64,000 bases of DNA from Bacteroidota bacterium (GTDB taxonomy: Bacteria; Bacteroidota; Bacteroidia; Chitinophagales; Saprospiraceae). Made by a program: the position numbers and the translations under genes. The first letter of the stretch is position 1. Every line of letters begins with the position of its first letter. The stretch lies in the NCBI GenBank assembly GCA_017857395.1, contig JAFMDF010000008.1, forward strand, positions 1 through 64,000. Direction: 5' to 3'. Below the pieces are notes generated by a model. The model did no database searches. It worked only from the letters and a program-made list of their open reading frames with translations, and was not told where the DNA came from. Positions 1-64,000 of this stretch are shown piece by piece.

Positions 1-25
1 ATTGACTTGACTTCATGTAAATTAT

Positions 26-289
26 TTAATCCTTTAAAATGCCAAATATAACTAGGAATTCATATCGGTCAGTAATAATGACATCCTTATTGCCATCATT
101 GTCCATATCCTGTAGCATAATAGACATCACCCAGCCAACATTACTAATAGGATGCCATTCCCAATCTGTTAATCTTTTTCGTTTTTTAGGGGCTTGAAAC
201 CAACTTATTGCAGCTGTTTCCTCCTTTTTACGGCCCTTTCCTCCAGCAATTAAATCTACAATACTATTTTTGAAATAAAATCTACTCAT
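26..289 (-). pseudogene. Fragment of a VCBS/FG-GAP repeat protein
   Basis: This 87-residue frame starts 3 bases after the end of the DUF1080 gene (its ATG directly follows that gene's stop). It contains a calcium-binding VCBS/FG-GAP signature, DMDNDGNKDVIITDR, at about residues 61-75, preceded by an ISWFQAPKKRKRLTDW-type segment that is common in large exported FG-GAP proteins. Such proteins are normally several hundred residues with a signal peptide; this one has no signal peptide and stops soon after the repeat. After the DR motif another frame of the same strand reads PSYIWHFKGLNN up to base 1 with no stop, which would resemble the WLENPG segment that usually follows. I infer a 5'-truncated and frameshifted remnant. 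A real short protein or a sequencing frameshift remain possible, because the rest lies outside the window. Confidence 0.5.
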
Positions 290-895
290 TTATAATTTTC
301 CAATTAATATGTTCTTAAACTGAATCGACATTTCTCTTTTAGGGTGCAATTGCAATCCAACAGGCCCTTTTAATTTGGCATTTTCCAAAGTATAGGTCAT
401 GACTTCTTGTCCATTGAGCCAAACGGTATAAACATTGCCAATAGCCCGTGCTTTTATGGTATTCCAATCATTCATTTTTAGCAATTCTTTCACACCGGTT
501 GCTTCTACTGGGTAGCCTTTTTTAGGTACATAAGGAGAGGCAGTCAAGTCTCTTTTTAAAGAACCCGATTCGCCAATTTGAATTTGCGGGGCATCTTGAC
601 CATCTCCACGCATAAAAATACCTGAATCAATGGTGCCATCCCCAAATTTAAAATCTAACTGCACCACAAAATCTTTATACTTCTTTTTAGTCCACAAAAT
701 AGATCCTTTTTTATTTGGGCCATTTTTTACAAATAATACATCATCTCTGATGCGCCAATAAATGTTATCCTTTGGTTCTTTCCATTTTTTGAAATTTTTG
801 CCGTTGAAAACGGTTTTCATTTTTGGGATTTTGTTTTGGGCAAAAAGAAGGGTATAGCAACAGAGTAGGGGGATAATTAATAATAGGTTTTTCAT
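290..895 (-). CDS. DUF1080 (3-keto-disaccharide hydrolase family) exported protein
   Basis: A 201-residue protein with a clear signal peptide (residues 1-19, ending LLFAQ) followed by one domain that matches the DUF1080 / 3-keto-disaccharide hydrolase family (PF06439), a concanavalin-like beta-sandwich. Family hallmarks visible are FNGKNFKKWK near residues 30-39, DSGIFMRG in the middle, and the closing GPVGLQLHP with a KREMSIQFKNI strand. Members cleave or bind glycosides whose sugar has been oxidised at C3, and commonly sit beside Gfo/Idh/MocA oxidoreductases, as here (5621-6979). It is likely periplasmic or surface exposed. The size is typical for a single-domain member. The gene is followed immediately by the VCBS remnant. 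The exact substrate is not predictable. Confidence 0.88.
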   Translation of the reverse strand: MKNLLLIIPLLCCYTLLFAQNKIPKMKTVFNGKNFKKWKEPKDNIYWRIRDDVLFVKNGPNKKGSILWTKKKYKDFVVQLDFKFGDGTIDSGIFMRGDGQDAPQIQIGESGSLKRDLTASPYVPKKGYPVEATGVKELLKMNDWNTIKARAIGNVYTVWLNGQEVMTYTLENAKLKGPVGLQLHPKREMSIQFKNILIGKL

Positions 896-960
896 TACTT
901 TTTAATAGTTTTATAATTAGTATATCGTTCAATAAATAAGTGGGTGTTTTAAAACATCCC

Positions 961-1021
961 GTTGCTAGTTACTGGTTGCTAGTTCTGCCTAAAAAGAAAC
1001 CAGCAACTAGCAACCAGCAAC
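961..1021. repeat. Imperfect intergenic inverted repeat built on GTTGCTAGTT
   Basis: The left arm reads gttgctagttactggttgct and the right arm ends aactagcaaccagcaac, so the segment can fold into a long imperfect hairpin with internal direct repeats of gttgct. It lies between two minus-strand genes (290-895 and 1097-2203). It resembles other operon-boundary palindromes in this window in design but not in sequence. It could be a transcription terminator or a mobile palindromic repeat. Confidence 0.55.
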
Positions 1022-1096
1022 AATTTAAAATTTCAAGAAACTTATTGAACAATGTAATTAGAGTCTGTCCGTAAAGTCGATTTCAGTATAAGTTTA

Positions 1097-2203
1097 CTAT
1101 TCACCCTTATGCGTTTTAAGAAATACCTTCACTAAGTAGTTATGAGGGGCATTGGCATCTTTTGAAAATGTTGTCAAGTTTTCTTGCACTACCTCCAATG
1201 CCTGTATTTTATCTACGCTAACCAAAAAAGTTTTTAATTGATTTTTAGATAAATTGGTTAACTGTTTTGATAAAAATAAAGCAGCAGCCGAGTTGGAATA
1301 CTGTAAATTATTAACTAACAAGGTTTTAGCATTAAAATCAAAATCCGAAAAGTGTTGATACCATTCATTGACAACCAAAGAATTTTGGAATAATTTTTTT
1401 GGCATTTTTTTTAAAATATAGGCTCTAGTCAAAGGTTTGCCTACTTTCACTATTGGAACGATATATGCTATTTTTTCTAAAAAATCAGTAGGTTTCAATT
1501 TTTTAACTGCATAAAACTGATAGTCTTTATGCCTAGAACTTAAAAAATAATCAGCCAAAGTATCGGAGTAAATAGTCGATAATTGACTTCGCATTTTTTC
1601 AGTTGCCTCCCCATAAGCCAAATGCCATAATTTATAGCAGGAATACAAACCGCCTTCTACAATGGATGCTTTAATTTCTTTTTTAGTAGCGCCACTAATC
1701 CCGTCTACTTCTATTCCTTTGAATTTAATACTTTCTGTTCTAGAGGTTTTTGTATCATATAATTGAGTTAATTTTCTTCTACCTAAAACAGAACTTTGGT
1801 CTAATAATAATTGATGTAAGGTTAAATGGTCTTTTGCCTCAAAAAGGTCGTGGTCATACTTCGTCAATAATTGGTCTGGATAAACACCATATCCTGCATA
1901 TTGTCCCAACAAATCCCAATACATTTCTACATAGACTGGTTTACATAAACCATCAATACAAACAGGCGTTTGGATATCCGCATAATATAATAGTGGCAAG
2001 CCGTCTTCATTCATTAATAACTGCATTTGATGCTCGATTGTGGTATCTGGATTTCTGAATACAAAGACTGGTTCGCTTTTGCTTACCTGTTGCCACTCTT
2101 TATCGAGGACAAAATGAGTGGGTGGATTATTAGGCAGCTGACTTTGATAAAATAAAACGCTACTGCCTGCTAAAAGGGAAATTAGGTAAAGGCTCCATTT
2201 CAT
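1097..2203 (-). CDS. Exported protein with a DGISGAT (FMN-attachment-like) motif
   Basis: I do not recognise this 368-residue protein as a named family. It begins with a hydrophobic signal or anchor (residues 3-20). Residues 167-173 read DGISGAT, which fits the ApbE flavin-transferase target pattern D-x-x-[S/T]-G-A-[T/S], making Thr173 a candidate for covalent FMN attachment. A Cys pair (C82 and C87, VCIDGLCKP) lies upstream. The C-terminal half, with TLLVNNLQYSNSAAALFLSK, looks helical and repeat-like. If the motif is used, the protein would be an extracytoplasmic flavin electron carrier, which would fit the neighbouring FAD oxidoreductase and cytochrome-like proteins. A full FMN-binding domain is not obvious, so this is tentative. 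Confidence 0.6.
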   Translation of the reverse strand: MKWSLYLISLLAGSSVLFYQSQLPNNPPTHFVLDKEWQQVSKSEPVFVFRNPDTTIEHQMQLLMNEDGLPLLYYADIQTPVCIDGLCKPVYVEMYWDLLGQYAGYGVYPDQLLTKYDHDLFEAKDHLTLHQLLLDQSSVLGRRKLTQLYDTKTSRTESIKFKGIEVDGISGATKKEIKASIVEGGLYSCYKLWHLAYGEATEKMRSQLSTIYSDTLADYFLSSRHKDYQFYAVKKLKPTDFLEKIAYIVPIVKVGKPLTRAYILKKMPKKLFQNSLVVNEWYQHFSDFDFNAKTLLVNNLQYSNSAAALFLSKQLTNLSKNQLKTFLVSVDKIQALEVVQENLTTFSKDANAPHNYLVKVFLKTHKGE

Positions 2204-2303
2204 TGTTAATAATACTTTTAAGTGGAAAGGATAGTCATCTCTCTATTCTTTACCTCAGTAATAAGAAAAGAAGGCACTATGGTAAAAGTGTGGGTAGTTA
2301 AAA

Positions 2304-2330
2304 ATGTGTGACGACTCAGGAGGAGTCGTG
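2304..2330 (-). terminator. Candidate intrinsic terminator after the FAD oxidoreductase gene
   Basis: A 7-bp perfect stem (ACGACTC at 2311-2317 with GAGTCGT at 2323-2329, loop AGGAG) lies just downstream of the minus-strand gene 2341-4122. On the minus strand the hairpin is followed by a short T run (ATTTTT). Confidence 0.55.
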
Positions 2331-2340
2331 TTACCCGTTA

Positions 2341-4122
2341 CTAATTCTCTTCCTGCTGCTGATTTTCTATCAACTGCATATATTCTGCTAAATATTTTTC
2401 ATAAATCGTTCTTGGATTCACTTTATATTTATGACAAAGAGAAGCTGCAAAACCAACTGCCGCACCCATTTGCCCAGTTGTTCGCATCACTCGTGGACCA
2501 CCTAAACCTGCATGAGAGGTACTAAAGCATCTACCCGCCATAAACAAATTATTGATGTTTTTGGAATAGAGACTTCTATAGGGAATGTAGTATTTTTCAG
2601 TAGGATAAAATAAGGCTTTTGATAAAAAATCAGGTTTGCTATCGTCTAATAAATTTTGTTGATAGTGGATGTCAACTTCTCGAATCTCTTGTACGACGGA
2701 ATCTCGAAATTTCCGCTTATCTGTTACATCTGTAAAAGTGAAAATATGGTCGCCTACCAATCGACGGGATTCTCTTTTTCCCAATAGATAAGATACCCAT
2801 TGCAGTTTATAAAATTGATTTTCTGCATCTTGTTTGGCATTGGCAAAAGAACCGAAAATAGCTCTTAGTACATGATCTCTGATTTCCTCTCCATCATCAA
2901 TTTGATGTAAATCGTTTCTGGAAAATTCCCAATACCATTCCCCTGCTACGGCTTTATGTTCCTTGGCAACAGGCAATGCCCAAGGCACTTCTGGAAACAG
3001 TACAGGCATGGGGTCTTCTATGGTTTGGAATAAAATAGAGGAACCCATTACTAGATTATCGGGTTCTTCTGGACTCCACAATTCCCCCCATTTTTCCCAG
3101 GCTTCCCCGTATTGGTGGACGCTTTCTCTACCATACGAATATTTAGCACCTGACCAATAGCCTATCCAACCATCTCCCGTGGAATCTACAAATTGAGGGG
3201 CTTTAAATCGAATGCGTTCACCAGTTGAAGTATGCCTAGCATCAACATATTGGATGACCTCCTTTGCTGATTTGGCATCATAAGCTCGATAATTATAATG
3301 AATGTCTATATTATCAAAGCGTTGCATATTTTCATCTCTGCGTTGCTGGTCAATTATCGCATCTGAAGAACCATTGGGATAATGCTCGGTATCAATCAAT
3401 TTCAAAATGCGTTCAAATTTGCCATAAATGCCTAAAGTATGTACCCGAATTTCACTACTTGCATTGCCTCCTAAAACAGGGCGGTCGTGAATTAAGGCTA
3501 CTTTTAACCCTTGTTCGGCAGCAGCTATAGCGGCGGCACAACCAGCCAAGCCTCCTCCAGTTACGACTAAATCATATTCCTTGACTATTTTAGGAGCAAG
3601 CGATTCTTTTGATTTTTCGATTCGCCATTTTTTTAAGGCTACTTTTTCGTTGGGCGGGACTATTTTTTCTTGATTGAAATAGAGTGCATCGCAACGACCG
3701 TTAAATCCTGTTAAGTCAATTAATTCAATAGTGGTTTCTTTGGTATTTATTTTTATTTGTCCTGCATATTCCCAATTCCAATCAGGCTGCAAACCCAAGG
3801 TGTTTTCTAATTTTTCGCCATTGACGGCTATATTAAATTGGCCTGGTGCTTCCCAATTGCCAGGAATCCAGTTTTTAGTTCTTGCCCAAACATGATAATT
3901 TCCCTTCTTTTTTATTTTAATTTGCGTCGATGCATTGGTAACAGGAACGCCCATCCCATGTGCCATTAAATAGGTGGAACCCATTTGTTGGATAAATTGA
4001 GGGTCAGTAACCCAACCTCCTTTGTTTACAAAATTTTCACTTTCAATTAGGAAGTCTTTTTGGCCATACAGGGAAGTACAAAGGGAAGCAAGAAAGAAAG
4101 TGAATAAGGTTAGGGATTTCAT
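2341..4122 (-). CDS. Exported FAD-dependent oxidoreductase with N-terminal beta-sandwich
   Basis: A 593-residue protein: signal peptide 1-20 (SLYG/Q), an N-terminal carbohydrate-binding-like beta-sandwich at about 22-150 (IESENFVNKGGW, YHVWARTKNW), then a FAD_oxidored-type domain (PF12831) from about 183. The dinucleotide-binding glycines are visible at 189-194 (GGGLAG), followed by the family motif VLGGNASSEIR. The C-terminal part contains FMAGRCFSTSHAGLGGPRVMRTTGQMG, here described as the second FAD-contacting region. Relatives annotated as xanthan-lyase-like or FAD-dependent oxidoreductases are frequent in polysaccharide loci and act outside the cytoplasm. Substrate is unknown; oxidation of a sugar is an inference from context. 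The last residues are Glu/Gln rich. The gene lies between a redox-like gene (1097-2203) and DUF6807. Confidence 0.85.
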   Translation of the reverse strand: MKSLTLFTFFLASLCTSLYGQKDFLIESENFVNKGGWVTDPQFIQQMGSTYLMAHGMGVPVTNASTQIKIKKKGNYHVWARTKNWIPGNWEAPGQFNIAVNGEKLENTLGLQPDWNWEYAGQIKINTKETTIELIDLTGFNGRCDALYFNQEKIVPPNEKVALKKWRIEKSKESLAPKIVKEYDLVVTGGGLAGCAAAIAAAEQGLKVALIHDRPVLGGNASSEIRVHTLGIYGKFERILKLIDTEHYPNGSSDAIIDQQRRDENMQRFDNIDIHYNYRAYDAKSAKEVIQYVDARHTSTGERIRFKAPQFVDSTGDGWIGYWSGAKYSYGRESVHQYGEAWEKWGELWSPEEPDNLVMGSSILFQTIEDPMPVLFPEVPWALPVAKEHKAVAGEWYWEFSRNDLHQIDDGEEIRDHVLRAIFGSFANAKQDAENQFYKLQWVSYLLGKRESRRLVGDHIFTFTDVTDKRKFRDSVVQEIREVDIHYQQNLLDDSKPDFLSKALFYPTEKYYIPYRSLYSKNINNLFMAGRCFSTSHAGLGGPRVMRTTGQMGAAVGFAASLCHKYKVNPRTIYEKYLAEYMQLIENQQQEEN

Positions 4123-4338
4123 TTTAAACTATTTTTTTAAGGTAAAAATGGATTTGGTTAAAATTAAAAATAGAAAAAAAATCTGTATTTGTAAAAGTTA
4201 GTAACAGATAAAAATACGTTGGATATTTTAAATTTAATCCCTACGGCTTTATTGCCCCCACGGATTATATAGAGCGTCAGGTAAAAACAGGATAAATCTT
4301 AGGTATTATTAATTTGCTTCATTTACACTAAAACTTCT

Positions 4339-5472
4339 TTACCTTTTAGAAAAATCTGTAAAAGCCGCCTCTAAATCCGCTTTGGATAATTCATTCCCAC
4401 CTTGCACCAATAGCCGATATTTAAAAGTGACGGATTGCCCTTTTTTTAGTTTGAAATTCAATATTTCCTTGCCTTTAGACATTGCTTTTTGTCCCAAAGG
4501 ATTAGCTGCAAATAAACCATAACCTCTGGCATGCCAATAAGTTGGATAACCTACATTATCTGGGTGGTCGATAATGGTTAAAGAAATCGGTTCCTTGTTT
4601 AATTGGCTATGCAAATGCATCCATTTTGCCCGAGTACCCCAGACTTTTTGCCCTGTTTTACCTTCACTACTCAAATAATCACCTATTACGCCGTCATTAT
4701 TGACTATTTTTTCGGGATTAGCTCGCCCATTTTCATCTAAATAAATAGCTGCTTTTTTAGATGGTAATTCTAAAGCTCGAATTACTCTTACAGCTAGCAT
4801 GCCTTCTTTATTATCCGTAAAATCAACATCCGTTAAGGCTGTTAAAGTGGTGATTCGGTCGATTTGTCTAGTAGCCGCTTTTTCCGAAAAATAGAATTGG
4901 GTTTGTTCTCTCAATAAAGCCTCTTTTTCATCGGAAATCCATTTGGCGCTTACTTCCATCAGACCTTTTGCCTCTTCCAATTTGACTATTTCTTGATGTT
5001 GAATCAATCCGTATTTTCTATTTTTTTTAGGATTAAAAGAATTATTCCAGAAATCAAAACCATTGACATCGCCATAGTTTAGCCAATAGCCAATATGATG
5101 TGGGTGGTCATTTCGTTCTCCTGCTTGTGGGTCTAAAGGATAACCTCTGGTTAGTTTTTGACCGCTTTTAGTTATCAAAGGATATAAAACAGGCTTGGCA
5201 ATAGAAGAAGGATATATATAGCTAGTGAATAGTTCACCTTTTATTAGTACATCTACCTTTTTCTCTGCTTCCTTTTCTATAAATTGAACGGTAGCGGAAG
5301 AGTTGTTCATTTTTTTCGTGGATGCTACTTTTTGGGTAGGGTTGCAAGCGAGTAATCCAATCGCTAATAGGGTAGGATAGAGGGACGAAAATCTCACTTT
5401 TTTTGGTTTAGATTTGAGTAATTGAAGTAGGCTTTTATTCTTTTTAACAGATAATTTAGCCTTTAAAGACAT
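4339..5472 (-). CDS. DUF6807 / PmoA-family lipoprotein
   Basis: A 377-residue protein of the family labelled methane oxygenase PmoA (PF14100), also called DUF6807; the name is historical and does not imply methane oxidation. Recognisable blocks are HPHHIGYWLNYGDVNGFDFW, the central FSEKAATRQIDRITTLTAL and the C-terminal NPLGQKAMSKGKEILNFKLKKGQ. A lipobox-like segment (LLAIGLLAC, C43) suggests an outer-membrane or periplasmic lipoprotein, but it is preceded by an unusually long basic stretch of about 30 residues with no alternative ATG, so the start may be wrong or a non-ATG start may be used. Family members cluster with Gfo/Idh/MocA and DUF1080 genes, as here. The likely substrate is a sugar derivative; no reaction can be assigned. 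Confidence 0.82.
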   Translation of the reverse strand: MSLKAKLSVKKNKSLLQLLKSKPKKVRFSSLYPTLLAIGLLACNPTQKVASTKKMNNSSATVQFIEKEAEKKVDVLIKGELFTSYIYPSSIAKPVLYPLITKSGQKLTRGYPLDPQAGERNDHPHHIGYWLNYGDVNGFDFWNNSFNPKKNRKYGLIQHQEIVKLEEAKGLMEVSAKWISDEKEALLREQTQFYFSEKAATRQIDRITTLTALTDVDFTDNKEGMLAVRVIRALELPSKKAAIYLDENGRANPEKIVNNDGVIGDYLSSEGKTGQKVWGTRAKWMHLHSQLNKEPISLTIIDHPDNVGYPTYWHARGYGLFAANPLGQKAMSKGKEILNFKLKKGQSVTFKYRLLVQGGNELSKADLEAAFTDFSKR

Positions 5473-5481
5473 AGATTTCCC

Positions 5482-5600
5482 AAAATCATAAATCTTAAAT
5501 CATAAATCTTAAATCATACATCACAAATCATAAATCCATCTAGTTTTTACGTGACAGATTTATGATTTAAGATTTATGAACTGTGATTTATGATTTGTAC
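5482..5600. repeat. AT-rich long inverted repeat (AAATCATAAATC family)
   Basis: The left arm is made of repeated aaatcataaatctt units (5482-5537) and the right arm (5557-5599) is largely its complement, with the block agatttatgatttaag. The segment cacagttcataaatc (as complement) is shared with the perfect repeat at 10491-10562, so the two belong to one dispersed family. It lies just upstream of 4339-5472 and just downstream of 5621-6979. Confidence 0.7.
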
Positions 5601-5620
5601 CTTCAAAAAGATTTGGAGAA

Positions 5621-6979
5621 TCAGTATTGAAATATCTTACCACCAGCCAAAACCTCTTGATTCACTTCATCAAAAGTGGCTTTTAAGCCCGTTCTAAGCG
5701 AAGCAGTCGTCATAATATTGGCGATAGAATGATTGTATCCAGCCTCAATAGGACCATTGGTTGGCTTTCGACTTCGGATACATTCCATCCAATTCAGTAT
5801 ATGGTTAGTGGTGGTATTATCCTTTCCTGTATTAGCAGAAGTGACCACTTGAACGGCACTATCTGCTAAATTATATTCGGGTACTAAAAAGGATTCCATA
5901 CCCATCGCCTTGGCACGTTTTTCAATCAAACCACCATTAGACGTTACCTTATTAGTCTTTAAATTTAATTCGCCACCATTAGAATAGTAAATCTCTTTTG
6001 TCCCACCCGCAGAATTGGTGAAGCGAGAAGAATAAACTACTTGAAAACCAGAACTTGGGTCATTTAATGGGCCATAATCGAATACGGCCGTCATGGTATC
6101 AAAATTCTTGCGCCCATCTTTCCATAAATAAATGCCCCCATTAGCCGCGACACTTCTAGGGTGCGCCAGTCCTGAAAACCAATGGACGGTATCAATTTGG
6201 TGCGCCATCCATTGACCTGGAATACCTGAAGAATAAGGCCAGAAAAGGCGATATTCTAAATATTTTCTTGGGTCCCATGCTTCGTAAGGGCGATTCATTA
6301 AATAGCGTTTCCAATCAACATCTGCTTCTCGAATTTCTTTAGTTAATTTTGGTAAGCGCCATCTGCCTGGTTGATTGACATTCCAACTCATTTCGACCAT
6401 CACTATATCTCCGAATTGACCAGATTTGATATAATTATTGGCGGCATGATAATTTTTCCCACTTCTACGCTGAGAACCAATTTGGAAAACGATACCACTT
6501 TCCTTAACTGCTTTGATACCAGCTCTAGCATCTTCCATTGTTTCGGCAAAAGGTTTTTCTACATAGGCATCTTTTTTGGCATTTGCTGCTTGTACGGTAT
6601 GTAGCGCATGTTGGAAATCAGCCGTTGAAATAATGACCGCATCAATCTCATTTTTATCATACATTTCCTCATTATTTCGCCAAACTTTCATCTCTCTGCC
6701 CGTCTTTTCTTTTAAGAAAGCAGCGCCTTCCTCCCTTCTTCTATTCCATATATCAGAAACGCCTACTATTTCGCAATTTTGAGCTTTACTGTTTTCATGA
6801 AAAGCAGGAATTAAAGAGCCTTTACAACGATTGGAAAAGCCGACTATTCCTACTCTTACTCGATCATTTGACCCGATGATTCTGTTATAGCTTTTGGCGC
6901 TTGTACAGCCAATTCCCATTGCCAAACCTGCACTTGCCAAGGTTGTTTTTTTGATGAAATCTCGTCTTGTATTTTTCAT
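5621..6979 (-). CDS. Tat-exported Gfo/Idh/MocA-family oxidoreductase
   Basis: A 452-residue NAD(P)-dependent oxidoreductase. Residues 4-12 (TRRDFIKKT) form a twin-arginine export signal, with a hydrophobic stretch to about residue 24. The Rossmann domain starts at about 41 (VRVGIVGFSNRCKGS), and the catalytic-lysine motif EKPF is at 141-144. The C-terminal domain contains MAHQIDTVHWFSGL and GGIYLWKDGRKNFDTM, typical of exported members. Tat export means the cofactor is bound before export, as in glucose-fructose oxidoreductase. Context (DUF1080, DUF6807, TIM-barrel protein) suggests oxidation of a glycoside, perhaps at C3. The neighbouring upstream gene 7195-10455 is a cytochrome-like protein; a similar triplet occurs at 42.7-48.6 kb. 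Confidence 0.9.
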   Translation of the reverse strand: MKNTRRDFIKKTTLASAGLAMGIGCTSAKSYNRIIGSNDRVRVGIVGFSNRCKGSLIPAFHENSKAQNCEIVGVSDIWNRRREEGAAFLKEKTGREMKVWRNNEEMYDKNEIDAVIISTADFQHALHTVQAANAKKDAYVEKPFAETMEDARAGIKAVKESGIVFQIGSQRRSGKNYHAANNYIKSGQFGDIVMVEMSWNVNQPGRWRLPKLTKEIREADVDWKRYLMNRPYEAWDPRKYLEYRLFWPYSSGIPGQWMAHQIDTVHWFSGLAHPRSVAANGGIYLWKDGRKNFDTMTAVFDYGPLNDPSSGFQVVYSSRFTNSAGGTKEIYYSNGGELNLKTNKVTSNGGLIEKRAKAMGMESFLVPEYNLADSAVQVVTSANTGKDNTTTNHILNWMECIRSRKPTNGPIEAGYNHSIANIMTTASLRTGLKATFDEVNQEVLAGGKIFQY

Positions 6980-7133
6980 AAAATGAGGTTTTAAATATTT
7001 GGTTGTTTAATTTTCTTATCTAAGTAACGGCGTTAAAATTTATTGGTGATAGCACCGTCACTTGATAATAATTTATTGGTTATATTAATTCGAGGTAATA
7101 TGGAAAAACATCTTGCCGAGGTAAAGTCTATTT

Positions 7134-7169
7134 GTAACAAAGCCTATTAATAATGTTACGATTTGTTAC
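7134..7169. promoter_or_regulatory. Cluster of GTAAC/GTTAC half-sites upstream of the 5621-6979 gene
   Basis: GTAAC at 7134-7138 and GTTAC at 7155-7159 and 7165-7169 lie in the intergenic region before the oxidoreductase. The first two are 21 bp apart. They resemble the half-sites of the GTTACTT inverted repeats before 33191 and 42695, but the order here is different (everted), so shared regulation is only a suggestion. Confidence 0.3.
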
Positions 7170-7194
7170 CTATTTTGGGAGAATCAATCAGTCA

Positions 7195-10100
7195 CTACCG
7201 CTTCATATAGGCTTCATCAAAATTCATGATGGTATTAGCGACCATAGCCAAAGCGGCAGTTTCTATTTTATCTAATTGTTGATCAAAAGGATATTCCCCT
7301 ACTTGTAATAATTCCTTGGCAGCTTGTGGTTGTTGCTGATATTTATCCAAAGCTAAGTGATACTGTTTTTTTAATAAAAGGAGTTCTTTGGTAGTCGGTT
7401 TTCGACCACAAATGGCGCGAAAGGCAAATTGGGTTTGGGTTTCCATATCGGCCCCCCCTTCTTTTTGCATTCTTTCGGCTAACATTCTAGCAGCTTCTAT
7501 AAATTGTGGATCATTGAGTAAGACTAATGCCTGCATGGGGGTATTCGTATTTTCTCGTTTCATAGTGCAAACATCCCTTTGCGGCGCATCAAAAGTTATC
7601 ATGGCAGGTGGAGGAGAGGTACGTCGAATGAAGGTATATAAACTTCTGCGATAAAGACTATCTCCAGAATCAGGCACATACCTATTTAAAAAGCCAGAAA
7701 ATTCATTTTTTTCCTTCCAGAGTCCTTCGGGTTGATAGGGTTTAACACTCGCGCCACCAATTTTTGAACTTAATAAACCACTAGCAGCTAAGGCATTATC
7801 TCGAATCATTTCTGCGGGTAAACGATAACTCGCCCCTCTTGATAAATAGACATTAGCAGCATCTTTGGCCAATTGGGTTTCGGTGGCAACTGTTGATTGT
7901 CGATAAGTAGCAGAGGTGACCATCAGGGTTAATAATTCTTGGATATTCCAATTAGATGCTTTGAATTGTAGGGCTAACCAATCCAGTAATTCGGGATGCG
8001 TAGGCAATGCCCCTTGTGTGCCAAAATCGTGTGGTGTGGCGACAATCCCACTACCAAAAATCATTTGCCAATACCGATTAACGGCTACTCTTGCGGTCAA
8101 AGGATGTTGGTCATCAAATAACCATTTGGTCAACCCCAAGCGATTTGGGGGTAACGCTTTTGAAAATGCTAATATAGCAGCAGGCGTAGACGCAAAAACC
8201 TCTTCGCCCAAGGCATCATATTGTCCTCTTTCTAAAATGTACGTTTTTCTTGGCATTCCTTCATCTTGTACCATGACTTCTTGTACCCCATCCAATAAGC
8301 TAAACTTATCCTGTCGTAAATTGCTTAATTGTTGATTCCAAGTTTTATATTTTTGGTCTTGTCGAAGTAAGTAATGTGCCAAATATTCTTTTCGATTAGG
8401 TTCCTTTTTAGTAGCAGAAGCGTTTATATCTTTTTGGTAGAAAGCAGCAACTTCTAGTGGACTAATTACCTGATTAAATAAACGGATTTGGTCATAACTG
8501 CCAACAAAAACAGCATTATCCGTGTCGGTAAACAAGTAATTATCTCCCTTACCTAATAGTATTTTTCGGTTGGGGTCAGGAATATAACTTCGAGTTTTAA
8601 GCGGCAAAATGGATTTGTACAAATTATCCTGATGAATCGTTGTTTCAACTGCTTGACCATTAATGTATAGTTGAATGCCACCTGCTTTAGTAGACCCATC
8701 ATAAGTAAAGCAAACATTCGTCCACTCCTTTAACTTTATTTTTTCTTTGGCTTTTACATGCAAATAATTATGAGAATGCGAATGCACAATTTTTACAGAA
8801 GGTTGTCTAAGACTATCCAAATAAAATATCCAACCTCGCCAGCCAGTATTCTTACCACCAATATTGCCCATGATGGTTTGAAAACCATCCGCTTTTTCGG
8901 TGTTTACCCAAACATTTCCAGAAAAGGATTCTTGCAAATTAAAATTACCAATCTTATGAAGGAAAATCAATTCATTATCCTTATCAATGCGAATTCCTTT
9001 GTCTATTTTTCCTGCTACTACTTCGTGTTCTCCTGTTGCGGTCGCGTTTTTATTTTGATCTAAAATATACTCAAAGCCTCCTCTTTTTCGGACTCTTTTG
9101 CTGGAATTTTCTAAAGGATAAAAACCATCTGGTTGAGGTAAGGAAATAGGTTTGGATTGAATAGTTGTTATAAACTGATTGAGATTTTCTATTTCTTTTT
9201 TTGTTAACCTTTTTTGTTGTTCTATTTCCTTAATTTGCTGATCTAAAGCGGCTATTTTTTTTACGGTAGCGGTATCGGGTAGTAATAATAACGGCCCAAA
9301 ATTTTTATCATTGCCAATCATACCTAGCTCCTTCATATTATTAAAAAAAGCAGTCATTTGATAGTATTCCTTTTGGGAAATCGGGTCAAATTTATGATCA
9401 TGACAGGTCGCACATTCCATGGTTAAGCCCATAAAAGCGGTAGCAGTAGTATTCGCTCTATCCGCTACATATTTTAGTCGATACTCCTCGCTCACAATGC
9501 CCGATTCGGAATTTAAGACTTGATTACGTTGAAAGGCAGTTGCCAATTTTTGTTCCCTCGTTGCATTCGGTAATAAATCGCCCGCTAACTGCCAAGTAAC
9601 AAAATCATCATAACGCAAGTTCTTTTTAAAAGCTTGAATGACCCAATCTCGATACGGCCACATTTCTCGAATGCCATCCGCATGTAGCCCATGAGAGTCG
9701 GCAAAACGGGCTACATCCATCCAATCCATTGCCATCCTTTCTGCATAAGCATCGGTTTCTAAGAACTGCTGAACTAGTTGTTCATAAGCATCTGGGGCAT
9801 CATCTGCCAAAAAATTGTCTATTTCTTGAATGGTAGGTGGCAAACCTCTTAAATCAAAACTTAGCCTTCGGATGAGTCGTTCTTTAGTCGTTTCTTTGGA
9901 GGGTGTTAGTCCTTGTTCTTTGACTTTTGTTAGTATGAAATTATCAATTGGATTGTTAATTTTGATAGTATTTACAGTTATAAAGTCTTTTTCAATAGTC
10001 GGAACTACTGGTTTTTTAGGTGGAACAAATGCCCAATGCTTTTTCCATTCTGCGCCTTGCTCAATCCATTTCGTAATTAAAGCTTTTTCCTTTATGGATA

Positions 10101-10455
10101 AGTTTAAATTGGATGCAGCTGGTGGCATTTGCAAATCTGGATTATTGCTAATTATTCTTTGCCAAGCTATACTTTTATGCGTATTTCCTTTGACAAAAGC
10201 ATGTCCATTGGTTTCTTTTAATTTGGCAAAGGCGGTTTCTTCTACATCTAGTCTTAATCCTGCCTTTCTGGTCTTATCATCTGGCCCGTGGCAAGTATAA
10301 CAACGGTCGGCTAAAATAGGACGGATATGGAAGTTGAAATCTATTTTTTTTGGTAGGTTTTGATAAGCTAGTTTGATATTTTCGGGGATTTCAGTTTGAC
10401 ACCCGAATAGGAAAATAGTTAAAATTAGTAGCGGGTAATGTGTTAGTTTAGCCAT
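7195..10455 (-). CDS. Planctomycete-type cytochrome lipoprotein (PSCyt1-DUF1549-LamG-DUF1553)
   Basis: A 1086-residue lipoprotein (lipobox LFGC at residues 16-19). Domains in order: PSCyt1 (PF07635) with heme motif CYTCH at 52-56, DUF1549/PSCyt2 (PF07583) at about 160-380 with a second CATCH at 348-352, a LamG/concanavalin-like domain (PF13385) at roughly 450-660 (AVFVGSYDQIRLFNQ), then DUF1553/PSD1 (PF07587) with HPLTARVAVNRYWQMIFG and ending in CTMKRENTNTPMQALVLLNDPQF. The architecture is very common in Planctomycetes and occurs in some Bacteroidota. Two CxxCH motifs suggest a c-type diheme protein outside the cytoplasm. It is normally paired with a DUF1501 protein, which follows here at 10576-12024 on the same strand. 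The reaction is not known. Confidence 0.9.
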   Translation of the reverse strand: MAKLTHYPLLILTIFLFGCQTEIPENIKLAYQNLPKKIDFNFHIRPILADRCYTCHGPDDKTRKAGLRLDVEETAFAKLKETNGHAFVKGNTHKSIAWQRIISNNPDLQMPPAASNLNLSIKEKALITKWIEQGAEWKKHWAFVPPKKPVVPTIEKDFITVNTIKINNPIDNFILTKVKEQGLTPSKETTKERLIRRLSFDLRGLPPTIQEIDNFLADDAPDAYEQLVQQFLETDAYAERMAMDWMDVARFADSHGLHADGIREMWPYRDWVIQAFKKNLRYDDFVTWQLAGDLLPNATREQKLATAFQRNQVLNSESGIVSEEYRLKYVADRANTTATAFMGLTMECATCHDHKFDPISQKEYYQMTAFFNNMKELGMIGNDKNFGPLLLLPDTATVKKIAALDQQIKEIEQQKRLTKKEIENLNQFITTIQSKPISLPQPDGFYPLENSSKRVRKRGGFEYILDQNKNATATGEHEVVAGKIDKGIRIDKDNELIFLHKIGNFNLQESFSGNVWVNTEKADGFQTIMGNIGGKNTGWRGWIFYLDSLRQPSVKIVHSHSHNYLHVKAKEKIKLKEWTNVCFTYDGSTKAGGIQLYINGQAVETTIHQDNLYKSILPLKTRSYIPDPNRKILLGKGDNYLFTDTDNAVFVGSYDQIRLFNQVISPLEVAAFYQKDINASATKKEPNRKEYLAHYLLRQDQKYKTWNQQLSNLRQDKFSLLDGVQEVMVQDEGMPRKTYILERGQYDALGEEVFASTPAAILAFSKALPPNRLGLTKWLFDDQHPLTARVAVNRYWQMIFGSGIVATPHDFGTQGALPTHPELLDWLALQFKASNWNIQELLTLMVTSATYRQSTVATETQLAKDAANVYLSRGASYRLPAEMIRDNALAASGLLSSKIGGASVKPYQPEGLWKEKNEFSGFLNRYVPDSGDSLYRRSLYTFIRRTSPPPAMITFDAPQRDVCTMKRENTNTPMQALVLLNDPQFIEAARMLAERMQKEGGADMETQTQFAFRAICGRKPTTKELLLLKKQYHLALDKYQQQPQAAKELLQVGEYPFDQQLDKIETAALAMVANTIMNFDEAYMKR

Positions 10456-10490
10456 TTATTCAAGATTTAAATGAGGAGTTTGTCAATCTT

Positions 10491-10562
10491 AAATCACAGT
10501 TCATAAATCATACATCCACATAAAGTAAAACAAACAGATGTATGATTTATGAACTGTGATTT
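10491..10562. repeat. Perfect 26-bp inverted repeat with a 20-nt loop
   Basis: The left arm (10491-10516) begins aaatcacagttcataaatca and the right arm (10537-10562) is its exact complement over 26 bp. It sits between the PSCyt1 gene and its DUF1501 partner, and shares the cagttcataaatc block with the repeat at 5482-5600. It could act as an attenuator or terminator between the two genes, or be a mobile palindrome. Confidence 0.85.
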
Positions 10563-10575
10563 TCCTTATGCCTGG

Positions 10576-12024
10576 TTAAGCAAGTATCCCTTTCACCACC
10601 TGCCCATGCACATCCGTTAACCGATACCGTCGACCTTGAAATTTATAAGTAAACTTTTCATGGTCTATCCCCATTAAATGCATTAAAGTAGCTTGAAAGT
10701 CATGCACATGTACGGGGTTTTGAGTAATATTATAACTAAAATCATCCGTTGCACCATAAGTCAACCCTTTTTTGACGCCTCCACCTGCCATCCAAATAGT
10801 AAAGCATTTAGGATGATGATCTCTGCCATAATTCGTATTGGTTAGTGTACCCTGAGAATAATTAGTTCTGCCAAATTCGCCGCCCCAAATAACTAAGGTG
10901 TCCTCCAATAAGCCCCTTTGTTTTAAGTCAATAATCAATGCAGCAGATGCTTGGTCTGTTTGTAGGCATTTTGTAGGTATATTTTTCGGCAAACTATCAT
11001 GGTGATCCCAGCCACGGTGATACAATTGGATGAATTTTACGCCCTTTTCTGCCAAACGACGAGCCAACAAACAATTAGCAGCATAGGTACCTGGATTTCT
11101 GGAATCTTCTCCGTATAAATCATAAATATAATCAGGCTCTCCAGAAGTATCTGTAATTTCGGGAACAGAGGTTTGCATGCGGAAAGCCATTTCATATTGG
11201 GCAATTCTAGCTTCTATTTCAGGGTCTTTAAAAGCTTCATATTGTCCTTCTTGCATCTGTCGGAGAATCGCTAATTGTTCTTTGCGGTCTTTATGTGCTA
11301 CGCCTGGTGGATTAGTGAGGTATAATACCGGGTCTTTACCTGCTCGAAATTGAACGCCTTGATGTTGCGAAGGCAAAAAACCATTTCCCCATAAACGGGA
11401 ATACAAAGGTTGCCCTCCTTGATTTTTAGTAACCAAGACGATAAAAGCAGGCAGGTTTTCATTATTACTTCCTAAACCATAATTAATCCACGACCCAATA
11501 GCTGGTCGTCCTGGCACTTGAGACCCCGTTTGAATAAAGGTAATAGCAGGGTCATGGTTAATGGCGTCCGTGTGCATAGATTTAATGAAACACAATTCAT
11601 CAGCTATCTTGGCATGATAAGGCAATAATTCACTTAACCAGGCCCCCGATTGTCCATGTTGTTTAAAACCGAAAAGAGATCCTGCTAAGGGGAAAGAAGA
11701 TTGTCCCGAGGTCATCCCTGTCAGTCGCTGTCCTTGTCTAATCGATGCAGGCAATTCTTCTCCGTACATTTTATTCAATAATGGCTTATAATCAAATAAA
11801 TCCATTTGAGAAGGTGCGCCACTTTGATGGAGATAGATAACTCTTTTTGCTTTGGGAGCAAAATGAGGTAGTGTAGGTAGTGCAGGGTTGACTATATTAT
11901 TTTCCGCTGATAAAGTAGCAGGGTTCATTAAACTGGCTAATCCTAATGTTCCAAAACCCATGGCGGACTTAGCAAGAAATTCCCTGCGACTTTGGATTTT
12001 GATATAATTATTGCAATGTGCCAT
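10576..12024 (-). CDS. DUF1501 Tat-exported protein (sulfatase/phosphatase superfamily fold)
   Basis: A 482-residue protein of the DUF1501 family. An ATG 45 bp upstream (12069) is possible, but I chose 12024 because it leaves a normal Tat leader: SRREFLAKSAMGFGTLG. The body shows the family blocks KRVIYLHQSGAPSQMDLFDY, GSWINYGLGS, HRGWDHHD and IWGGEFGRTN. DUF1501 belongs to the alkaline-phosphatase/sulfatase fold and is almost always next to a DUF1549/DUF1553 protein, as here (7195-10455). The pair is thought to act in the periplasm on polysaccharide, but no reaction is established. The 120-bp gap to its partner holds the perfect inverted repeat. Confidence 0.9.
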   Translation of the reverse strand: MAHCNNYIKIQSRREFLAKSAMGFGTLGLASLMNPATLSAENNIVNPALPTLPHFAPKAKRVIYLHQSGAPSQMDLFDYKPLLNKMYGEELPASIRQGQRLTGMTSGQSSFPLAGSLFGFKQHGQSGAWLSELLPYHAKIADELCFIKSMHTDAINHDPAITFIQTGSQVPGRPAIGSWINYGLGSNNENLPAFIVLVTKNQGGQPLYSRLWGNGFLPSQHQGVQFRAGKDPVLYLTNPPGVAHKDRKEQLAILRQMQEGQYEAFKDPEIEARIAQYEMAFRMQTSVPEITDTSGEPDYIYDLYGEDSRNPGTYAANCLLARRLAEKGVKFIQLYHRGWDHHDSLPKNIPTKCLQTDQASAALIIDLKQRGLLEDTLVIWGGEFGRTNYSQGTLTNTNYGRDHHPKCFTIWMAGGGVKKGLTYGATDDFSYNITQNPVHVHDFQATLMHLMGIDHEKFTYKFQGRRYRLTDVHGQVVKGILA

Positions 12025-12069
12025 AAGCTCTTTATTGTGAACCTGTTTGGAAAAAGTAAAAGATAACAC

Positions 12070-12364
12070 AATTCTCCTAATTATCCAGCGATTTTGAGGC
12101 TAAATCTTTTATTGGGTGGTATCTAACTAAAAATCCTAACCAGCAACCTTTGTTTAGTTGTTAACTTATTTTGTCGGACTACATAGGTATTGGTTATTTT
12201 GACAACAATTTAGCCATCAGACAATCAACCCATCAATCATATTGATTATTATCCCTTTTCTATTTTAAATGATAATTCGCAAAAGCCAAAAATTGTTCCC
12301 AGTCATAATAATTAAGCACAATCTATCTAATTTACGTCTAGTGAATAATTAATAATCAACTACA
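12070..12364. other. Intergenic region with no recognised feature
   Basis: About 295 bp between the DUF1501 gene and the TIM-barrel gene. It is AT-rich. I see no ORF of note and no strong hairpin. It probably holds the promoter of the DUF1501-PSCyt1 pair. Confidence 0.4.
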
Positions 12365-13303
12365 CTACCTATTTTTAGTCACCGCATAATCTACTTCTCG
12401 ATAAGCTTTTATAACCGCCAATTCTCCTTCTTTTCCTTTAGAAAAATTCCTATGTTCCATCCCATAAATCCCTTCAAAGCCTTTTTCGTGGATGTGTTTG
12501 AAGACATTTTTATAATTGATTTCGCCTGTGGTCGGTTCTTTTCGACCAGGGTTGTCCCCAATTTGAAAATAGCCAATTTCTGACCAAGCCTTATCAATAT
12601 TAGGGATTAAATTGCCTTCTTGAATTTGTTGGTGATAAATATCAAAAAGGATTTTACAAGCAGGACTATCGACTGCTTTACAAATTTGATATGCTTGGGC
12701 AATTTTGGTTAAAAATAGACCGGGATGATTAAAAAAATTGAGCGGTTCTAGTACCATTACTAAGTTATGTGGAGCTAAAATATCAGCAGCTCTTTTTAAT
12801 ACTTCTATGACATGTGCGGTTTGATAGCCCATATCTTGCCGCAAATCCAAACGTCCTGGCAAAACGGTCATCCAAGTAGCATTGGTTCTTTTGGCAGCAG
12901 TAACAGAATCTTGGATTCTTTTTAGAAATGCGGTTCTGATAGATTCGTCATCCATCACCAAGCTAGGCGTTTTTCCTTTTATTCTACCACCTACAAACAC
13001 CCCCATATCCATGTTCAATTGGGCTAATTTAGTGCCTATCTTATCTTGCATAGCAGGTTCCCTATCCTTTAGGTAATTATCTTCAAAGGCAGTAAAACCT
13101 TGGTCTGCCATAAATTGGATTTCATCTAAAGGATTATCTCCCGCATGGTTTTTAAACATGCCTGTATGCGGGGCAAACTTTAGCTTGAATTTTGGCGCTG
13201 TTGCTTGATTTAGCCTATTTTTTGCTTGCAAATTGGGCAATGTGCCCGTTGCTAATAGGGTAGAAGTGAGGGCTGTTGATTTGACGAAGGTTCTTCTTTT
13301 CAT
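12365..13303 (-). CDS. Hydroxypyruvate-isomerase-like TIM-barrel protein (Tat/Sec exported)
   Basis: A 312-residue sugar-phosphate-isomerase-like TIM barrel (AP_endonuc_2 fold). Residues 1-27 (MKRRTFVKSTALTS) form a twin-arginine-type leader, so the enzyme is probably periplasmic. Likely metal ligands lie in VMVLEPLNFFNH near residue 186, ILFDIYHQQIQEGN near 219, FQIGDNPGRKEP, and GMEHRN near 283, the layout seen in hydroxypyruvate isomerase. Exported members are common in Bacteroidota next to Gfo/Idh/MocA enzymes, where they may act as epimerases, lyases or hydrolases of 3-keto-sugars. The substrate is not assignable; hydroxypyruvate itself is an unlikely substrate for a secreted protein. 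Confidence 0.82.
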   Translation of the reverse strand: MKRRTFVKSTALTSTLLATGTLPNLQAKNRLNQATAPKFKLKFAPHTGMFKNHAGDNPLDEIQFMADQGFTAFEDNYLKDREPAMQDKIGTKLAQLNMDMGVFVGGRIKGKTPSLVMDDESIRTAFLKRIQDSVTAAKRTNATWMTVLPGRLDLRQDMGYQTAHVIEVLKRAADILAPHNLVMVLEPLNFFNHPGLFLTKIAQAYQICKAVDSPACKILFDIYHQQIQEGNLIPNIDKAWSEIGYFQIGDNPGRKEPTTGEINYKNVFKHIHEKGFEGIYGMEHRNFSKGKEGELAVIKAYREVDYAVTKNR

Positions 13304-13382
13304 ACTTACAGGATGACAGGATTTTTCAAGATTAACAGGATACTCGATAGGTCGTGTTCTGTTTTATTGAATGTTATTATGA

Positions 13383-14606
13383 TTATAATATTTCTAAATA
13401 TTTATCAGCTAATGCTTTCAATTTCACTTCATTCATAGCTAAGCCAAAACCTGAACGTAACTTTTTCAAAACAACTTGCCCCTGCTCATTATTAGCAGTA
13501 GAAATAGCCGTTACACATTGCTGAAACACATCATTTTCTTGTGGTTTTTCTAATGCCTCTACCCATGATGCGCCGTGCCCAATTGCTATTTGTTGCCAAA
13601 AAGTACAAGCAGGTCCTACTAAACTGGAATCACCAATCATTAAACCACAATCATTTTTTCTAATGGTTGACGCTAAGGTATTTAATTCTTTTAAACTACC
13701 CATTTGATTGGGATGTAAATTAAAATAGCTGCCCATATCTGGCGAAAATTGTTGGATGCCCTTATGTGCAGGGCGCATAATTTTATCGGGTGCTAATGCT
13801 AGTTTACCCACCTTCTTTTTTAAGGCTATCCAATCTGCTTTGGACAAGTCGGCAGGATCTTCTACTGCATTCATGCCAGCTGTGTGCAATTCTTTTAGAA
13901 CGATGGCCAATTGGTCAAGGTCTTTGAGATGTTTATACCCACGATTGGGGTCACCTAAGATAAAAGTATTTGGCCCTAGGTAATTTCTAATAGCTTTTAT
14001 TAAGGGAACATCGACTTCCGTTTTTCCAAATAGTTTCACTTTTACATGACTCGTCAGATTTTGAATTTTGGCAATTTTTGCTTGATTAATGGCCTTATCA
14101 ATGTCTTTTTCTAAAATGGTAAAAATGCCAGCAATCGGGGTTCGACCTTTTAAACCCCACAATTCAATAGTTGGTTTATTTTGTTCTTTTCCTAATAAAT
14201 CATATAAACCGATTTGGATGGCTTCGCTATCTCCTTTTGTCCAATTATTACTAAAATATTGATGCCTAACATAGTTAATTGCTTGTGGAGTCGTTAATCC
14301 TTGAAGTGGTAAAAGTTGTTGACTCCACGCAGCTAAATCAAAATCGGGTTTATTTTTAGCTACCAATATTTCCGACCAACCGATATGGTTTCCAGATTGA
14401 AGGGCTAAAAAAAGATGTTGCCGATTATGCCAAGTACCATGGCTGAAATTACGTTCTTTTTGAACATTAATTAAATAAAGTCGAATACTTTTGATACCAA
14501 CTTGCTGGTTCTTTTTAATGGCACATTGACTTAGGCTTGCGCCAAACAGCATCAAAGGAATACCTTTTCCAAATTTTTGCAGGAAATGCCTTCTATTATT
14601 TTTCAT
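13383..14606 (-). CDS. Enolase-superfamily protein (mandelate racemase/muconate lactonizing type)
   Basis: A 407-residue protein if it starts at the ATG at 14606 (MKNNRRHFLQKFGKG), preferred over an upstream ATG at 14684 because it leaves a twin-arginine leader with a Cys near residue 28 (SLSQC). The barrel shows superfamily ligands: a KVK pair in HVKVKLFG near 189, GDPNRGY near 220, EDPADLSKADW near 249 and LAPDKIMRP near 271. Superfamily members abstract an alpha proton of a carboxylate, commonly dehydrating sugar acids or epimerising dipeptides. In this context dehydration of an aldonic or uronic acid is plausible but unproven; an exported enzyme of this type is unusual. It is the last gene before the nested palindrome at 14709-14863. 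Confidence 0.78.
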   Translation of the reverse strand: MKNNRRHFLQKFGKGIPLMLFGASLSQCAIKKNQQVGIKSIRLYLINVQKERNFSHGTWHNRQHLFLALQSGNHIGWSEILVAKNKPDFDLAAWSQQLLPLQGLTTPQAINYVRHQYFSNNWTKGDSEAIQIGLYDLLGKEQNKPTIELWGLKGRTPIAGIFTILEKDIDKAINQAKIAKIQNLTSHVKVKLFGKTEVDVPLIKAIRNYLGPNTFILGDPNRGYKHLKDLDQLAIVLKELHTAGMNAVEDPADLSKADWIALKKKVGKLALAPDKIMRPAHKGIQQFSPDMGSYFNLHPNQMGSLKELNTLASTIRKNDCGLMIGDSSLVGPACTFWQQIAIGHGASWVEALEKPQENDVFQQCVTAISTANNEQGQVVLKKLRSGFGLAMNEVKLKALADKYLEIL

Positions 14607-14708
14607 AGAAATCGACAAGGTATTAGTGTTTATTCTAAAATAAATCGTAAAGGAAGTGCTTCCAGAACTCCAAATTCTACCCATTACTCACAGAATAGAC
14701 TTAGGAGT

Positions 14709-14863
14709 GCCGAAGCTACGCTCCTTTAAAAAAAATGCCTGAAAAGGCATATCTACAGACCGTTTCGAAGCGATGCTCCTTATAAAATCCTAAAAGAGCA
14801 TCGCTCTGCCCCAGTCTGTAGCAAGATGATACTAAAATACTACAAAGGAGCGTAGCTTCGACC
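14709..14863. repeat. Nested REP-like palindrome (CGAAGC-TACGCTCC type)
   Basis: An outer pair of gccgaagctacgctccttt-like arms (14709-14727 and the complement at 14844-14863) encloses an inner pair, cgaagcgatgctcctta (14765-14781) and agagcatcgctctgcc (14795-14811), and a tctacagac/gtctgtag pair. The core GCGATGC or GCTACGC with variable flanks is shared with 42393-42502 and 35044-35197. It lies upstream of the enolase-superfamily gene and downstream of the ACP gene. Confidence 0.75.
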
Positions 14864-14999
14864 CTCTTTTATCCTTTTATTCTCTGGGTAATCAGTAGAA
14901 CAAATTTTAAAAAGTAAAAAATAAAATGACACTTAATAATAGTAGTCCTAAGGTAACAATTAATGGTAAGGATGTATAATATTAAGAAAACAAAACAAA
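14864..14999. other. Intergenic stretch with no gene
   Basis: Between the nested palindrome and the terminator of the ACP gene I see AT-rich sequence only, with no ORF or conserved motif. The whole 14685-15084 gap, about 400 bp, is therefore a palindrome plus terminator region. Confidence 0.5.
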
Positions 15000-15026
15000 G
15001 TCGAATTGGATTTTACCTCAATCCGA
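15000..15026 (-). terminator. Candidate terminator of the ACP gene
   Basis: The arms gtcgaattg and caatccgac pair with one mismatch, loop of about 9 nt. On the minus strand the stem is followed by a T-rich tract (TTTGTTTTGTTTTC). It lies about 60 bp past the stop of 15085-15327. Confidence 0.55.
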
Positions 15027-15084
15027 CAAATACTACTCTCTCAATTAAATTAATTTTTTGGGGGTTCGTTGCGAGTAAAATCAA

Positions 15085-15327
15085 TTATTTTTTCAAAATA
15101 CCTCCTAAACATTTAATAGCTTGCTCGACTGTTTGAATATTTTCTGCTTCCAAAGTCGGAATTTCTACATTAAACCGATGTTCAAACTCCATCACTAATT
15201 CTGTGAAATCCAAGGAATCTAGACCTAAATCTTTGCAAAGACTTGCCTTTAAAGTAATCGCTTTTTGAGCAATACCCATGTCTTGTAATATATTGAAAAC
15301 TTCCTTTTTAATCGTTTGTTGATTCAT
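15085..15327 (-). CDS. Orphan acyl carrier protein
   Basis: An 80-residue PP-binding protein with the phosphopantetheine attachment motif GLDSLD; Ser38 is the predicted attachment site. It has the four-helix pattern (IKKEVFNILQDMG, FTELVMEFEHRFNV, TVEQAIKCLGG) and no signal peptide, so it is cytoplasmic. It has two Cys residues (31 and 74) not usual in AcpP. No fatty-acid or polyketide gene is nearby; the neighbours are an enolase-superfamily gene and an alginate-lyase-family gene. Its partner enzymes are not in the window. The primary AcpP is usually next to fabF, so this is probably a specialised second ACP. Confidence 0.9.
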   Translation of the reverse strand: MNQQTIKKEVFNILQDMGIAQKAITLKASLCKDLGLDSLDFTELVMEFEHRFNVEIPTLEAENIQTVEQAIKCLGGILKK

Positions 15328-15443
15328 ATTTTAAGTGGTTTTAGTCTGTGTGGAAAACAAAAAATAAGCAGTCAAAGTCCAAATTTAATTCATTGCTTGT
15401 CCCTGTTTTGTGAGTTCATCGTTTATATTTCATCGTTTCAAAA

Positions 15444-16598
15444 TCAATCCTCCCAAAGGATCAATTGCCGTAAAGGGAAATTACGGTCGATTTCTTTTGA
15501 TTGCCTTTGGGTGCTTAAATTTCCCCAAGTACTTAAATAAGCGGAATTATTATAATTTTTTCCAGCAAATAACAAACTAGCAGATTGGATAGGTAGTTCA
15601 TTAAAATGTTGAATATCAGGTGGATAAGCCCAAGTTGATTTATTTTTTATAAAAGGAAACATAAAATTAAAAGCAGTTGCTAAATTTCCTTTTTCTGTAG
15701 TGAAAGTCCATAAATTATCTTCTGCTGTAGAAGCAATTTGAGCAATGACCGCATAGCCCTCTAGATTAAAAAGGGTATAATTATAAGGTTTTGTTCGCTT
15801 TAATTCATCTGGAAAACCGCCCTGTTCATCCATTTGCGCACTCAGTAATTTTTTAAACTGCTGGCGACTCACTTCCATTAAATCTGCTCTATTAGTCAAT
15901 TCTGCAAATACAGCAACCTGAGCAGCCCACCAAGTACTATGATTATTGCCATGGTCTTTTTCTTTTAATCCATATTCATGGGTATTTAGCCATGTGGCAT
16001 ATTCATTAAACCAGTTTTTTAAACCATTTAAGTCTGCTGCATTTAAATAATTTAGACTTTGCAAAACGCTTATGCTTTTAGCAACTTCGATTAAATGGAT
16101 CGTGTCTATAATGCCAATGCCTCGTCCCGTTACTCGTCCTTTTATGGCTTGGGCGTATAATAAGTGGGCAGACATTTTAGTTGACGGATGAATAAACCAT
16201 GCTTTTAGATGTTCTAGTGCTTTGTCCGCATATTTAGTTTCTCCAGTCACTTTATAGGCGGCGGTTAAAGCAGCTACCCAACGACTTAAATTGCGCATAG
16301 CTTGCCGATGCGCTACAAAGTTATTGGGATTGGTTTGCCCATCTTTGCGAATATAAGGGCCTTCCAAATCAGCTGGATTCGGCCACCAATAATCACCTTC
16401 TGAATAAAAATCATGAATGCTTCCTGCACTTCTTTCACAGGTAAAAGCGGTAACTGTTATAGGTCTTTTAGTTAAATATATATTCGCTTCTTTGATAATT
16501 GCTGCTGTATTATAATCAATGGCATCCCCTGATTGAATGGCAGCTTTGCAAGCGAACAAAGCACTAAAAAGTAGAAGAAACATTATTTTTTTTGTCAT
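15444..16598 (-). CDS. Alginate-lyase-family polysaccharide lyase (lipoprotein)
   Basis: A 384-residue protein with a lipoprotein-type leader (LLFSALFAC, Cys17) and an alginate_lyase domain (PF05426), an alpha/alpha-toroid. Catalytic-type motifs are NNHSTWW near residue 218, and the Tyr-rich YNYTLFNLEG near 272; the front contains YWWPNPADLEGPYIRKDGQ, typical of the family. The length is near that of PL5/PL38-like lyases, which cleave 4-linked uronans (alginate, glucuronan) by beta-elimination. I cannot tell which uronan is cut. It is likely in the periplasm. The next gene in transcription order is the ACP gene; the upstream gene is a beta-helix protein. Confidence 0.85.
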   Translation of the reverse strand: MTKKIMFLLLFSALFACKAAIQSGDAIDYNTAAIIKEANIYLTKRPITVTAFTCERSAGSIHDFYSEGDYWWPNPADLEGPYIRKDGQTNPNNFVAHRQAMRNLSRWVAALTAAYKVTGETKYADKALEHLKAWFIHPSTKMSAHLLYAQAIKGRVTGRGIGIIDTIHLIEVAKSISVLQSLNYLNAADLNGLKNWFNEYATWLNTHEYGLKEKDHGNNHSTWWAAQVAVFAELTNRADLMEVSRQQFKKLLSAQMDEQGGFPDELKRTKPYNYTLFNLEGYAVIAQIASTAEDNLWTFTTEKGNLATAFNFMFPFIKNKSTWAYPPDIQHFNELPIQSASLLFAGKNYNNSAYLSTWGNLSTQRQSKEIDRNFPLRQLILWED

Positions 16599-16659
16599 AA
16601 GTGCTTTTTTAGCTAAATGCCAGGCTCTGTTCTCTAATCTCGCCTCTCTCTTCTCAAAA

Positions 16660-18756
16660 TTATTGTTTAACCAATTTATAATTTCCTACTCGGTCTGCTT
16701 TATCTTTTATTTTTAATAAATAGATGCCCTTGGCAAAGTTGGTGGTTGAAATTTTTGCTATTCCAGAAAAAGTAGAATCCTTATCTAAAACCAAAACCCC
16801 TTTATTATCATAAATGTGAATTGTTTTTAGAAGCAGCTCACTTTTTATAAATAATTGATTTTTAATGGGGTTTGGATAAATAGATATTTCGGAAATAGGA
16901 ATAGTATGGTTTGAAACCGTCTGTTGAACGAATGCTGGATTAGAATAAGGAGATTGGCAGACTTCATTTTTGGCAGTTACTCGAAAGCTTAGACTATCCG
17001 TGGAGGCTTCCCAATTTTCTATCTTAAATGTTGTTGAATTCGGGGGCAAATTGGTTAAAACCGAATAGGTTTGACCTTTATCTGTTGAGATTTCAACCGT
17101 ATAACTTTCTTCATTTCCAGCAATATCCAACCAGTTTAATTGAATAGCATTATTATCTCCATTTATATTAGCGACTAACTTTGCAGGCCCATCAGGGCGA
17201 CTACCATTTTGTAACCGTTCTTTTAATTGTATTTCATAAAGGGAAGTTGGGGTCACTTCTTTTTTACTTAATTCAATATAGCCAATAGGATTAGAAAACT
17301 GATGGGCATTGGTTACTAAACCATTACAGCCAATCGCATAATTTTGTCGATGTGGCGGTTTTTGGATAATGATTTTTCTGAAAATAGTATTGGTATTTAC
17401 ATTCCAAGCGACACAATTGGTGCAGGCCCAACCATGTCCTGTACCATAACGCCCTCGATTATACAAACCTAAAAGTTGGTCAGTTTCTGAACCGGTAAAT
17501 TCAATATTATCAAATAATAAACCTTGACTCCAGCGTCGATGTCCTTCACTAGCGGCATAATCGTGTTCGGAACTACAATTATAAAAAACAATGCCTGAAA
17601 CAGAACTTGTTCCATTAGAGACAAAAGAATGTCGACCATAACTAGCATGGCAATTGTCAAATAAAATATTATTGGACCGAGCATTCGCTGCAAAATTATA
17701 CCGCCGAGCCCCTGTGATTTCAGAATGAGGTTCGATGCCCCGACAATCTTTGATGGTCACTCTTGAAGCTGCTGTTGTATAAACCGCCGCATAATAAAAA
17801 TGCTTGGCTGTAACATTTGTCACCCAGCAATCTTCTACGCCTTTTAAAGCAATAGCACTTTTTGCATGGTCTTCAGTTAATTCCCCATTGGTGACAATTT
17901 CAATTCGTAGATTTTCGATGCCTATATTTTTTTTAATATTTGGTTCGTTGAGTTTATAAATATAGGGTTGAGACAAGGTTTGGTCAAAATGGTCAAAGAT
18001 AGGTGCATCCAAAATGACCTTTTTCTCTGGTTCGTTAATTTCTGTGATATATCGGTTATAATAAATGTCAATAGTCCCAGGAGTCCAAGGGGCATCTGTA
18101 TCTGTATTTCCATAATCTATGGAGGCTAACCATTTATCGGTACTAGGATGCACTATGATGATTTGGTCGCCTACTTTAAATGGGGCAGTAGTAATCAATT
18201 CTAAACTCCTAGCCCCTGCGGGAATAAATGAGTTAGTGATATTTATGTACGTATTGGGAACTGCATTGCTCCAACTGTTTGTTGCGCCTCCTGCAATGAT
18301 TAAATCTCTTAAATTAGGGGTGTTACCAATGCCTTTTATGATGGTTGAAGCCGCTGAATCAGTAGTTTGTCCCATACCTCGAAGGGTAATGCCACTTTCT
18401 TTGATAAATAATTGCCCATGTACTTCATAAATACCTGCATCTAATAATAAAGCTCCTCTAATACCAGCGTCATTAAGTGGCAATTTTGCCATAGAATCTA
18501 GTGCATTTTGGATGTGGCTGGTGTTATCTCCTGAGATTGGGTTGATAGTTAATAGGGTAGGGACTTCGGGTAAAGCTACACCTCCGCCTTTATACCCTGC
18601 ATGACTAAAGTCAGGAAGGTAATTATTTTCCGTATCAGTAGTATATTCCATACAACCTGCTTCGCCAATATAAGCAATAGCGGGCGTATTTTGAGCATAT
18701 AGCTCAGTTGCCAACAGGAAAACTAGGCATCCTAGATATTTAAAGAAATCATGCAT
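16660..18756 (-). CDS. T9SS-secreted beta-helix (pectate-lyase-like) protein
   Basis: A 698-residue secreted protein. Signal peptide 1-21 (ELYAQ). The N-terminal half is a right-handed parallel beta-helix: GALLLDAGIYEVHGQLFIKESGITLRGMG is a Pectate_lyase_3-type signature, and repeated N/V-rich turns follow. At about 540-620 a fibronectin-like strand pattern (NWLDIAGNEESYTVEISTD) precedes a T9SS type A sorting domain at about 620-698 (ISIYPNPIKNQLFI ... KGIYLLKIKDKADRVGNYKLVKQ). It is thus exported to the surface or medium. Beta-helix proteins of this type are often polysaccharide lyases or hydrolases; I see no unequivocal catalytic triad. It precedes the lyase gene 15444-16598 on the same strand with a 61-bp gap. 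Confidence 0.85.
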   Translation of the reverse strand: MHDFFKYLGCLVFLLATELYAQNTPAIAYIGEAGCMEYTTDTENNYLPDFSHAGYKGGGVALPEVPTLLTINPISGDNTSHIQNALDSMAKLPLNDAGIRGALLLDAGIYEVHGQLFIKESGITLRGMGQTTDSAASTIIKGIGNTPNLRDLIIAGGATNSWSNAVPNTYINITNSFIPAGARSLELITTAPFKVGDQIIIVHPSTDKWLASIDYGNTDTDAPWTPGTIDIYYNRYITEINEPEKKVILDAPIFDHFDQTLSQPYIYKLNEPNIKKNIGIENLRIEIVTNGELTEDHAKSAIALKGVEDCWVTNVTAKHFYYAAVYTTAASRVTIKDCRGIEPHSEITGARRYNFAANARSNNILFDNCHASYGRHSFVSNGTSSVSGIVFYNCSSEHDYAASEGHRRWSQGLLFDNIEFTGSETDQLLGLYNRGRYGTGHGWACTNCVAWNVNTNTIFRKIIIQKPPHRQNYAIGCNGLVTNAHQFSNPIGYIELSKKEVTPTSLYEIQLKERLQNGSRPDGPAKLVANINGDNNAIQLNWLDIAGNEESYTVEISTDKGQTYSVLTNLPPNSTTFKIENWEASTDSLSFRVTAKNEVCQSPYSNPAFVQQTVSNHTIPISEISIYPNPIKNQLFIKSELLLKTIHIYDNKGVLVLDKDSTFSGIAKISTTNFAKGIYLLKIKDKADRVGNYKLVKQ

Positions 18757-18812
18757 TTAAAGGATAGAAGAGCGTAAAAAGAGTTTTTTTAGATAGAAAA
18801 GATAGAATAATT

Positions 18813-18849
18813 AAAACACGGTGACTATGGTAAACAGCCACCGTGTTTT
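18813..18849 (-). terminator. Intrinsic terminator of the double beta-helix gene
   Basis: An 11-bp perfect stem (aaaacacggtg at 18813-18823 with caccgtgtttt at 18839-18849) lies 73 bp beyond the stop of 18922-22203. On the minus strand the stem ends in TTTT and an AT-rich tail. Confidence 0.75.
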
Positions 18850-18921
18850 TATAATAACCAAGACGTAAAATTTAACCTACTTAATTTTTAATAATAGGTT
18901 AAATAATTCTAATCCATTTGG

Positions 18922-21900
18922 TTATCGAATCATTACTTTCAAAGACATTTGCCCTTCTTCTGTTTGAAGTCTAGCAATATAAACGCCTTTTGCCAATTGG
19001 TCTGAGATACCAAATCGAACAGTATGTGTTCCAGCAGTTCTTTCGCCACTTACCAAAACGCCAATTTCTTGCCCTACAATACTATAAAGAGATAATCTAA
19101 CTTCTCCATTGTTAGTAAGGTTATAAGAGAAAGTTGCTTCTTGACTCATTGGATTTGGCCAAACAGCTAGCTCTAAAGTATTATTTATTTCTGGCTCATA
19201 AATAGAAGATATTAGCGCAGCACAAGTTTGAGTGGCACCGATAGCACCTCCATTAGTAGCCGCTTTGGCAGATTCTGTATCAGGGCTATAACAAGGATCA
19301 AACATAGAGAAATCAAATAGATGACCATTATCAAAAGCGGTACCTTCAAAAAGAATATCTTCTACCACAAAATCAAACATCTCCTCAGATGCTGGATTGG
19401 CATATAAATCTATCACATATTGCGTCAAATTGATAGGGACATTATTTAAAGTAATAGCTTCTTGGATATAAGTATCTGAGCCATCATTGCCCAATGCCTG
19501 TACAATTAAATCTGAATAAATATTAGGAATACTAACGGAGTCTATTCCATTCAGTACATCCAATACATCTTGCGACCAGAAAATATTATTAGCCGCAAAG
19601 TTGAATTTAGCACCTTCATATAAAGTGTCAATCGTAAATACTTTATGTGCCCCATTATCTGGCTGCGTTTGTTCATCCGTATAAATAGGGGAGGTACCTA
19701 ATAATAGGGGATTCATCAAAATATTATTCGTGACTTTTACCTCATTTACTCGACCAAATTGGAAACAACCGTGCCGACCACCAATATTAAAAATGGTATT
19801 ATGGTCAAATTCAATATAGTTATGAGGAATCGTACCTCCTTGACTTCTAAAGACTCTATCAATGATGTTATGCATGACAGTATTTTTGACCACTAAACTA
19901 TCAAATTGCCAATTTCTAGCATCAATTCCTCTACCATTTCCTTGCAGAAGCCGACGGTTACCACCATTTCTAAAATGACATCGATTCACATAACATTTTA
20001 CACCTAAAGCACGCAATTGTAAAAAGCCACCTCTATCTTTTTCTATGATACAATCTTCTACAATGATTCTAGAATCCGTTCCGAACATTCTAATTTGTCC
20101 CCAATGGTGGTCTTCTAATGGCCCATTTTCACCAGAGATTATCCAGAGATTTTTTAAGGTCATATCTCCTCCAGCGTAGACAATTTTAGATCTACCACCA
20201 TCTGCATTCGGAATTCGAGTTATGATGGGCTTTACTTCGGTATTTGTTAAGTCTACTGCTTCAATCTGAACAGGCCAACCACCTGCTCTACTATCAATTC
20301 GGTCAGACATCACATATACTCGACCATTTTCTAATTGATAAATTGTATTGAGACTTACCCGTTCTCCTGTTTCCGTTGTATCGCCCATGACGACATTATT
20401 TAAACGGATGAGTGCTAGAGGATCGTCACCTGGGTCAACATAAACGTATCTTACTGGTGTAGGTGCAGGTGGTGTTGGTGGAATTAAAACAGCATCAATA
20501 ACATGAACGACTCCGTTACTTGCTTCTATATCCGCTACTGTTACTTGAGAATCATTGATAAATACGTTGCCATCTACTATTTTTACTGTAATATCTTTTC
20601 CTTGAAGGGTTGTTGCGGTCATACCATCTGACAAATCAGTAGATAATACTTTTCCGCTTAATACATGGTATAATAATACATTAGCCAAAGCACCTGTTGG
20701 GTCAGCTAATAAAGCATCTAGTGTGCCTGCTGGTAGGTTACCAATTGCGGCATCTGTAGGCGCAAAAACGGTGAATGGGCCATCTCCACTCAAATCATCT
20801 GCTAATTCTGCCGCAATAACTGCAGTTTCTAAAATAGTATGGTCTGGACTACCCACTATAATATCAACAACAGAACCTGGTCCTGAGCCTTCCGTTAAGT
20901 CATCACACCATGCTACGGCACCAACAGCTCCACCTCCTGTATCTCCTGTAGCCGATGGCGCACTTGAATCATAACAAGGATCAAATGCAGAGAAATCAAA
21001 TAAATGTCCGTTATCAAAAGGGGTATTGGCAAAAGCAATGTCTTCTACCACAAAATCAAACATATCTTCAGATGCTGGATTAGCATATAAATCTTTCACA
21101 TATTGGGTTAAAGTGATTGGAACATTTGCTAGTGGAGAAGGGTCTGCGAAATAAGTACCTGTTCCATCATTGCCCAATGCCTGTAAAATTAAATCAGAGT
21201 AAATATTTGGTATATTTACCGTATCAATGCCATTAATTACATCTAAAATATCTTGTGACCAATAGATATTATTGCTTGCAAAATTGAATTTTGACCCTTC
21301 GTAAAGGGTATCTATGGTAAATACTTTATGTGCTCCATTATCAGGCTGTGTTTGCTCGTCCGTCAATACAGGTGTTGTTCCTAAAAGCAGCGGATTGGCA
21401 ATATAGTTATTGGTGATTTTTACTTCATTTACTCGACCAAATTGGAAACAACCGTGCCGACCACCAATATTAAAAATGGTATTATGGTCAAATTCAATAT
21501 AGTTATGAGGAATCGTACCTCCTTGACTTCTAAAGACTCTATCAATGATGTTATGCATGACAGTATTTTTGACCACTAAACTATCAAATTGCCAATTTCT
21601 AGCATCAATTCCTCTACCATTTCCTTGCAGAAGCCGACGGTTACCACCATTTCTAAAATGACATCGATTCACATAACATTTTACACCTAAAGCACGCAAT
21701 TGTAAAAAGCCACCTCTATCTTTTTCTATGATACAATCTTCTACAATGATTCTAGAATCTGTTCCGAACATTCTAATTTGTCCCCAGTGGTGGTCTTCTA
21801 ATGGCCCATTTTCACCAGAGATAATCCAAAGATTTTTTAAGGTCATATTTCCTCCAGCATAGACAATTTTAGATCTACCCCCATCTGCATTAGGAATTCT

Positions 21901-22203
21901 AGTAATAACTGGTTTAGTTGCGGTATTCGATAAGTCTTCTGCTTCTATATTTACGGGCCAACCACCTGCTCGGCTATCAATCCTATCAGACAGCACATAA
22001 ACGGCACCATTTTTTAGTTTATAGACGGTATTTACATCTATTCGTTCTCCTGTAGCGGTTGTATCCCCCATAATTACGGTATTAAGAACATTAAGTACCA
22101 GAGGGTCCGCACTCGGTTCAACAACGACGACTCTTTGAGCCTGAACATTCCATGCCATCAAAAGGCACAGCATAAAAAAGGATAATCTGTAAAGTTTTTT
22201 CAT
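18922..22203 (-). CDS. Tandem beta-helix protein with central fasciclin domain and T9SS tail
   Basis: A 1093-residue protein. Signal peptide 1-22. Two homologous right-handed beta-helix regions (about 22-420 and 585-985) are separated by a fasciclin (FAS1) domain at about 435-580 (DGPFTVFAPTDAAIGNLP, VVHVIDAVLIPP). The tail from about 1010 is a T9SS sorting domain (ELAVWPNPMSQEATFSYNL ... KGVYIARLQTEEGQMSLKVMIR). Both helix regions carry DRIDSRAGGWP, YAGGNMTLKNLW and HHWGQIRMFG. The repeats share 335 bp of identical DNA (see separate feature). The beta-helix resembles chondroitinase-B/PL6-like folds; a lyase or binding role is inferred. FAS1 probably provides adhesion. Nothing else in the window has this architecture. 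Confidence 0.85.
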   Translation of the reverse strand: MKKLYRLSFFMLCLLMAWNVQAQRVVVVEPSADPLVLNVLNTVIMGDTTATGERIDVNTVYKLKNGAVYVLSDRIDSRAGGWPVNIEAEDLSNTATKPVITRIPNADGGRSKIVYAGGNMTLKNLWIISGENGPLEDHHWGQIRMFGTDSRIIVEDCIIEKDRGGFLQLRALGVKCYVNRCHFRNGGNRRLLQGNGRGIDARNWQFDSLVVKNTVMHNIIDRVFRSQGGTIPHNYIEFDHNTIFNIGGRHGCFQFGRVNEVKITNNYIANPLLLGTTPVLTDEQTQPDNGAHKVFTIDTLYEGSKFNFASNNIYWSQDILDVINGIDTVNIPNIYSDLILQALGNDGTGTYFADPSPLANVPITLTQYVKDLYANPASEDMFDFVVEDIAFANTPFDNGHLFDFSAFDPCYDSSAPSATGDTGGGAVGAVAWCDDLTEGSGPGSVVDIIVGSPDHTILETAVIAAELADDLSGDGPFTVFAPTDAAIGNLPAGTLDALLADPTGALANVLLYHVLSGKVLSTDLSDGMTATTLQGKDITVKIVDGNVFINDSQVTVADIEASNGVVHVIDAVLIPPTPPAPTPVRYVYVDPGDDPLALIRLNNVVMGDTTETGERVSLNTIYQLENGRVYVMSDRIDSRAGGWPVQIEAVDLTNTEVKPIITRIPNADGGRSKIVYAGGDMTLKNLWIISGENGPLEDHHWGQIRMFGTDSRIIVEDCIIEKDRGGFLQLRALGVKCYVNRCHFRNGGNRRLLQGNGRGIDARNWQFDSLVVKNTVMHNIIDRVFRSQGGTIPHNYIEFDHNTIFNIGGRHGCFQFGRVNEVKVTNNILMNPLLLGTSPIYTDEQTQPDNGAHKVFTIDTLYEGAKFNFAANNIFWSQDVLDVLNGIDSVSIPNIYSDLIVQALGNDGSDTYIQEAITLNNVPINLTQYVIDLYANPASEEMFDFVVEDILFEGTAFDNGHLFDFSMFDPCYSPDTESAKAATNGGAIGATQTCAALISSIYEPEINNTLELAVWPNPMSQEATFSYNLTNNGEVRLSLYSIVGQEIGVLVSGERTAGTHTVRFGISDQLAKGVYIARLQTEEGQMSLKVMIR
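19742..20076 (-). repeat. Perfect 335-bp internal direct repeat, copy 2
   Basis: This block is identical, base for base, to 21425-21759 (offset 1683 bp, in frame). The flanks on both sides diverge at synonymous and non-synonymous sites; first mismatches are at 19741/21424 and 20077/21760. It encodes the helix core around DRVFRSQGGTIPHNY. Confidence 0.95.
21425..21759 (-). repeat. Perfect 335-bp internal direct repeat, copy 1
   Basis: Partner of 19742-20076, within the first beta-helix region of the same gene. Identity over 335 bp including third codon positions points to recent gene conversion or homologous exchange, not just old tandem duplication. Confidence 0.95.
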
Positions 22204-22432
22204 TTTGAATTAAGTTTAATTTTAAAAATCCAAATCGGATTTGGAGGGTAATTCCTAATCATCCGAAATAGAGCTAAGGTTTTAAGAATGTATTTAAACA
22301 GAAGAGAGAGTAGAGATGCGAGATTAGAGACTCGGCTAGGATTAAATGAGTCTTTTTATATCAAAACAGATTCACTTATTCTAGGTTAGTCTCTCTTTTA
22401 TCAATGAAATGGTATCTTCTCTCTGTTCTGTC

Positions 22433-25318
22433 TTATAATTTATATTGGATGCCAACAGTACCCGTTCTACCAAAAGTTTCGATTCGATTAATGAAATTTT
22501 GATTTCTGGTAAAGGAAATATCTTGTTGGTCGGTGAAATTATTAATGTTTACAAAGACACTCCAATGGTTGCCGAATCGTTGTTTAATGGACGCATCCCA
22601 TCGCCAAAATTCTAAATCAAATTGGTCGAAATCTTTATTTAAAGTGTAGGTTTTTGCTTTTGTCCCTTGGAATACCCCAGATACTCTTGCGGAGAATTTT
22701 TTATAATCATATCCAACGGATAAATGGAAAATATGAGGGGCTTGACTAGGCATTGCCACAACACGAGTATTTGAGAAATAAGTCGTTTCAAAAAGCGGTG
22801 GAAATGGGACAACCAGTTTAGTTTCGGAAGTCAAGAAGAAAACTTCTGTTTCGGAATATAATCGAGAATAATTAACATTTAAAACAAGCCCATTCAATGG
22901 TTTTGGTAAGAAGCTAAAACTTGTCTGCAAATCTATTTCATAACCATAAACTTTAGAGGAGGGTAAATTGGTATAAGAAGATAAAGTATAACCCGTATAT
23001 CTGTCAGGATCCCAACCATTGGCAGTTGCTAGTTCTGGGCTAGCCAAGTTAATATTCCAAGGAATGAAGATGTTGCTGACATCTTTATAAAAACCACCGA
23101 TTGTCAATAAGCCTAGCCCACCTTTATAGGCAGAAAGAAATAAATCATAACTGGTTGATCTAGCGTGTTTGATGTTCGGGTTTCCCGCTCTTAAATCCAA
23201 GCTAGTATTATTAATTTGTGCTCTAGGTGTTACGTAATTATAATCAGGTCTAGCAAGGGTAGAAGCATAAGAAGCACGAATATCGAACCAACTTAAAGGT
23301 TGAAATTTGATATGTAAATGCGGTAAAAATTCCCCATATTGTTGAACGGTCGTGGTATCAACATAAAATCCATTGACGCCATATCGACCACTAACGGAAG
23401 AATAACCAGCACTATATTCATTATCAGAATATTCGTATCTAAAACCAGGAATAACGGATAGCTTCTTGCCAAATTCCAGTTTTAGCATCGCATATCCAGC
23501 GGTAATAGATTCTGCGACTTCAAAATTATCATTAATGGCATCTCGATTATTAGATAGATTTCCTTTTTGCAAATCATACCAATTTCTAATGGAAGCAGGA
23601 TTAAGAGATGCATCAAAATTAGCTTGGGTGCCATCTTCATTGACAAAATCAACTCGTGGCGCATTTTGTAAAAAGTTATTGATACTGATTAGACTACCAT
23701 TTAATTGAGAATAAATTAATGGTTCACCATAAGAAGCTTGGGCTATTTGAGTAAATTCTCCTCCTAAATAATAGAAATTTTCAGAATCTTTAGTAACTAC
23801 TCGTGATCGGTCAACGCCAAAGTATTTTCCACCGAATTTAAAATAACCACCAATTTTATCGGTTAATTTTAAAGGTATTTTTATATTGACAATCGCCGTT
23901 TGTGTTTCTTCAAGGGTGTTTTGTTGTTCAAATTCATTTCGGCCTAAAAAAGCGTCATCTAAGTTTGGATTTGCCGCCGCTAAAAAAGTCCGAGGATGAC
24001 CATTAGGATCTAAATCTGAATCATAAGATTCGCTATTATCCTCAAACCGCATGTAGAAATTATAAGGTGTGCTACCTTCGGATTTAGAAGAAGAGAGACT
24101 CCAGTCCACTAAAAATTTTTCAAAAGGATGTTCGCCACTCAAGGAGAGCGAGTATAAATCTATTTTTTGTTCAATACCTGTTCCTTGATAAGTAATACCA
24201 GGACTTCCTGGATTATAGGCGTTTTGCATAGTGAACCGATTTCGGTCGGTTGAACTATATAAACCAAATAAACCCAAACTATGCTTGCCTAAATCATAAT
24301 CTAAATTTAAACTGGCATTCAATCGTTTTCGTTTTTCATCTCGGTCAGATAAAGTTAAAGAGCTACCTCTAATAGTGGTAATACCTGTTTCTGCATCCGT
24401 TCCTCCTTTCTGCCAGCCATAGCTTAAAATATCTCCACTTCGATTAAATCGCTCCAAACTTGCTTGGGCAACAATACCGAGTTTATCATTTAAGACTCTT
24501 TTACTTGCTTGTAAAACACCTTTATAATCTCCATAATAATCATTGAGTTGATTGTAGCCGCCTAACATTTTTGCTAAAAATTTAAAATCTTTTGGCGCTT
24601 TTCTAAGCCTTAGATTAACTGTTCCTCCTACGGATTCTGCATCCATATCTGGCAAAGGAGATTTAAATACCTCAATTCCATCTAACATTTCTGGAGAAAT
24701 CAAGGATAAATCAACGGACCGGTCATTAGGAGAGTTAGAAGGCAATCGTACACCATTTACTGTAATAGCGGCAAATTTTGGCTCCATCCCTCGAATCACT
24801 ACTTTTTGCCCTTCCCCACCACTTCTCTGAATCGCTACACCAGGCAGTCGTGCAATTGCTTCCGCTGCATTCACATCGGGCAATTCTTGAATTCTATCCG
24901 CCGAAACGATATTGGCAATAGACTCGGAATTTAATTGTTGATTAATCGCCTTGGCTTGACCCAATGCCTGGCTTGTAACAATTACTTCTTCCCCTAAAAT
25001 AGCAGCAGTCCCCAATTTCGCATCAATAACCGATACTTCTCCTGCTATAATGTTAACTGCTACTGATTTGGATTCAAAACCTAAAAAAGATATTTCTATG
25101 ATTTGCGCTCCTACTGGAATCCCACTTAATAAATAAGAACCATCTATATCTGTAACCGTGCCGATGCTTGTTCCCTCTACTAAAATGGTAGCTCCAGGAA
25201 GGGTAGAATTTTCCTGTGCATCTGTGATAATCCCTTTAATAATACCATTTTGGGCAAATAGGGTAGGCAAGCCAATCAATAAATTAAAGAAGATAAAGAG
25301 TAAAAATCTTTTATTCAT
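22433..25318 (-). CDS. TonB-dependent receptor
   Basis: A 961-residue outer-membrane transporter. Signal peptide 1-22 (LFAQ), CarboxypepD_reg-like domain at about 27-110 (GTVTDIDGSYLLSGIPVGA), plug at about 130-250 (VNAAEAIARLPGVAIQRSG, ESVGGTVNLRLRKA), then a beta-barrel ending in an aromatic-poor IGIQYKL-type C terminus. It imports a substrate using TonB energy. There is no SusD partner, so it is not a SusC/SusD pair, which fits transport of smaller oligosaccharides or degradation products released by the secreted lyases encoded next door. The closest genes are the double beta-helix gene downstream and the HTCS further upstream. The substrate is not predictable. Confidence 0.9.
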   Translation of the reverse strand: MNKRFLLFIFFNLLIGLPTLFAQNGIIKGIITDAQENSTLPGATILVEGTSIGTVTDIDGSYLLSGIPVGAQIIEISFLGFESKSVAVNIIAGEVSVIDAKLGTAAILGEEVIVTSQALGQAKAINQQLNSESIANIVSADRIQELPDVNAAEAIARLPGVAIQRSGGEGQKVVIRGMEPKFAAITVNGVRLPSNSPNDRSVDLSLISPEMLDGIEVFKSPLPDMDAESVGGTVNLRLRKAPKDFKFLAKMLGGYNQLNDYYGDYKGVLQASKRVLNDKLGIVAQASLERFNRSGDILSYGWQKGGTDAETGITTIRGSSLTLSDRDEKRKRLNASLNLDYDLGKHSLGLFGLYSSTDRNRFTMQNAYNPGSPGITYQGTGIEQKIDLYSLSLSGEHPFEKFLVDWSLSSSKSEGSTPYNFYMRFEDNSESYDSDLDPNGHPRTFLAAANPNLDDAFLGRNEFEQQNTLEETQTAIVNIKIPLKLTDKIGGYFKFGGKYFGVDRSRVVTKDSENFYYLGGEFTQIAQASYGEPLIYSQLNGSLISINNFLQNAPRVDFVNEDGTQANFDASLNPASIRNWYDLQKGNLSNNRDAINDNFEVAESITAGYAMLKLEFGKKLSVIPGFRYEYSDNEYSAGYSSVSGRYGVNGFYVDTTTVQQYGEFLPHLHIKFQPLSWFDIRASYASTLARPDYNYVTPRAQINNTSLDLRAGNPNIKHARSTSYDLFLSAYKGGLGLLTIGGFYKDVSNIFIPWNINLASPELATANGWDPDRYTGYTLSSYTNLPSSKVYGYEIDLQTSFSFLPKPLNGLVLNVNYSRLYSETEVFFLTSETKLVVPFPPLFETTYFSNTRVVAMPSQAPHIFHLSVGYDYKKFSARVSGVFQGTKAKTYTLNKDFDQFDLEFWRWDASIKQRFGNHWSVFVNINNFTDQQDISFTRNQNFINRIETFGRTGTVGIQYKL

Positions 25319-25560
25319 AACAAACTGGTTTTTCGATAATGTTTTTATTAATTATTGGTTAAATTTAGATATAAGATGTTGTTTAAAAATCTACAATAGG
25401 TGGTAAAATCGTATATATTTGGGTTAATAGACAATATTTTTTGAAATGACGACTGAATTACTTTTTTTGTGTAAAATATTGTAAGTCAAATGATTATGTG
25501 TAAAACATATTTATGTTTCAGTAATTATCAATTTAAGATGGGTAGAAAGTTCTTGAGGTT
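25319..25560. other. Intergenic region upstream of the TonB receptor
   Basis: AT-rich sequence between the receptor start and the terminator at 25561-25594. No gene is visible. It should carry the promoter of 22433-25318, but I could not pick a convincing Bacteroidota -7/-33 pair. A 111-residue plus-strand frame at 25490-25825 is not coding-like. Confidence 0.4.
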
Positions 25561-25594
25561 CAAAAAAAAATCCAAGTACATGGTACTTGGATTT
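25561..25594 (-). terminator. Strong intrinsic terminator after the HTCS/remnant unit
   Basis: A perfect 12-bp stem (25568-25579 with 25583-25594; arm AAATCCAAGTAC, loop atg) is followed on the minus strand by a run of T (the plus-strand a-tract at 25562-25570). It lies past the remnant at 25637-26026 and so ends the transcript that begins at the HTCS gene. Confidence 0.85.
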
Positions 25595-25636
25595 CTTGTA
25601 TTCCGATTGAATAATATATTTTTAAACAAAGTCTAT

Positions 25637-26026
25637 CTAATCCTTTGCTCGCTCATTCAATTCCTTAATCGTCCAATAATTATCTCGATCAGCATATTTT
25701 TCTCTTACCTGTTTCATCCTGCGTCAAGCCATACTGTCCATCTACGGCATCGGGCAAAGTATCTTTGGTTAATTGTCCATTTTCCCGTTTCCATCAAAAG
25801 CAATGGCAATTGGTTCTTCTACTAAGGGTTCACTTGCGACCAGCTCTAATTGAAAACCTTTTGGTAAGTACATGGTTTTCATACTCTCCTCTGCTGACAA
25901 AGATGGCGCAGCAGGGTCGGAATTCATGGGTGGTTTTTCGTAAATTTCGTCTTTATAGGTGATTTCTTGTTGACAACTGAATAAGAAGAGTAGCGCAAAG
26001 AAGGTAGCTTGTTTTTTTATTGACAT
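25637..26026 (-). pseudogene. Decayed PVC-type membrane-bound dehydrogenase lipoprotein
   Basis: The first 85 codons (25769-26026) encode a lipoprotein leader (LLFLFSC) and the start of a PVC-type dehydrogenase domain (YLPKGFQLELVASEPLVEEP, then IAIAFDGNGKM), a family whose members exceed 1000 residues. The frame stops at 25769. Downstream, a second frame (25707-25784) reads ENGQLTKDTLPDAVDGQYG and LTQDETG, and a third (25637-25705) reads REKYADRDNYWTIKELNER and ends in a stop. I infer an internal deletion with frameshifts. It is 17 bp downstream of the HTCS stop and upstream of a strong terminator. The identity of the C-terminal piece is not known. Confidence 0.65.
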
Positions 26027-26042
26027 GTTATTTTAATTCTGA

Positions 26043-29000
26043 TTATGTTTGTCCCACCATATATTCCGAAGGCGTCTGTGCAAATTGCTTTTGAAAACAT
26101 TTACTAAAGTATCGAGGGTTTTTAAATCCTACTTTGTAAGCAATCTCGGCTACATTTAATTTTTTCTGACCTAAAATTTGCGCAGCTCTTTTTAATCGAA
26201 TGGTTTTAATGAAATTATTAGGCGTAAGATTGGTAATCGCTTTTATTTTCCTAAATAATAAAGGACGACTGACGGCTAATTCATAAGCAAATTGATTGAT
26301 GGAAAAATCGGGATTCTCAATATGTTTTTCAATCACATCCATCGCATTTTTTAAGAAATTTTCATCGGCGGAAGAAATGGTAACTGTTCGAGGTTCTAAG
26401 TTTAGAATTCGAGCAAATTTGTCTTTGATTTGCAAGCGAGCATTTAATAAATTTTGGACTTTTAATTGCAGTTCCTTCGGGTTAAAAGGTTTGGTGATAT
26501 AATCATCTGCTCCCGACTTTAATCCTTCAATTCTATTTTCAGAAGAAGTAGAGGCAGTTAATAAAATAACAGGAATATGACTAGTCTTGATATTGGATTT
26601 GATGTTTTGACAAAATGAAATACCATCTAATAAAGGCATCATGACATCGCTTAGAATTAAATCTGGTTGAAATTTATTAGCTTTTTTTAAACCGATTTCT
26701 CCATTTTCTGCTAGTTCTACTTTAAAATCAGCTTGAAACAGACTTTGTAAATAAGCCCGAACTTCTGAATCATCCTCTACTATTAATAGTTTCTGGCTTG
26801 TTTTAGGTAGATTTTTTGTTGTACCTAAGGTCATATCATTTACCTCATTGATTGGCGAAGTCATGATATGCTGGGGAACATAGATGGTTTTTTCTGTTTT
26901 AATTTTTTCCTTTTCCAGACTTATATTTTCCTTTTTAAAATGGCTATTTCCTAAAGGTAATTGAACGATAAAAGTAGCTCCTTTTCCTTTTTTACTCTCT
27001 ACTAAAATTTGTCCTTTGTGTAAAGCCACCATTTCTTTGGAAATAGCTAATCCAATTCCAGAGCCTTTTAAAGTCCGTTTTACAGGAATGTCTAACTCAT
27101 AAAACCGCTTAAAAATTTCCCGATGAAAAACAGGGTCAATCCCCAAACCATTATCTCTTACTTTGATGCAAAATACTTTTTTATGCCTTTCAACTGACAT
27201 TTTAATAAAACCACTATCAGCCGTAAATTTAAAAGCATTGGATAATAAATTAAACAACACTTTTTCCATTTTTTCGGCATCAAACCATGCTTCTATTTCC
27301 GTTCCATCCGAAATAAACTGATAGTCAATATTCCTTGACTTAGCACTTTCTTTAAAAGAACAAAAGACTTCTTTGGCAAAACGATTCATATCTTGTTCCA
27401 CTACTTTTAGTTGTAGATGGTCGGTCTCTAATTTCCTGAAAGTCAATAACTGATTAACCAAATTTAATAAACGTTGTGCATTGTTTTTTACGGAGACTAA
27501 TTTTTGAGAATTCTTCCCAGTTTGTTGCGCATGAGAAGGCAAAATTTCTTCTAACTGCCCCAAAATTAAGGTTAAAGGGGTTCTAAATTCATGCGTAATA
27601 TTGGTGAAAAAGCGCATTTTTATTTGGTGTAATTCTTCTTGTTTTTGTTTAGAAAATTGTTCCAATTTCAAATTGTTTCGCAATCTTAAAAAACGGATAG
27701 TCCAGAAGCTGAGGGTGCCTAAAACTAAAAAATAGAGCAAATAAGCCCAATTATTCAGCCAAAAAGGCGGTAAAACAGTAATGGAAATTTGACGAATTAT
27801 TGGATTCCAAACACCGTCACTATTCGCCCCTTTTAATTTAAAAAGATAAGTGCCAGGCGTTTGAATGGTATAAGTTGCCGTAGATTTTCCTTTGGTATAA
27901 ATCCAGTCATTATCTAAACCTTCCAATTGGTGAGCGAATTGATTATTATCAGGACTGTAATAATCCAAGGCAGCAAAAGAGATGGAAAAATTGGCTTTAT
28001 TATAATTAAAAACTAGTTCTTCCGTATCATTGATAATCGTTTTTAAAATGCCATCCGAATCACCTACCTTGACTGTTTTATTTTGTACTTGTAGGTCAGT
28101 CAAAACAATGGGCGGAATAAATTTATTGGAATGAATGTCCTCAGGGTTAAAATAAGTAAACCCATTGGTGCCGCCAAAAAATAATTGACCATCATGACTT
28201 TTATAATAAGCATTATAAAGATACTCACTATTTTTTAAGCCATTCGTTAAATTATAATTAGTGAAAATTTGGTCTATCGGTGAAAATCGAGATAAACCAT
28301 TATTGGTACTTAGCCAAAGTTGGTTGGATTCGTCTTCTAAAATGCCAAAAATAGTATTGCTGGGTAAGCCATTTTCTACGGTATATTGCCGAATCTCTCC
28401 ATTAATTGGGTTTAAACTAAATAAGCCATTGGTAAAAGTCCCAATCCAAAGATTGCCATAACGACCTTCTTGTATGGCATAGATTTTTTTCCCTTCTAAA
28501 TAATTTTGATAACTTTTCGGAAAACCTCTTTTATCTTTAACCACCTTATCTAAACCGTTTTCTGTCCCAATCCAAATATCTTTGTTTTTGGTGGCAAAAA
28601 TGGCACGGGTCAAATTAGATTTATAAGTAAATGGGTCTTTAAAATCCTGTTTAAAATGATGGAATTTTTGTTGGTTTAAATCATAAATATCTAAACCGCC
28701 TCCATAAGTTAAAATCCATAAAAAATGTCGCTCTCGCAGTAAACCAAAGACATTACTATTGGACAAAGAATTGGCATCATTAGGGTTTGGTTTAAAAACC
28801 GTAAATTTTTGACTGGGAATATCTAATAAATTTAACCCATTATTATAAGTGCCAATCCATAATTTATCGCCATCAATAAGGATTTTTTTGATATTATCCC
28901 CACTAATGCCATTTGTTTGGTCAGGCTTAAATTGATAACTTTTGATACTCCTTGTGGTTCGATTGAAAAAATTTAAACCGCTGCCATCTGTCCCTATCCA

Positions 29001-30149
29001 ATAATTCAAATTTTTATCTTGGGCAAAACAACTGACCACATTTCCGCTCAAAGATGGGACATAAGGACTTTGACTTAAATTAATAAATTGATTATTGTCT
29101 TTATCCAAAAAATTGATGCCTCCATAATAAGTGCCGACCCATAAACTGCCGCGTTTGTCCACAAAAACCGACCAGACAGAATTCCTCGATAAACTATTAG
29201 GGCTTAAATCTTGATTTTTGTATCTAGTAAAATTTTTATCTTTTAAAGAAAATAAGTTCAAGCCATCAAAAGTCCCCACCCATAAATCACCAGAATGGTC
29301 CCAATAAAGCGTTCTAACTTTATTATGACTTAAAGAAGTTGCTTGATTTTGGTCAAATTTATGGAGAATCAGTTGCTGCTTTTTTCTATCCCAATAATTT
29401 AACCCGTTCAATTCTGTCCCTAGCCATAAATTTCCATTTTTATCTCCTTCAATCACATTGATTTGGGTATTTGAAAAATAATGCTTGCCAATTTCCCTAA
29501 TTCGTTCAAAAGAAAAGCCTCCTTTTTCATCCTCTACCAAGCGGTTTAAGCCTTTAAGAGTGCCAATCCAAAGATTCCCTTGCGAGTCTTCATAAATAGA
29601 CCGTACTAAATTATCGGAAAGACTATTGGATTTATTTTCGTCATATAAAAAAGAAATAAAATCGTTGGATGCTTCCTTGTATAAATTTAGGCCTCGTTCT
29701 GTGCCAATCCATAATCGGCCTTTGGTATCTTGTAGAATCGTCCGAACAAAATCAGAAGACAGACTATTTTCCTGTTCTTTTTCGTGGGTATAATTAGTAA
29801 AAACTTCCGTTTTTATACAAAATTTGCTTAAACCTGCCGTTGTCCCAACCCATAATTGTTCGGACGTTTTATCATGATAAATAACCCTTACATCATTGGC
29901 AACTAGGCTATTAACTTCATTTCGGTGTTTGTAAACTTTGAATTCGTAACCATCATATTTATTCAACCCATCCCTAGTACCAAACCACATATAACCTGTC
30001 TCATCTTGCGTAATCGAAAAAATAGTCGATTGAGACAAGCCATCTTTTTGTGATAAATGCCTAAACCCCACAGCGTTTTGTGCCACAATAGGAGATGCAG
30101 TTAATACCAAAAGGCATAGGTGTAAAAGATATTTGAAACTAGAGGGCAT
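26043..30149 (-). CDS. Hybrid two-component system regulator (HTCS)
   Basis: A 1368-residue one-protein signalling system. Signal peptide 1-23, a periplasmic two-component regulator propeller (repeated MWFGTRDGLNKYDG-type units, residues about 30-700), a Y_Y_Y domain at about 710-790, one membrane helix near 810 (WAYLLYFLVLGTLSFW), HisKA with ITHEFRTP (phospho-His near 855), HATPase (about 960-1075), receiver domain with DVMMPLLDG (phospho-Asp near 1166), and an AraC-type HTH at the C terminus (EIAYKVGFKNPRYFSKCFQK). HTCS proteins sense oligosaccharides in the periplasm and activate polysaccharide-utilisation genes. It is a natural regulator of this locus, including the receptor and lyases. 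It is directly followed by the decayed 25637-26026 gene. Confidence 0.95.
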   Translation of the reverse strand: MPSSFKYLLHLCLLVLTASPIVAQNAVGFRHLSQKDGLSQSTIFSITQDETGYMWFGTRDGLNKYDGYEFKVYKHRNEVNSLVANDVRVIYHDKTSEQLWVGTTAGLSKFCIKTEVFTNYTHEKEQENSLSSDFVRTILQDTKGRLWIGTERGLNLYKEASNDFISFLYDENKSNSLSDNLVRSIYEDSQGNLWIGTLKGLNRLVEDEKGGFSFERIREIGKHYFSNTQINVIEGDKNGNLWLGTELNGLNYWDRKKQQLILHKFDQNQATSLSHNKVRTLYWDHSGDLWVGTFDGLNLFSLKDKNFTRYKNQDLSPNSLSRNSVWSVFVDKRGSLWVGTYYGGINFLDKDNNQFINLSQSPYVPSLSGNVVSCFAQDKNLNYWIGTDGSGLNFFNRTTRSIKSYQFKPDQTNGISGDNIKKILIDGDKLWIGTYNNGLNLLDIPSQKFTVFKPNPNDANSLSNSNVFGLLRERHFLWILTYGGGLDIYDLNQQKFHHFKQDFKDPFTYKSNLTRAIFATKNKDIWIGTENGLDKVVKDKRGFPKSYQNYLEGKKIYAIQEGRYGNLWIGTFTNGLFSLNPINGEIRQYTVENGLPSNTIFGILEDESNQLWLSTNNGLSRFSPIDQIFTNYNLTNGLKNSEYLYNAYYKSHDGQLFFGGTNGFTYFNPEDIHSNKFIPPIVLTDLQVQNKTVKVGDSDGILKTIINDTEELVFNYNKANFSISFAALDYYSPDNNQFAHQLEGLDNDWIYTKGKSTATYTIQTPGTYLFKLKGANSDGVWNPIIRQISITVLPPFWLNNWAYLLYFLVLGTLSFWTIRFLRLRNNLKLEQFSKQKQEELHQIKMRFFTNITHEFRTPLTLILGQLEEILPSHAQQTGKNSQKLVSVKNNAQRLLNLVNQLLTFRKLETDHLQLKVVEQDMNRFAKEVFCSFKESAKSRNIDYQFISDGTEIEAWFDAEKMEKVLFNLLSNAFKFTADSGFIKMSVERHKKVFCIKVRDNGLGIDPVFHREIFKRFYELDIPVKRTLKGSGIGLAISKEMVALHKGQILVESKKGKGATFIVQLPLGNSHFKKENISLEKEKIKTEKTIYVPQHIMTSPINEVNDMTLGTTKNLPKTSQKLLIVEDDSEVRAYLQSLFQADFKVELAENGEIGLKKANKFQPDLILSDVMMPLLDGISFCQNIKSNIKTSHIPVILLTASTSSENRIEGLKSGADDYITKPFNPKELQLKVQNLLNARLQIKDKFARILNLEPRTVTISSADENFLKNAMDVIEKHIENPDFSINQFAYELAVSRPLLFRKIKAITNLTPNNFIKTIRLKRAAQILGQKKLNVAEIAYKVGFKNPRYFSKCFQKQFAQTPSEYMVGQT

Positions 30150-30615
30150 TTACTATTTTTGGTCAAAAAATTATTTAAAGTAATGGCTTCTATGATAATT
30201 TACTTGCAATATAGAACTAATATATAAGTATTATGACAAAAGTAAACTAACGTCTTTTTTCACCACAGAGGTACAGAGTTCATAGAGGACATAGCGTATT
30301 TTTGACGAGTGTAGCTTAAGTGTACAATAAAGTCCATGTAGTTTTTGACACAAATAGCATAAAGTAAAGTTGTTGGGGTAATTAGACTAAATAGCTTATA
30401 ATTTATAAGCTTCATTTTCTTAAATACTTGTCATTTTTTCCTGAAAGAGATAAAAAATTAAAAGCCTAAGCTAGTTAAATTACTCTAATTGGGAAGGTTG
30501 AAAAGTCGTATTTACGGGGCATAAAGTTACCTTCTCCTGAAAAATGTAACCTCCCATCTTTTTATTAGTTAATTTTAGTATCAAAGTGTAGAACCATCGA
30601 AAAGTAGTAATTGCA
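30150..30615. other. Divergent intergenic region between the HTCS and the 30616 gene
   Basis: About 466 bp. It holds the GTTAC/GTAAC pair at 30526-30550 and a cacagaggtacagag segment near 30263 that resembles repeats found near 50412-50449. No gene and no strong terminator were found. It must hold promoters for the HTCS and for 30616-31875. Confidence 0.45.
30526..30550 (+). promoter_or_regulatory. Candidate operator: GTTACCT-N11-ATGTAAC inverted repeat
   Basis: Imperfect version of the GTTACTT-N12-AAGTAAC inverted repeat seen at 33103 and 42585. It ends 65 bp before the ATG of 30616-31875, a similar distance to the other two. Confidence 0.4.
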
Positions 30616-31875
30616 ATGATCCGTTATTTTCTAACCTTTCTTTTTTTAATTTTTGGTCAATTTTTATTGCCGATAATTGCCCAAACAGCTCCTACCAATC
30701 CCTCCCAAATAGACAAATTAAATGTTTATATTGACTGTCGAACTTATTGCGATATTAATTACATTAAAGGAGAAATTGACTATATTAACTATGTCAGAGA
30801 CCCACAATTAGCGGAGGTACATTTGCTGATTACCCGCTATCCGATGGCGAGTAATGGCTTACAATACACGATGTCATTTATAGGGAAAGGGAATATGTTG
30901 GAACTGAATAATACCTTTACCTATGAAGTATTGCCCAATATACCAAGAGATAAATCGAGAAAAATATTAGTCAAACATCTGGAATTAGGCTTGGTTGCTT
31001 ATTTATTGCATACCAAAACCAGTTCGGATATACAGGTTAAAATAGCGGATAAAAAAAGCACCCAAAACGCTGCTACTACCAATGAGGACACTTGGAATTA
31101 TTGGGTCTTTGAGTTTTATACCAGAGGTAGTTTAAGCAAAGAAAGCAGCAGGCGGACCTTTAATGTAAGCGCAGGGTTGGAAATAGACCGAGTAACCGAA
31201 AATTGGCGGATTACCCAAGACCCTTTTTTTAGAGGGAATTACCGAAAAATAAAGCAAGATGAAGAAACGATTATCAGCACGGTGCAGCGGATGGGGTCCT
31301 ATGGACGATTTGTGAAAAGCATCAATCAGCATTGGTCGGTTGGCGCATTTAATAGTTTTGCTTCCTCTACTTCTGGAAATATGCAATTTGGGACACGGTT
31401 AGGCCCTGCTTTAGAATACAGTATTTTTCCCTATGAAGAGGTGGCTACACGGGAATTTACACTGGCTTATCATCTAGGCTATCATCATCGAAATTATATC
31501 GAAGAAACTATTTTTGGTAAATTTAAAGAAGTCTTATATGACCAATCTTTGCAATTGTCTTTGCGGATTAGAGCGCCTTGGGGGTCCGTGTTTTCTTCCT
31601 TGGAAGGCAAGCACTTTTTTCATGATTTTTCTAAAAATAATATGGAATGGAATAATCGGATTAGTTATCGGTTAATCAAAGGCTTATCCGTAGATGTGAC
31701 CGCAAATTTTGAACTGGTTAATGACCAATTATTTATTCCAAAAGGGGTAGCTAGTTTAGAAGAAATATTGCTGCAACAACGGCAACTAGCCACCAATTTT
31801 GATTTATATTTGTCCTTTGGATTAAGCTATACTTTTGGGTCTATTTATAATAATATTATTAATACTAGGTTATAA
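30616..31875 (+). CDS. Uncharacterised exported beta-barrel-like protein
   Basis: I do not recognise a named family. The 419-residue protein has a signal peptide (residues 1-22, ending PIIAQ). A short globular N-terminal part with YIDCRTYCDINYIKGEIDY and DPQLAEVHLLITRY (about 37-72) precedes a run of alternating hydrophobic strands (FEFYTRGSLS, LEIDRVTENWRITQ, LSFGLSYTFGS) that resembles an outer-membrane beta-barrel. It may be a surface or outer-membrane protein. Its upstream region carries the GTTAC/GTAAC operator-like pair, so it could be co-regulated with 33191 and 42695. The function is unknown. Confidence 0.7.
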   Translation: MIRYFLTFLFLIFGQFLLPIIAQTAPTNPSQIDKLNVYIDCRTYCDINYIKGEIDYINYVRDPQLAEVHLLITRYPMASNGLQYTMSFIGKGNMLELNNTFTYEVLPNIPRDKSRKILVKHLELGLVAYLLHTKTSSDIQVKIADKKSTQNAATTNEDTWNYWVFEFYTRGSLSKESSRRTFNVSAGLEIDRVTENWRITQDPFFRGNYRKIKQDEETIISTVQRMGSYGRFVKSINQHWSVGAFNSFASSTSGNMQFGTRLGPALEYSIFPYEEVATREFTLAYHLGYHHRNYIEETIFGKFKEVLYDQSLQLSLRIRAPWGSVFSSLEGKHFFHDFSKNNMEWNNRISYRLIKGLSVDVTANFELVNDQLFIPKGVASLEEILLQQRQLATNFDLYLSFGLSYTFGSIYNNIINTRL

Positions 31876-32002
31876 TAGAGCAGCCAAATGGCTTGAGATT
31901 AAAATTCTACAAATCAGATTTTACATGGATTAAACCTGACTTCTTTTCCAAAATTACATTTTTCTCTTTATTCGGTGTATAAAATTTATAATCCTAAAAA
32001 TT

Positions 32003-33043
32003 ATGAAAGCCCACTTCCTTTTTTATTTCCTAATCTGCTGTTGTTTTGCGTGTTCTACCACCAAATCAATCGAAAATAAAATTGCCTACTTTCCACCAAA
32101 AAATAAAGAATGGGCGACTATTCCCCTAGAAAAAAAAAGATGGAATAAAGCTAAATTAGGGACTGCTTTAGATTATGCGAAAGCCCAAAAATCTAGTGGT
32201 ATTTTGATTGTCAAAAATGGAAAAATTTTGGTAGAAACCTATTGGGACATCAGTAAATCTTTAGAAAACCCTTTATTTAAAGATTTTGTTCCAGGCAAAA
32301 CACCAGATGGTCGCTTAATTGAAGATGTTGCTTCCCTACAAAAAAGTGTAGTTTCCTTATTGGTCGGTATTGCTAATGGAAAAGGGTTATTGGATTTAAA
32401 TGCTTCGGTTAGCAGCATTTTAGGCGAAGAATGGTCAAATGCAACAAAAAGCCAAGAAGGTAGCATTACAGTAACACATTTATTAAACATGACAAGTGGT
32501 TTGGATGTAGATTTGAATTTTGCTCATCCTGTTGGCACTCATTGGCAATACAACAACATGACTTATAGCCAGATTATAAAAATTTTGGAATTAATTACCA
32601 AAAAAGACATCAATACTTTAACCAAAACATGGCTAGGCGACCAGATTGGCATTCAAGAAAGTTATTGGGGACAACGTCCTGAACGATTTCCGAATAGACA
32701 TGGCTATATGGCGACGCACAGAGATTTAGCCCGTTTGGGTTTATTGGTTTTAAATAAAGGGTTTTGGCAAAAAAAAGAAGTGATTCAAAATGCAGTATAT
32801 CTAAAAAAAGCTTTATCGCCTTCTCAGCATTTAAACCGACAGTATGGTTATCTGTATTGGTTAAATACGGATAAATCGAGCATTCCGTCAGGGGAAGCAG
32901 ATATGATTTGTATGCGAGGTGCTTTGAATCGGTATGTCTATATTGCACCAAGTTTGGATTTAGTAGTGGTGCGTTTAGGGGACGAGGCAGACCGTTCTTT
33001 TTATGAGGATTTTTGGGCTTTACTAGTAGCGGCTATGCCGTAA
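32003..33043 (+). CDS. Serine hydrolase, beta-lactamase family, lipoprotein
   Basis: A 346-residue penicillin-binding-protein-like serine hydrolase. The leader ends in a lipobox-like CFACS. The SxxK active site is SLQK at 111-114, and Y183-N184-N185 is the YxN motif; the third motif (HxG/KxG type) is not obvious, although RGALNRYVYIAP occupies its usual place. Such proteins are often esterases or D-Ala-D-Ala-type enzymes rather than antibiotic-inactivating beta-lactamases. It sits in a run of exported proteins on the plus strand and may act on substituents of the polysaccharide, an inference from context. A hairpin with a T run follows (33082-33113). Confidence 0.85.
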   Translation: MKAHFLFYFLICCCFACSTTKSIENKIAYFPPKNKEWATIPLEKKRWNKAKLGTALDYAKAQKSSGILIVKNGKILVETYWDISKSLENPLFKDFVPGKTPDGRLIEDVASLQKSVVSLLVGIANGKGLLDLNASVSSILGEEWSNATKSQEGSITVTHLLNMTSGLDVDLNFAHPVGTHWQYNNMTYSQIIKILELITKKDINTLTKTWLGDQIGIQESYWGQRPERFPNRHGYMATHRDLARLGLLVLNKGFWQKKEVIQNAVYLKKALSPSQHLNRQYGYLYWLNTDKSSIPSGEADMICMRGALNRYVYIAPSLDLVVVRLGDEADRSFYEDFWALLVAAMP

Positions 33044-33081
33044 ATAATTAAGTCATTAAAAAAATAAAACATCCATTTTCT

Positions 33082-33113
33082 AAAAGTAACTATTCTGCAT
33101 AAGTTACTTTTTT
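33082..33113 (+). terminator. Candidate terminator after the serine hydrolase gene
   Basis: A 9-bp stem (aaaagtaac with gttactttt, 12-nt loop) runs into a T run at 33108-33113. Part of it overlaps the operator-like repeat at 33103-33128, so it may have a second role. Confidence 0.6.
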
Positions 33114-33128
33114 ATAGAAGGAAGTAAC
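33103..33128 (+). promoter_or_regulatory. Candidate operator: GTTACTT-N12-AAGTAAC inverted repeat
   Basis: GTTACTT at 33103-33109 and AAGTAAC at 33122-33128, with 12 bp between. The same two arms with exactly the same spacing occur at 42585-42610. This copy ends 62 bp before the ATG of 33191-34897. A HTCS/AraC-type or other dimeric regulator site is possible. Confidence 0.5.
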
Positions 33129-33190
33129 TATTGATGAAAAAATAGATTAGAACTGATTTTTTATGAGTATCATGTGCTTAAAAATAGCTG

Positions 33191-34897
33191 ATGAAACGTA
33201 GAAAATTTGTGCAATCCATAGGTCTTATTAGTGCTTTATCCCCTGTTGTAAATGGAATGAATGTACCATTTAATCAGGTATTCACGAATGACGAATTATC
33301 CATTTTTATAAAAGCAAATGATAAAAGTGTAAAAAGTATTTTAGAGCGACAAGAATTGGATGAAAATCATCCATTTTATGGCGGATATCCTGACCAATTT
33401 GAGATTTATCATCCCATTTCGCCTGCCAATTATTCGCCTAGATTAATAGCGGCCTATGTGTCTCCAACTTCCGACTATTATCAATCCAAGCAAATAGAAA
33501 AAGCTTTGAATAGCGGCATGGATTTTTTATTAAAAGTGCAACATCCAAGCGGTAATATTGATTTACTATCTACTAATTTTGAGTCTCCACCTGATACTGC
33601 TTTTGCAGTAGCGCCGCTGAGTCAAGCATTGACCATCCTACAAAAATTGTCTCCCAACAAATTACCTGATTTTCAACAAAAAGCGACTCAGTTTTTAAAA
33701 AAAGCAGGGGATGCAATGAGTGTTGGCGGGGTGCACACTCCTAATCATCGTTGGGTGATTAGCAGAGCTTTGACGAGATTACATACCCTTTTTCCGAATC
33801 CGAAATATATCACTCGGATTAACCAATGGCTAGGAGAAGGCATTGATATTGACCCAGATGGACAATATACAGAGAAGAGTAGTGCAGGTTACTCTCCTTT
33901 GGTGGATGATTGTTTGATAACTGTTGCTAGCTTGCTAAATAAGCCAGATTTATACGACCCAGTCAGAAAAAATTTGGACATGATGCTTTATTTTGTTCAT
34001 GCTAATGGGGAAGTAGTGACCGAGGCCTCCAAACGACAAGATAAATATCGAATTGATAATATGAGTCGCTATTATTTTGCTTATCGTTATATGGCTTTAT
34101 TGGATAAAAATCGAACCTATGCAGGCATGGTCGATTTAATTGAAACTACTGTCGGATTAGAAAGTTTAAGCGGTTACCTGCCTTATTTTTTAGAACAATC
34201 AAACTTGAATTCAGCCCTTCCTTCATTAGGCGAGTTACCTACTAATTATGTCAAACATTTTCCAAATTCTAGCCTTGCTAGGATTAGAAGAAATGAGGTT
34301 GATGCTACAATCTTAGGGGTTAATACCTCTTTTTTTACTTTCTTTAAAGGAAATGCAGCACTACAAGGAGTAAGAATGGCAACTGCTTTTTTTGGTAAAG
34401 GACAATTCAATAGCCCAACTTTAAAAATAGAGGACGGGCAATATATTTTAACCCAAGAATTGATTGGACCTTATTATCAACCGCATGCAAAGGCCGATAT
34501 TGCACGAGATGGAGATTGGGAAAAGATGCCAAGAAAACATCGACCCAAAAGCGAAATTCAACATTTAAAAAGTGAAATTCGGATTAGTGAAAAAGAAGGA
34601 CAGTTTGAACTTCATTTTGATATAAAAGGAACGAATAATGTGCCTTTGGCTATTGAATTAGCTTTCCGTTCGGGTGGCAAATTAGAAGGGGTTATTCCTG
34701 TTCCGAATATTGAAGATGCTTACCTTTTGGAAAAGGATTTTGGCCGATATATAATGGACGGTCAAACCATTGAATTTGGCCCCGGATATAAAAAACATAG
34801 TTGGACGCAATTGCGAGGTGCTAGTCCAAAATTGAATGGTGATAGTGTTTATTTGACGGGTTATACGCCATTTGAACTTACTTTGACGATTAAATGA
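33191..34897 (+). CDS. Uncharacterised exported alpha/alpha-toroid-like protein
   Basis: A 568-residue protein without a named family that I can confirm. The start MKRRKFVQSIGL resembles a twin-arginine leader. Residues about 60-400 are rich in helical repeats with SSAGYSPLVDDCLITVASLL and ASKRQDKYRIDNMSRYYFAYRY, a layout like an alpha/alpha-toroid of heparinase or unsaturated-glycuronyl type. The C-terminal part (about 410-568) is strand rich, like the beta-sandwich found at the end of polysaccharide lyases. A polysaccharide-lyase role is an inference from fold and context. It has the operator-like repeat upstream and the sulfatase gene downstream. Confidence 0.65.
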   Translation: MKRRKFVQSIGLISALSPVVNGMNVPFNQVFTNDELSIFIKANDKSVKSILERQELDENHPFYGGYPDQFEIYHPISPANYSPRLIAAYVSPTSDYYQSKQIEKALNSGMDFLLKVQHPSGNIDLLSTNFESPPDTAFAVAPLSQALTILQKLSPNKLPDFQQKATQFLKKAGDAMSVGGVHTPNHRWVISRALTRLHTLFPNPKYITRINQWLGEGIDIDPDGQYTEKSSAGYSPLVDDCLITVASLLNKPDLYDPVRKNLDMMLYFVHANGEVVTEASKRQDKYRIDNMSRYYFAYRYMALLDKNRTYAGMVDLIETTVGLESLSGYLPYFLEQSNLNSALPSLGELPTNYVKHFPNSSLARIRRNEVDATILGVNTSFFTFFKGNAALQGVRMATAFFGKGQFNSPTLKIEDGQYILTQELIGPYYQPHAKADIARDGDWEKMPRKHRPKSEIQHLKSEIRISEKEGQFELHFDIKGTNNVPLAIELAFRSGGKLEGVIPVPNIEDAYLLEKDFGRYIMDGQTIEFGPGYKKHSWTQLRGASPKLNGDSVYLTGYTPFELTLTIK

Positions 34898-35322
34898 GGT
34901 TAACGTAGCCGCTAAATTTATGATAACTGAGAAAAGTTTAAAAATTTTAAAATATTGATTTGAAGTTAAAAATCATAGCCGTGAGGCTAAGGAATTTGAA
35001 AGGAGAAAAGTGGTTTATCCAGAGTACAGATTTGGACAAAGGTAGTCGGTGCGCTGCACCTTACCGAAGAGCGAACTAGCCCGAAAGAGATACAAAAGTA
35101 GTCGGTGCGATGCACCTTAGCCAAAAAGTCCCTTTAGGGGCGACCACCTTTGTATCAAATTAGTCAACTCGCAATCCAAAGGTGCATCGCACCGACCACA
35201 TTTTTTCTTTTGATGCTCTTTAGTTTGTAATTCACAAGCAGACCGATTTTAGGATGGATTTAAGATTTATGATTTGACTCACTGAAAAGATTATTGCCTA
35301 AAAACTTCTAGTTAAATAAAAC
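34898..35322. other. Intergenic region with REP-like repeats
   Basis: 425 bp without a gene. The middle is filled by the nested palindrome at 35044-35197, preceded by a small agccgtgaggct hairpin near 34979 and followed by an aagatttatgattt block related to the AT-rich repeat family. It probably ends the 33191 transcript and starts the sulfatase gene. Confidence 0.5.
35044..35197. repeat. Nested REP-like palindromes (GTCGGTGCGATGCACC type)
   Basis: Three copies of a 17-20 bp palindrome: gtcggtgcgctgcacctta (35044-35062), gtcggtgcgatgcacctta (35101-35119) and the inverted copy aaaggtgcatcgcaccgacc (35178-35197). A gatacaaa/tttgtatc pair and a ccctttagggg hairpin lie between. The loop GCGATGC matches the family at 14709 and 42393 while the stem bases differ in a complementary way. 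Confidence 0.8.
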
Positions 35323-36789
35323 ATGAAACATCCTTACCTTATTTTTCTCCTAATTTTTACATTAGGTAGCTGTAATTCAAAAAATTCCTCTAATCAAAAA
35401 GAAAAAGCACCACCCAATGTACTCTTCATAGCAATAGATGACCTAAACGATTGGATTGGCTGCATGAATGGGCATCCTAATGCCAAAACACCGAATATTG
35501 ACCGACTGGCAGCACAAGGCACTTTATTCACGAATGCCCATTGCCAAGCACCGATTTGTGGTCCATCCAGAGCAAGTTTAATGTCTGGTTTAAGACCTTC
35601 CACAACGGGTATTTATGGACAAATAGTAGACAAAGATTTGGCGGCAGTTTCTGCATTGGGGAAAGATATTATTTACCTACCTCAATATTTTGGGCAACAA
35701 GGGTATAAGACCATGGGGAAAGGCAAATTATTCCATAAACATGCGCCCGAAGGCGTATTTGAAATTTCAGAAGGTAGAGAAAAAGGGTTTGGGCCAAAGC
35801 CTAAAAAGCGATTTAAATACGACCCAAAATGGTTTGGGAAACCTGGTGGAACGTCTACTGATTGGGGGGCATTTCCAATTACCGACGAAGAAATGCCCGA
35901 TTTTAGAACAGCAAAATGGGGAATTGAACAATTGAAAAACGACCACGATAAACCTTTCTTTCTAGCTTTAGGTTTTGTTCGACCGCATGTGCCTTGGTAT
36001 GCACCACAAAAATGGTTTGATTTACACCCGATTGAAGGTATTCAAACACCTCCTTATTTAAAAGAAGACTTAGCAGATGTACCCGAAATTTCCAAAAAAG
36101 TACATGACATTCCGATGATGCCTAGTACCGAATGGGCAAAAGAAAATGGGCATTGGAAGGATATTTGTCAAGCCTATTTAGCTTGTACGTCTTTTGTGGA
36201 TTTTTATGTTGGCGAAGTACTCAATGCTTTGGAAGCTAGTAAGTATGCGGATAATACCATTATTATTTTGTGGTCAGATCACGGGTATCATTTAGGGGAG
36301 AAAAATCGTTTTGCCAAACATTCCAATTGGGAACGGTCTTCTAAAGTACCAATGATTATTGCAGGGAATGGCTTGCCCAAAAATCAACGAAGCAATCAGC
36401 CTGTTGAATTACTAGATATGTATCCGACTTTATTGGATTTATGTGGTTTGCCCCTTAATTCAAGCAATGAAGGGCTAAGTTTTAAACCATTAATAGAACA
36501 ACCCACACAAAAATGGACAAAGCCTGCCATCACTACTTATGGAAAAAACAACCATGCAATTCAAACAGACCGCTATCGGTATATGATTTATGCAGATGGT
36601 TCGGAAGAATTATATGACCATCAGACAGACCCTAATGAGTGGACAAATATTGCTACAGACCCTTCTTTTACAGTATTAAAGAAAGACTTACAGCAATATT
36701 TGCCGACTAAAAATGTAGATTGGGCGAAGGTTTCTACTTTGAAAGTGAATGATTATTTTAAACCAACTATTTCAAAGTCACCAAAATAA
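35323..36789 (+). CDS. Iduronate-2-sulfatase-like sulfatase, lipoprotein
   Basis: A 488-residue sulfatase with lipobox LGSC (Cys17). The formylglycine motif is CGPSR at 79-83, and the first metal-site Asp pair is IDD at 38-40. FVRPHVPWYAP and WSDHGYHLGEKNRFAKHSN, the later metal- and substrate-site motifs, are both present, as in iduronate-2-sulfatase-like (S1 family) enzymes. It would remove sulfate esters from an extracytoplasmic glycan. It needs a formylglycine-generating or radical-SAM maturase, which is not in the window. The last 23 bp overlap the convergent 36767-37231 gene. Substrate specificity is inferred from resemblance only. Confidence 0.9.
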   Translation: MKHPYLIFLLIFTLGSCNSKNSSNQKEKAPPNVLFIAIDDLNDWIGCMNGHPNAKTPNIDRLAAQGTLFTNAHCQAPICGPSRASLMSGLRPSTTGIYGQIVDKDLAAVSALGKDIIYLPQYFGQQGYKTMGKGKLFHKHAPEGVFEISEGREKGFGPKPKKRFKYDPKWFGKPGGTSTDWGAFPITDEEMPDFRTAKWGIEQLKNDHDKPFFLALGFVRPHVPWYAPQKWFDLHPIEGIQTPPYLKEDLADVPEISKKVHDIPMMPSTEWAKENGHWKDICQAYLACTSFVDFYVGEVLNALEASKYADNTIIILWSDHGYHLGEKNRFAKHSNWERSSKVPMIIAGNGLPKNQRSNQPVELLDMYPTLLDLCGLPLNSSNEGLSFKPLIEQPTQKWTKPAITTYGKNNHAIQTDRYRYMIYADGSEELYDHQTDPNEWTNIATDPSFTVLKKDLQQYLPTKNVDWAKVSTLKVNDYFKPTISKSPK

Positions 36790-37231
36790 CCCCATTCGCT
36801 CCTCTAGAACCATAAGCTGATGCTGATGCGGCATCTTTTAACACCGAAATTCTTTTCACTTCAGAAGGGTCAATAAAGCTAATACGGTCAAATCCGTTGC
36901 CCCTAATTTGCCCATCTACGATAAAAAGTGGCTCATGTCCAGCCGTCATAGATTTTTTACCTCGAATTTGAATGCTTAAATTTCTACCACTTCCTTTGAC
37001 GGTTACGCCCGATGTTTTTTGAAATAATTGCATCCATGAAATATCACCCGATGCGGCATCTCCAACTTCGGTTTGACTAACAGCGGTGGTACTTTCTTTA
37101 TTCGATATGCTACCGTAGCCTTGGTTAATTTCATTGCTTTTGCTCGCAGTAGATTTAGTAGTTCCACAAGCCATTATCGTTAGACAAACAGCAAATAAGA
37201 GCAAAAATGGGATAAAAATGGTCTTTTTCAT
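36767..37231 (-). CDS. Stand-alone TonB-receptor plug-domain lipoprotein
   Basis: A 154-residue lipoprotein (lipobox TIMAC, Cys22) consisting of only a plug domain like that of SusC/RagA receptors: QIRGKKSM, PLFIVDGQIRGNGF, and VLKDAASASAYGSRGANGVI. It lacks a barrel. It ends the minus-strand unit and overlaps the sulfatase gene tail-to-tail by 23 bp. Such short plug-only proteins are known in Bacteroidota, but their role is not settled. It may gate or modulate a receptor in trans; the nearest barrel is 39859-42219. It could also be the remnant of a SusC-type receptor, but the complete lipoprotein leader argues against that. Confidence 0.85.
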   Translation of the reverse strand: MKKTIFIPFLLLFAVCLTIMACGTTKSTASKSNEINQGYGSISNKESTTAVSQTEVGDAASGDISWMQLFQKTSGVTVKGSGRNLSIQIRGKKSMTAGHEPLFIVDGQIRGNGFDRISFIDPSEVKRISVLKDAASASAYGSRGANGVILVTLK

Positions 37232-37300
37232 AATAAAAAATGATTGTTGAGATTATTTGATTGTCATGATTGTTTGTGTTACGTTGAGAATCAAACAATC

Positions 37301-37320
37301 ATGCCGATAGCTATCGGCAT
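37301..37320. repeat. Perfect 20-bp palindrome
   Basis: atgccgatagctatcggcat is fully self-complementary and is flanked by caatc on the left and caatca on the right. It lies between the S9 peptidase end (37339) and the plug-lipoprotein start (37231), both minus strand. It can serve as a terminator-like cruciform or a regulator site. Confidence 0.7.
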
Positions 37321-37338
37321 CTAACAATCAATTTTAAG

Positions 37339-39396
37339 TTATTCTTTCTCTTTCAACATACGATTAAAGAAATCAGCAGAAGCTTCAAATGCTGCTACCC
37401 AATTTTTATGTAATAAAAATCCATGCACTTCGTCGGGAAAAATCAACTGTTCAAAATAGACCTCTTGTTTGCGTAGTGCTTCTGCAATTTCTACCGTTTC
37501 GCTAAAAGGGACATTTCGGTCATCATCTCCGTGAATTAATAAAACAGGAGAACGCCAATCCTTTACGTAAGGCATGGGAGAAGATTGATAAGCTAATTCC
37601 GCTGTTTCTTTAGCTTTTTCAGGTTGATAATTGGGGACAAAATTTTTAATGACTTGATTCCAATCATGCACCCCGTGAATATCTACACCTGCTGCAAATA
37701 AATCCGAAGATTTAGCCAAACCCAAGGCAGTTAAATAGCCACCATAAGAACCGCCCCAAAGTCCAATTTTATTTGGGTCAACATCTGCCCGATTGCGCAT
37801 ATACAAACCCGCACCCATCACATCCAAATATTCACTTGCCCCTCTAGCACCATAATTCAATGCCTCTCTAAATTCCATGCCATAACCAATGCCACTTCGA
37901 TAGTTAACGGACATTACGATATAGCCTTGATTGGCTAAATATTGATTAAAAGCAAAGGCATTATGATAATAGCCACTATGATGAAACCCTAATAACATTT
38001 GTCGGCGAGAGCCACCATGAAAAAACAAGGCAGCAGGGTATTTTTTACCGCTTTTCCAATTTTTTGGTTTGAATAATTGACCATGAATAGCCATGCCATC
38101 TGCTGCCGAAAAGACCACTTGTTCTGGTTGAACTATTTGATTTTCTAGATATCTTAGCTTAGTTAAAGGCACTATTTTGCTTCCATCAATTTTAGCTACA
38201 TGAGCGGGCTGTGTCCCTGTACTTGCCAAACAAAATAATTGATTTCCTGCTGTTGCTACAGGTGTCCATTGTACGCCTGTGTTCAAGGTAATATTCGTAA
38301 CTGCACCAGTTGAAGGAACGACTCGCCAAATATGTTGTCGGTCAATATCATTTTTATTAGCAGAAAAGAGTATCGTTTTTTTAGCAGGGTCTTGTGCGAC
38401 AAATTGCACTTCAAAATTACCTGGCGTTAAGTTTTTTGCTTTTCCTTCATTTAACGAAATCGTCCAAAGATGCGTCCATCCAGCTCCTTCATAAGGAAAG
38501 ACCAAGTGATTATCTGCCATCCAAAATAATTGATTCGCACCAGAAATAAAACGAAAAGCACTTCCTTGTCCTTTAGGGGCTTTCCACACTTCCGTCGTTT
38601 TTCCTTTGTTAAAATTATGCACCATAATTGACCAAGGCAAGGTCGAACGACGAGGCATAAAGGGCAATAAATCTTTTTCAGAAGGAATTCTAGTGAAAGC
38701 AATTGCTGTGCCATCAGGCGACCAAACGGGCGCACTATCATTATCGACAGAAGGGGAGAGGTAATTGATTTCATGCTTGTCCACTTCATAGACCCCAATA
38801 AAACTATGGTCGCCTCGATTGGATACAAAAGCTAATTGTTGACTATTTGGAGACCAGCTCAATTGTCCTGCCCGTCCTCTAATGGTAAATGCTTTTTTAG
38901 TAGTTTTTTTAGCAAAATCATAAAACCAAACCTGTCCACCTTTTATGAAGGCCAATGTTTGCCCATTAGGAGATAGGACTGGATTGCTGCCTTCCCCCAA
39001 AGTATCTAATGCGCCTCCTTTTTCACTAATTTTAAATAGGAACCGTTTAGCACCATCGGCATGGCTAGTTGGATTTGGAATTTCACCACGTCTATTAGGA
39101 GCGCCGCCTCTAACAAAAAGGATTTCGGCTGTATTTTCTTTAAAAATTAAGTTACTAATAGCTTGTCCGTCATCTTTAGTAAATGTAGTAATAGATTTAG
39201 CTGTCCAATCTTTGCCTGCGGCTAACCAGATATTTCTTACACCTTTTTCATTAATGACCCAAGCAATTTTTTCTTGGGTAGGTGCAGCCGTTAAATTGGT
39301 CGGAAAGGGTGAACTTAATGCTTGTTCTACAGTAAATTGAGCAGAAGACACAGCAATAAATATTAATAGCAGGAATAAAGTAAGATTGATTCTCAT
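37339..39396 (-). CDS. S9-family prolyl oligopeptidase-like peptidase
   Basis: A 685-residue peptidase. Signal peptide 1-19 (VSSAQ), an N-terminal seven-bladed TolB/WD40-like propeller (APVWSPDGTAIAFTR), then an alpha/beta-hydrolase domain. The catalytic Ser is in GGSYGG near 548, Asp in HGDDDRNVP near 623 and His in DEVHGF near 656. S9 dipeptidyl/acylaminoacyl peptidases trim short peptides outside the cytoplasm. In a polysaccharide locus it might process peptides on glycoconjugates. It is oriented with the plug-lipoprotein gene downstream. Confidence 0.9.
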   Translation of the reverse strand: MRINLTLFLLLIFIAVSSAQFTVEQALSSPFPTNLTAAPTQEKIAWVINEKGVRNIWLAAGKDWTAKSITTFTKDDGQAISNLIFKENTAEILFVRGGAPNRRGEIPNPTSHADGAKRFLFKISEKGGALDTLGEGSNPVLSPNGQTLAFIKGGQVWFYDFAKKTTKKAFTIRGRAGQLSWSPNSQQLAFVSNRGDHSFIGVYEVDKHEINYLSPSVDNDSAPVWSPDGTAIAFTRIPSEKDLLPFMPRRSTLPWSIMVHNFNKGKTTEVWKAPKGQGSAFRFISGANQLFWMADNHLVFPYEGAGWTHLWTISLNEGKAKNLTPGNFEVQFVAQDPAKKTILFSANKNDIDRQHIWRVVPSTGAVTNITLNTGVQWTPVATAGNQLFCLASTGTQPAHVAKIDGSKIVPLTKLRYLENQIVQPEQVVFSAADGMAIHGQLFKPKNWKSGKKYPAALFFHGGSRRQMLLGFHHSGYYHNAFAFNQYLANQGYIVMSVNYRSGIGYGMEFREALNYGARGASEYLDVMGAGLYMRNRADVDPNKIGLWGGSYGGYLTALGLAKSSDLFAAGVDIHGVHDWNQVIKNFVPNYQPEKAKETAELAYQSSPMPYVKDWRSPVLLIHGDDDRNVPFSETVEIAEALRKQEVYFEQLIFPDEVHGFLLHKNWVAAFEASADFFNRMLKEKE

Positions 39397-39858
39397 GGTT
39401 GAATTTTTGAATCAGAGTAGAGTGCAGAGAGGCGAGAATAGGGACAGATTTCGTTTGAAATTGAAGAGAGTGGGCTGTTTTTTAAACGAATTCCTTTTAT
39501 GCTCTATTTTCTGCGCTCTATTTTGAAAATTGTATGATTTTAAATTTAAAGTGCTACAAATTAGTAAAATTTTGGATAAATAGAGCCTCAAAAAGTGTAA
39601 TTGCCATTGCATGTAGCTAATTCGTGCCGTTAGGTACGATATGTTGGTAGAAAAGGATAATATTCATTGATTTCCGTGCCGTTAGGTACGGCATGTAGGT
39701 TGAAATGCTCACATGCCGTACCTAACGGCACGGGGGAAAGATTTTTTTGCAATATCTATCTACCAACATATTGTACCTAACGGCACAGAAAAGTGCGGCA
39801 ATTGACAGTTACACTCATCTCAGATTAAGCGAATTTGTTATTTTCAATCCTTCAATCC
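39397..39858. other. Intergenic region with a nested palindrome and no gene
   Basis: Contains a purine-rich leader for the S9 gene (39412-39450) and the palindrome at 39621-39787. A 66-residue minus-strand frame at 39412-39612 has no coding character. Confidence 0.5.
39621..39787. repeat. Nested palindrome (CGTGCCGTTAGGTACGGCATG type)
   Basis: Copies: ttcgtgccgttaggtacgat (39621-39640), tccgtgccgttaggtacggc (39673-39692), then two inverted copies, gccgtacctaacggcacggg (39715-39734) and ttgtacctaacggcac (near 39771-39786). Outer arms also share gatatgttggtag and ctaccaacata. The core GCCGTTAGGTACGGC is shared within this locus only. Confidence 0.85.
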
Positions 39859-42219
39859 TTATTTCCCTTGCTTTATTTTATAAGCCAAAGTCAAATTAAC
39901 CTGCCGCATTGCCCGTTGAGCAACTCGCTCTGTTTTAAAATTATCCCCCTTCGTGATAACTCGACTTTTACGAGAATTAAACACATCAATCACATTGAAT
40001 GTAAGTGTTCCTTTATTTTTAAAAACAGGTTTATTAAAAGCTACATCTAGAAAGTAAATGGCTTTCTTCCTGCCTTGCGCAATGTTTTGAGGCGCTTCAT
40101 AATTACCTCTAACTTGCAAATAGGTATCCTTTGCCAAAGTAAATCGAGAGGTTTGGCGAGTAAACCAACTGAAAGTTTCACTTACAAAATCAACATCAAT
40201 ATTACTGCCATCCGTTTTGGCTCTAAAAAAGTTAAGATTAAAATCTAATTTCCACCATTTTTTTACCTTAAGCGTACTGGTAAATTCTGCTCCATACGCA
40301 TTTTCTTTTAACAAATTTTCGGGTAGTGTTTTTGAAAAACCATTTTCAGCTACAGTTCTAATTCGTTCAATTTTATCGTCCGTATGTCGGTAATAAATGG
40401 CTGAAGCAAACGAACCCTTTTCAAAATATTTGATATGCGCCAATTCAAAAACATCACTAAATTCTGGGTTTAAATTAGGATTGCCACTAAAAAAATTCCG
40501 ACTGTCTGAATAAGTTACATAAGAACTTAAGTCATTATAAACAGGTCGCCGAACTCGCCGACTATAACTCAATTGTAAGGCATTATTAGCGGGCAAATCA
40601 TAAGTTAAGTGGACACTAGGAAACAAATTGACGTATTTTCTAGGATTGCTTTCAGCTGTTTCTTCTAAAATCGTTTCAATATCTGTCCACTCCGTTCGCA
40701 AGCCAACTTGATAAGAAAATTGATTCGTTTTATTACCCAAAATGGCATAAACCGCATTGATATTTTCTTTATAAACAAATTTATTATCCAAGCCCGCTAT
40801 TGGAATCTCCTTACCATTATTATCGACATCGTTGACCACATAATCGTTGGTCATATCCCGAAAACTTGCTCGAAAACCAATTTCTGCTTTTCCTTCTGTA
40901 CCGAGTGGATGAACATAATCTACTTGCCCAATTAATTGCGTTTCCGTTTCATCATTAGGAGCAGTTTGGGTGAAACTATAATCAGGCGTACCATCTGGAA
41001 AAAAGGACGCTTCCGTATAAACTTGGTCGGAATCTTCCCAATGGTCGAAATAGCGAATTTCTGCAATTAGTTCTCGGTCTTTTTTATCAAATAATTTTTT
41101 ATAACTCAGCACATATTCTGCTATTGGTTCTACTTCCTGTTCGTCTTGTGTGCGATGCGTAAACCTTTGGAAATTGGGTGACCTTTTCAAATAATCTTCA
41201 TAAAAAATATCGGATAATCGACTGCCTTTGCTGCGACTATATCGGTAGGAGGCCGTTAATATATTTTGCTCATTGATAAAATAGTCCAAACCACCTCGAA
41301 TATTATTAAAAAATCCGACGTGTTCAGACTCATATAATTGCTCGGAAATAAAGGTCGTATCATTGGAAAAGACTTCTTGGAACGTAGTCGTTTTTCGAGG
41401 AATTTTACGATAGTTCATCCCATAATTGATGAAAAAATTGACCTTATTATGTCGATAATTTAAGTTGGCGGCAAGCCCCAAATTTAAAGGATTGCCAACA
41501 GTTGCCTCAAACGAGCCATTGAATCCTTTTTTGCGTTCTTTTTTCAAAACAATATTGATAATACCTGCCATTCCTTCTGCCTCGTATCGGGCAGATGGAT
41601 TTGTAATGACTTCCACTTTTTCTACCAAACTACCTTGTAATTGCTGCAAACCACTTCCGCCTTTAAAACTAACCAAACCCGACGGTTTTCCATCAATTAG
41701 CAATCTGACATTTCCACTCCCTCGCAATTTGACATTCCCTTCTCCATCTACTAAAACGGAAGGAATATTATTTAAAATTTCTGCTGCCGAACCACCTGCA
41801 TTGCCGAGGTCTTTGCCCACGTTAAAAATTCGTTTATCGAGGGCAAATTCCATCGTGCTTTTTTCCCCTTGTACGACTACTTCGTCTAAGGTAGCTGCTG
41901 CCACACTTAAAGTTAGTTCTCCTAAATCGTACTCTTTTTTAGCATCAATTATTTTAAAATTGTCGGTTTTATAAGATTGATAGCCTATAAAATCAATAAT
42001 TGCATAAAATTCGCCAGTTTTACTAGCTATCTGAAAAATGCCTTTATCGTCGGTAATGCCTCCCGTAATCAAAGCCTCGTTTTCGCTATTATAAATTTGA
42101 ACCGTTGCGTAGGAAAGTGGTTGTTTGGATTGGGCATCTACAATTTTTCCTGTAATGCCTTTTTGGGCAAAAAGAGTGGTGCAGAAAAAGAAGGATATTA
42201 GAGGTAGAATATATTTCAT
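39859..42219 (-). CDS. TonB-dependent receptor / OMP beta-barrel-3 family protein
   Basis: A 786-residue outer-membrane protein. Signal peptide 1-18 (TLFAQ), CarboxypepD_reg domain at about 22-105 (GGITDDKGIFQIASKTGEF), plug at about 110-215 (PSARYEAEGMAGIINIVLKK), then a barrel of the OMP_b-brl_3 type (PF14905) with YSRRVRRPVYNDLSSYVT. Loops have FYKKERK-type basic segments. Such receptors import siderophores, cobalamin-like molecules or oligosaccharides; the cargo is unknown. Upstream (42220-42694) lies a REP-like repeat and a shared divergent promoter region. Confidence 0.88.
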   Translation of the reverse strand: MKYILPLISFFFCTTLFAQKGITGKIVDAQSKQPLSYATVQIYNSENEALITGGITDDKGIFQIASKTGEFYAIIDFIGYQSYKTDNFKIIDAKKEYDLGELTLSVAAATLDEVVVQGEKSTMEFALDKRIFNVGKDLGNAGGSAAEILNNIPSVLVDGEGNVKLRGSGNVRLLIDGKPSGLVSFKGGSGLQQLQGSLVEKVEVITNPSARYEAEGMAGIINIVLKKERKKGFNGSFEATVGNPLNLGLAANLNYRHNKVNFFINYGMNYRKIPRKTTTFQEVFSNDTTFISEQLYESEHVGFFNNIRGGLDYFINEQNILTASYRYSRSKGSRLSDIFYEDYLKRSPNFQRFTHRTQDEQEVEPIAEYVLSYKKLFDKKDRELIAEIRYFDHWEDSDQVYTEASFFPDGTPDYSFTQTAPNDETETQLIGQVDYVHPLGTEGKAEIGFRASFRDMTNDYVVNDVDNNGKEIPIAGLDNKFVYKENINAVYAILGNKTNQFSYQVGLRTEWTDIETILEETAESNPRKYVNLFPSVHLTYDLPANNALQLSYSRRVRRPVYNDLSSYVTYSDSRNFFSGNPNLNPEFSDVFELAHIKYFEKGSFASAIYYRHTDDKIERIRTVAENGFSKTLPENLLKENAYGAEFTSTLKVKKWWKLDFNLNFFRAKTDGSNIDVDFVSETFSWFTRQTSRFTLAKDTYLQVRGNYEAPQNIAQGRKKAIYFLDVAFNKPVFKNKGTLTFNVIDVFNSRKSRVITKGDNFKTERVAQRAMRQVNLTLAYKIKQGK

Positions 42220-42360
42220 GTATTAGCTATTAAGCTTAAAGAGATTAGTAGGGTATAGAGCATCAGATTAAAAAATGAGAAATAATTTTGTATCCTTTTA
42301 TGCCCGTCAATTTTATTTGAAATGTAATATTTTTTGGTCAAGAGCTTTAGCTTTGCCACC

Positions 42361-42502
42361 GTCTGTAGCTATGAGTTTTTAATGAAATTTTCAAAGGGGC
42401 GTAGCCTCGACCCCATAAGAAGAACCGTGTCGGAGCGATGCTCCTTTGAAAAACTGTAACTATCTCCAAATCTACAGACAGGGTCGGGGCGATGCCCCTT
42501 TG
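42361..42502. repeat. Nested REP-like palindrome (GGGGCGATGCCCC and GGAGCGATGCTCC)
   Basis: Units: aaaggggcgtagcctcgacc (42393-42412), gtgtcggagcgatgctcctt (42427-42446) and gggtcggggcgatgcccctt (42481-42500), enclosed by a gtctgtag (42361-42368) and ctacagac (42472-42479) pair. Each unit keeps the GCGATGC/GCTACGC-type centre while stem bases vary in pairs. Confidence 0.8.
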
Positions 42503-42584
42503 CAATTGAAAAAACGCCACTTAAAACCATCAACCAATCAAAAATAACAAAAAGTAAAATCTTTTAAGAAGCTATTTTGCTAAA

Positions 42585-42610
42585 GTTACTTAATGAACTT
42601 GAAAAGTAAC
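42585..42610 (+). promoter_or_regulatory. Candidate operator: GTTACTT-N12-AAGTAAC inverted repeat
   Basis: GTTACTT at 42585-42591 and AAGTAAC at 42604-42610, spacing 12, identical arms and spacing to 33103-33128. It ends 84 bp before the start codon of 42695-45538. Confidence 0.5.
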
Positions 42611-42694
42611 ATTGGAATGAAAAAAAGGAATCCTATGATTAATTTATAGGAGAATTTAAGTACATTTAGGCAGTTTCTAACTATTTGTAAGCCA

Positions 42695-45538
42695 TTGATT
42701 AATATGCTACTACTTTTGTCACATTGGATTTTTGAATTAATGGGTAAACTTCACCCCTTATTGGTGCATTTCCCAATTGGTTTATTAATTGGTGCTTTTG
42801 TTCTGGAAGGAATTGCTCGTTTTCAAAAACAAGAAAACAAGTATGTGGGTATGATTTATTTAGGGGCAACTTCTGCCCTTATCGCTGCGATTATGGGGCA
42901 ATTATTAGCACAATCGGGCGATTATCAAGGGGATTTAATCAACCAACATCAATGGCTAGGTTGGGGAACAGTTGGATTGTCTCTATTGACTACTTGGATG
43001 TATTGGAATCGAGTAAAATTGCCCAAAAGACTACCTTTTATTGCTTTAGGATTTACTTGTATAAGTTTGAGTTTTGCAGGACATTTTGGTGCGACCATCA
43101 CGCATGGGGAAGACTATTTAAAAATAAATACCAATTCAACCCAATCACATGTAGCGAATGCTATCAATATCCAAAAATGGACGACCCAAGATAGTTTTTC
43201 TACTACCGAATTATCCAGTTTAAACCTTGAAGTTCGGGGCATTTTCGCCCATCATTGTTACCAATGTCATAGCACTGCCAAAAGAAAAGGAGGTTTAGCT
43301 TTAGACCACGAAGCAGGCGTCTTTGCAGGTGGAGATAGTGGAGAAATTTTAATCAAAGGAGCTTCCGAAAAAAGTGAAATCATTAGACGGTTAAAATTAC
43401 CTCGGGACCATGAAGAAGCAATGCCCCAAAAAGGGAAAGTATTGCCTCCCAATTCTATTGAATTAATCAGTCTTTGGATTGATAAAGGGGCTTATTGGGC
43501 AGACGAAGGCTTTAAGGTTTTTCGAGAAGCACCAGTCGCTTTATCCAAACCCGATTTACCACCAATTACTGATGAGTTTGACCATCCAATCGACCGTTTT
43601 GTCAATCAATATTTTAAAGAGAAGAACATCAAATGGGGTGAACCTATTGACGATTATCGTTTTATTAGAAGGGCATATTTAGATGTGATTGGTTTATTGC
43701 CGAGACCAGTTGAAGTTAACGAATTCGTTCAAAATACTTCGCCGAATAAACGGAACGAGTTAATTAAAAACCTATTAGCAGATAAAGAAAATTACACCCA
43801 GCATTGGCTAAGTTTCTGGAATGATTTATTGCGAAATGATTATTCTGGACCAGGCTTTATTACAAATGGCAGAAAGCAGATTACCAATTGGTTGTATCAA
43901 TCCTTATACGAAGGAAAACCCTATAACCAAATGGTCGAAGAATTAATTAGCCCTACAGAAGAATCAGAAGGTTTTATCCAAGGCATTCAATGGCGTGGGG
44001 TAGTGAATGCGAGTCAACGAGTGGAATTGCAAGCGGCTCAAAATATTTCTCAATCTTTACTGGGTTTAAATCTAAAATGTGCCTCTTGTCATAATAGTTT
44101 TGTCAATAATCTTACCTTAGACCAAGCTTATGGATTTGCCAATATTTTTGCAGATTCAACCTTGGAAATTTATCGTTGTGATAAGCCAACAGGCAGATAT
44201 ACAGGCACCGCTTTTATTTACCCCGAATTAGGCGAAGTCATGGCAGATAGTTTAGTGGATAGATTACGGCAATTGGCAGATATAATCAGCCAACCTAAAA
44301 ATGGTCGCCTATATCGAACCTTGGTCAATCGCTATTGGGATAAATTATTTGGAAGAGGCATTATTGCGCCTGTGGACGAAATGGATAAATTGCCTTGGAA
44401 TCAGGCTTTATTAGATTGGTTAGCGGCAGATTTTATTGAAAACGGTTATTCGATTCCGCATTTATTGGAAAGGATAATGACTTCTAAAGCTTATCAATTG
44501 CCCGCCTTTAATTATGATTCGCCGTATTATATAGCTAGTGAAAAGTTTGTTTTTCAAGGGCCTACTCCTCGTAGATTAGCAGCTGAACAATTTGCAGATG
44601 CGCTAAGTCAAACGGTGAATCCTTTGTATTACGGAGTCGCTTATTTACCTGATAACCCACCTTTTCCTGCTCAATGGATTTGGTATCAAGACCGAAAATT
44701 AGACCGAAGAAGTTTGCCTGAACCGGGCGAACGTTTTTTTAGGAAATCTTTTAATTTGGAATCAACTAAACCTATTCAATCTGCAACAGTTATAGTGACG
44801 GCTGACCATAGTTTTGAATGCTATTTCAACGAGCAAAAAATAGGGCAGGGGGCAGATTGGCGACAGGTTCAACGCTATTCCATTCCAGTAAATGTTATTC
44901 AATCTGAAAATGTCATTGCTGTCAAAGGCAATAATGATGGCACTTTGCCCAATCCAGCAGGCTTATTATTTGCACTAAGAATTACTTATGCAGATAGTTC
45001 GCAGCAATATATTTATTCAGACAAATCATGGGCGACTACTAATGAACAACCAGCAGAGAGCTGGACTAGTTTGGATTTTGCCGAAACCGATTGGAAAGGT
45101 GTTTCTAGAAGAAATGCGACAAGCTCCCATTGGGGTAAATTAGTTGATTTTGCTTATGAAAATGAAACCAATCAATCTGATTTTGCTAGAGCCTCTTTAG
45201 TCAAATTAGACCCTTTTATGAAAACCTTGGGTCGGCCTACAAGAGAAAATGTAGCGACGACTAGAGAAGGAAATGCGACATTATTGCAAGCCTTGATGTT
45301 AACCAATAATGATTTTTTATATCAACATATTCAGGAAGGGGCTGCTAAATTATTGGCAGCAACGAATAATGATATGGAAGTCTTAATTAAGGATTTTTAT
45401 CAAAATGCTTTAGGAAGAGTACCTAGTCAAAAAGAGCAAACAACTATTTTAAAACTACTTAAGAATCAATCAAAGCAGGAAGTCGTGGAAGATTTGATTT
45501 GGTCGGTTATTATATTGCCTGAATTTCAGTTTTTATAA
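42695..45538 (+). CDS. Membrane-anchored PSCyt1-DUF1549-DUF1553 cytochrome-like protein
   Basis: A 947-residue protein. The first ~130 residues form a four-helix membrane domain like DUF2231, with histidines H20, H25, H85, H130 and H137 in or near the helices (LHPLLVHFPIGLL, GHFGATITHGED), suggesting b-type heme binding. A PSCyt1 domain follows with CYQCH at 188-192, then DUF1549 with a second CASCH near 465, and DUF1553. Between the last parts lies an inserted beta-sandwich (about 685-800). The other member in this window (7195-10455) is a lipoprotein with LamG instead. The partner DUF1501 begins 27 bp after the stop, and a Gfo/Idh/MocA gene follows, a repeat of the 5621-12024 organisation. 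Electron transfer across the membrane is a plausible inference. Confidence 0.87.
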   Translation: MINMLLLLSHWIFELMGKLHPLLVHFPIGLLIGAFVLEGIARFQKQENKYVGMIYLGATSALIAAIMGQLLAQSGDYQGDLINQHQWLGWGTVGLSLLTTWMYWNRVKLPKRLPFIALGFTCISLSFAGHFGATITHGEDYLKINTNSTQSHVANAINIQKWTTQDSFSTTELSSLNLEVRGIFAHHCYQCHSTAKRKGGLALDHEAGVFAGGDSGEILIKGASEKSEIIRRLKLPRDHEEAMPQKGKVLPPNSIELISLWIDKGAYWADEGFKVFREAPVALSKPDLPPITDEFDHPIDRFVNQYFKEKNIKWGEPIDDYRFIRRAYLDVIGLLPRPVEVNEFVQNTSPNKRNELIKNLLADKENYTQHWLSFWNDLLRNDYSGPGFITNGRKQITNWLYQSLYEGKPYNQMVEELISPTEESEGFIQGIQWRGVVNASQRVELQAAQNISQSLLGLNLKCASCHNSFVNNLTLDQAYGFANIFADSTLEIYRCDKPTGRYTGTAFIYPELGEVMADSLVDRLRQLADIISQPKNGRLYRTLVNRYWDKLFGRGIIAPVDEMDKLPWNQALLDWLAADFIENGYSIPHLLERIMTSKAYQLPAFNYDSPYYIASEKFVFQGPTPRRLAAEQFADALSQTVNPLYYGVAYLPDNPPFPAQWIWYQDRKLDRRSLPEPGERFFRKSFNLESTKPIQSATVIVTADHSFECYFNEQKIGQGADWRQVQRYSIPVNVIQSENVIAVKGNNDGTLPNPAGLLFALRITYADSSQQYIYSDKSWATTNEQPAESWTSLDFAETDWKGVSRRNATSSHWGKLVDFAYENETNQSDFARASLVKLDPFMKTLGRPTRENVATTREGNATLLQALMLTNNDFLYQHIQEGAAKLLAATNNDMEVLIKDFYQNALGRVPSQKEQTTILKLLKNQSKQEVVEDLIWSVIILPEFQFL

Positions 45539-45565
45539 CTCAATTTTATTCAAAAACAACAAAAA

Positions 45566-47008
45566 ATGGATAGCACAAATGAACTAAATCGCCGCCAATT
45601 CCTACAAAAAATGCAGCAAGCCAGTATTGCTGCGATGGGCGCATCTGTCTCAACTATTCCATTTTTAAATGCTTGTACGCCCTCAAATACTAGAAAGTCT
45701 ACTGCTGATGCCGTCATTTTACTTTGGATGGCTGGCGGTATGTGTCATACCGAAACCTTTGACCCAAAGCGATATACGCCCTTTGAAAAAGGGATGGAAA
45801 GCAAAAAGGTCATTAGTACCTTTAAATCAATTCCGACTGCTTTAGATGGGGTTTCATTTTCCGAAGGACTAGAAAATATTGCTGGAATCATGGATAAAGG
45901 GATCTTGATTCGTTCTTATAGAGCAGCAGATTTAGGGCATATTTTGCATACCCGACACCAGTATCATTGGCATACTTGTTATGAACCACCACAATCGGTA
46001 CAGCCTCCTCATATTGGCGCATGGATTGCCAAAGAATTAGGCCCTAAAAATCCAGTTATTCCGCCGTTTATTGATATTGGACAACGATTTACCGTAGGAG
46101 AGGCAGAAGAACTTAAAGCCTTCCATTCCGCAGGTTTTTTAGGGAGCGAATTTGGCCCATTTATTATCCCAGAACCCGATAGAGGCTTGGCAAGTGTGTC
46201 GCCACCAAAAGGGATGAATTTAACCCGTTTTGAGAGCAGAAATAAGTTGTATAAAGAATTGGTTAAAAATAGTCCCTTTGAAAACTTTGGTAGCAATTAC
46301 CAAAAAGAATCTTTAATGCGGTCTATGGAAAAAGCTTATGAATTGCTAAAATCACCTGAGGCGGAAGCGTTTGATTTAAGCAAAGAACCAAAAGAAATTT
46401 ATGATAAATATAATACAGGAAGATTTGGTTTAGGTTGTTTGCAAGCTCGTCGATTGGTGGAGAATGGCGCTAGATTTATTAGTGTAACGACCGAATATGT
46501 GCCCTTTTTTGGTTGGGATACGCATGAAAATGGGCATACTAGATTACGAGACATGAAAGCTCAAATCGACCAACCTATTGCCCAATTAATCAAAGATTTG
46601 GAAGAACGAGGCTTGTTGGATAGTACTTTGGTGATTCTAGCAAGTGAATTTAGTCGAGATATGTTGGTAGAAGGGCGACCGGGGCAGACGGTAAAAGACC
46701 AGGTCCAAGTACCAGATAATATTGATAATTTGAAGCAATATGGAATGCACCGACATTTTACGGATGGTTGTTCCCTTTTAATGTGGGGCGGCGGTATCAA
46801 AAAAGGCTATGTTCATGGCGAAACTGCTGTGGAACGTCCTTTTAAGGCGATAACAGAACCTGTGGTGATTGATGAAATCCATCAAAGTATTTATCATGCC
46901 TTAGGCATTCCGCCAGAAACCAATTATGAAATAGAAAAACGGCCTTTTTATACAACTCCTGATGGGGAGGGGAAGGTTATCAAAGATATTTTTGAGAAGT
47001 TTAGTTAG
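45566..47008 (+). CDS. DUF1501 Tat-exported protein
   Basis: A 480-residue DUF1501 family protein, paralogous to 10576-12024. Tat leader NRRQFLQKMQQASIA (residues 8-22); a possible lipoprotein Cys in LNAC. Family blocks are VILLWMAGGMCHTETFDPK, FSEGLENIA, IGAWIAKELG and MWGGGIKKGYVHGETA. It belongs to the alkaline-phosphatase/sulfatase-fold superfamily. It follows the cytochrome gene with 27 bp, so the two are cotranscribed and probably form a functional pair. No catalytic role is established. Confidence 0.9.
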   Translation: MDSTNELNRRQFLQKMQQASIAAMGASVSTIPFLNACTPSNTRKSTADAVILLWMAGGMCHTETFDPKRYTPFEKGMESKKVISTFKSIPTALDGVSFSEGLENIAGIMDKGILIRSYRAADLGHILHTRHQYHWHTCYEPPQSVQPPHIGAWIAKELGPKNPVIPPFIDIGQRFTVGEAEELKAFHSAGFLGSEFGPFIIPEPDRGLASVSPPKGMNLTRFESRNKLYKELVKNSPFENFGSNYQKESLMRSMEKAYELLKSPEAEAFDLSKEPKEIYDKYNTGRFGLGCLQARRLVENGARFISVTTEYVPFFGWDTHENGHTRLRDMKAQIDQPIAQLIKDLEERGLLDSTLVILASEFSRDMLVEGRPGQTVKDQVQVPDNIDNLKQYGMHRHFTDGCSLLMWGGGIKKGYVHGETAVERPFKAITEPVVIDEIHQSIYHALGIPPETNYEIEKRPFYTTPDGEGKVIKDIFEKFS

Positions 47009-47052
47009 TAGTTATGAAAGTATAAAATTAAGTATAAAAATGAAAATTGTGA

Positions 47053-47072
47053 ACCATTTAATTTTAAATGGT
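47053..47072. repeat. Short AT-rich palindrome
   Basis: accatttaattttaaatggt, a 9-bp stem, lies 45 bp past the stop of 45566-47008. A weak terminator-like hairpin; no T run. A second palindrome, cgttaacgttaacg at 47145-47158, lies just before the next gene. Confidence 0.4.
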
Positions 47073-47191
47073 GTAGAAAACGACGCTAAAAAAGGTGCAT
47101 TAAGATATTAGGATAAATCAAAAACTTAACTATCTTCGCTACAGCGTTAACGTTAACGGAAATTATTCGTCGCTTCTAAAATCAAAATATA

Positions 47192-48592
47192 ATGAAAGAT
47201 TTATCAAGAAGAAAATTTTTAGCTTCTGTCAGTATGTTGGCAGCAGGTTGTGCGGTTTCAACGCCAGCTCATTTGATGCCTGCACCGAATCAAAAATTAA
47301 AAGTCGCTTTAGTCGGAACAGGTATTAGAGGCTCTAGTTTTTGGGGAAAAAGATTAGTGGACCAATATTCCGATATTTTAGAATTTGTGGGCTTGAGCGA
47401 TATTAACCCTGGGCGGATGGAAGGGGTGAAAAAGTATATGGGCGTGACTTGTCCGACTTTTACGGATTTTGACAAAATGATTAGCCAGGCCAAGCCAGAT
47501 TTAGTTATTGTCACTACCAAAGATTCTACCCACCACGAATTTATTATCAAAGGGTTGGAAAGTGGTTGTGATGTATTGACCGAAAAGCCTTTGACGACGG
47601 ACGAATTTAAGTGTCAACAGATTTTAGATGCAGAGAAGAAATCTAGTAAAAATTTAATTGTAGGATTCAATTATCGTTGGAGTCCTTATATGACCAAAAT
47701 AAAAGAATTATTGCATAATGGCGCAATTGGCAAGGTCACTTCCGTTGATTTTCATTGGTATTTAAATACGTATCATGGTGCGTCTTATTTTAGAAGATGG
47801 CATGGTTTAAAAGATTCTGGTGGTACGCTTTGGGTGCATAAAGCCACCCATCATTTTGATTTGTTAAACTGGTGGCTGGATTCTGACCCATCGGAAGTTT
47901 TTGCTTATGGAGCCTTAGAACATTATGGGCATAATGGAAAATTTAGAGGAACCAACTGCCGAACTTGTGACCATAAAAAAGAATGTAAATTTTACTGGGA
48001 TATTACAAAGAGTGAATCTTCCATGCGGCTATATGTGGAGCATGAAAAACATGATGGCTATCTCAGAGATGCTTGTCTTTTCCGCCCAGAAATTGATATT
48101 TATGATAAAATGTCCGCTCAAATAAAATATGCGAATGATGTAGTGGTCAATTATTCGCTAACAACTTATTCTCCTTATGAAGGCTGGAAAATTGCTTTTA
48201 ATGGAACGGACGGACGGATTGAAGCTTGGCTGGATATTCCTTATTTTGAAAATTCGCAAATGAGCCAAGCAGAACTCCATGCAGCGGAAATGAATCAAGG
48301 TGGTGCGAAAGAACTGGAAACCAAACCATTGATTTTGCATAAAAACTGGAATGATTTTGAACCCATCAAAGTCAGTTACGAGCGAAAGGGACATGGCGGG
48401 GGAGACCAACGCCTACAAGATAAAATCTTTAAAAACCCTAATAATCCTGACCCTTTAAGTCATGGTGCTGGTCTGCGAGATGGAGCGATGTCAATTTTAA
48501 TTGGGATTGCTGCTCGTCGAAGTATTGAACAAGGAAAACCTATTCGGATTGAAGATTTGACGGATTTGGAACCGCAGGCTAAAAGAATTTAA
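47192..48592 (+). CDS. Tat-exported Gfo/Idh/MocA oxidoreductase with a four-Cys cluster
   Basis: A 466-residue protein. Tat leader SRRKFLASVS at residues 5-14; Rossmann start KVALVGTGIRGSSF near 37-50; EKPLTTDE near 131-138. The C-terminal domain has an unusual Cys pattern: C256, C259, C265 and C295 (C-x2-C-x5-C-x29-C: NCRTCDHKKEC then RDAC). This suggests a Zn or Fe-S site. The enzyme should use a nicotinamide cofactor bound before export. It completes the second cytochrome/DUF1501/oxidoreductase triplet. The stop is immediately followed, in the same frame, by a sulfatase C-terminal remnant. Substrate is unknown. Confidence 0.88.
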   Translation: MKDLSRRKFLASVSMLAAGCAVSTPAHLMPAPNQKLKVALVGTGIRGSSFWGKRLVDQYSDILEFVGLSDINPGRMEGVKKYMGVTCPTFTDFDKMISQAKPDLVIVTTKDSTHHEFIIKGLESGCDVLTEKPLTTDEFKCQQILDAEKKSSKNLIVGFNYRWSPYMTKIKELLHNGAIGKVTSVDFHWYLNTYHGASYFRRWHGLKDSGGTLWVHKATHHFDLLNWWLDSDPSEVFAYGALEHYGHNGKFRGTNCRTCDHKKECKFYWDITKSESSMRLYVEHEKHDGYLRDACLFRPEIDIYDKMSAQIKYANDVVVNYSLTTYSPYEGWKIAFNGTDGRIEAWLDIPYFENSQMSQAELHAAEMNQGGAKELETKPLILHKNWNDFEPIKVSYERKGHGGGDQRLQDKIFKNPNNPDPLSHGAGLRDGAMSILIGIAARRSIEQGKPIRIEDLTDLEPQAKRI

Positions 48593-48610
48593 GTAAGAGC
48601 TTGTTTCTCG

Positions 48611-48766
48611 GATAATCTAGCACCGTGGTCTTTATATGATATGACAAAGGGCAAAACAGAAACGACTAATTTAGTTGACCAATATCCAGCTATTTCAAAA
48701 GATTTGGAAAGGGAATTTTATCAATGGTTGGAAACACCAACCCATACAAAAAATCGAACCCGTTGA
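48611..48766 (+). pseudogene. C-terminal remnant of a sulfatase
   Basis: The frame that continues after the stop of 47192-48592 reads DNLAPWSLYDMTKGKTETTN, then LVDQYPAISKDLEREFYQWL and ends in a stop at 48764-48766. This matches the final segment of arylsulfatases (a W-x-LYD motif followed by the closing helices). There is no start codon, catalytic domain or leader. I infer a truncated remnant left after a deletion that joined it to the oxidoreductase gene's downstream region. Confidence 0.7.
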
Positions 48767-48837
48767 TTTACAAATCAAATATAGCGTTTAAATTAAGTAC
48801 AAATAAGTCTTATTAAACGTCGAGATAAATCTAAAAT

Positions 48838-50376
48838 ATGAAAAAGCAAATAAATCGTTTCCTAGTCCTGATATTGATAGCAAGCATAAACATTCAGCAA
48901 GCAAAAGCAGATGTAAAACTTCCTGCCATTATTAGCTCGAATATGGTACTGCAACAAAATGCCGAAGTAACTATTTGGGGCTGGGCAAAATCTAAAGAAA
49001 AGATTACGATAACGAGTAGTTGGAATAAAAAAAAGGTAAAAACTAAAGCGGATAGAGATGGAAAATGGAGCGTAGCTTTAAAAACGCCTAAAGCTGGAGA
49101 GAATTATCGGCTGACCATTAAGGGAAAGAATAAAATTGAACTAGAAAACATCTTAATGGGGGATATTTGGGTTTGTTCTGGTCAATCTAATATGGATAGA
49201 GTATTGGGTTTGCAAAGAGGACAAAAGCCTATTATTAATTTTTGGGAAGCATCCCAACAAGCCAATCATCCAGAAATTCGATTTTTTAGGGTAAAAAGGG
49301 CTTTAGCTGATACGCCTCAGACTGATGTGGAAGGAGAATGGGTGGTTTGTACGCCCGAAACCGTTTTGGAGTTTTCAGCCGTAGGTTATTTCTTTGGTAA
49401 AAAATTACACCAACAATTAGGGATTCCTATTGGCTTAATCCATACGGCATGGGGAGGAACACCTGTAGAAGGTTGGACTCGAAAATCTGATTTGGCCAAT
49501 GATTTTATGATTGAAAAAGAGCAAGATGAGCAAGCACGTTTTAAATTGGATAGTGCGGCCTATGCTAAGAATATGGAAGCGTTTGAAAAAGGATTTCTCA
49601 AAGAACGCCCTACAAGACCACCAAGTTTTTATGTAAAAAGTCGAAAACACCATCGAATTGGACATCTGTATAATGCCATGATTCATCCTTTAATTAACTA
49701 TGCCATTAAAGGAGCAATTTGGTATCAAGGAGAATCTAACCGAGGTTTTCCAGAACAATATAAACAGCTATTTCCGAATATGATTCAAACCTGGCGGAAG
49801 GATTGGGGAATAGGCGATTTTCCTTTTTATTTTGTACAAATTGCCCCCTATTATTATAATGGTGACTATGCGATTCCACATATCTGGGAGGCACAATATG
49901 AAGCACTCAAATTACCTCAAACAGGCATGGCATCGACTCAGGATATTGGTCAAATTTATGATATTCATCCACCAGAAAAGGAGGAAGTAGGTAGAAGATT
50001 GGCTTTAGTCGCTCTCAATCAAACTTATGGAAAATCGGAGATTGCTTATTCTGGTCCCGTTCTAAAAAATACAAAATACAATGGAAATCAAGTAATACTG
50101 GAATTTGACCCAATGGGCGGAGAGTTGTTTTCAGCAGGAAGTGGAATTGGCGGTATTTCTCCTTTTTATATAGCCGATGAATTTCAAGTTTTTCATCCAG
50201 CAAGAGTTGAACAAAAAGGGAATACGCTTACTTTAACAGCGGATGGAGTGGCAAAACCAATTGCGGTGCGGTATTTATGGAATGATAATGCCAATGCGAC
50301 TATTTTTAATAGTTATGGTTTGCCTGCTGCTGGATTTCGGACGGATGAATGGGTAGGTGCAAAGTATGTGGAATAA
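48838..50376 (+). CDS. Sialate O-acetylesterase-family carbohydrate esterase
   Basis: A 512-residue SGNH-type esterase with a signal peptide (residues 1-24, QQAKA). Motifs: catalytic Ser117 in CSGQSNMD; the final block DIHPPEKEEVGRRLAL near 374-385 holds the Asp/His pair. The SASA domain (PF03629) spans about 105-390; residues 25-100 form an N-terminal beta-sandwich (LPAIISSNMVLQQNAEVTIWGWA). It removes O-acetyl groups from sialic acid or other glycans and acts outside the cytoplasm. Gene order (esterase, double hydrolase, nagB, transporter, nagA) suggests use of acetylated amino sugar polymers. Confidence 0.92.
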   Translation: MKKQINRFLVLILIASINIQQAKADVKLPAIISSNMVLQQNAEVTIWGWAKSKEKITITSSWNKKKVKTKADRDGKWSVALKTPKAGENYRLTIKGKNKIELENILMGDIWVCSGQSNMDRVLGLQRGQKPIINFWEASQQANHPEIRFFRVKRALADTPQTDVEGEWVVCTPETVLEFSAVGYFFGKKLHQQLGIPIGLIHTAWGGTPVEGWTRKSDLANDFMIEKEQDEQARFKLDSAAYAKNMEAFEKGFLKERPTRPPSFYVKSRKHHRIGHLYNAMIHPLINYAIKGAIWYQGESNRGFPEQYKQLFPNMIQTWRKDWGIGDFPFYFVQIAPYYYNGDYAIPHIWEAQYEALKLPQTGMASTQDIGQIYDIHPPEKEEVGRRLALVALNQTYGKSEIAYSGPVLKNTKYNGNQVILEFDPMGGELFSAGSGIGGISPFYIADEFQVFHPARVEQKGNTLTLTADGVAKPIAVRYLWNDNANATIFNSYGLPAAGFRTDEWVGAKYVE

Positions 50377-50538
50377 GGAAATAATCTTTAATTAAGAAGG
50401 ATTATCCTATAAACTGTGTGCGCCTCTGTAATTTCTCTGCGTAATTTTTACTATATCAATTTTTTATCTGACGCTCTATTACGCTATAACTCATTTAAGG
50501 ACAAGCTATTGGGATGACCTCAATTAAGAATAGATAAC

Positions 50539-52557
50539 ATGAAACGTACTTTTTTTTTACTACTCTCCATACTAGGTTACTTCTCCTGCCAAGTGACCCA
50601 AACTATTATTTCGATTCCTGAACCTTCTAAAATTGATGGACAACGATATAAGGTATGGCAAAATAGAACAGATACCCTTCAGCATACTTATTTATTAAAT
50701 CGAGTCAATAAACAATTTGAGCAGCGTAGAAATACAGTGAATCAGACGTTAGTTTCCAAAAAGGCTATTTTAGCAAGAAGGGATAAAATGCGTCAATGGT
50801 ATCAAGAAAGAGTAGGGGAGTTGCCTGCAAAAACACCCTTAAATCCTAGCTATTCCCAAAAAATAGAACTGGCTGCTTTCACTATTGAGAAAGTAGTATT
50901 TGAAAGTCAGCCCAACCATCATGTAACAGGTTTATTTTATTTACCCAAAACAGGAAAAGCCCCTTTTCCAGCAGTTTTAATTCCATGTGGGCATTCCACC
51001 AATGGCAAAGCGGCGGAATCTTACCAAAAAGCAGCTCGATTATTTGCAATGAATGGGTTTGCCGTTTTACAAGCAGACCCGATTTCACAAGGGGAGCGGT
51101 ATCAGTACGTAGATGAAAATGGGCAGCCTTTGACTAGAGGAGGTACAAAAATGCACGAATTATTAGGACAAGCCTTACTCTTGACGGGTAGTAATACGCT
51201 AATTCATCAATTAACCGATAACATTCGATGTCTTGATTTTTTGGAAGCGCATCCTAAAGTTGATAAAAATAAATTGGCAGTTGCTGGTAATTCTGGTGGA
51301 GGTACACAGGTTACTTATTTGGTGGGCTATGATGATAGAATAAAGGTCGCAACACCGTCTTGTTACATTGCAACAACCGAAAAGAAATTTAATACCATTG
51401 GTTCTCAAGATGGCTGTCAGCAATTATGGGGAGAAGGATTGATGGGCATAGAGGAGCAAGATTTTTTATTGATGGCGGACAATATTCCTATTCGGATATT
51501 ATCTGCGGAACAAGATTTTTTCGCTATTGATGGTGCTAAAAAAGCTTTTCAAGAATTAAAAAAGCAATATACCACTTTAGGGATTACCGAAAAAGTAGAT
51601 ATGGTGACCACCAATGCCAAACATGGTTGGCATAAACCGTTAAGAGAAGCATCCGTCCAATGGTGCAAGCAATGGCTTTTGGACGATGCTAGTCCAGTTA
51701 CAGAACCAGATGATATAGGCTGGATAACAGCAGATAGCTTGGTTTGGGCGACTCCAAAAGGGCAAGTAATGGATGCTTTTAAAACAGAAAAAACGGTCAT
51801 TGACCTCAATAAAGCACAACTTAAAATTTGTGGGGTCAATAGGAGAGCTTTTTTGGAAAGTCATAATGATACCGAAATTATGGAACAGGTGAAACAGTTG
51901 ATAGGCTATCAAGCATTGACTAATTGGCAGGTTGAAACAACAGAAGTATGGGCTGAAAGTAATTTCGTGATGACTAAATTAGTTTTTCAGAGAGAACAAG
52001 ATGTTGATTTCCAATTACCCGCTTTACTATTTGAACCCGCCAAAGTTAACCGAAAATTGCCAGCTATGATTGTCGCCAATGAAGGCGGGAAAGCCGTTAA
52101 TTTAGTCCCAAATGGTTTAGTTGAAAAAGTTTTAAATCAAGGATATATTGTTTTAGTAATAGATGTTAGCAATATCGGAGAACTAAAAGATGGGAAAAAA
52201 GTCCATTATGAAAATAGCGAATATTGGGTCGCCAAACTAGCTTTATATGAAGGCAAGACCCTGCTTACTTACCGAACAGAAGATTTGGTGATGGCTGCCA
52301 ATTACTTAGCAAAACATCCTAAAGTTGATATCAATAATATTGAATTAAAAGCAGACGGATTAGTTGGACCTGCTGCGCTACATGCTGGTGTAATTAGTCC
52401 ACGTATTAAGTCAGTTGTAACTGAAAATAGTGTGATGGATTGGACTACAATTGCAGCGAATTATCACACACCTAACCAATTAGGAAATATAGTTCCCAAT
52501 GCGCTACATTATTATAATTTGTCGGATTTGTTGCTTATAAAGATGCCCAATAATTAG
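50539..52557 (+). CDS. Exported double alpha/beta-hydrolase (acetylxylan-esterase-like)
   Basis: A 672-residue protein, leader with a Cys (SILGYFSC, residues 10-17). The first hydrolase domain (about 100-390) has nucleophile motif GNSGGG near 249 and a His in KHGWHKP near 360, as in the AXE1/dienelactone-hydrolase group. A second hydrolase-like region (about 470-670) ends at DLLLIKMPNN without the usual C-terminal segment, so the second active site looks incomplete. It probably deacylates oligosaccharides in the periplasm. The next gene starts 33 bp later, using TTG. Confidence 0.8.
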   Translation: MKRTFFLLLSILGYFSCQVTQTIISIPEPSKIDGQRYKVWQNRTDTLQHTYLLNRVNKQFEQRRNTVNQTLVSKKAILARRDKMRQWYQERVGELPAKTPLNPSYSQKIELAAFTIEKVVFESQPNHHVTGLFYLPKTGKAPFPAVLIPCGHSTNGKAAESYQKAARLFAMNGFAVLQADPISQGERYQYVDENGQPLTRGGTKMHELLGQALLLTGSNTLIHQLTDNIRCLDFLEAHPKVDKNKLAVAGNSGGGTQVTYLVGYDDRIKVATPSCYIATTEKKFNTIGSQDGCQQLWGEGLMGIEEQDFLLMADNIPIRILSAEQDFFAIDGAKKAFQELKKQYTTLGITEKVDMVTTNAKHGWHKPLREASVQWCKQWLLDDASPVTEPDDIGWITADSLVWATPKGQVMDAFKTEKTVIDLNKAQLKICGVNRRAFLESHNDTEIMEQVKQLIGYQALTNWQVETTEVWAESNFVMTKLVFQREQDVDFQLPALLFEPAKVNRKLPAMIVANEGGKAVNLVPNGLVEKVLNQGYIVLVIDVSNIGELKDGKKVHYENSEYWVAKLALYEGKTLLTYRTEDLVMAANYLAKHPKVDINNIELKADGLVGPAALHAGVISPRIKSVVTENSVMDWTTIAANYHTPNQLGNIVPNALHYYNLSDLLLIKMPNN

Positions 52558-52589
52558 GAGGCATCCATTACTGACATAATACTAAAACA

Positions 52590-53327
52590 TTGAAAATACA
52601 AGTTTATCAAACTGCCGAAAAAATGGGACAAGCAGCAGCTCACCAAGCCGCTACTTTAATCCGTAAGACCTTAGCAGAAAAAGCTACTGCCAATATCATT
52701 TTAGCAACAGGTGCCAGCCAATTTGAAATGCTCAGAGCATTGGTACAAGAAAAAGATATCGACTGGTTAAAAGTAAGGATGTTCCATTTGGATGAATACA
52801 TTGGTATAAAAGACGACCATCCTGCTAGTTTTAGAAAATATTTGCAAGAACGTTTTGTGAATAAGGTTGCACCTTTAAAAGCTGCTTATTTTATACAGGG
52901 AGAGGCACCAAATTTAAAGCAGGAATGTAGTCGAATCAATCAATTAATTCAACAACATCCAATTGATGTGGCGATGATTGGGATAGGCGAAAATGGGCAT
53001 TTGGCTTTTAATGACCCTCCTGCTGATTTTGAAACAGCTGTGCCTTATATTATAGTGGAATTGGACGAAGCTTGTCGGAAACAACAATTGGGAGAAGGTT
53101 GGTTTCCAAATTTAAGTGCTGTTCCTGAAAAAGCGATTTCTATGAGTATTGCTCAAATTTTAAAAGCCAAACATATTATTTGTTCCGTACCAGATGAACG
53201 AAAGGCGCAAGCAGTTGCGGCGGCTATTAAAGGGAGATTGACTCCAGCATTACCTGCTTCCATTTTAAGACAACATCCAAATGTTTTTTTATATTTAGAT
53301 GTAGCTTCCGCTAAAGATTTGAAGTAA
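52590..53327 (+). CDS. nagB: Glucosamine-6-phosphate deaminase
   Basis: A 245-residue cytoplasmic enzyme of the GlcN6P deaminase/isomerase family (hexosamine catabolism: GlcN6P to Fru6P plus ammonia). LDEYIG near 66-71 and GIGENGHLAFNDP near 130-142 contain the catalytic and phosphate-binding residues; the ATGAS loop is near residue 40. The start is TTG at 52590; no in-frame ATG lies between the upstream stop at 52572 and it. The length is a little shorter than E. coli NagB (266 residues), lacking the C-terminal extension. It is in an operon with the esterase gene upstream and the Nramp-like gene 31 bp downstream. Confidence 0.9.
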   Translation: MKIQVYQTAEKMGQAAAHQAATLIRKTLAEKATANIILATGASQFEMLRALVQEKDIDWLKVRMFHLDEYIGIKDDHPASFRKYLQERFVNKVAPLKAAYFIQGEAPNLKQECSRINQLIQQHPIDVAMIGIGENGHLAFNDPPADFETAVPYIIVELDEACRKQQLGEGWFPNLSAVPEKAISMSIAQILKAKHIICSVPDERKAQAVAAAIKGRLTPALPASILRQHPNVFLYLDVASAKDLK

Positions 53328-53357
53328 TGACTTACCAAACAAAAACCAACAGTACCT

Positions 53358-54602
53358 ATGTTTAAGCAGGTATCCAAAAAAGCACTCGCAGCCCTCAGTC
53401 TCGTCGGTCCTGGATTATTTCTGATTGGCTATAATATCGGCACAGGTAGTGTTACTACGATGGCTAAAGCAGGGGCACAATACGGAATGTCTCTTTTTTG
53501 GGCGGTCATACTCTCTTGCATTTTTACCTATATTTTAATGGTGGCTTATGGCCAATTAACCCTTGTAACGGGAAAAACTGCCTTATATACCATCAAAACG
53601 AAATTGCGCTATGGAAAACCCTTGGCGCTATACATTTTAATGGCCCTTATTTTAGGAGAATTATTAGCCTTGATGGGCATTTTCGGGATTGTGACAGACC
53701 TTTTACAAGAAGGATTTCAATTAATGAATGATGATTGGGAGGTCTCTACAATGACTATAACTGCTGTTTTAGTACTGGCACTTTTTGCCTTATTATATCA
53801 CGGTCGGTATGCCACTTTTGAAAAGATACTAACAGGTTTTGTCATTTTAATGGGCCTTAGTTTTATACTCGTCTTTTTGATGGTCAAACCCGATTTTGGC
53901 CAAATAGTGAAAGGTATGGTGCCACAAATTCCAAAGCAAGCAGGCGCTTTTGGTTTGATTGCAGCTATGGCTGGAACTACTTGTTCCGCAGCAGTTTTTA
54001 TCATTAGAAGTATCGTTATTTCAGAAAAAGGTTGGACTATAGCCAATTTGCAAACGGAAAAAAGAGATGCTTTTGTTTCCGCAAGTATGATGCTTTTTTT
54101 AAGCGGCATTATTATGGCGGTATCTGCGGGTACCTTACATTTGATGGGTTTGGAATTGACGAATACGGTGGAAATGATTCAATTATTTCAACCATTGGGT
54201 GGAAAAACTGCCGCCTTTCTATTAATTTTAGGGATAACAGGTGCTGCTTTATCTACCGTCTTTCCTATTATATTAATCGCTCCTTGGCTGATTTGCGATT
54301 ATACGGGAAAAGAACGAAATATTCAATCCCCTTTATTTCGGATTTTAGGGGGCATAGGTTTATTATTTGGTTTTGGTCTGCAATTTATTGAAGAACGTCC
54401 ACCAGCCATGATGATTTTTTCACAAGCATTTCAGGCCTGCATTTTACCTGCAGTAGTAATTCCTGTTTTAATTTTAATCAATCGGAAGGACATTATGGGA
54501 AAATATACTGCCAACCTAAAAAAGAATATTGGGATTATTGCGGTATTAATTTTTGGTTTGATAACTTCATATTTTGCTATTAGCGGTTTGATTTATAAAT
54601 GA
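53358..54602 (+). CDS. Divergent Nramp-family transporter lacking metal-site signatures
   Basis: A 414-residue integral membrane protein with about 11 predicted helices and overall similarity to Nramp (LeuT-fold) divalent-metal transporters (GPGLFLIGYNIGTGSV, AKAGAQYG). The two metal-binding signatures are not present: in TM1 the canonical DPGN is replaced by NIGTG (residues about 27-31), and in TM6 the canonical MPH is replaced by SAA within AGTTCSAAVFIIRS (about 205-218). It lies 31 bp after nagB and 161 bp before a nagA-like gene. The position suggests a substrate other than Mn2+/Fe2+; an organic solute such as a hexosamine is a hypothesis, not a result. Confidence 0.82.
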   Translation: MFKQVSKKALAALSLVGPGLFLIGYNIGTGSVTTMAKAGAQYGMSLFWAVILSCIFTYILMVAYGQLTLVTGKTALYTIKTKLRYGKPLALYILMALILGELLALMGIFGIVTDLLQEGFQLMNDDWEVSTMTITAVLVLALFALLYHGRYATFEKILTGFVILMGLSFILVFLMVKPDFGQIVKGMVPQIPKQAGAFGLIAAMAGTTCSAAVFIIRSIVISEKGWTIANLQTEKRDAFVSASMMLFLSGIIMAVSAGTLHLMGLELTNTVEMIQLFQPLGGKTAAFLLILGITGAALSTVFPIILIAPWLICDYTGKERNIQSPLFRILGGIGLLFGFGLQFIEERPPAMMIFSQAFQACILPAVVIPVLILINRKDIMGKYTANLKKNIGIIAVLIFGLITSYFAISGLIYK

Positions 54603-54763
54603 TTGACAACTAATATTTAAGGTTGCGATGTTGCGTTGTTGCCATGTTTTATCGACAACAAGGCAACACGATAACACCGCAACAATACAAGTTAACCTAT
54701 CAAAGACTTCTAAATTATACCATTAGGGGTTTGGTTGGATAGTAACAGAAAAATTATTTTATT
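54603..54763. repeat. Imperfect intergenic inverted repeat (GTTGC type)
   Basis: The segment 54621-54700 holds ggttgcgatgttgcgttgtt and caaggcaacacgataacacc, an imperfect hairpin between the Nramp-like gene and the NagA-like gene. It is similar in style to 961-1021. Confidence 0.5.
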
Positions 54764-56053
54764 ATGAATAAATTTAAAGAAATCACCTTAGCCGTTACCC
54801 TTTTCTTTCTATTCCTATTTGGTTTTTCGGCTTGCACCATTAATGCCCAAACCCTAAAGTCAACTGAAATGCCTCTATCAGAGAAAAACGAAGAGAGAAC
54901 AGTCGAAGGCTTATTTTATTTAGATAACCGTCCAATTAGAATCACTATTAAAAACAGCAAAATTGTTCAAATTCAAAGGATAGCGGAATTAAGTAAGCCA
55001 ACCTTAGCCAAAACTTATATTGCACCTGGGCTGATTGACCATCAAGTAAATGGTTATTTGTCCCATTCTTTTGTCGGCGAACAATTAACAAAAAATAAGA
55101 TTCAACAAATTACGGAAGCCTTTTGGCGTGAAGGCATTACTACTTATTTGCCCACCCTAACGACCAATAGTTTTGAAATTATACATAAAAATTTTGGCAT
55201 CTTAGCAGCAGCTATTAAAGACCCTCATATTGGACAATCCATTCCCGGCTTTCATTTAGAAGGGCCTTATATCTCAGATTTGGATGGCTTTCGAGGGGTT
55301 CATCCCAAACCACATATTCGCCAACCCGATTGGGAAGAGTTTTCAAAATGGTATGAAGCTGCTGACCAGAAAATATTAGAAGTCACGCTTGCACCAGAAT
55401 TAAAAGGAGGCATTGCCTTTATTGAAAAATGTCGAGCTAAAAATATTGTTGTAGCAATTGGGCATCATAATGGCTCGGCGGCTACTATCAAAGCAGCAGC
55501 AGATGCAGGTGCTTCGGTGTCCACCCATTTAGGGAATGGTTGCGCCAATACCATTCATCGGCATGATAATCCGCTTTGGCCGCAACTAGCAGATGACCGA
55601 CTAGCCGCTAGTATTATTGTAGATGGTTTTCATTTACGACCAGAAGAAGTACAAACTTTTTTTAAAGTAAAAGGAGTTGACAATACCATTTTAGTATCGG
55701 ACATCGTTCGTTTGGCTGGTTCTCCTCCAGGTATTTATGAAGATTTTGGCACGCAAGTAGAAGTGACCAAAGAAGGAAAGGTGATGATGCCTTCTCAAAA
55801 TGTCTTAGCAGGGGCCTCTTTTTTAATCACTACGGGTGTTGAAAATATGTTGAAATTTACGCAATGTTCTTTGGCGGATGCCATCCACATGGCAAGTCGA
55901 AATCCTGCTAGGTTGTTAGGATTGACAGACCGAGGGGTACTTAGTATAGGCAAAAGAGCGGATATGATTTTATTTACGATGGAAAATGGTAAAATGGAGA
56001 TTGAACAAACTTTTGTGGGAGGGGAGTTGGTTTATGTTAAAGATAGCAAGTAG
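54764..56053 (+). CDS. Exported NagA-like amidohydrolase (N-acetylglucosamine-6-phosphate deacetylase family)
   Basis: A 429-residue amidohydrolase. Uniquely among NagA-type proteins it has a leader (residues 1-27 with LFLFGFSAC, a lipobox at Cys24). Active-site residues match E. coli NagA: QVN near 94-96 (the Q-x-N form), HLEGPY near 164 (metal Glu), GHHNGS near 232 and THLGNG near 255 (metal His), DGFHL near 287, and SDI near 312 (catalytic Asp). The core is therefore complete. NagA is normally cytoplasmic and acts on a phosphosugar; a lipoprotein leader implies a periplasmic N-acyl sugar. Symbol withheld because the substrate is uncertain. Confidence 0.85.
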   Translation: MNKFKEITLAVTLFFLFLFGFSACTINAQTLKSTEMPLSEKNEERTVEGLFYLDNRPIRITIKNSKIVQIQRIAELSKPTLAKTYIAPGLIDHQVNGYLSHSFVGEQLTKNKIQQITEAFWREGITTYLPTLTTNSFEIIHKNFGILAAAIKDPHIGQSIPGFHLEGPYISDLDGFRGVHPKPHIRQPDWEEFSKWYEAADQKILEVTLAPELKGGIAFIEKCRAKNIVVAIGHHNGSAATIKAAADAGASVSTHLGNGCANTIHRHDNPLWPQLADDRLAASIIVDGFHLRPEEVQTFFKVKGVDNTILVSDIVRLAGSPPGIYEDFGTQVEVTKEGKVMMPSQNVLAGASFLITTGVENMLKFTQCSLADAIHMASRNPARLLGLTDRGVLSIGKRADMILFTMENGKMEIEQTFVGGELVYVKDSK

Positions 56054-56100
56054 TTTTTGAGTTTATATAGTAGTTTCGATATACAATGGTTTTTGAAATT

Positions 56101-56147
56101 AGGCTGTTCAGAATATGGGGAATTTTACTCAATATTCTGAACAGCCT
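56101..56147. terminator. Bidirectional hairpin terminator
   Basis: A perfect 16-bp stem, AGGCTGTTCAGAATAT (56101-56116) with ATATTCTGAACAGCCT (56132-56147), loop 15 nt, lies between convergent genes 54764-56053 and 56159-57337. Confidence 0.85.
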
Positions 56148-56158
56148 AGTTTGCTGGA

Positions 56159-57337
56159 CTAACCCTCTAGTTTTAGTACAGCATATTTCCCCTTATTCCA
56201 ACCATGCACTAATAAATACAATTGTTTTGTACCATCTTCAAGCGTTACCTGATGCGGCCAAACGTGATGAATATTGGTTAAAACAGGAATATCTAAATCA
56301 CCAGGAATAATAGTGGAAACTAATTTTTTTCCTGTATGTGCATAAATAGGTGCAGATTTCATATCCCCTAATGCTGTTAAGGCATTAAAGAAAAAATGTT
56401 CTGTTTTATATGATACATTACAGACCAAACTACCTTCGGGAATGTCTGTAAACATTTCTACAAAAGCACCATCTTTTCGAAATTTCACTACTTGTCCAGC
56501 AGCACGATTAGCAACTAAAATATGACCATCATGCGCATAGACGCCATGTGCCGTTTGGAATTGACCTGGTGCATTTCCTTTGCCACCCCATGCCAATTTG
56601 CCCCAATCCCAAGAACCGTCTTTTTCTTCTAAGGTCAACACAAAATCACCTTTGGAATAACCATGTACTGCGTATATAATGCCATCTAAATAAGTGACAT
56701 CCGTTATCCCAAAATTGCTTCCCTTTGATTTGAAGAAATCATTGGCAGGGACAAAATCAAATTCAATTCCTTTAGGTTTTAAAATATCGCTGACAATTGT
56801 GCCATCGAGGTTTAATACCAATATTCTCTTGCCATTTTGTGCGACTGCTAGTTGCTTCTTCCCTTTGTGTATAAAAAATACAATGCCGTGAATATTATCT
56901 TTTAATCGTTCATCGCTGCCTAATTTTTCCCACTTTTTAAGGTCTGGGCTAATCGAACATAGCCCATAACCGGGAATTCCAGTATAAATAATACCAGTTT
57001 CGGGGTCTTCATTAAAACCGCCATGCATATCGGGCTCAAATTCTCTTGCATCCATCGGAAGCGCCGCTGTTAATTTTTCATCGTAGGAAAAAACAAAATC
57101 GCCTTGACCTGTTTTTAGCTTGAAGGGCGTATTATCCTTAGTCGTCGTTGTAGGAACAGCTTCTCCATCATGATGATTGTGTGGATGTGCATGACTGTGG
57201 CCCCCTTCATGTGAATGATGATTTTCTACTACGGCTACCTTTTCTATAGGGTGACTTTCTTCGTGCATCATAAATGCATAAGAAATTCCGATAACACACA
57301 ATATCAAAAAGGCTTTAAGAATTGGTAAATTTTTCAT
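56159..57337 (-). CDS. Exported six-bladed propeller protein with His-rich N terminus
   Basis: A 392-residue protein. After a signal/anchor (residues 1-22) comes a histidine-rich stretch at about 39-58 (HHSHEGGHSHAHPHNHHDGE) that would bind Zn, Ni or Cu. The rest is an SMP-30/NHL-like propeller (FQTAHGVYAHDGHILVANRAAG, HGIVFFIHKGKKQLAVAQNG). There is no clear lactonase active site, so a binding or lactonase-like role is a guess. It converges on the NagA-like operon. Confidence 0.72.
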   Translation of the reverse strand: MKNLPILKAFLILCVIGISYAFMMHEESHPIEKVAVVENHHSHEGGHSHAHPHNHHDGEAVPTTTTKDNTPFKLKTGQGDFVFSYDEKLTAALPMDAREFEPDMHGGFNEDPETGIIYTGIPGYGLCSISPDLKKWEKLGSDERLKDNIHGIVFFIHKGKKQLAVAQNGKRILVLNLDGTIVSDILKPKGIEFDFVPANDFFKSKGSNFGITDVTYLDGIIYAVHGYSKGDFVLTLEEKDGSWDWGKLAWGGKGNAPGQFQTAHGVYAHDGHILVANRAAGQVVKFRKDGAFVEMFTDIPEGSLVCNVSYKTEHFFFNALTALGDMKSAPIYAHTGKKLVSTIIPGDLDIPVLTNIHHVWPHQVTLEDGTKQLYLLVHGWNKGKYAVLKLEG

Positions 57338-57470
57338 TTTTATGATATTTTAAATTTTCCTATTATAATTTAATGGCGTAAAATAGGGTTTGTATTTTAT
57401 TTTTCCTAAATAATATGCCCTCTATTGTTATTTCAAGTGTATGGAATGCTGAAGATGATATAATAGTTTA

Positions 57471-58970
57471 TCATAGAGATGCCCAATAAGTCGCAGGCAT
57501 TAATTCCTGACATTTCCCCTCCAATTCCTTTAAAATAGTTGCATATTCGGCTTGTTCGGCGACATTGGTCGCTTCATTTCCATCTTTAGAATGGTCATAT
57601 AAAACGGTATGAATCGTTGAACCTTCTTTATACTTCGTCAACCGATAGTTGGAAGTTCTCAAAGTATAGCCATTTTTCCAAAATCCTAAAGCGGAATCAT
57701 CCAAAGCAGCTTTGGGATTGACTAATAAAGGGACTAAACTCTTTCCTGCAAGGGCATTGGGTGCTTTAATTTGCCCTAATTCCAGTAAAGTCGGATAAAT
57801 GTCTACGCTTTCCACTACGGCCTCATTGGCCATTCCTGCTTTTTTCATATCAGGTGTCCGTATCATAAAAGCACTTCGTAAAGAACGCTCAAATAAGGTA
57901 TGTTTGCCCCAAACGGTATGGTCACCCAAATGCCAACCATGGTCGCCCCAAACCACCACAACTGTATTTTTATCTAAACCAGTTTCTTTTAAAGTTTGCA
58001 TCAATTTACCGACTTGTGCATCGGTATAACTAACTGCCGAAAAATAAGACCTCCTTAAATGCATAGCATAGTCATCACTCAAGCGAATCCCTCTTCCCCC
58101 TTTTTCTGGCTGCCCTTGATAATTGCCAAACATTTCCCCACTATTTTGAACGGCATCGGGTGGAATATTTTGCGGCATATCAGGCGTAGGAGAGAGCGGC
58201 AACTCTTTTCCTTCATATAAATCCCAATATTTCTTAGGGGCTACAAAAGGTAAATGCGGTTTTAAAAAACCAACTGCCAGAAAAAAAGGCTGTTCTTGAT
58301 TTTTTAATCTTTTTAATTCGGAAATCGCTTTGTCTGCAATTAAACCATCAGGCAAGTCACCATCCTTTTCGGCTACAAATTCCGTCGGTGAACCCTTTCG
58401 TTTCTTTTCATTTCGATTGCTACCATCGGCGTAAGCAAAAAAAGCATTCCAAGCCGTTCCCCATTTACCAACTGGTCCCCATTCATAATCCCAACTATTG
58501 GGCATTTCTGGTCTGCCGTCTCCTTCGCCTTCATACGTATAAATTTTACCGTCAACATAATGACTTATTTTACCTAAACTCGACGTGTAATACCCGCCAT
58601 TTTTCAAGGCTTTTGGTAAAGTTTGCAGTCCTGCCTGTTCTGTTTCTGCCAAATCATCTCTGAATACTTGATTACTGAGATGTTTTTTGTATTGTGGATA
58701 CTGTCCTAATAGCAAGGAAAAACGAGAAGCGCCACAAGTTGGTACTTGCACATAATGATTTTTAAATAAGCGACCTTCGGCGGCTAATTGGTCTAAATTA
58801 GGCGTATGCATGTATTTTTCGCCATAACAATTGAGTTGTGGCCTCAAGTCATCTATGGCGATGAATAGGATATTTGGTTTTGCTTGGCTACTTATTGTTT
58901 GTTGGGTAGCGCATTGCCAGCCGCTGAAAATTATTAATAGTAATAGGAAAAATGGTAGTATTTTATTCAT
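57471..58970 (-). CDS. Sulfatase (iduronate-2-sulfatase-like), lipoprotein, CxASR-type
   Basis: A 499-residue sulfatase, lipobox GWQC (Cys20). The formylglycine motif is CGASR at 79-83, i.e. Ala in place of Pro, which is allowed by the C-x-[PA]-x-R rule. Metal-site IDD is at 39-41; VGFLKPHLPFVAPK and WGDHGWHLGDHTVWGKHTLFE are the other sulfatase hallmarks. Its closest style match is iduronate-2-sulfatase, as for 35323-36789. It lies first in a run of three minus-strand sulfatases. It acts on a sulfated glycan outside the cytoplasm. Confidence 0.9.
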   Translation of the reverse strand: MNKILPFFLLLLIIFSGWQCATQQTISSQAKPNILFIAIDDLRPQLNCYGEKYMHTPNLDQLAAEGRLFKNHYVQVPTCGASRFSLLLGQYPQYKKHLSNQVFRDDLAETEQAGLQTLPKALKNGGYYTSSLGKISHYVDGKIYTYEGEGDGRPEMPNSWDYEWGPVGKWGTAWNAFFAYADGSNRNEKKRKGSPTEFVAEKDGDLPDGLIADKAISELKRLKNQEQPFFLAVGFLKPHLPFVAPKKYWDLYEGKELPLSPTPDMPQNIPPDAVQNSGEMFGNYQGQPEKGGRGIRLSDDYAMHLRRSYFSAVSYTDAQVGKLMQTLKETGLDKNTVVVVWGDHGWHLGDHTVWGKHTLFERSLRSAFMIRTPDMKKAGMANEAVVESVDIYPTLLELGQIKAPNALAGKSLVPLLVNPKAALDDSALGFWKNGYTLRTSNYRLTKYKEGSTIHTVLYDHSKDGNEATNVAEQAEYATILKELEGKCQELMPATYWASL

Positions 58971-59027
58971 ATAAATTGATTATTGATTTTTAGCTAAATA
59001 AAGTGTACAATTATAAAATACAAAATC

Positions 59028-59062
59028 ATCCGTGGACAAGTGTACTTTAGTTTCCCACGGAT
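59028..59062 (-). terminator. Candidate terminator of the 59140 sulfatase gene
   Basis: ATCCGTGG (59028-59035) pairs with CCACGGAT (59055-59062); another copy of CCACGGAT is at 59068-59075. On the minus strand the stem is followed by GATTTTGTATTTT. Confidence 0.5.
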
Positions 59063-59139
59063 TACTTCCACGGATAAAAATTTGTATATTCTATTTTCTG
59101 AATATTAATGGGACTCAGATAAATTATACATCGTTAGTT

Positions 59140-60729
59140 TTAATCCTTAATCTTAGCCTGAAAAACTGGATTATATGCTCCTCGTTCCTTAAACCCAGCA
59201 AACTCTCGCATCCCACCAAATCGAGGATAACTTTCAAAAACATCGCCTGTCCCCAACATTCTAGGGTCGCCCTGTTCTGTTAAGGCAGAAACCAATTGCA
59301 CATCCAATTTTTTCAAAGTTGCTGCAAAAGAAGGGTCATTTGCCAAATTTTTAGTACAACCAGGGTCATTTTTAATATCAAATAATTGTTCCGCAGGTCG
59401 TTTGCCAACGGCTAATTCCAAATAATCGGCTAGTTCAGCCTGTTCTAATAAATGCGTTTTACTCGGACAAGCATCAATATCATGATAGCCTTGATTCATA
59501 GCCTTAAAGCCTTTTGGCAATTGATGATTAGTAGGAAATTCAATCGCTGGGTCGCCCGCTGGCCATCTATCAGGTTTTAAATTTTTAATAAATAAAAAGT
59601 CTTGGGTGCGAATGGCACGAGCAGGATAACCAAAATTATTTGGTCGAGCATGGGTATGACGTTCTCTGCCTGTTAACACCATTTGACGACTTTCATCTAC
59701 TAAATTTTGTTTTTCGGATTGCAGAATATTCACTAAACTCCGACCAGTAATTCCTTGATAAGTAGGCGTATTTGACAACTCTAAAAAAGTAGGTGCTAAA
59801 TCAATAGTTGCGACCAAATCATTGACTACTCGACCACCTTTAACGGTTGGCCCAGCAATCGCTAAAGGCACATGTGTCCCATATTCTTGTAAATTCGCCT
59901 TAGCATACGGAAAAGCCATTCCATTATCAGCGGTAATGACCACAATGGTATTATCCAATTCTCCTGCGGCTTCAATATGTGCCAATATTTCTCCTAAATG
60001 CTTATCAAACCACTCAATTTCTACCGAATAATCTAAAATGTCACCTCGAACCTCCGCATCATCAGGCAAAAAATCGGGCACATTTACATCAGCTAATTTC
60101 TTGCCTTCTTTTAAACCCGACCCTTTTTCAAATACTCGATGTGGTTCACTAGCACCATACCAAAAAAAGAAAGGTTGACTCGCTGCTTTCTTATCTAAAA
60201 AGGCGTTAAAATTAGCGGAATAATTGGTGTTTCTAATGCCAGTATAAGGGACTGATTCTAATTTTATAGCATTATATTCAGGGCCAACAGGATTTCTTTT
60301 CCAACCTGCATCTTTATAATTACCAGGCCCCCAAGGTTTACCTGTATATCCTAAAGCATAGCCATTTGCCTCTAAAACATCTGTGAAAACGGGATGTTTT
60401 TTAGGAAAATAACTGCCATGGGTGCCTGCTTCTTCGAGTTGCCAGATATTTCGCCCCGTTAAAATAGCGGCACGGGAAGGACTACATTGGGGCGCTGCCA
60501 CAAAAGCATTATTGAATAAAACGCCTCTTTTGGCAATGGCATCGAAATTAGGCGTAATCGTTGTTTTATCGCCATAAATAGAGGTGTATGGAAAGGATTG
60601 GTCGTCTGAGATGGCGAATAGAATATTGGGTTGTTTTTTTTCAGTTTCTTGATTTGGTGTTGTTTGACTTGAACAAGCAAGTAGTGATAGAAAGATAATG
60701 ATGCCTAGAATTGATACTGATTTTTGCAT
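59140..60729 (-). CDS. Heparan N-sulfatase-like sulfatase, lipoprotein
   Basis: A 529-residue sulfatase, lipobox LLAC (Cys19), FGly motif CSPSR at 82-86, metal-site SDD at 41-43. ITADNGMAFPYAKANLQEYG is typical of N-sulfoglucosamine sulfohydrolase-like (S1_8) enzymes. The Glu-Lys-Lys-Gln linker between lipobox and sulfatase domain (ETEKKQPNIL) matches 61157-62602. The 5' leader of about 45 bp, including the start codon, is also shared with that gene. It likely removes N- or O-sulfate from a hexosamine. A remnant pair lies between the two sulfatase genes. Confidence 0.9.
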   Translation of the reverse strand: MQKSVSILGIIIFLSLLACSSQTTPNQETEKKQPNILFAISDDQSFPYTSIYGDKTTITPNFDAIAKRGVLFNNAFVAAPQCSPSRAAILTGRNIWQLEEAGTHGSYFPKKHPVFTDVLEANGYALGYTGKPWGPGNYKDAGWKRNPVGPEYNAIKLESVPYTGIRNTNYSANFNAFLDKKAASQPFFFWYGASEPHRVFEKGSGLKEGKKLADVNVPDFLPDDAEVRGDILDYSVEIEWFDKHLGEILAHIEAAGELDNTIVVITADNGMAFPYAKANLQEYGTHVPLAIAGPTVKGGRVVNDLVATIDLAPTFLELSNTPTYQGITGRSLVNILQSEKQNLVDESRQMVLTGRERHTHARPNNFGYPARAIRTQDFLFIKNLKPDRWPAGDPAIEFPTNHQLPKGFKAMNQGYHDIDACPSKTHLLEQAELADYLELAVGKRPAEQLFDIKNDPGCTKNLANDPSFAATLKKLDVQLVSALTEQGDPRMLGTGDVFESYPRFGGMREFAGFKERGAYNPVFQAKIKD

Positions 60730-60771
60730 TAAAGGGTGATTTTGTGGCTGAATAAGGCAAGGATAGGGAAT
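60727..60771 (-). repeat. Conserved sulfatase-gene leader, copy 1
   Basis: Sequence cattaaagggtgattttgtg and onward (to ggcaaggatagggaa) matches 62600-62646 with few changes. It covers the start codon and the 5' untranslated region of 59140-60729. Confidence 0.7.
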
Positions 60772-60839
60772 TATTATTTGTGTAAGAGAGGGTGGATGTA
60801 ACTTTTGGTAGAGTAGGAGTTACGAGGATTCCACCATCT

Positions 60840-61007
60840 TTATTTTTTTACGAATTTTTCTATCTGTACTTGAAGACCATCTTTATTATTAATCTGGACA
60901 AAGAATATCGAATTATGCATACTTTGTAAATCTAATTCGATTAGTTCGTTTTTCCTTAAGTTAATCTTCTTTTGGTAAGCCACTCTACCCGTTAAATCAA
61001 ACTTGTT
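60840..61007 (-). pseudogene. T9SS C-terminal sorting-domain remnant
   Basis: The last 55 codons of a minus-strand frame ending at 60840 read [20 protein letters not shown] and a closing IEKFVKK, as in a T9SS type A sorting domain. The codons before 61007 are antisense to the FAD remnant next to it, so no protein precedes the domain. It is the C-terminal stump of a secreted protein. Confidence 0.65.
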
Positions 61008-61010
61008 TTT

Positions 61011-61136
61011 ATGGTATTGGGACAATCTGCTGCTACGGCGGCAGTTTTGGCGATTGAGGAGAATATTGCTGTGCAAGAGGTGCCCTATGATAAATTGAAG
61101 CATATTTTGACGGAGAAGGGGCAAATTTTAAAATAA
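61011..61136 (+). pseudogene. C-terminal remnant of an FAD-dependent oxidoreductase
   Basis: A 41-codon frame that begins at ATG 61011 reads [20 protein letters not shown] and ends KGQILK, then a stop. This matches the closing segment of exported FAD-dependent oxidoreductases (related to 2341-4122, where the homologous region includes RTTGQMGAAV). Nothing of the catalytic domain is present. It is joined, head to head, to the T9SS remnant at 60840-61007; the break is at 61008-61010. Confidence 0.65.
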
Positions 61137-61156
61137 GCGATTAGCAGATTTTCGGT

Positions 61157-62602
61157 TTAATTATAGTCCATTCCGTTTTTACTATTTTCAACAGAGTTCA
61201 ACCATTCCAATAAATCCGCCTTTAATTGTTTAGCTACTGCGGGGAAAGTCTCAATAATATTTTCTTTTTCTGATTTATCATTTAATAAATCGTACAATTC
61301 AAAATTTTCTAGGTTTTCATCTCCAATCAATTTGTATTGATGCGTAACCCAGGAGACTTTTGAATTAAAGATAAACCCAATTGGTTTTGTCCTGTTCTCC
61401 TTGTTGCCTTTTAGTGAATTTAAAACACTTATTCCATCAATGGGTCTAGCATCAGGATAATCTAAACCCAGCATATCCAATAGGGTAGGCATATAGTCAG
61501 AAGTGACCATAGGAAAATCGATTCTCTGACCTCCTTTTAAATGATTTTTCCAAATAACAAATGCGGGTACTCTGACCCCTCCTTCATATAGGCTTCTTTT
61601 TCGTTCTCGAAAAATCCCAGCACTACCAGGCGTTCTATTCTCTGGTCCATTATCACTACAGAAAAAGATAATCGTTTCTTCTTGAATATTAAGTGCTTCT
61701 AGTTTTTTCCACAACCTGCCAATCTGTTCGTCCATGGCAGAAATAGTCCCATAATAAATTTGTTTTGGTAAGGTCAACTCTTGATAATAACTTCGGTGAA
61801 GACTATCACTAACTACAGGTAAATGAGGGGTGTGAAACCAGATTGTTGAAAAGAATGGTTTAGCTGCTTTATGCGAATTTTCAATGAATGGAATGATTCT
61901 ATCTATTAGGATACGAGCATCATCTCCTTTTAAGTTATTTGTTTCTTTTTGATTTTCTTCCGTCCAGTATGCTGTGCCATATGCCTTAGTAGCATCAATA
62001 TTTTTGACCGCTCTCCAGCCAAAACGCATCCCTTCTCCTTCGATAAAATTGTTTGGAAAGACCATAGGGTCGTACGTAGGTACTTTTGATTCTGTACAAA
62101 AAAACTGGTCATACCCATGTTCCGTTGGAATCGTATAGGCCTTGTCGTGTTTTGGTCTTCCGCCTCTGTTCGCATCCTTAACTGATTTTGTTAGTGTTCC
62201 TAAGTGCCACTTACCGAAATGTCCAGTTGCGTATCCTTCCTTTTTTAAAATTTCAGCAATGGTAATTTCTTCCTTCATCATGTACCCACTATTAGCCGTT
62301 GGAATATTCATTCTAAGCGGATTTCTTCCAGTAATTAAGCTAGCTCTTGTTGGAGAGCAAACAGCGGAAGCAGCATAAAATCTATCGAAAATTATACCAT
62401 TGGACGCTAATAAATCCATATTAGGCGTTCTTATCTCCTTATTTCCGTTAAAACCAGCATCAAACCAACCTTGGTCGTCTGTCATAATTAATAGGATGTT
62501 GGGTTGTTTTTTTTCGGTTGGCTGGTCTTGTTCTGTTGAAGCCGAACAGGCAATTAGTAAAAAGGAGAAAATGAGGCCTGTAATTATTCTTGATTGTTGC
62601 AT
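61157..62602 (-). CDS. Arylsulfatase, lipoprotein
   Basis: A 481-residue sulfatase with lipobox LLIAC (Cys19), FGly motif CSPTR at 82-86, metal site TDD at 41-43, and GHFGKWHLG near 127-135. The arylsulfatase A/B style motif FCSDNGPENRTPGSAG and the FRERKRSLYEGGVRVPA loop are present. The N-terminal linker TEKKQPNIL is shared with 59140-60729. It is likely to act on a sulfated sugar outside the cytoplasm. A -33/-7-type promoter candidate lies upstream (62632-62664). Confidence 0.9.
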   Translation of the reverse strand: MQQSRIITGLIFSFLLIACSASTEQDQPTEKKQPNILLIMTDDQGWFDAGFNGNKEIRTPNMDLLASNGIIFDRFYAASAVCSPTRASLITGRNPLRMNIPTANSGYMMKEEITIAEILKKEGYATGHFGKWHLGTLTKSVKDANRGGRPKHDKAYTIPTEHGYDQFFCTESKVPTYDPMVFPNNFIEGEGMRFGWRAVKNIDATKAYGTAYWTEENQKETNNLKGDDARILIDRIIPFIENSHKAAKPFFSTIWFHTPHLPVVSDSLHRSYYQELTLPKQIYYGTISAMDEQIGRLWKKLEALNIQEETIIFFCSDNGPENRTPGSAGIFRERKRSLYEGGVRVPAFVIWKNHLKGGQRIDFPMVTSDYMPTLLDMLGLDYPDARPIDGISVLNSLKGNKENRTKPIGFIFNSKVSWVTHQYKLIGDENLENFELYDLLNDKSEKENIIETFPAVAKQLKADLLEWLNSVENSKNGMDYN

Positions 62603-62646
62603 TAAAGGGTTGTTTTGTGGCTCAATATAAGCAAGGATAGGGAATT
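62600..62646 (-). repeat. Conserved sulfatase-gene leader, copy 2
   Basis: cattaaagggttgttttgtg and onward (to gcaaggatagggaattt) matches 60727-60771 and covers the start codon and 5' leader of 61157-62602. Confidence 0.7.
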
Positions 62647-62664
62647 TACTTTAATCTTTTCAAA
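62632..62664 (-). promoter_or_regulatory. Candidate Bacteroidota promoter of the 61157 sulfatase gene
   Basis: On the minus strand TTTG (plus 62661-62664) and TATCCTTG (plus 62632-62639) are 21 bp apart, near the Bacteroidota consensus TTTG-N19-23-TAnnTTTG, with one mismatch. The start codon is about 30 bp downstream. Confidence 0.4.
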
Positions 62665-62727
62665 TCCGTTTTTGGGGAGAAAAGACCATTCTTAAATTCG
62701 CCTTCGCAGGTTTGCAAAAGCTCCTTT

Positions 62728-62948
62728 TTAAACCGTATGATAAGCCCCACTAAATTGGGTACCTTCTTTCGCTAATTTATCAATTGTCAGCGTTTTAAGA
62801 AAGGAGTGACCACCGCCGCCCCACTCATCATATCTCATATCGTCTACCACAATCACTATGATATTGGGTTGCTGAACTTGGGCAAATAAAAAGCTATTGA
62901 CTAATAATAGTCCACAAATTAATATCCCTTTTTTATTGTATTATTCAT
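62728..62948 (-). pseudogene. N-terminal remnant of a sulfatase with a frameshift
   Basis: An ATG at 62948 opens MNNTIKK, then after one extra base in an A run the other frame reads ILICGLLLVNSFLFAQVQQP (a signal peptide) and NIIVIVVDDMRYDEWGGGGH, as in sulfatase N termini. Translation stops at TAA 62728-62730 after GAYHTV. The formylglycine motif that would follow the AYHT segment is missing. The frame is broken by one base and truncated before the catalytic Cys. Confidence 0.7.
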
Positions 62949-62980
62949 TTTTGGATTTTAAAACCCTCTTTTTAAGAGTG

Positions 62981-64000
62981 CTATTCACTTTTCTCAAAAT
63001 CTGCATCCATAAGCACCCATGTATTAGGATCAAGAACAATATTTTTGGGTTCTGAATCTACATTAATGGTAAAAGTATTTGATTTTTTATTCACCTGAAC
63101 AACCTCAATCTGTGGTCGATCTTGCCCTTTGTAATAGATACCTATTTCGATAGGCATATCAAATAGGCTACCATCCTTTTGAACCTGGTCAAGCTTAATC
63201 TTCACCTGATTTTTATTAGTATCATATTTCCAATTTCCAGCATACTTTAATGTACCAGCTTTATTTAACCACTGTTGAAAAAAAACTGAAAGATCTTTGC
63301 GGGAGGCTTCTTCCATTTCCCTGCGAAAATCTTCCGTAGTTGCATTGGCATCCTTATATTTCTTATAATAGGATTGAATCCCGCTCCAGAAATTTGCTGT
63401 TCCTATCATACCTCGCAACATGTGTAAAGTCCAACTCCCCTTTTGGTAGGTCTGTGAACTAGTGACCTTTTTCATATCTTTCAAATTGTCATGGATAATG
63501 GTGTAATCTTTATTTTTCTCATAAAAATCATCGACCTTTTTTTTGCTCGACTGGAGACCTTCGAGAAACGCATCTCGTCCGTACTCATGTTCAATAAAAA
63601 GTAGGGTAAAATAGGTAGCAAATCCTTCACTAAGCCAGACATCATCCCAGTCATATTCGGTTACTGCATTGCCAAACCACTGATGCGCAATTTCATGAAT
63701 GACTACATTTCGCCATCGGATACTTCGTTGTCCAGTAACGGAGTTATCACCATAAAGAACAGCTGATGCAGCTTCCATTCCTCCACCGACACTATTACTT
63801 TGGATATTGGCTAATTTTTCATAAGAAAAGGGACCTACGTTATTGCTGAAGAATTCCAATGCTTTTTTCGTTGGCTCTGCAAAATCATAGAATCCAGCAT
63901 CACGATCCTGATAATATACCCAGGTCTGAATGGCTTTGCCTTGAAAGTCATCCACATGCTGAATAGCAAATTTTGCTACCCCCAATACATATAACCAGGG
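62981..64000 (-). CDS. M1-family zinc metallopeptidase (partial; 5' end outside window)
   Basis: The visible part (340 residues, reading PWLYVLGVAKF from the window edge) is the C-terminal half of an aminopeptidase N-like M1 protein. HEIAHQWFGNAV followed by WLSEGFATYF carries the zinc ligands and catalytic Glu (HExxH-x18-E); GGGMEAASA is the GAMEN-type motif. The usual M1 protein is about 600-900 residues, so about half is seen. It probably trims peptides in the periplasm or at the surface. An in-frame TTG at 63985 is not the true start. Confidence 0.9.
   Translation of the reverse strand, partial: PWLYVLGVAKFAIQHVDDFQGKAIQTWVYYQDRDAGFYDFAEPTKKALEFFSNNVGPFSYEKLANIQSNSVGGGMEAASAVLYGDNSVTGQRSIRWRNVVIHEIAHQWFGNAVTEYDWDDVWLSEGFATYFTLLFIEHEYGRDAFLEGLQSSKKKVDDFYEKNKDYTIIHDNLKDMKKVTSSQTYQKGSWTLHMLRGMIGTANFWSGIQSYYKKYKDANATTEDFRREMEEASRKDLSVFFQQWLNKAGTLKYAGNWKYDTNKNQVKIKLDQVQKDGSLFDMPIEIGIYYKGQDRPQIEVVQVNKKSNTFTINVDSEPKNIVLDPNTWVLMDADFEKSE

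Follow-up and report, generated by a model that had tools for sequence, protein, structure and literature searches.

A Nramp-fold protein without metal-binding motifs, encoded beside nagA-like and nagB-like genes in Bacteroidota, is a probable importer of an organic solute

Proteins of the Nramp family are textbook metal importers. In C. glutamicum, the NRAMP family protein PxpT is reported to be required for growth on 5-oxoproline (PMC13274462), and YcsG of B. subtilis is reported both to be needed for 5-oxoproline use and to act as a Mn2+ importer (PMC10448178). Both lie beside pxpABC. Like the protein described here, they are NRAMP family members with a place in a catabolic operon and a proposed organic cargo. 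Nramp-related proteins without the metal motifs are described as a diverse group (PMC12873925; PMC9606685), and one of these relatives, EleNRMT, is reported to transport Mg2+ and Mn2+ (PMC8806188). In Alteromonas sp. 76-1, a Nramp protein from an alginolytic gene cluster is termed a metal-ion transporter (PMC6431674); it too is encoded in a sugar-acid catabolic cluster and, likened to ours by its description only, perhaps represents a sister type in an alginate context. On the amino-sugar side, it has been proposed that periplasmic GlcN is acetylated by NagX before uptake, phosphorylation, and the action of NagA (PMC9007349). That NagX/NagP/NagK/NagA route also includes an extracytoplasmic amino-sugar step, but the step there is an acetylation, whereas the predicted exported deacetylase described below would catalyze the reverse.

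The preliminary description of our locus held that a change of cargo toward amino sugars or a deacetylation product would be new for the Nramp family. This was too strong, because PxpT/YcsG-type NRAMP proteins have already been reported with 5-oxoproline as their cargo (PMC13274462); an organic cargo is thus not wholly new in the family, and PxpT is the precedent. In the open-licence PMC literature, as covered by titles and abstract openings, we found no report of a Nramp protein with an amino-sugar or uronate cargo, and the open-licence PMC literature likewise yielded no description of an amino-sugar Nramp branch associated with an exported deacetylase.

The window that we analyzed is a stretch of 64,000 nucleotides from a member of the Saprospiraceae (contig JAFMDF010000008.1 of assembly GCA_017857395.1). 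The transporter gene is indeed flanked by nagB-like and nagA-like genes, as first described; all three are on the same strand, with the nagB-like gene ending 30 bp before the transporter gene and the nagA-like gene starting 161 bp after it. The features of the region are collected in Table 1.

Table 1. Features of the transporter locus (positions are those of the window)
Feature	Position	Strand	Basis or remark
GFO/IDH/MocA dehydrogenase, twin-arginine-like N-terminus	47192..48592	+	Possibly same gene cluster
SASA-domain (sialate O-acetylesterase type) protein	48838..50376	+	Possibly same gene cluster
Esterase-like protein (AXE1 and Abhydrolase_7 matches)	50539..52557	+	32 bp before nagB-like gene, probably same transcript
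Diverged NagB-like deaminase/isomerase, probably cytoplasmic	52590..53327	+	TIGR00502 155 bits; cut-off of 236.9 missed
Nramp-related (PF01566) transporter, 414 aa, without metal motifs	53358..54602	+	ATG start; Pfam, fold, MntH alignment
TM1 codons 28-31, GTGS replacing DPGN	53439..53450	+	E. coli MntH alignment; 84/84 clade rows
TM3 Glu101, candidate ammonium-binding residue	53658..53660	+	Column conservation; role inferred
TM6 codons 210-212, SAA replacing MPH	53985..53993	+	E. coli MntH alignment; clade rows
TM6b Arg217, candidate anion-binding residue, column of second MntH TM6 His	54006..54008	+	Conservation; role inferred
NagA-like deacetylase, predicted exported	54764..56053	+	TIGR00221 235 bits; cut-off 225.65
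Predicted lipoprotein/export signal of NagA-like protein, ending FSAC	54764..54835	+	Translation; hydrophobicity 2.73

The protein matched the Pfam Nramp profile over residues 32 to 386 with 188 bits (cut-off, 29.8), spanning positions 1 to 356 of the 357 in the profile. An AlphaFold2 model built with 80 sequences (mean pLDDT, 83.0; pTM, 0.84) had the Nramp (LeuT-type) fold. Its top fold match among the matches listed was EleNRMT (Z, 44.6; rmsd, 2.6; 386 aligned), a DraNramp chain gave a Z of 44.4, and AdiC was also among the structural matches; in this comparison and in Foldseek, the best solved matches were Nramps. By sequence, too, EleNRMT (7qia) was the best solved relative (3.4e-21). The MntH/nramp subfamily cut-offs were missed (67.2 vs 430 for NF001923 and 26.9 vs 272.5 for TIGR01197). 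The general NCBIfam model NF037982 was passed with 71.8 vs 50 bits, through residues 17 to 228 only, and this half-length match would name the protein, and likewise that of locus L112, a divalent metal transporter. The clade is probably misannotated through NF037982; if the reading as an organic-solute importer is right, hundreds of such genes are misnamed.

In an alignment with E. coli MntH, the DPGN of TM1 corresponded to G28-T29-G30-S31 and the MPH of TM6 corresponded to S210-A211-A212. The loss of both metal signatures claimed from the sequence alone was thereby confirmed, as was the change from MPH to SAA, but the TM1 register is GTGS and not NIGTG as first given. We aligned the amino-sugar clade in 84 rows, 82 of them distinct (L117 and L154 are duplicates of L035 and L036). 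The canonical TM1 motif DPGN (DxxN) was absent from all 84 rows, each of which had GTGS, and the canonical TM6 motif MPH (A/CxxM) was absent, with SAA in its place. G28, T29, G30, S31, E101, S210, A211, and R217 were invariant in the 84 rows, and A212 was present in 83. Because the same residues are kept across the whole clade, the changes in the metal motifs do not reflect gene decay. The canonical proton-pathway residues (the TM3 acidic residues and TM6 His) were not matched either, in that the clade departs from the MntH rows at columns 98, 105, 212, and 217, with the TM3 alignment uncertain by one residue. MntH, DraNramp, and BfraNramp thus share the family and fold of this protein, which has other residues in place of their TM1 and TM6 metal-motif residues and of both their TM6 histidines. 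Nor was the NRMT motif (TM1 DxxG plus TM6 TxxA/T) found, the TM1 Asp being Gly28 and TM6 reading T207-x-x-S210. EleNRMT, which is 20% identical in the structural alignment, likewise departs from the Mn/Fe motif but keeps the TM1 Asp (DxxG).

To collect relatives, we aligned four close members, used them to scan a collection of species genomes, and took the best 80 of 221; all counts of amino-sugar loci out of 80 below refer to this set. Over the alignment, 79 of the 80 were 63 to 72% identical to the window protein, and the metal residues were missing in every one. By deposited label, 64 of the 80 were from Bacteroidota. The other labels, which are unchecked, were those of MAGs assigned to KSB1 (6), Planctomycetota (3), and Calditrichota (2) and of single MAGs assigned to Deferribacteres, Chlorobiota, Acidobacteriota, Alphaproteobacteria, and Actinomycetota.

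The operon had been described as one of amino-sugar catabolism. The conserved linkage upholds this, since NagA-like and/or NagB-like neighbors were found in 67 of the 80 loci, but the route does not appear to be the usual cytoplasmic one through GlcNAc-6-P. Both genes were present in 49 loci, the NagA-like gene only in 14, the NagB-like gene only in 4, and neither in 13, some of the absences being due to short contigs. When only the 58 loci flanked by 2.5 kb or more in each direction were counted, a NagA-like gene was found in 50, a NagB-like gene in 43, both in 41, either in 52, and neither in 6 (L093, L101, L107, L109, L134, and L149). The exact order NagA, Nramp, NagB occurred in 41/80 loci, and the median intergenic gaps were 19.5 bp over 58 pairs and 17 bp over 45, short distances that speak for a single transcript covering the module. 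A dehydrogenase of the GFO/IDH/MocA type, ~450 aa long, was encoded in 40/80 loci and a second one of ~330 aa in 35/80, mostly upstream, and an RRxF motif stood at the N-terminus in 39/47 and 31/33 cases, respectively. Such an RRxF-type start is a feature of Tat-exported proteins. Compared with the model for the glycoside 3-dehydrogenase BT_2158, one of the larger dehydrogenases scored 146 bits, far below the cut-off of 750. Simple deacetylation leaves the recurrence of these dehydrogenases without an explanation.

Other neighbors were sporadic. A sulfatase-like gene was found in 13/80 loci and is not conserved, a search with a single ROK query and a single PfkB query detected a sugar kinase near the module in only 3/80 loci, and the esterase-like protein encoded upstream of the window's nagB-like gene had no conserved counterpart beside the module in the 80 relatives. 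A LacI-type regulator was present in eight loci and a 3-keto-disaccharide hydrolase (PF06439) in two. GlcNAc 2-epimerase-like genes (L126, L162, L163, and L094; one cluster member scanned), NagX-like (HGSNAT) membrane acetyltransferase genes (L095 at 4768-5922, L108, L144, and L157; one scanned), and, some genes downstream, glucuronyl-esterase-like genes (L111, L125, L144, and L161; one of the four scanned) each accompanied 4/80 modules, the last being a possible hint of uronate-containing glycans. Class-III aminotransferases occurred in three loci (one cluster member scanned). The recognized transporter clusters shared by at least three loci were a TRAP component (five loci) and a Na/Ca exchanger (four loci), both on the opposite strand, and a few further clusters shared by at least three loci were left unannotated; in L128, a sugar-transporter (MFS) gene lies downstream of the module. 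Markers of uronate, aldonate, or alginate metabolism appeared in 2/80 amino-sugar loci (L131 and L155). L131, a single MAG, encodes near the NagB-like gene a KdgK-like kinase and a short-chain dehydrogenase resembling the UxuA-adjacent one of L055, and this pair would suit an amino-uronate route.

The NagA-like protein of the window begins with a hydrophobic stretch closed by the lipobox-like FSAC. We classed an N-terminus as export type when a 13-residue segment within the first 70 aa had a mean hydrophobicity of at least 1.9, a test that uses no signal-peptide program. By this measure, 56 of the 57 full-length NagA-like relatives have an export-type N-terminus, the sole exception being truncated by a contig end, and 51/57 passed a stricter test. 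None of eight controls passed (E. coli NagA, five canonical NagAs of the window's family from L167 to L171, and two canonical ones, L218 and L236, from genomes with the exported type), and the highest value among them was the 1.76 of E. coli NagA. Ahead of the metal motif, exported-type NagA has 66 to 106 residues, compared with 56 to 61 in six controls. The NagA-like enzyme is thus predicted to reside outside the cytoplasm, and in 17 of 19 named genomes no NagA besides it was found at an E of 1e-20, G103 and G115 having others; in the window's own genome, the single NagA above the TIGR00221 cut-off is that of the operon.

The predicted exported enzyme keeps its catalytic residues. The metal ligands and catalytic Asp (E131, H195, H216, H251, and D273) were kept in 59/59 NagA-like relatives, as were the C6-phosphate residues N219 and R227 (E. 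coli numbering), accompanied by the changes A220G and E228H, also in 59/59. Mycobacterial NagAs are reported to accept GlcNAc-6-sulfate but not GlcNAc without a C6 anion (PMC6016474). This specificity, together with the retained C6-anion residues, makes an anionic C6 group on the substrate likely, and outside the cytoplasm a sulfate or carboxylate would be more plausible than a phosphate at that position.

No hydrophobic N-terminal stretch was found in any of 50 NagB-like relatives. We take D72, D141, H143, E148, R172, and K208 to be the active-site residues of E. coli NagB. D72, H143, and K208 were kept in 52/52 NagB-like relatives, and in the same 52 D141 was Asn, E148 was Asp, and R172 was lost, although the placement of the R172 loss depends on the alignment and B. 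subtilis NagB also has Asn at D141. The NagB-like proteins also carry an inserted stretch of the CRxQQxGEGWF type. Another NagB match, one above the cut-off, was present in all 19 named genomes, 18 of which carry the operon gene (L111 is without it). This other NagB is of normal length in 7/19 genomes and only a domain of a 640- to 684-aa frame in 12/19, so that redundancy for GlcN-6-P deaminase is less sure in those 12; in the window's genome, the match lies within a 671-aa frame. With another NagB elsewhere and changed residues in the operon copy, the latter appears to be a paralogue that has taken on another function.

Matches to the transporter were found in 78 of 100 genomes of the window's family, and we took the neighborhoods of 40 of them. 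Twenty-nine loci (L038 to L066) encode proteins of the GTGS/Arg217 type outside the amino-sugar branch; L066 is fragmented and was left out of the alignment. At least one uronate, aldonate, or alginate marker lay within seven genes in 21 of the 29, by a marker list compiled after the loci had been inspected (alginate lyase PL7, PL6/chondroitinase B type, Hepar_II_III/alginate-lyase, UxuA, UxaC, KdgK-like, KDPG aldolase, DGOK, and MR_MLE), and NagA or NagB was found near none of these 29. A third branch had the 5-oxoprolinase genes PxpA, PxpB, and PxpC in all six loci fetched, and a PxpA-like gene was found in none of the 80 amino-sugar loci. Of the refutation envisaged in the preliminary description (homologues away from hexosamine genes that transport divalent metals), one part was observed, in that more distant homologues do lie away from hexosamine genes, but in uronate and 5-oxoproline operons.

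The phylogeny with gene neighborhoods called for in the preliminary description matched transporter branch to pathway. The amino-sugar branch received a support of 100 in a 77-row tree, with the alginate branch as its sister (unstarred support, 91); this was a quick tree with long outgroup branches, and we did not rely on its deep order. On 49 labelled rows, the three pathway labels required two changes, which is the minimum. The neighbors found per branch (alginate/uronate genes, PxpABC, or NagA/NagB) thus indicate that the transporter branch tracks the pathway. The six PxpABC-linked loci, through which the tree and alignment cover proteins encoded beside pxpABC, form a separate branch with VPYN in TM6. 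In column 217, all 112 rows from the amino-sugar and sugar-acid branches had Arg, and 6/6 PxpABC-linked and 3/3 MntH rows had His. Column 101 was Glu in 84/84 amino-sugar rows and in both rows of a small branch (L038 and L041), Gln in 18/18 alginate rows, Val in 6/6 UxuA rows, Ile in 2/2 rows of another branch, and Asn in the 6/6 PxpABC-linked rows. Arg217 is thus common to the sugar-acid branches, and Glu101 is almost private to the amino-sugar branch. The simplest reading of these columns would be that Arg217 serves the anion and Glu101 the ammonium group, although both residues could be structural.

We consider the protein a probable inner-membrane importer with a Nramp fold whose cargo would be an organic solute, presumably a deacetylated and probably zwitterionic amino sugar, and not a metal. 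Our confidence attaches chiefly to the general part, that it imports an organic compound for its operon, in which we would trust about twice as readily as doubt it; for the specific zwitterionic cargo it is clearly lower. The pathway would be split between outside and inside with the Nramp-like protein in between, because export is predicted for NagA and the dehydrogenases and not for NagB. The exported NagA-like enzyme would deacetylate an anionic N-acetylated amino sugar outside the cytoplasm, and the freed amino compound would then enter through the Nramp-like protein. In a pocket formed by TM1, TM3, and TM6, as suggested by conservation and the alignment, Arg217 would be the partner of the anionic group and Glu101 that of the ammonium group, and the diverged NagB-like enzyme would deaminate or isomerize the imported compound to a ketose in the cytoplasm. 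The likeliest cargoes would be an amino-hexuronate or a hexosamine-6-sulfate, with plain glucosamine less likely. Neither specific cargo is well supported, given that sulfatase-like genes occur in 13/80 loci and uronate markers in 2/80; we do not take the sulfatases to establish a 6-sulfate cargo, and an amino-uronate cargo with the uronate enzymes as its proof is kept as an idea.

A divalent cation importer (for Mn2+, Mg2+, or another ion) that feeds the metalloenzymes of the pathway would fit the Pfam match and the fold, both of which are Nramp, and NagA is indeed a metalloenzyme. The NRMTs indicate that a changed motif can mean another cation and not the loss of cation transport (PMC8806188), and overexpressed YcsG is reported to have raised cellular Mn (PMC10448178). 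We nevertheless regard a cation cargo as unlikely. The TM1 Asp that the NRMT motif DxxG/TxxA-T calls for is Gly in 84/84 rows, the TM6b His has become Arg in the amino-sugar clade, and the transporter branch tracks the sugar pathway. Metal supply for NagA in particular lost ground with the predicted export of that enzyme, since metal brought into the cytoplasm would be of no direct service to it.

A plain GlcNAc or GlcN importer for a kinase-NagA-NagB route, with the export-type N-terminus a mere detail, is in our judgment distinctly improbable, for an exported NagA cannot reach cytoplasmic GlcNAc-6-P. The neighbors do resemble NagA and NagB, and NagX-like and GlcNAc 2-epimerase-like genes each accompany 4/80 modules, but a ROK or PfkB kinase lies near the operon in just 3/80, and mycobacterial NagA is reported as inactive on GlcNAc without a C6 anion (PMC6016474). 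The ordinary cytoplasmic GlcNAc-6-P operon is weakened both by the predicted export of NagA and by the other NagB match found in 19/19 genomes, and with NagA predicted to be exported and NagB diverged, free GlcN or GlcNAc is not the best guess for the cargo. Direction of transport is not readable from sequence, LeuT-fold proteins include exchangers, and AdiC is among the structural matches, all of which would allow for an exporter or exchanger of a product (e.g., acetate, ammonium, or a sugar acid) or for a solute sensor. We give such a role very little credence, because the protein recurs between the exported and the cytoplasmic enzymes of one operon, where a route of import would otherwise be missing.

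The preferred reading, an importer of an organic solute, may extend beyond the window. Sister Nramp-type proteins in alginate/uronate operons (e.g., L046, L049, L058, and L064 among L039 to L064) may import sugar acids, and these sugar-acid branches may outweigh the finding in the window itself. In the broadest version, which we offer tentatively and at somewhat less than even chances, a large Nramp branch of Bacteroidota and other phyla would consist not of metal transporters but of sugar-acid importers acting via the invariant TM6b Arg, with a sub-branch in which the exchange of a TM3 Gln or Val for Glu would have led to importers of zwitterionic amino sugars (amino-hexuronate or hexosamine-6-sulfate). 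The substrate would be made by exported enzymes, i.e., two Tat-type dehydrogenases and the relocated NagA, and used by the neofunctionalized NagB, in a pathway that would be undescribed. If this is true, the Nramp family moved by traceable steps from carrying metal ions to carrying sugar acids and amino sugars, with two residues testable as the switch, and an amino-sugar route with deacetylation outside the cytoplasm would bear on the use of amino-sugar polymers by marine and sediment bacteria.

Several loci carry further arrangements around Nramp-type genes. In L072, L074, and L155 (8303-11703), another Nramp-type protein, with FGPGS in TM1 and a TM6 without Arg, is followed by epimerase-like and DHDPS-like genes, and in L155 this FGPGS-type module adjoins the amino-sugar module. 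The genes of L038 and L041, the branch with Glu101 and Arg217, lie beside xylose-isomerase-like genes; L041 additionally has genes for a gluconolactonase-like protein and a GFO dehydrogenase nearby. In the window itself, genes for a PSCyt1/PSCyt2/PSD1 protein and then a DUF1501 protein (42695-47008), a pair that we take to be one known from Planctomycetes, lie directly upstream of the GFO dehydrogenase gene. Four sulfatases with SGSH_C matches flank the region (57471-62602 and 35323-36786) and point to sulfated glycans as food.
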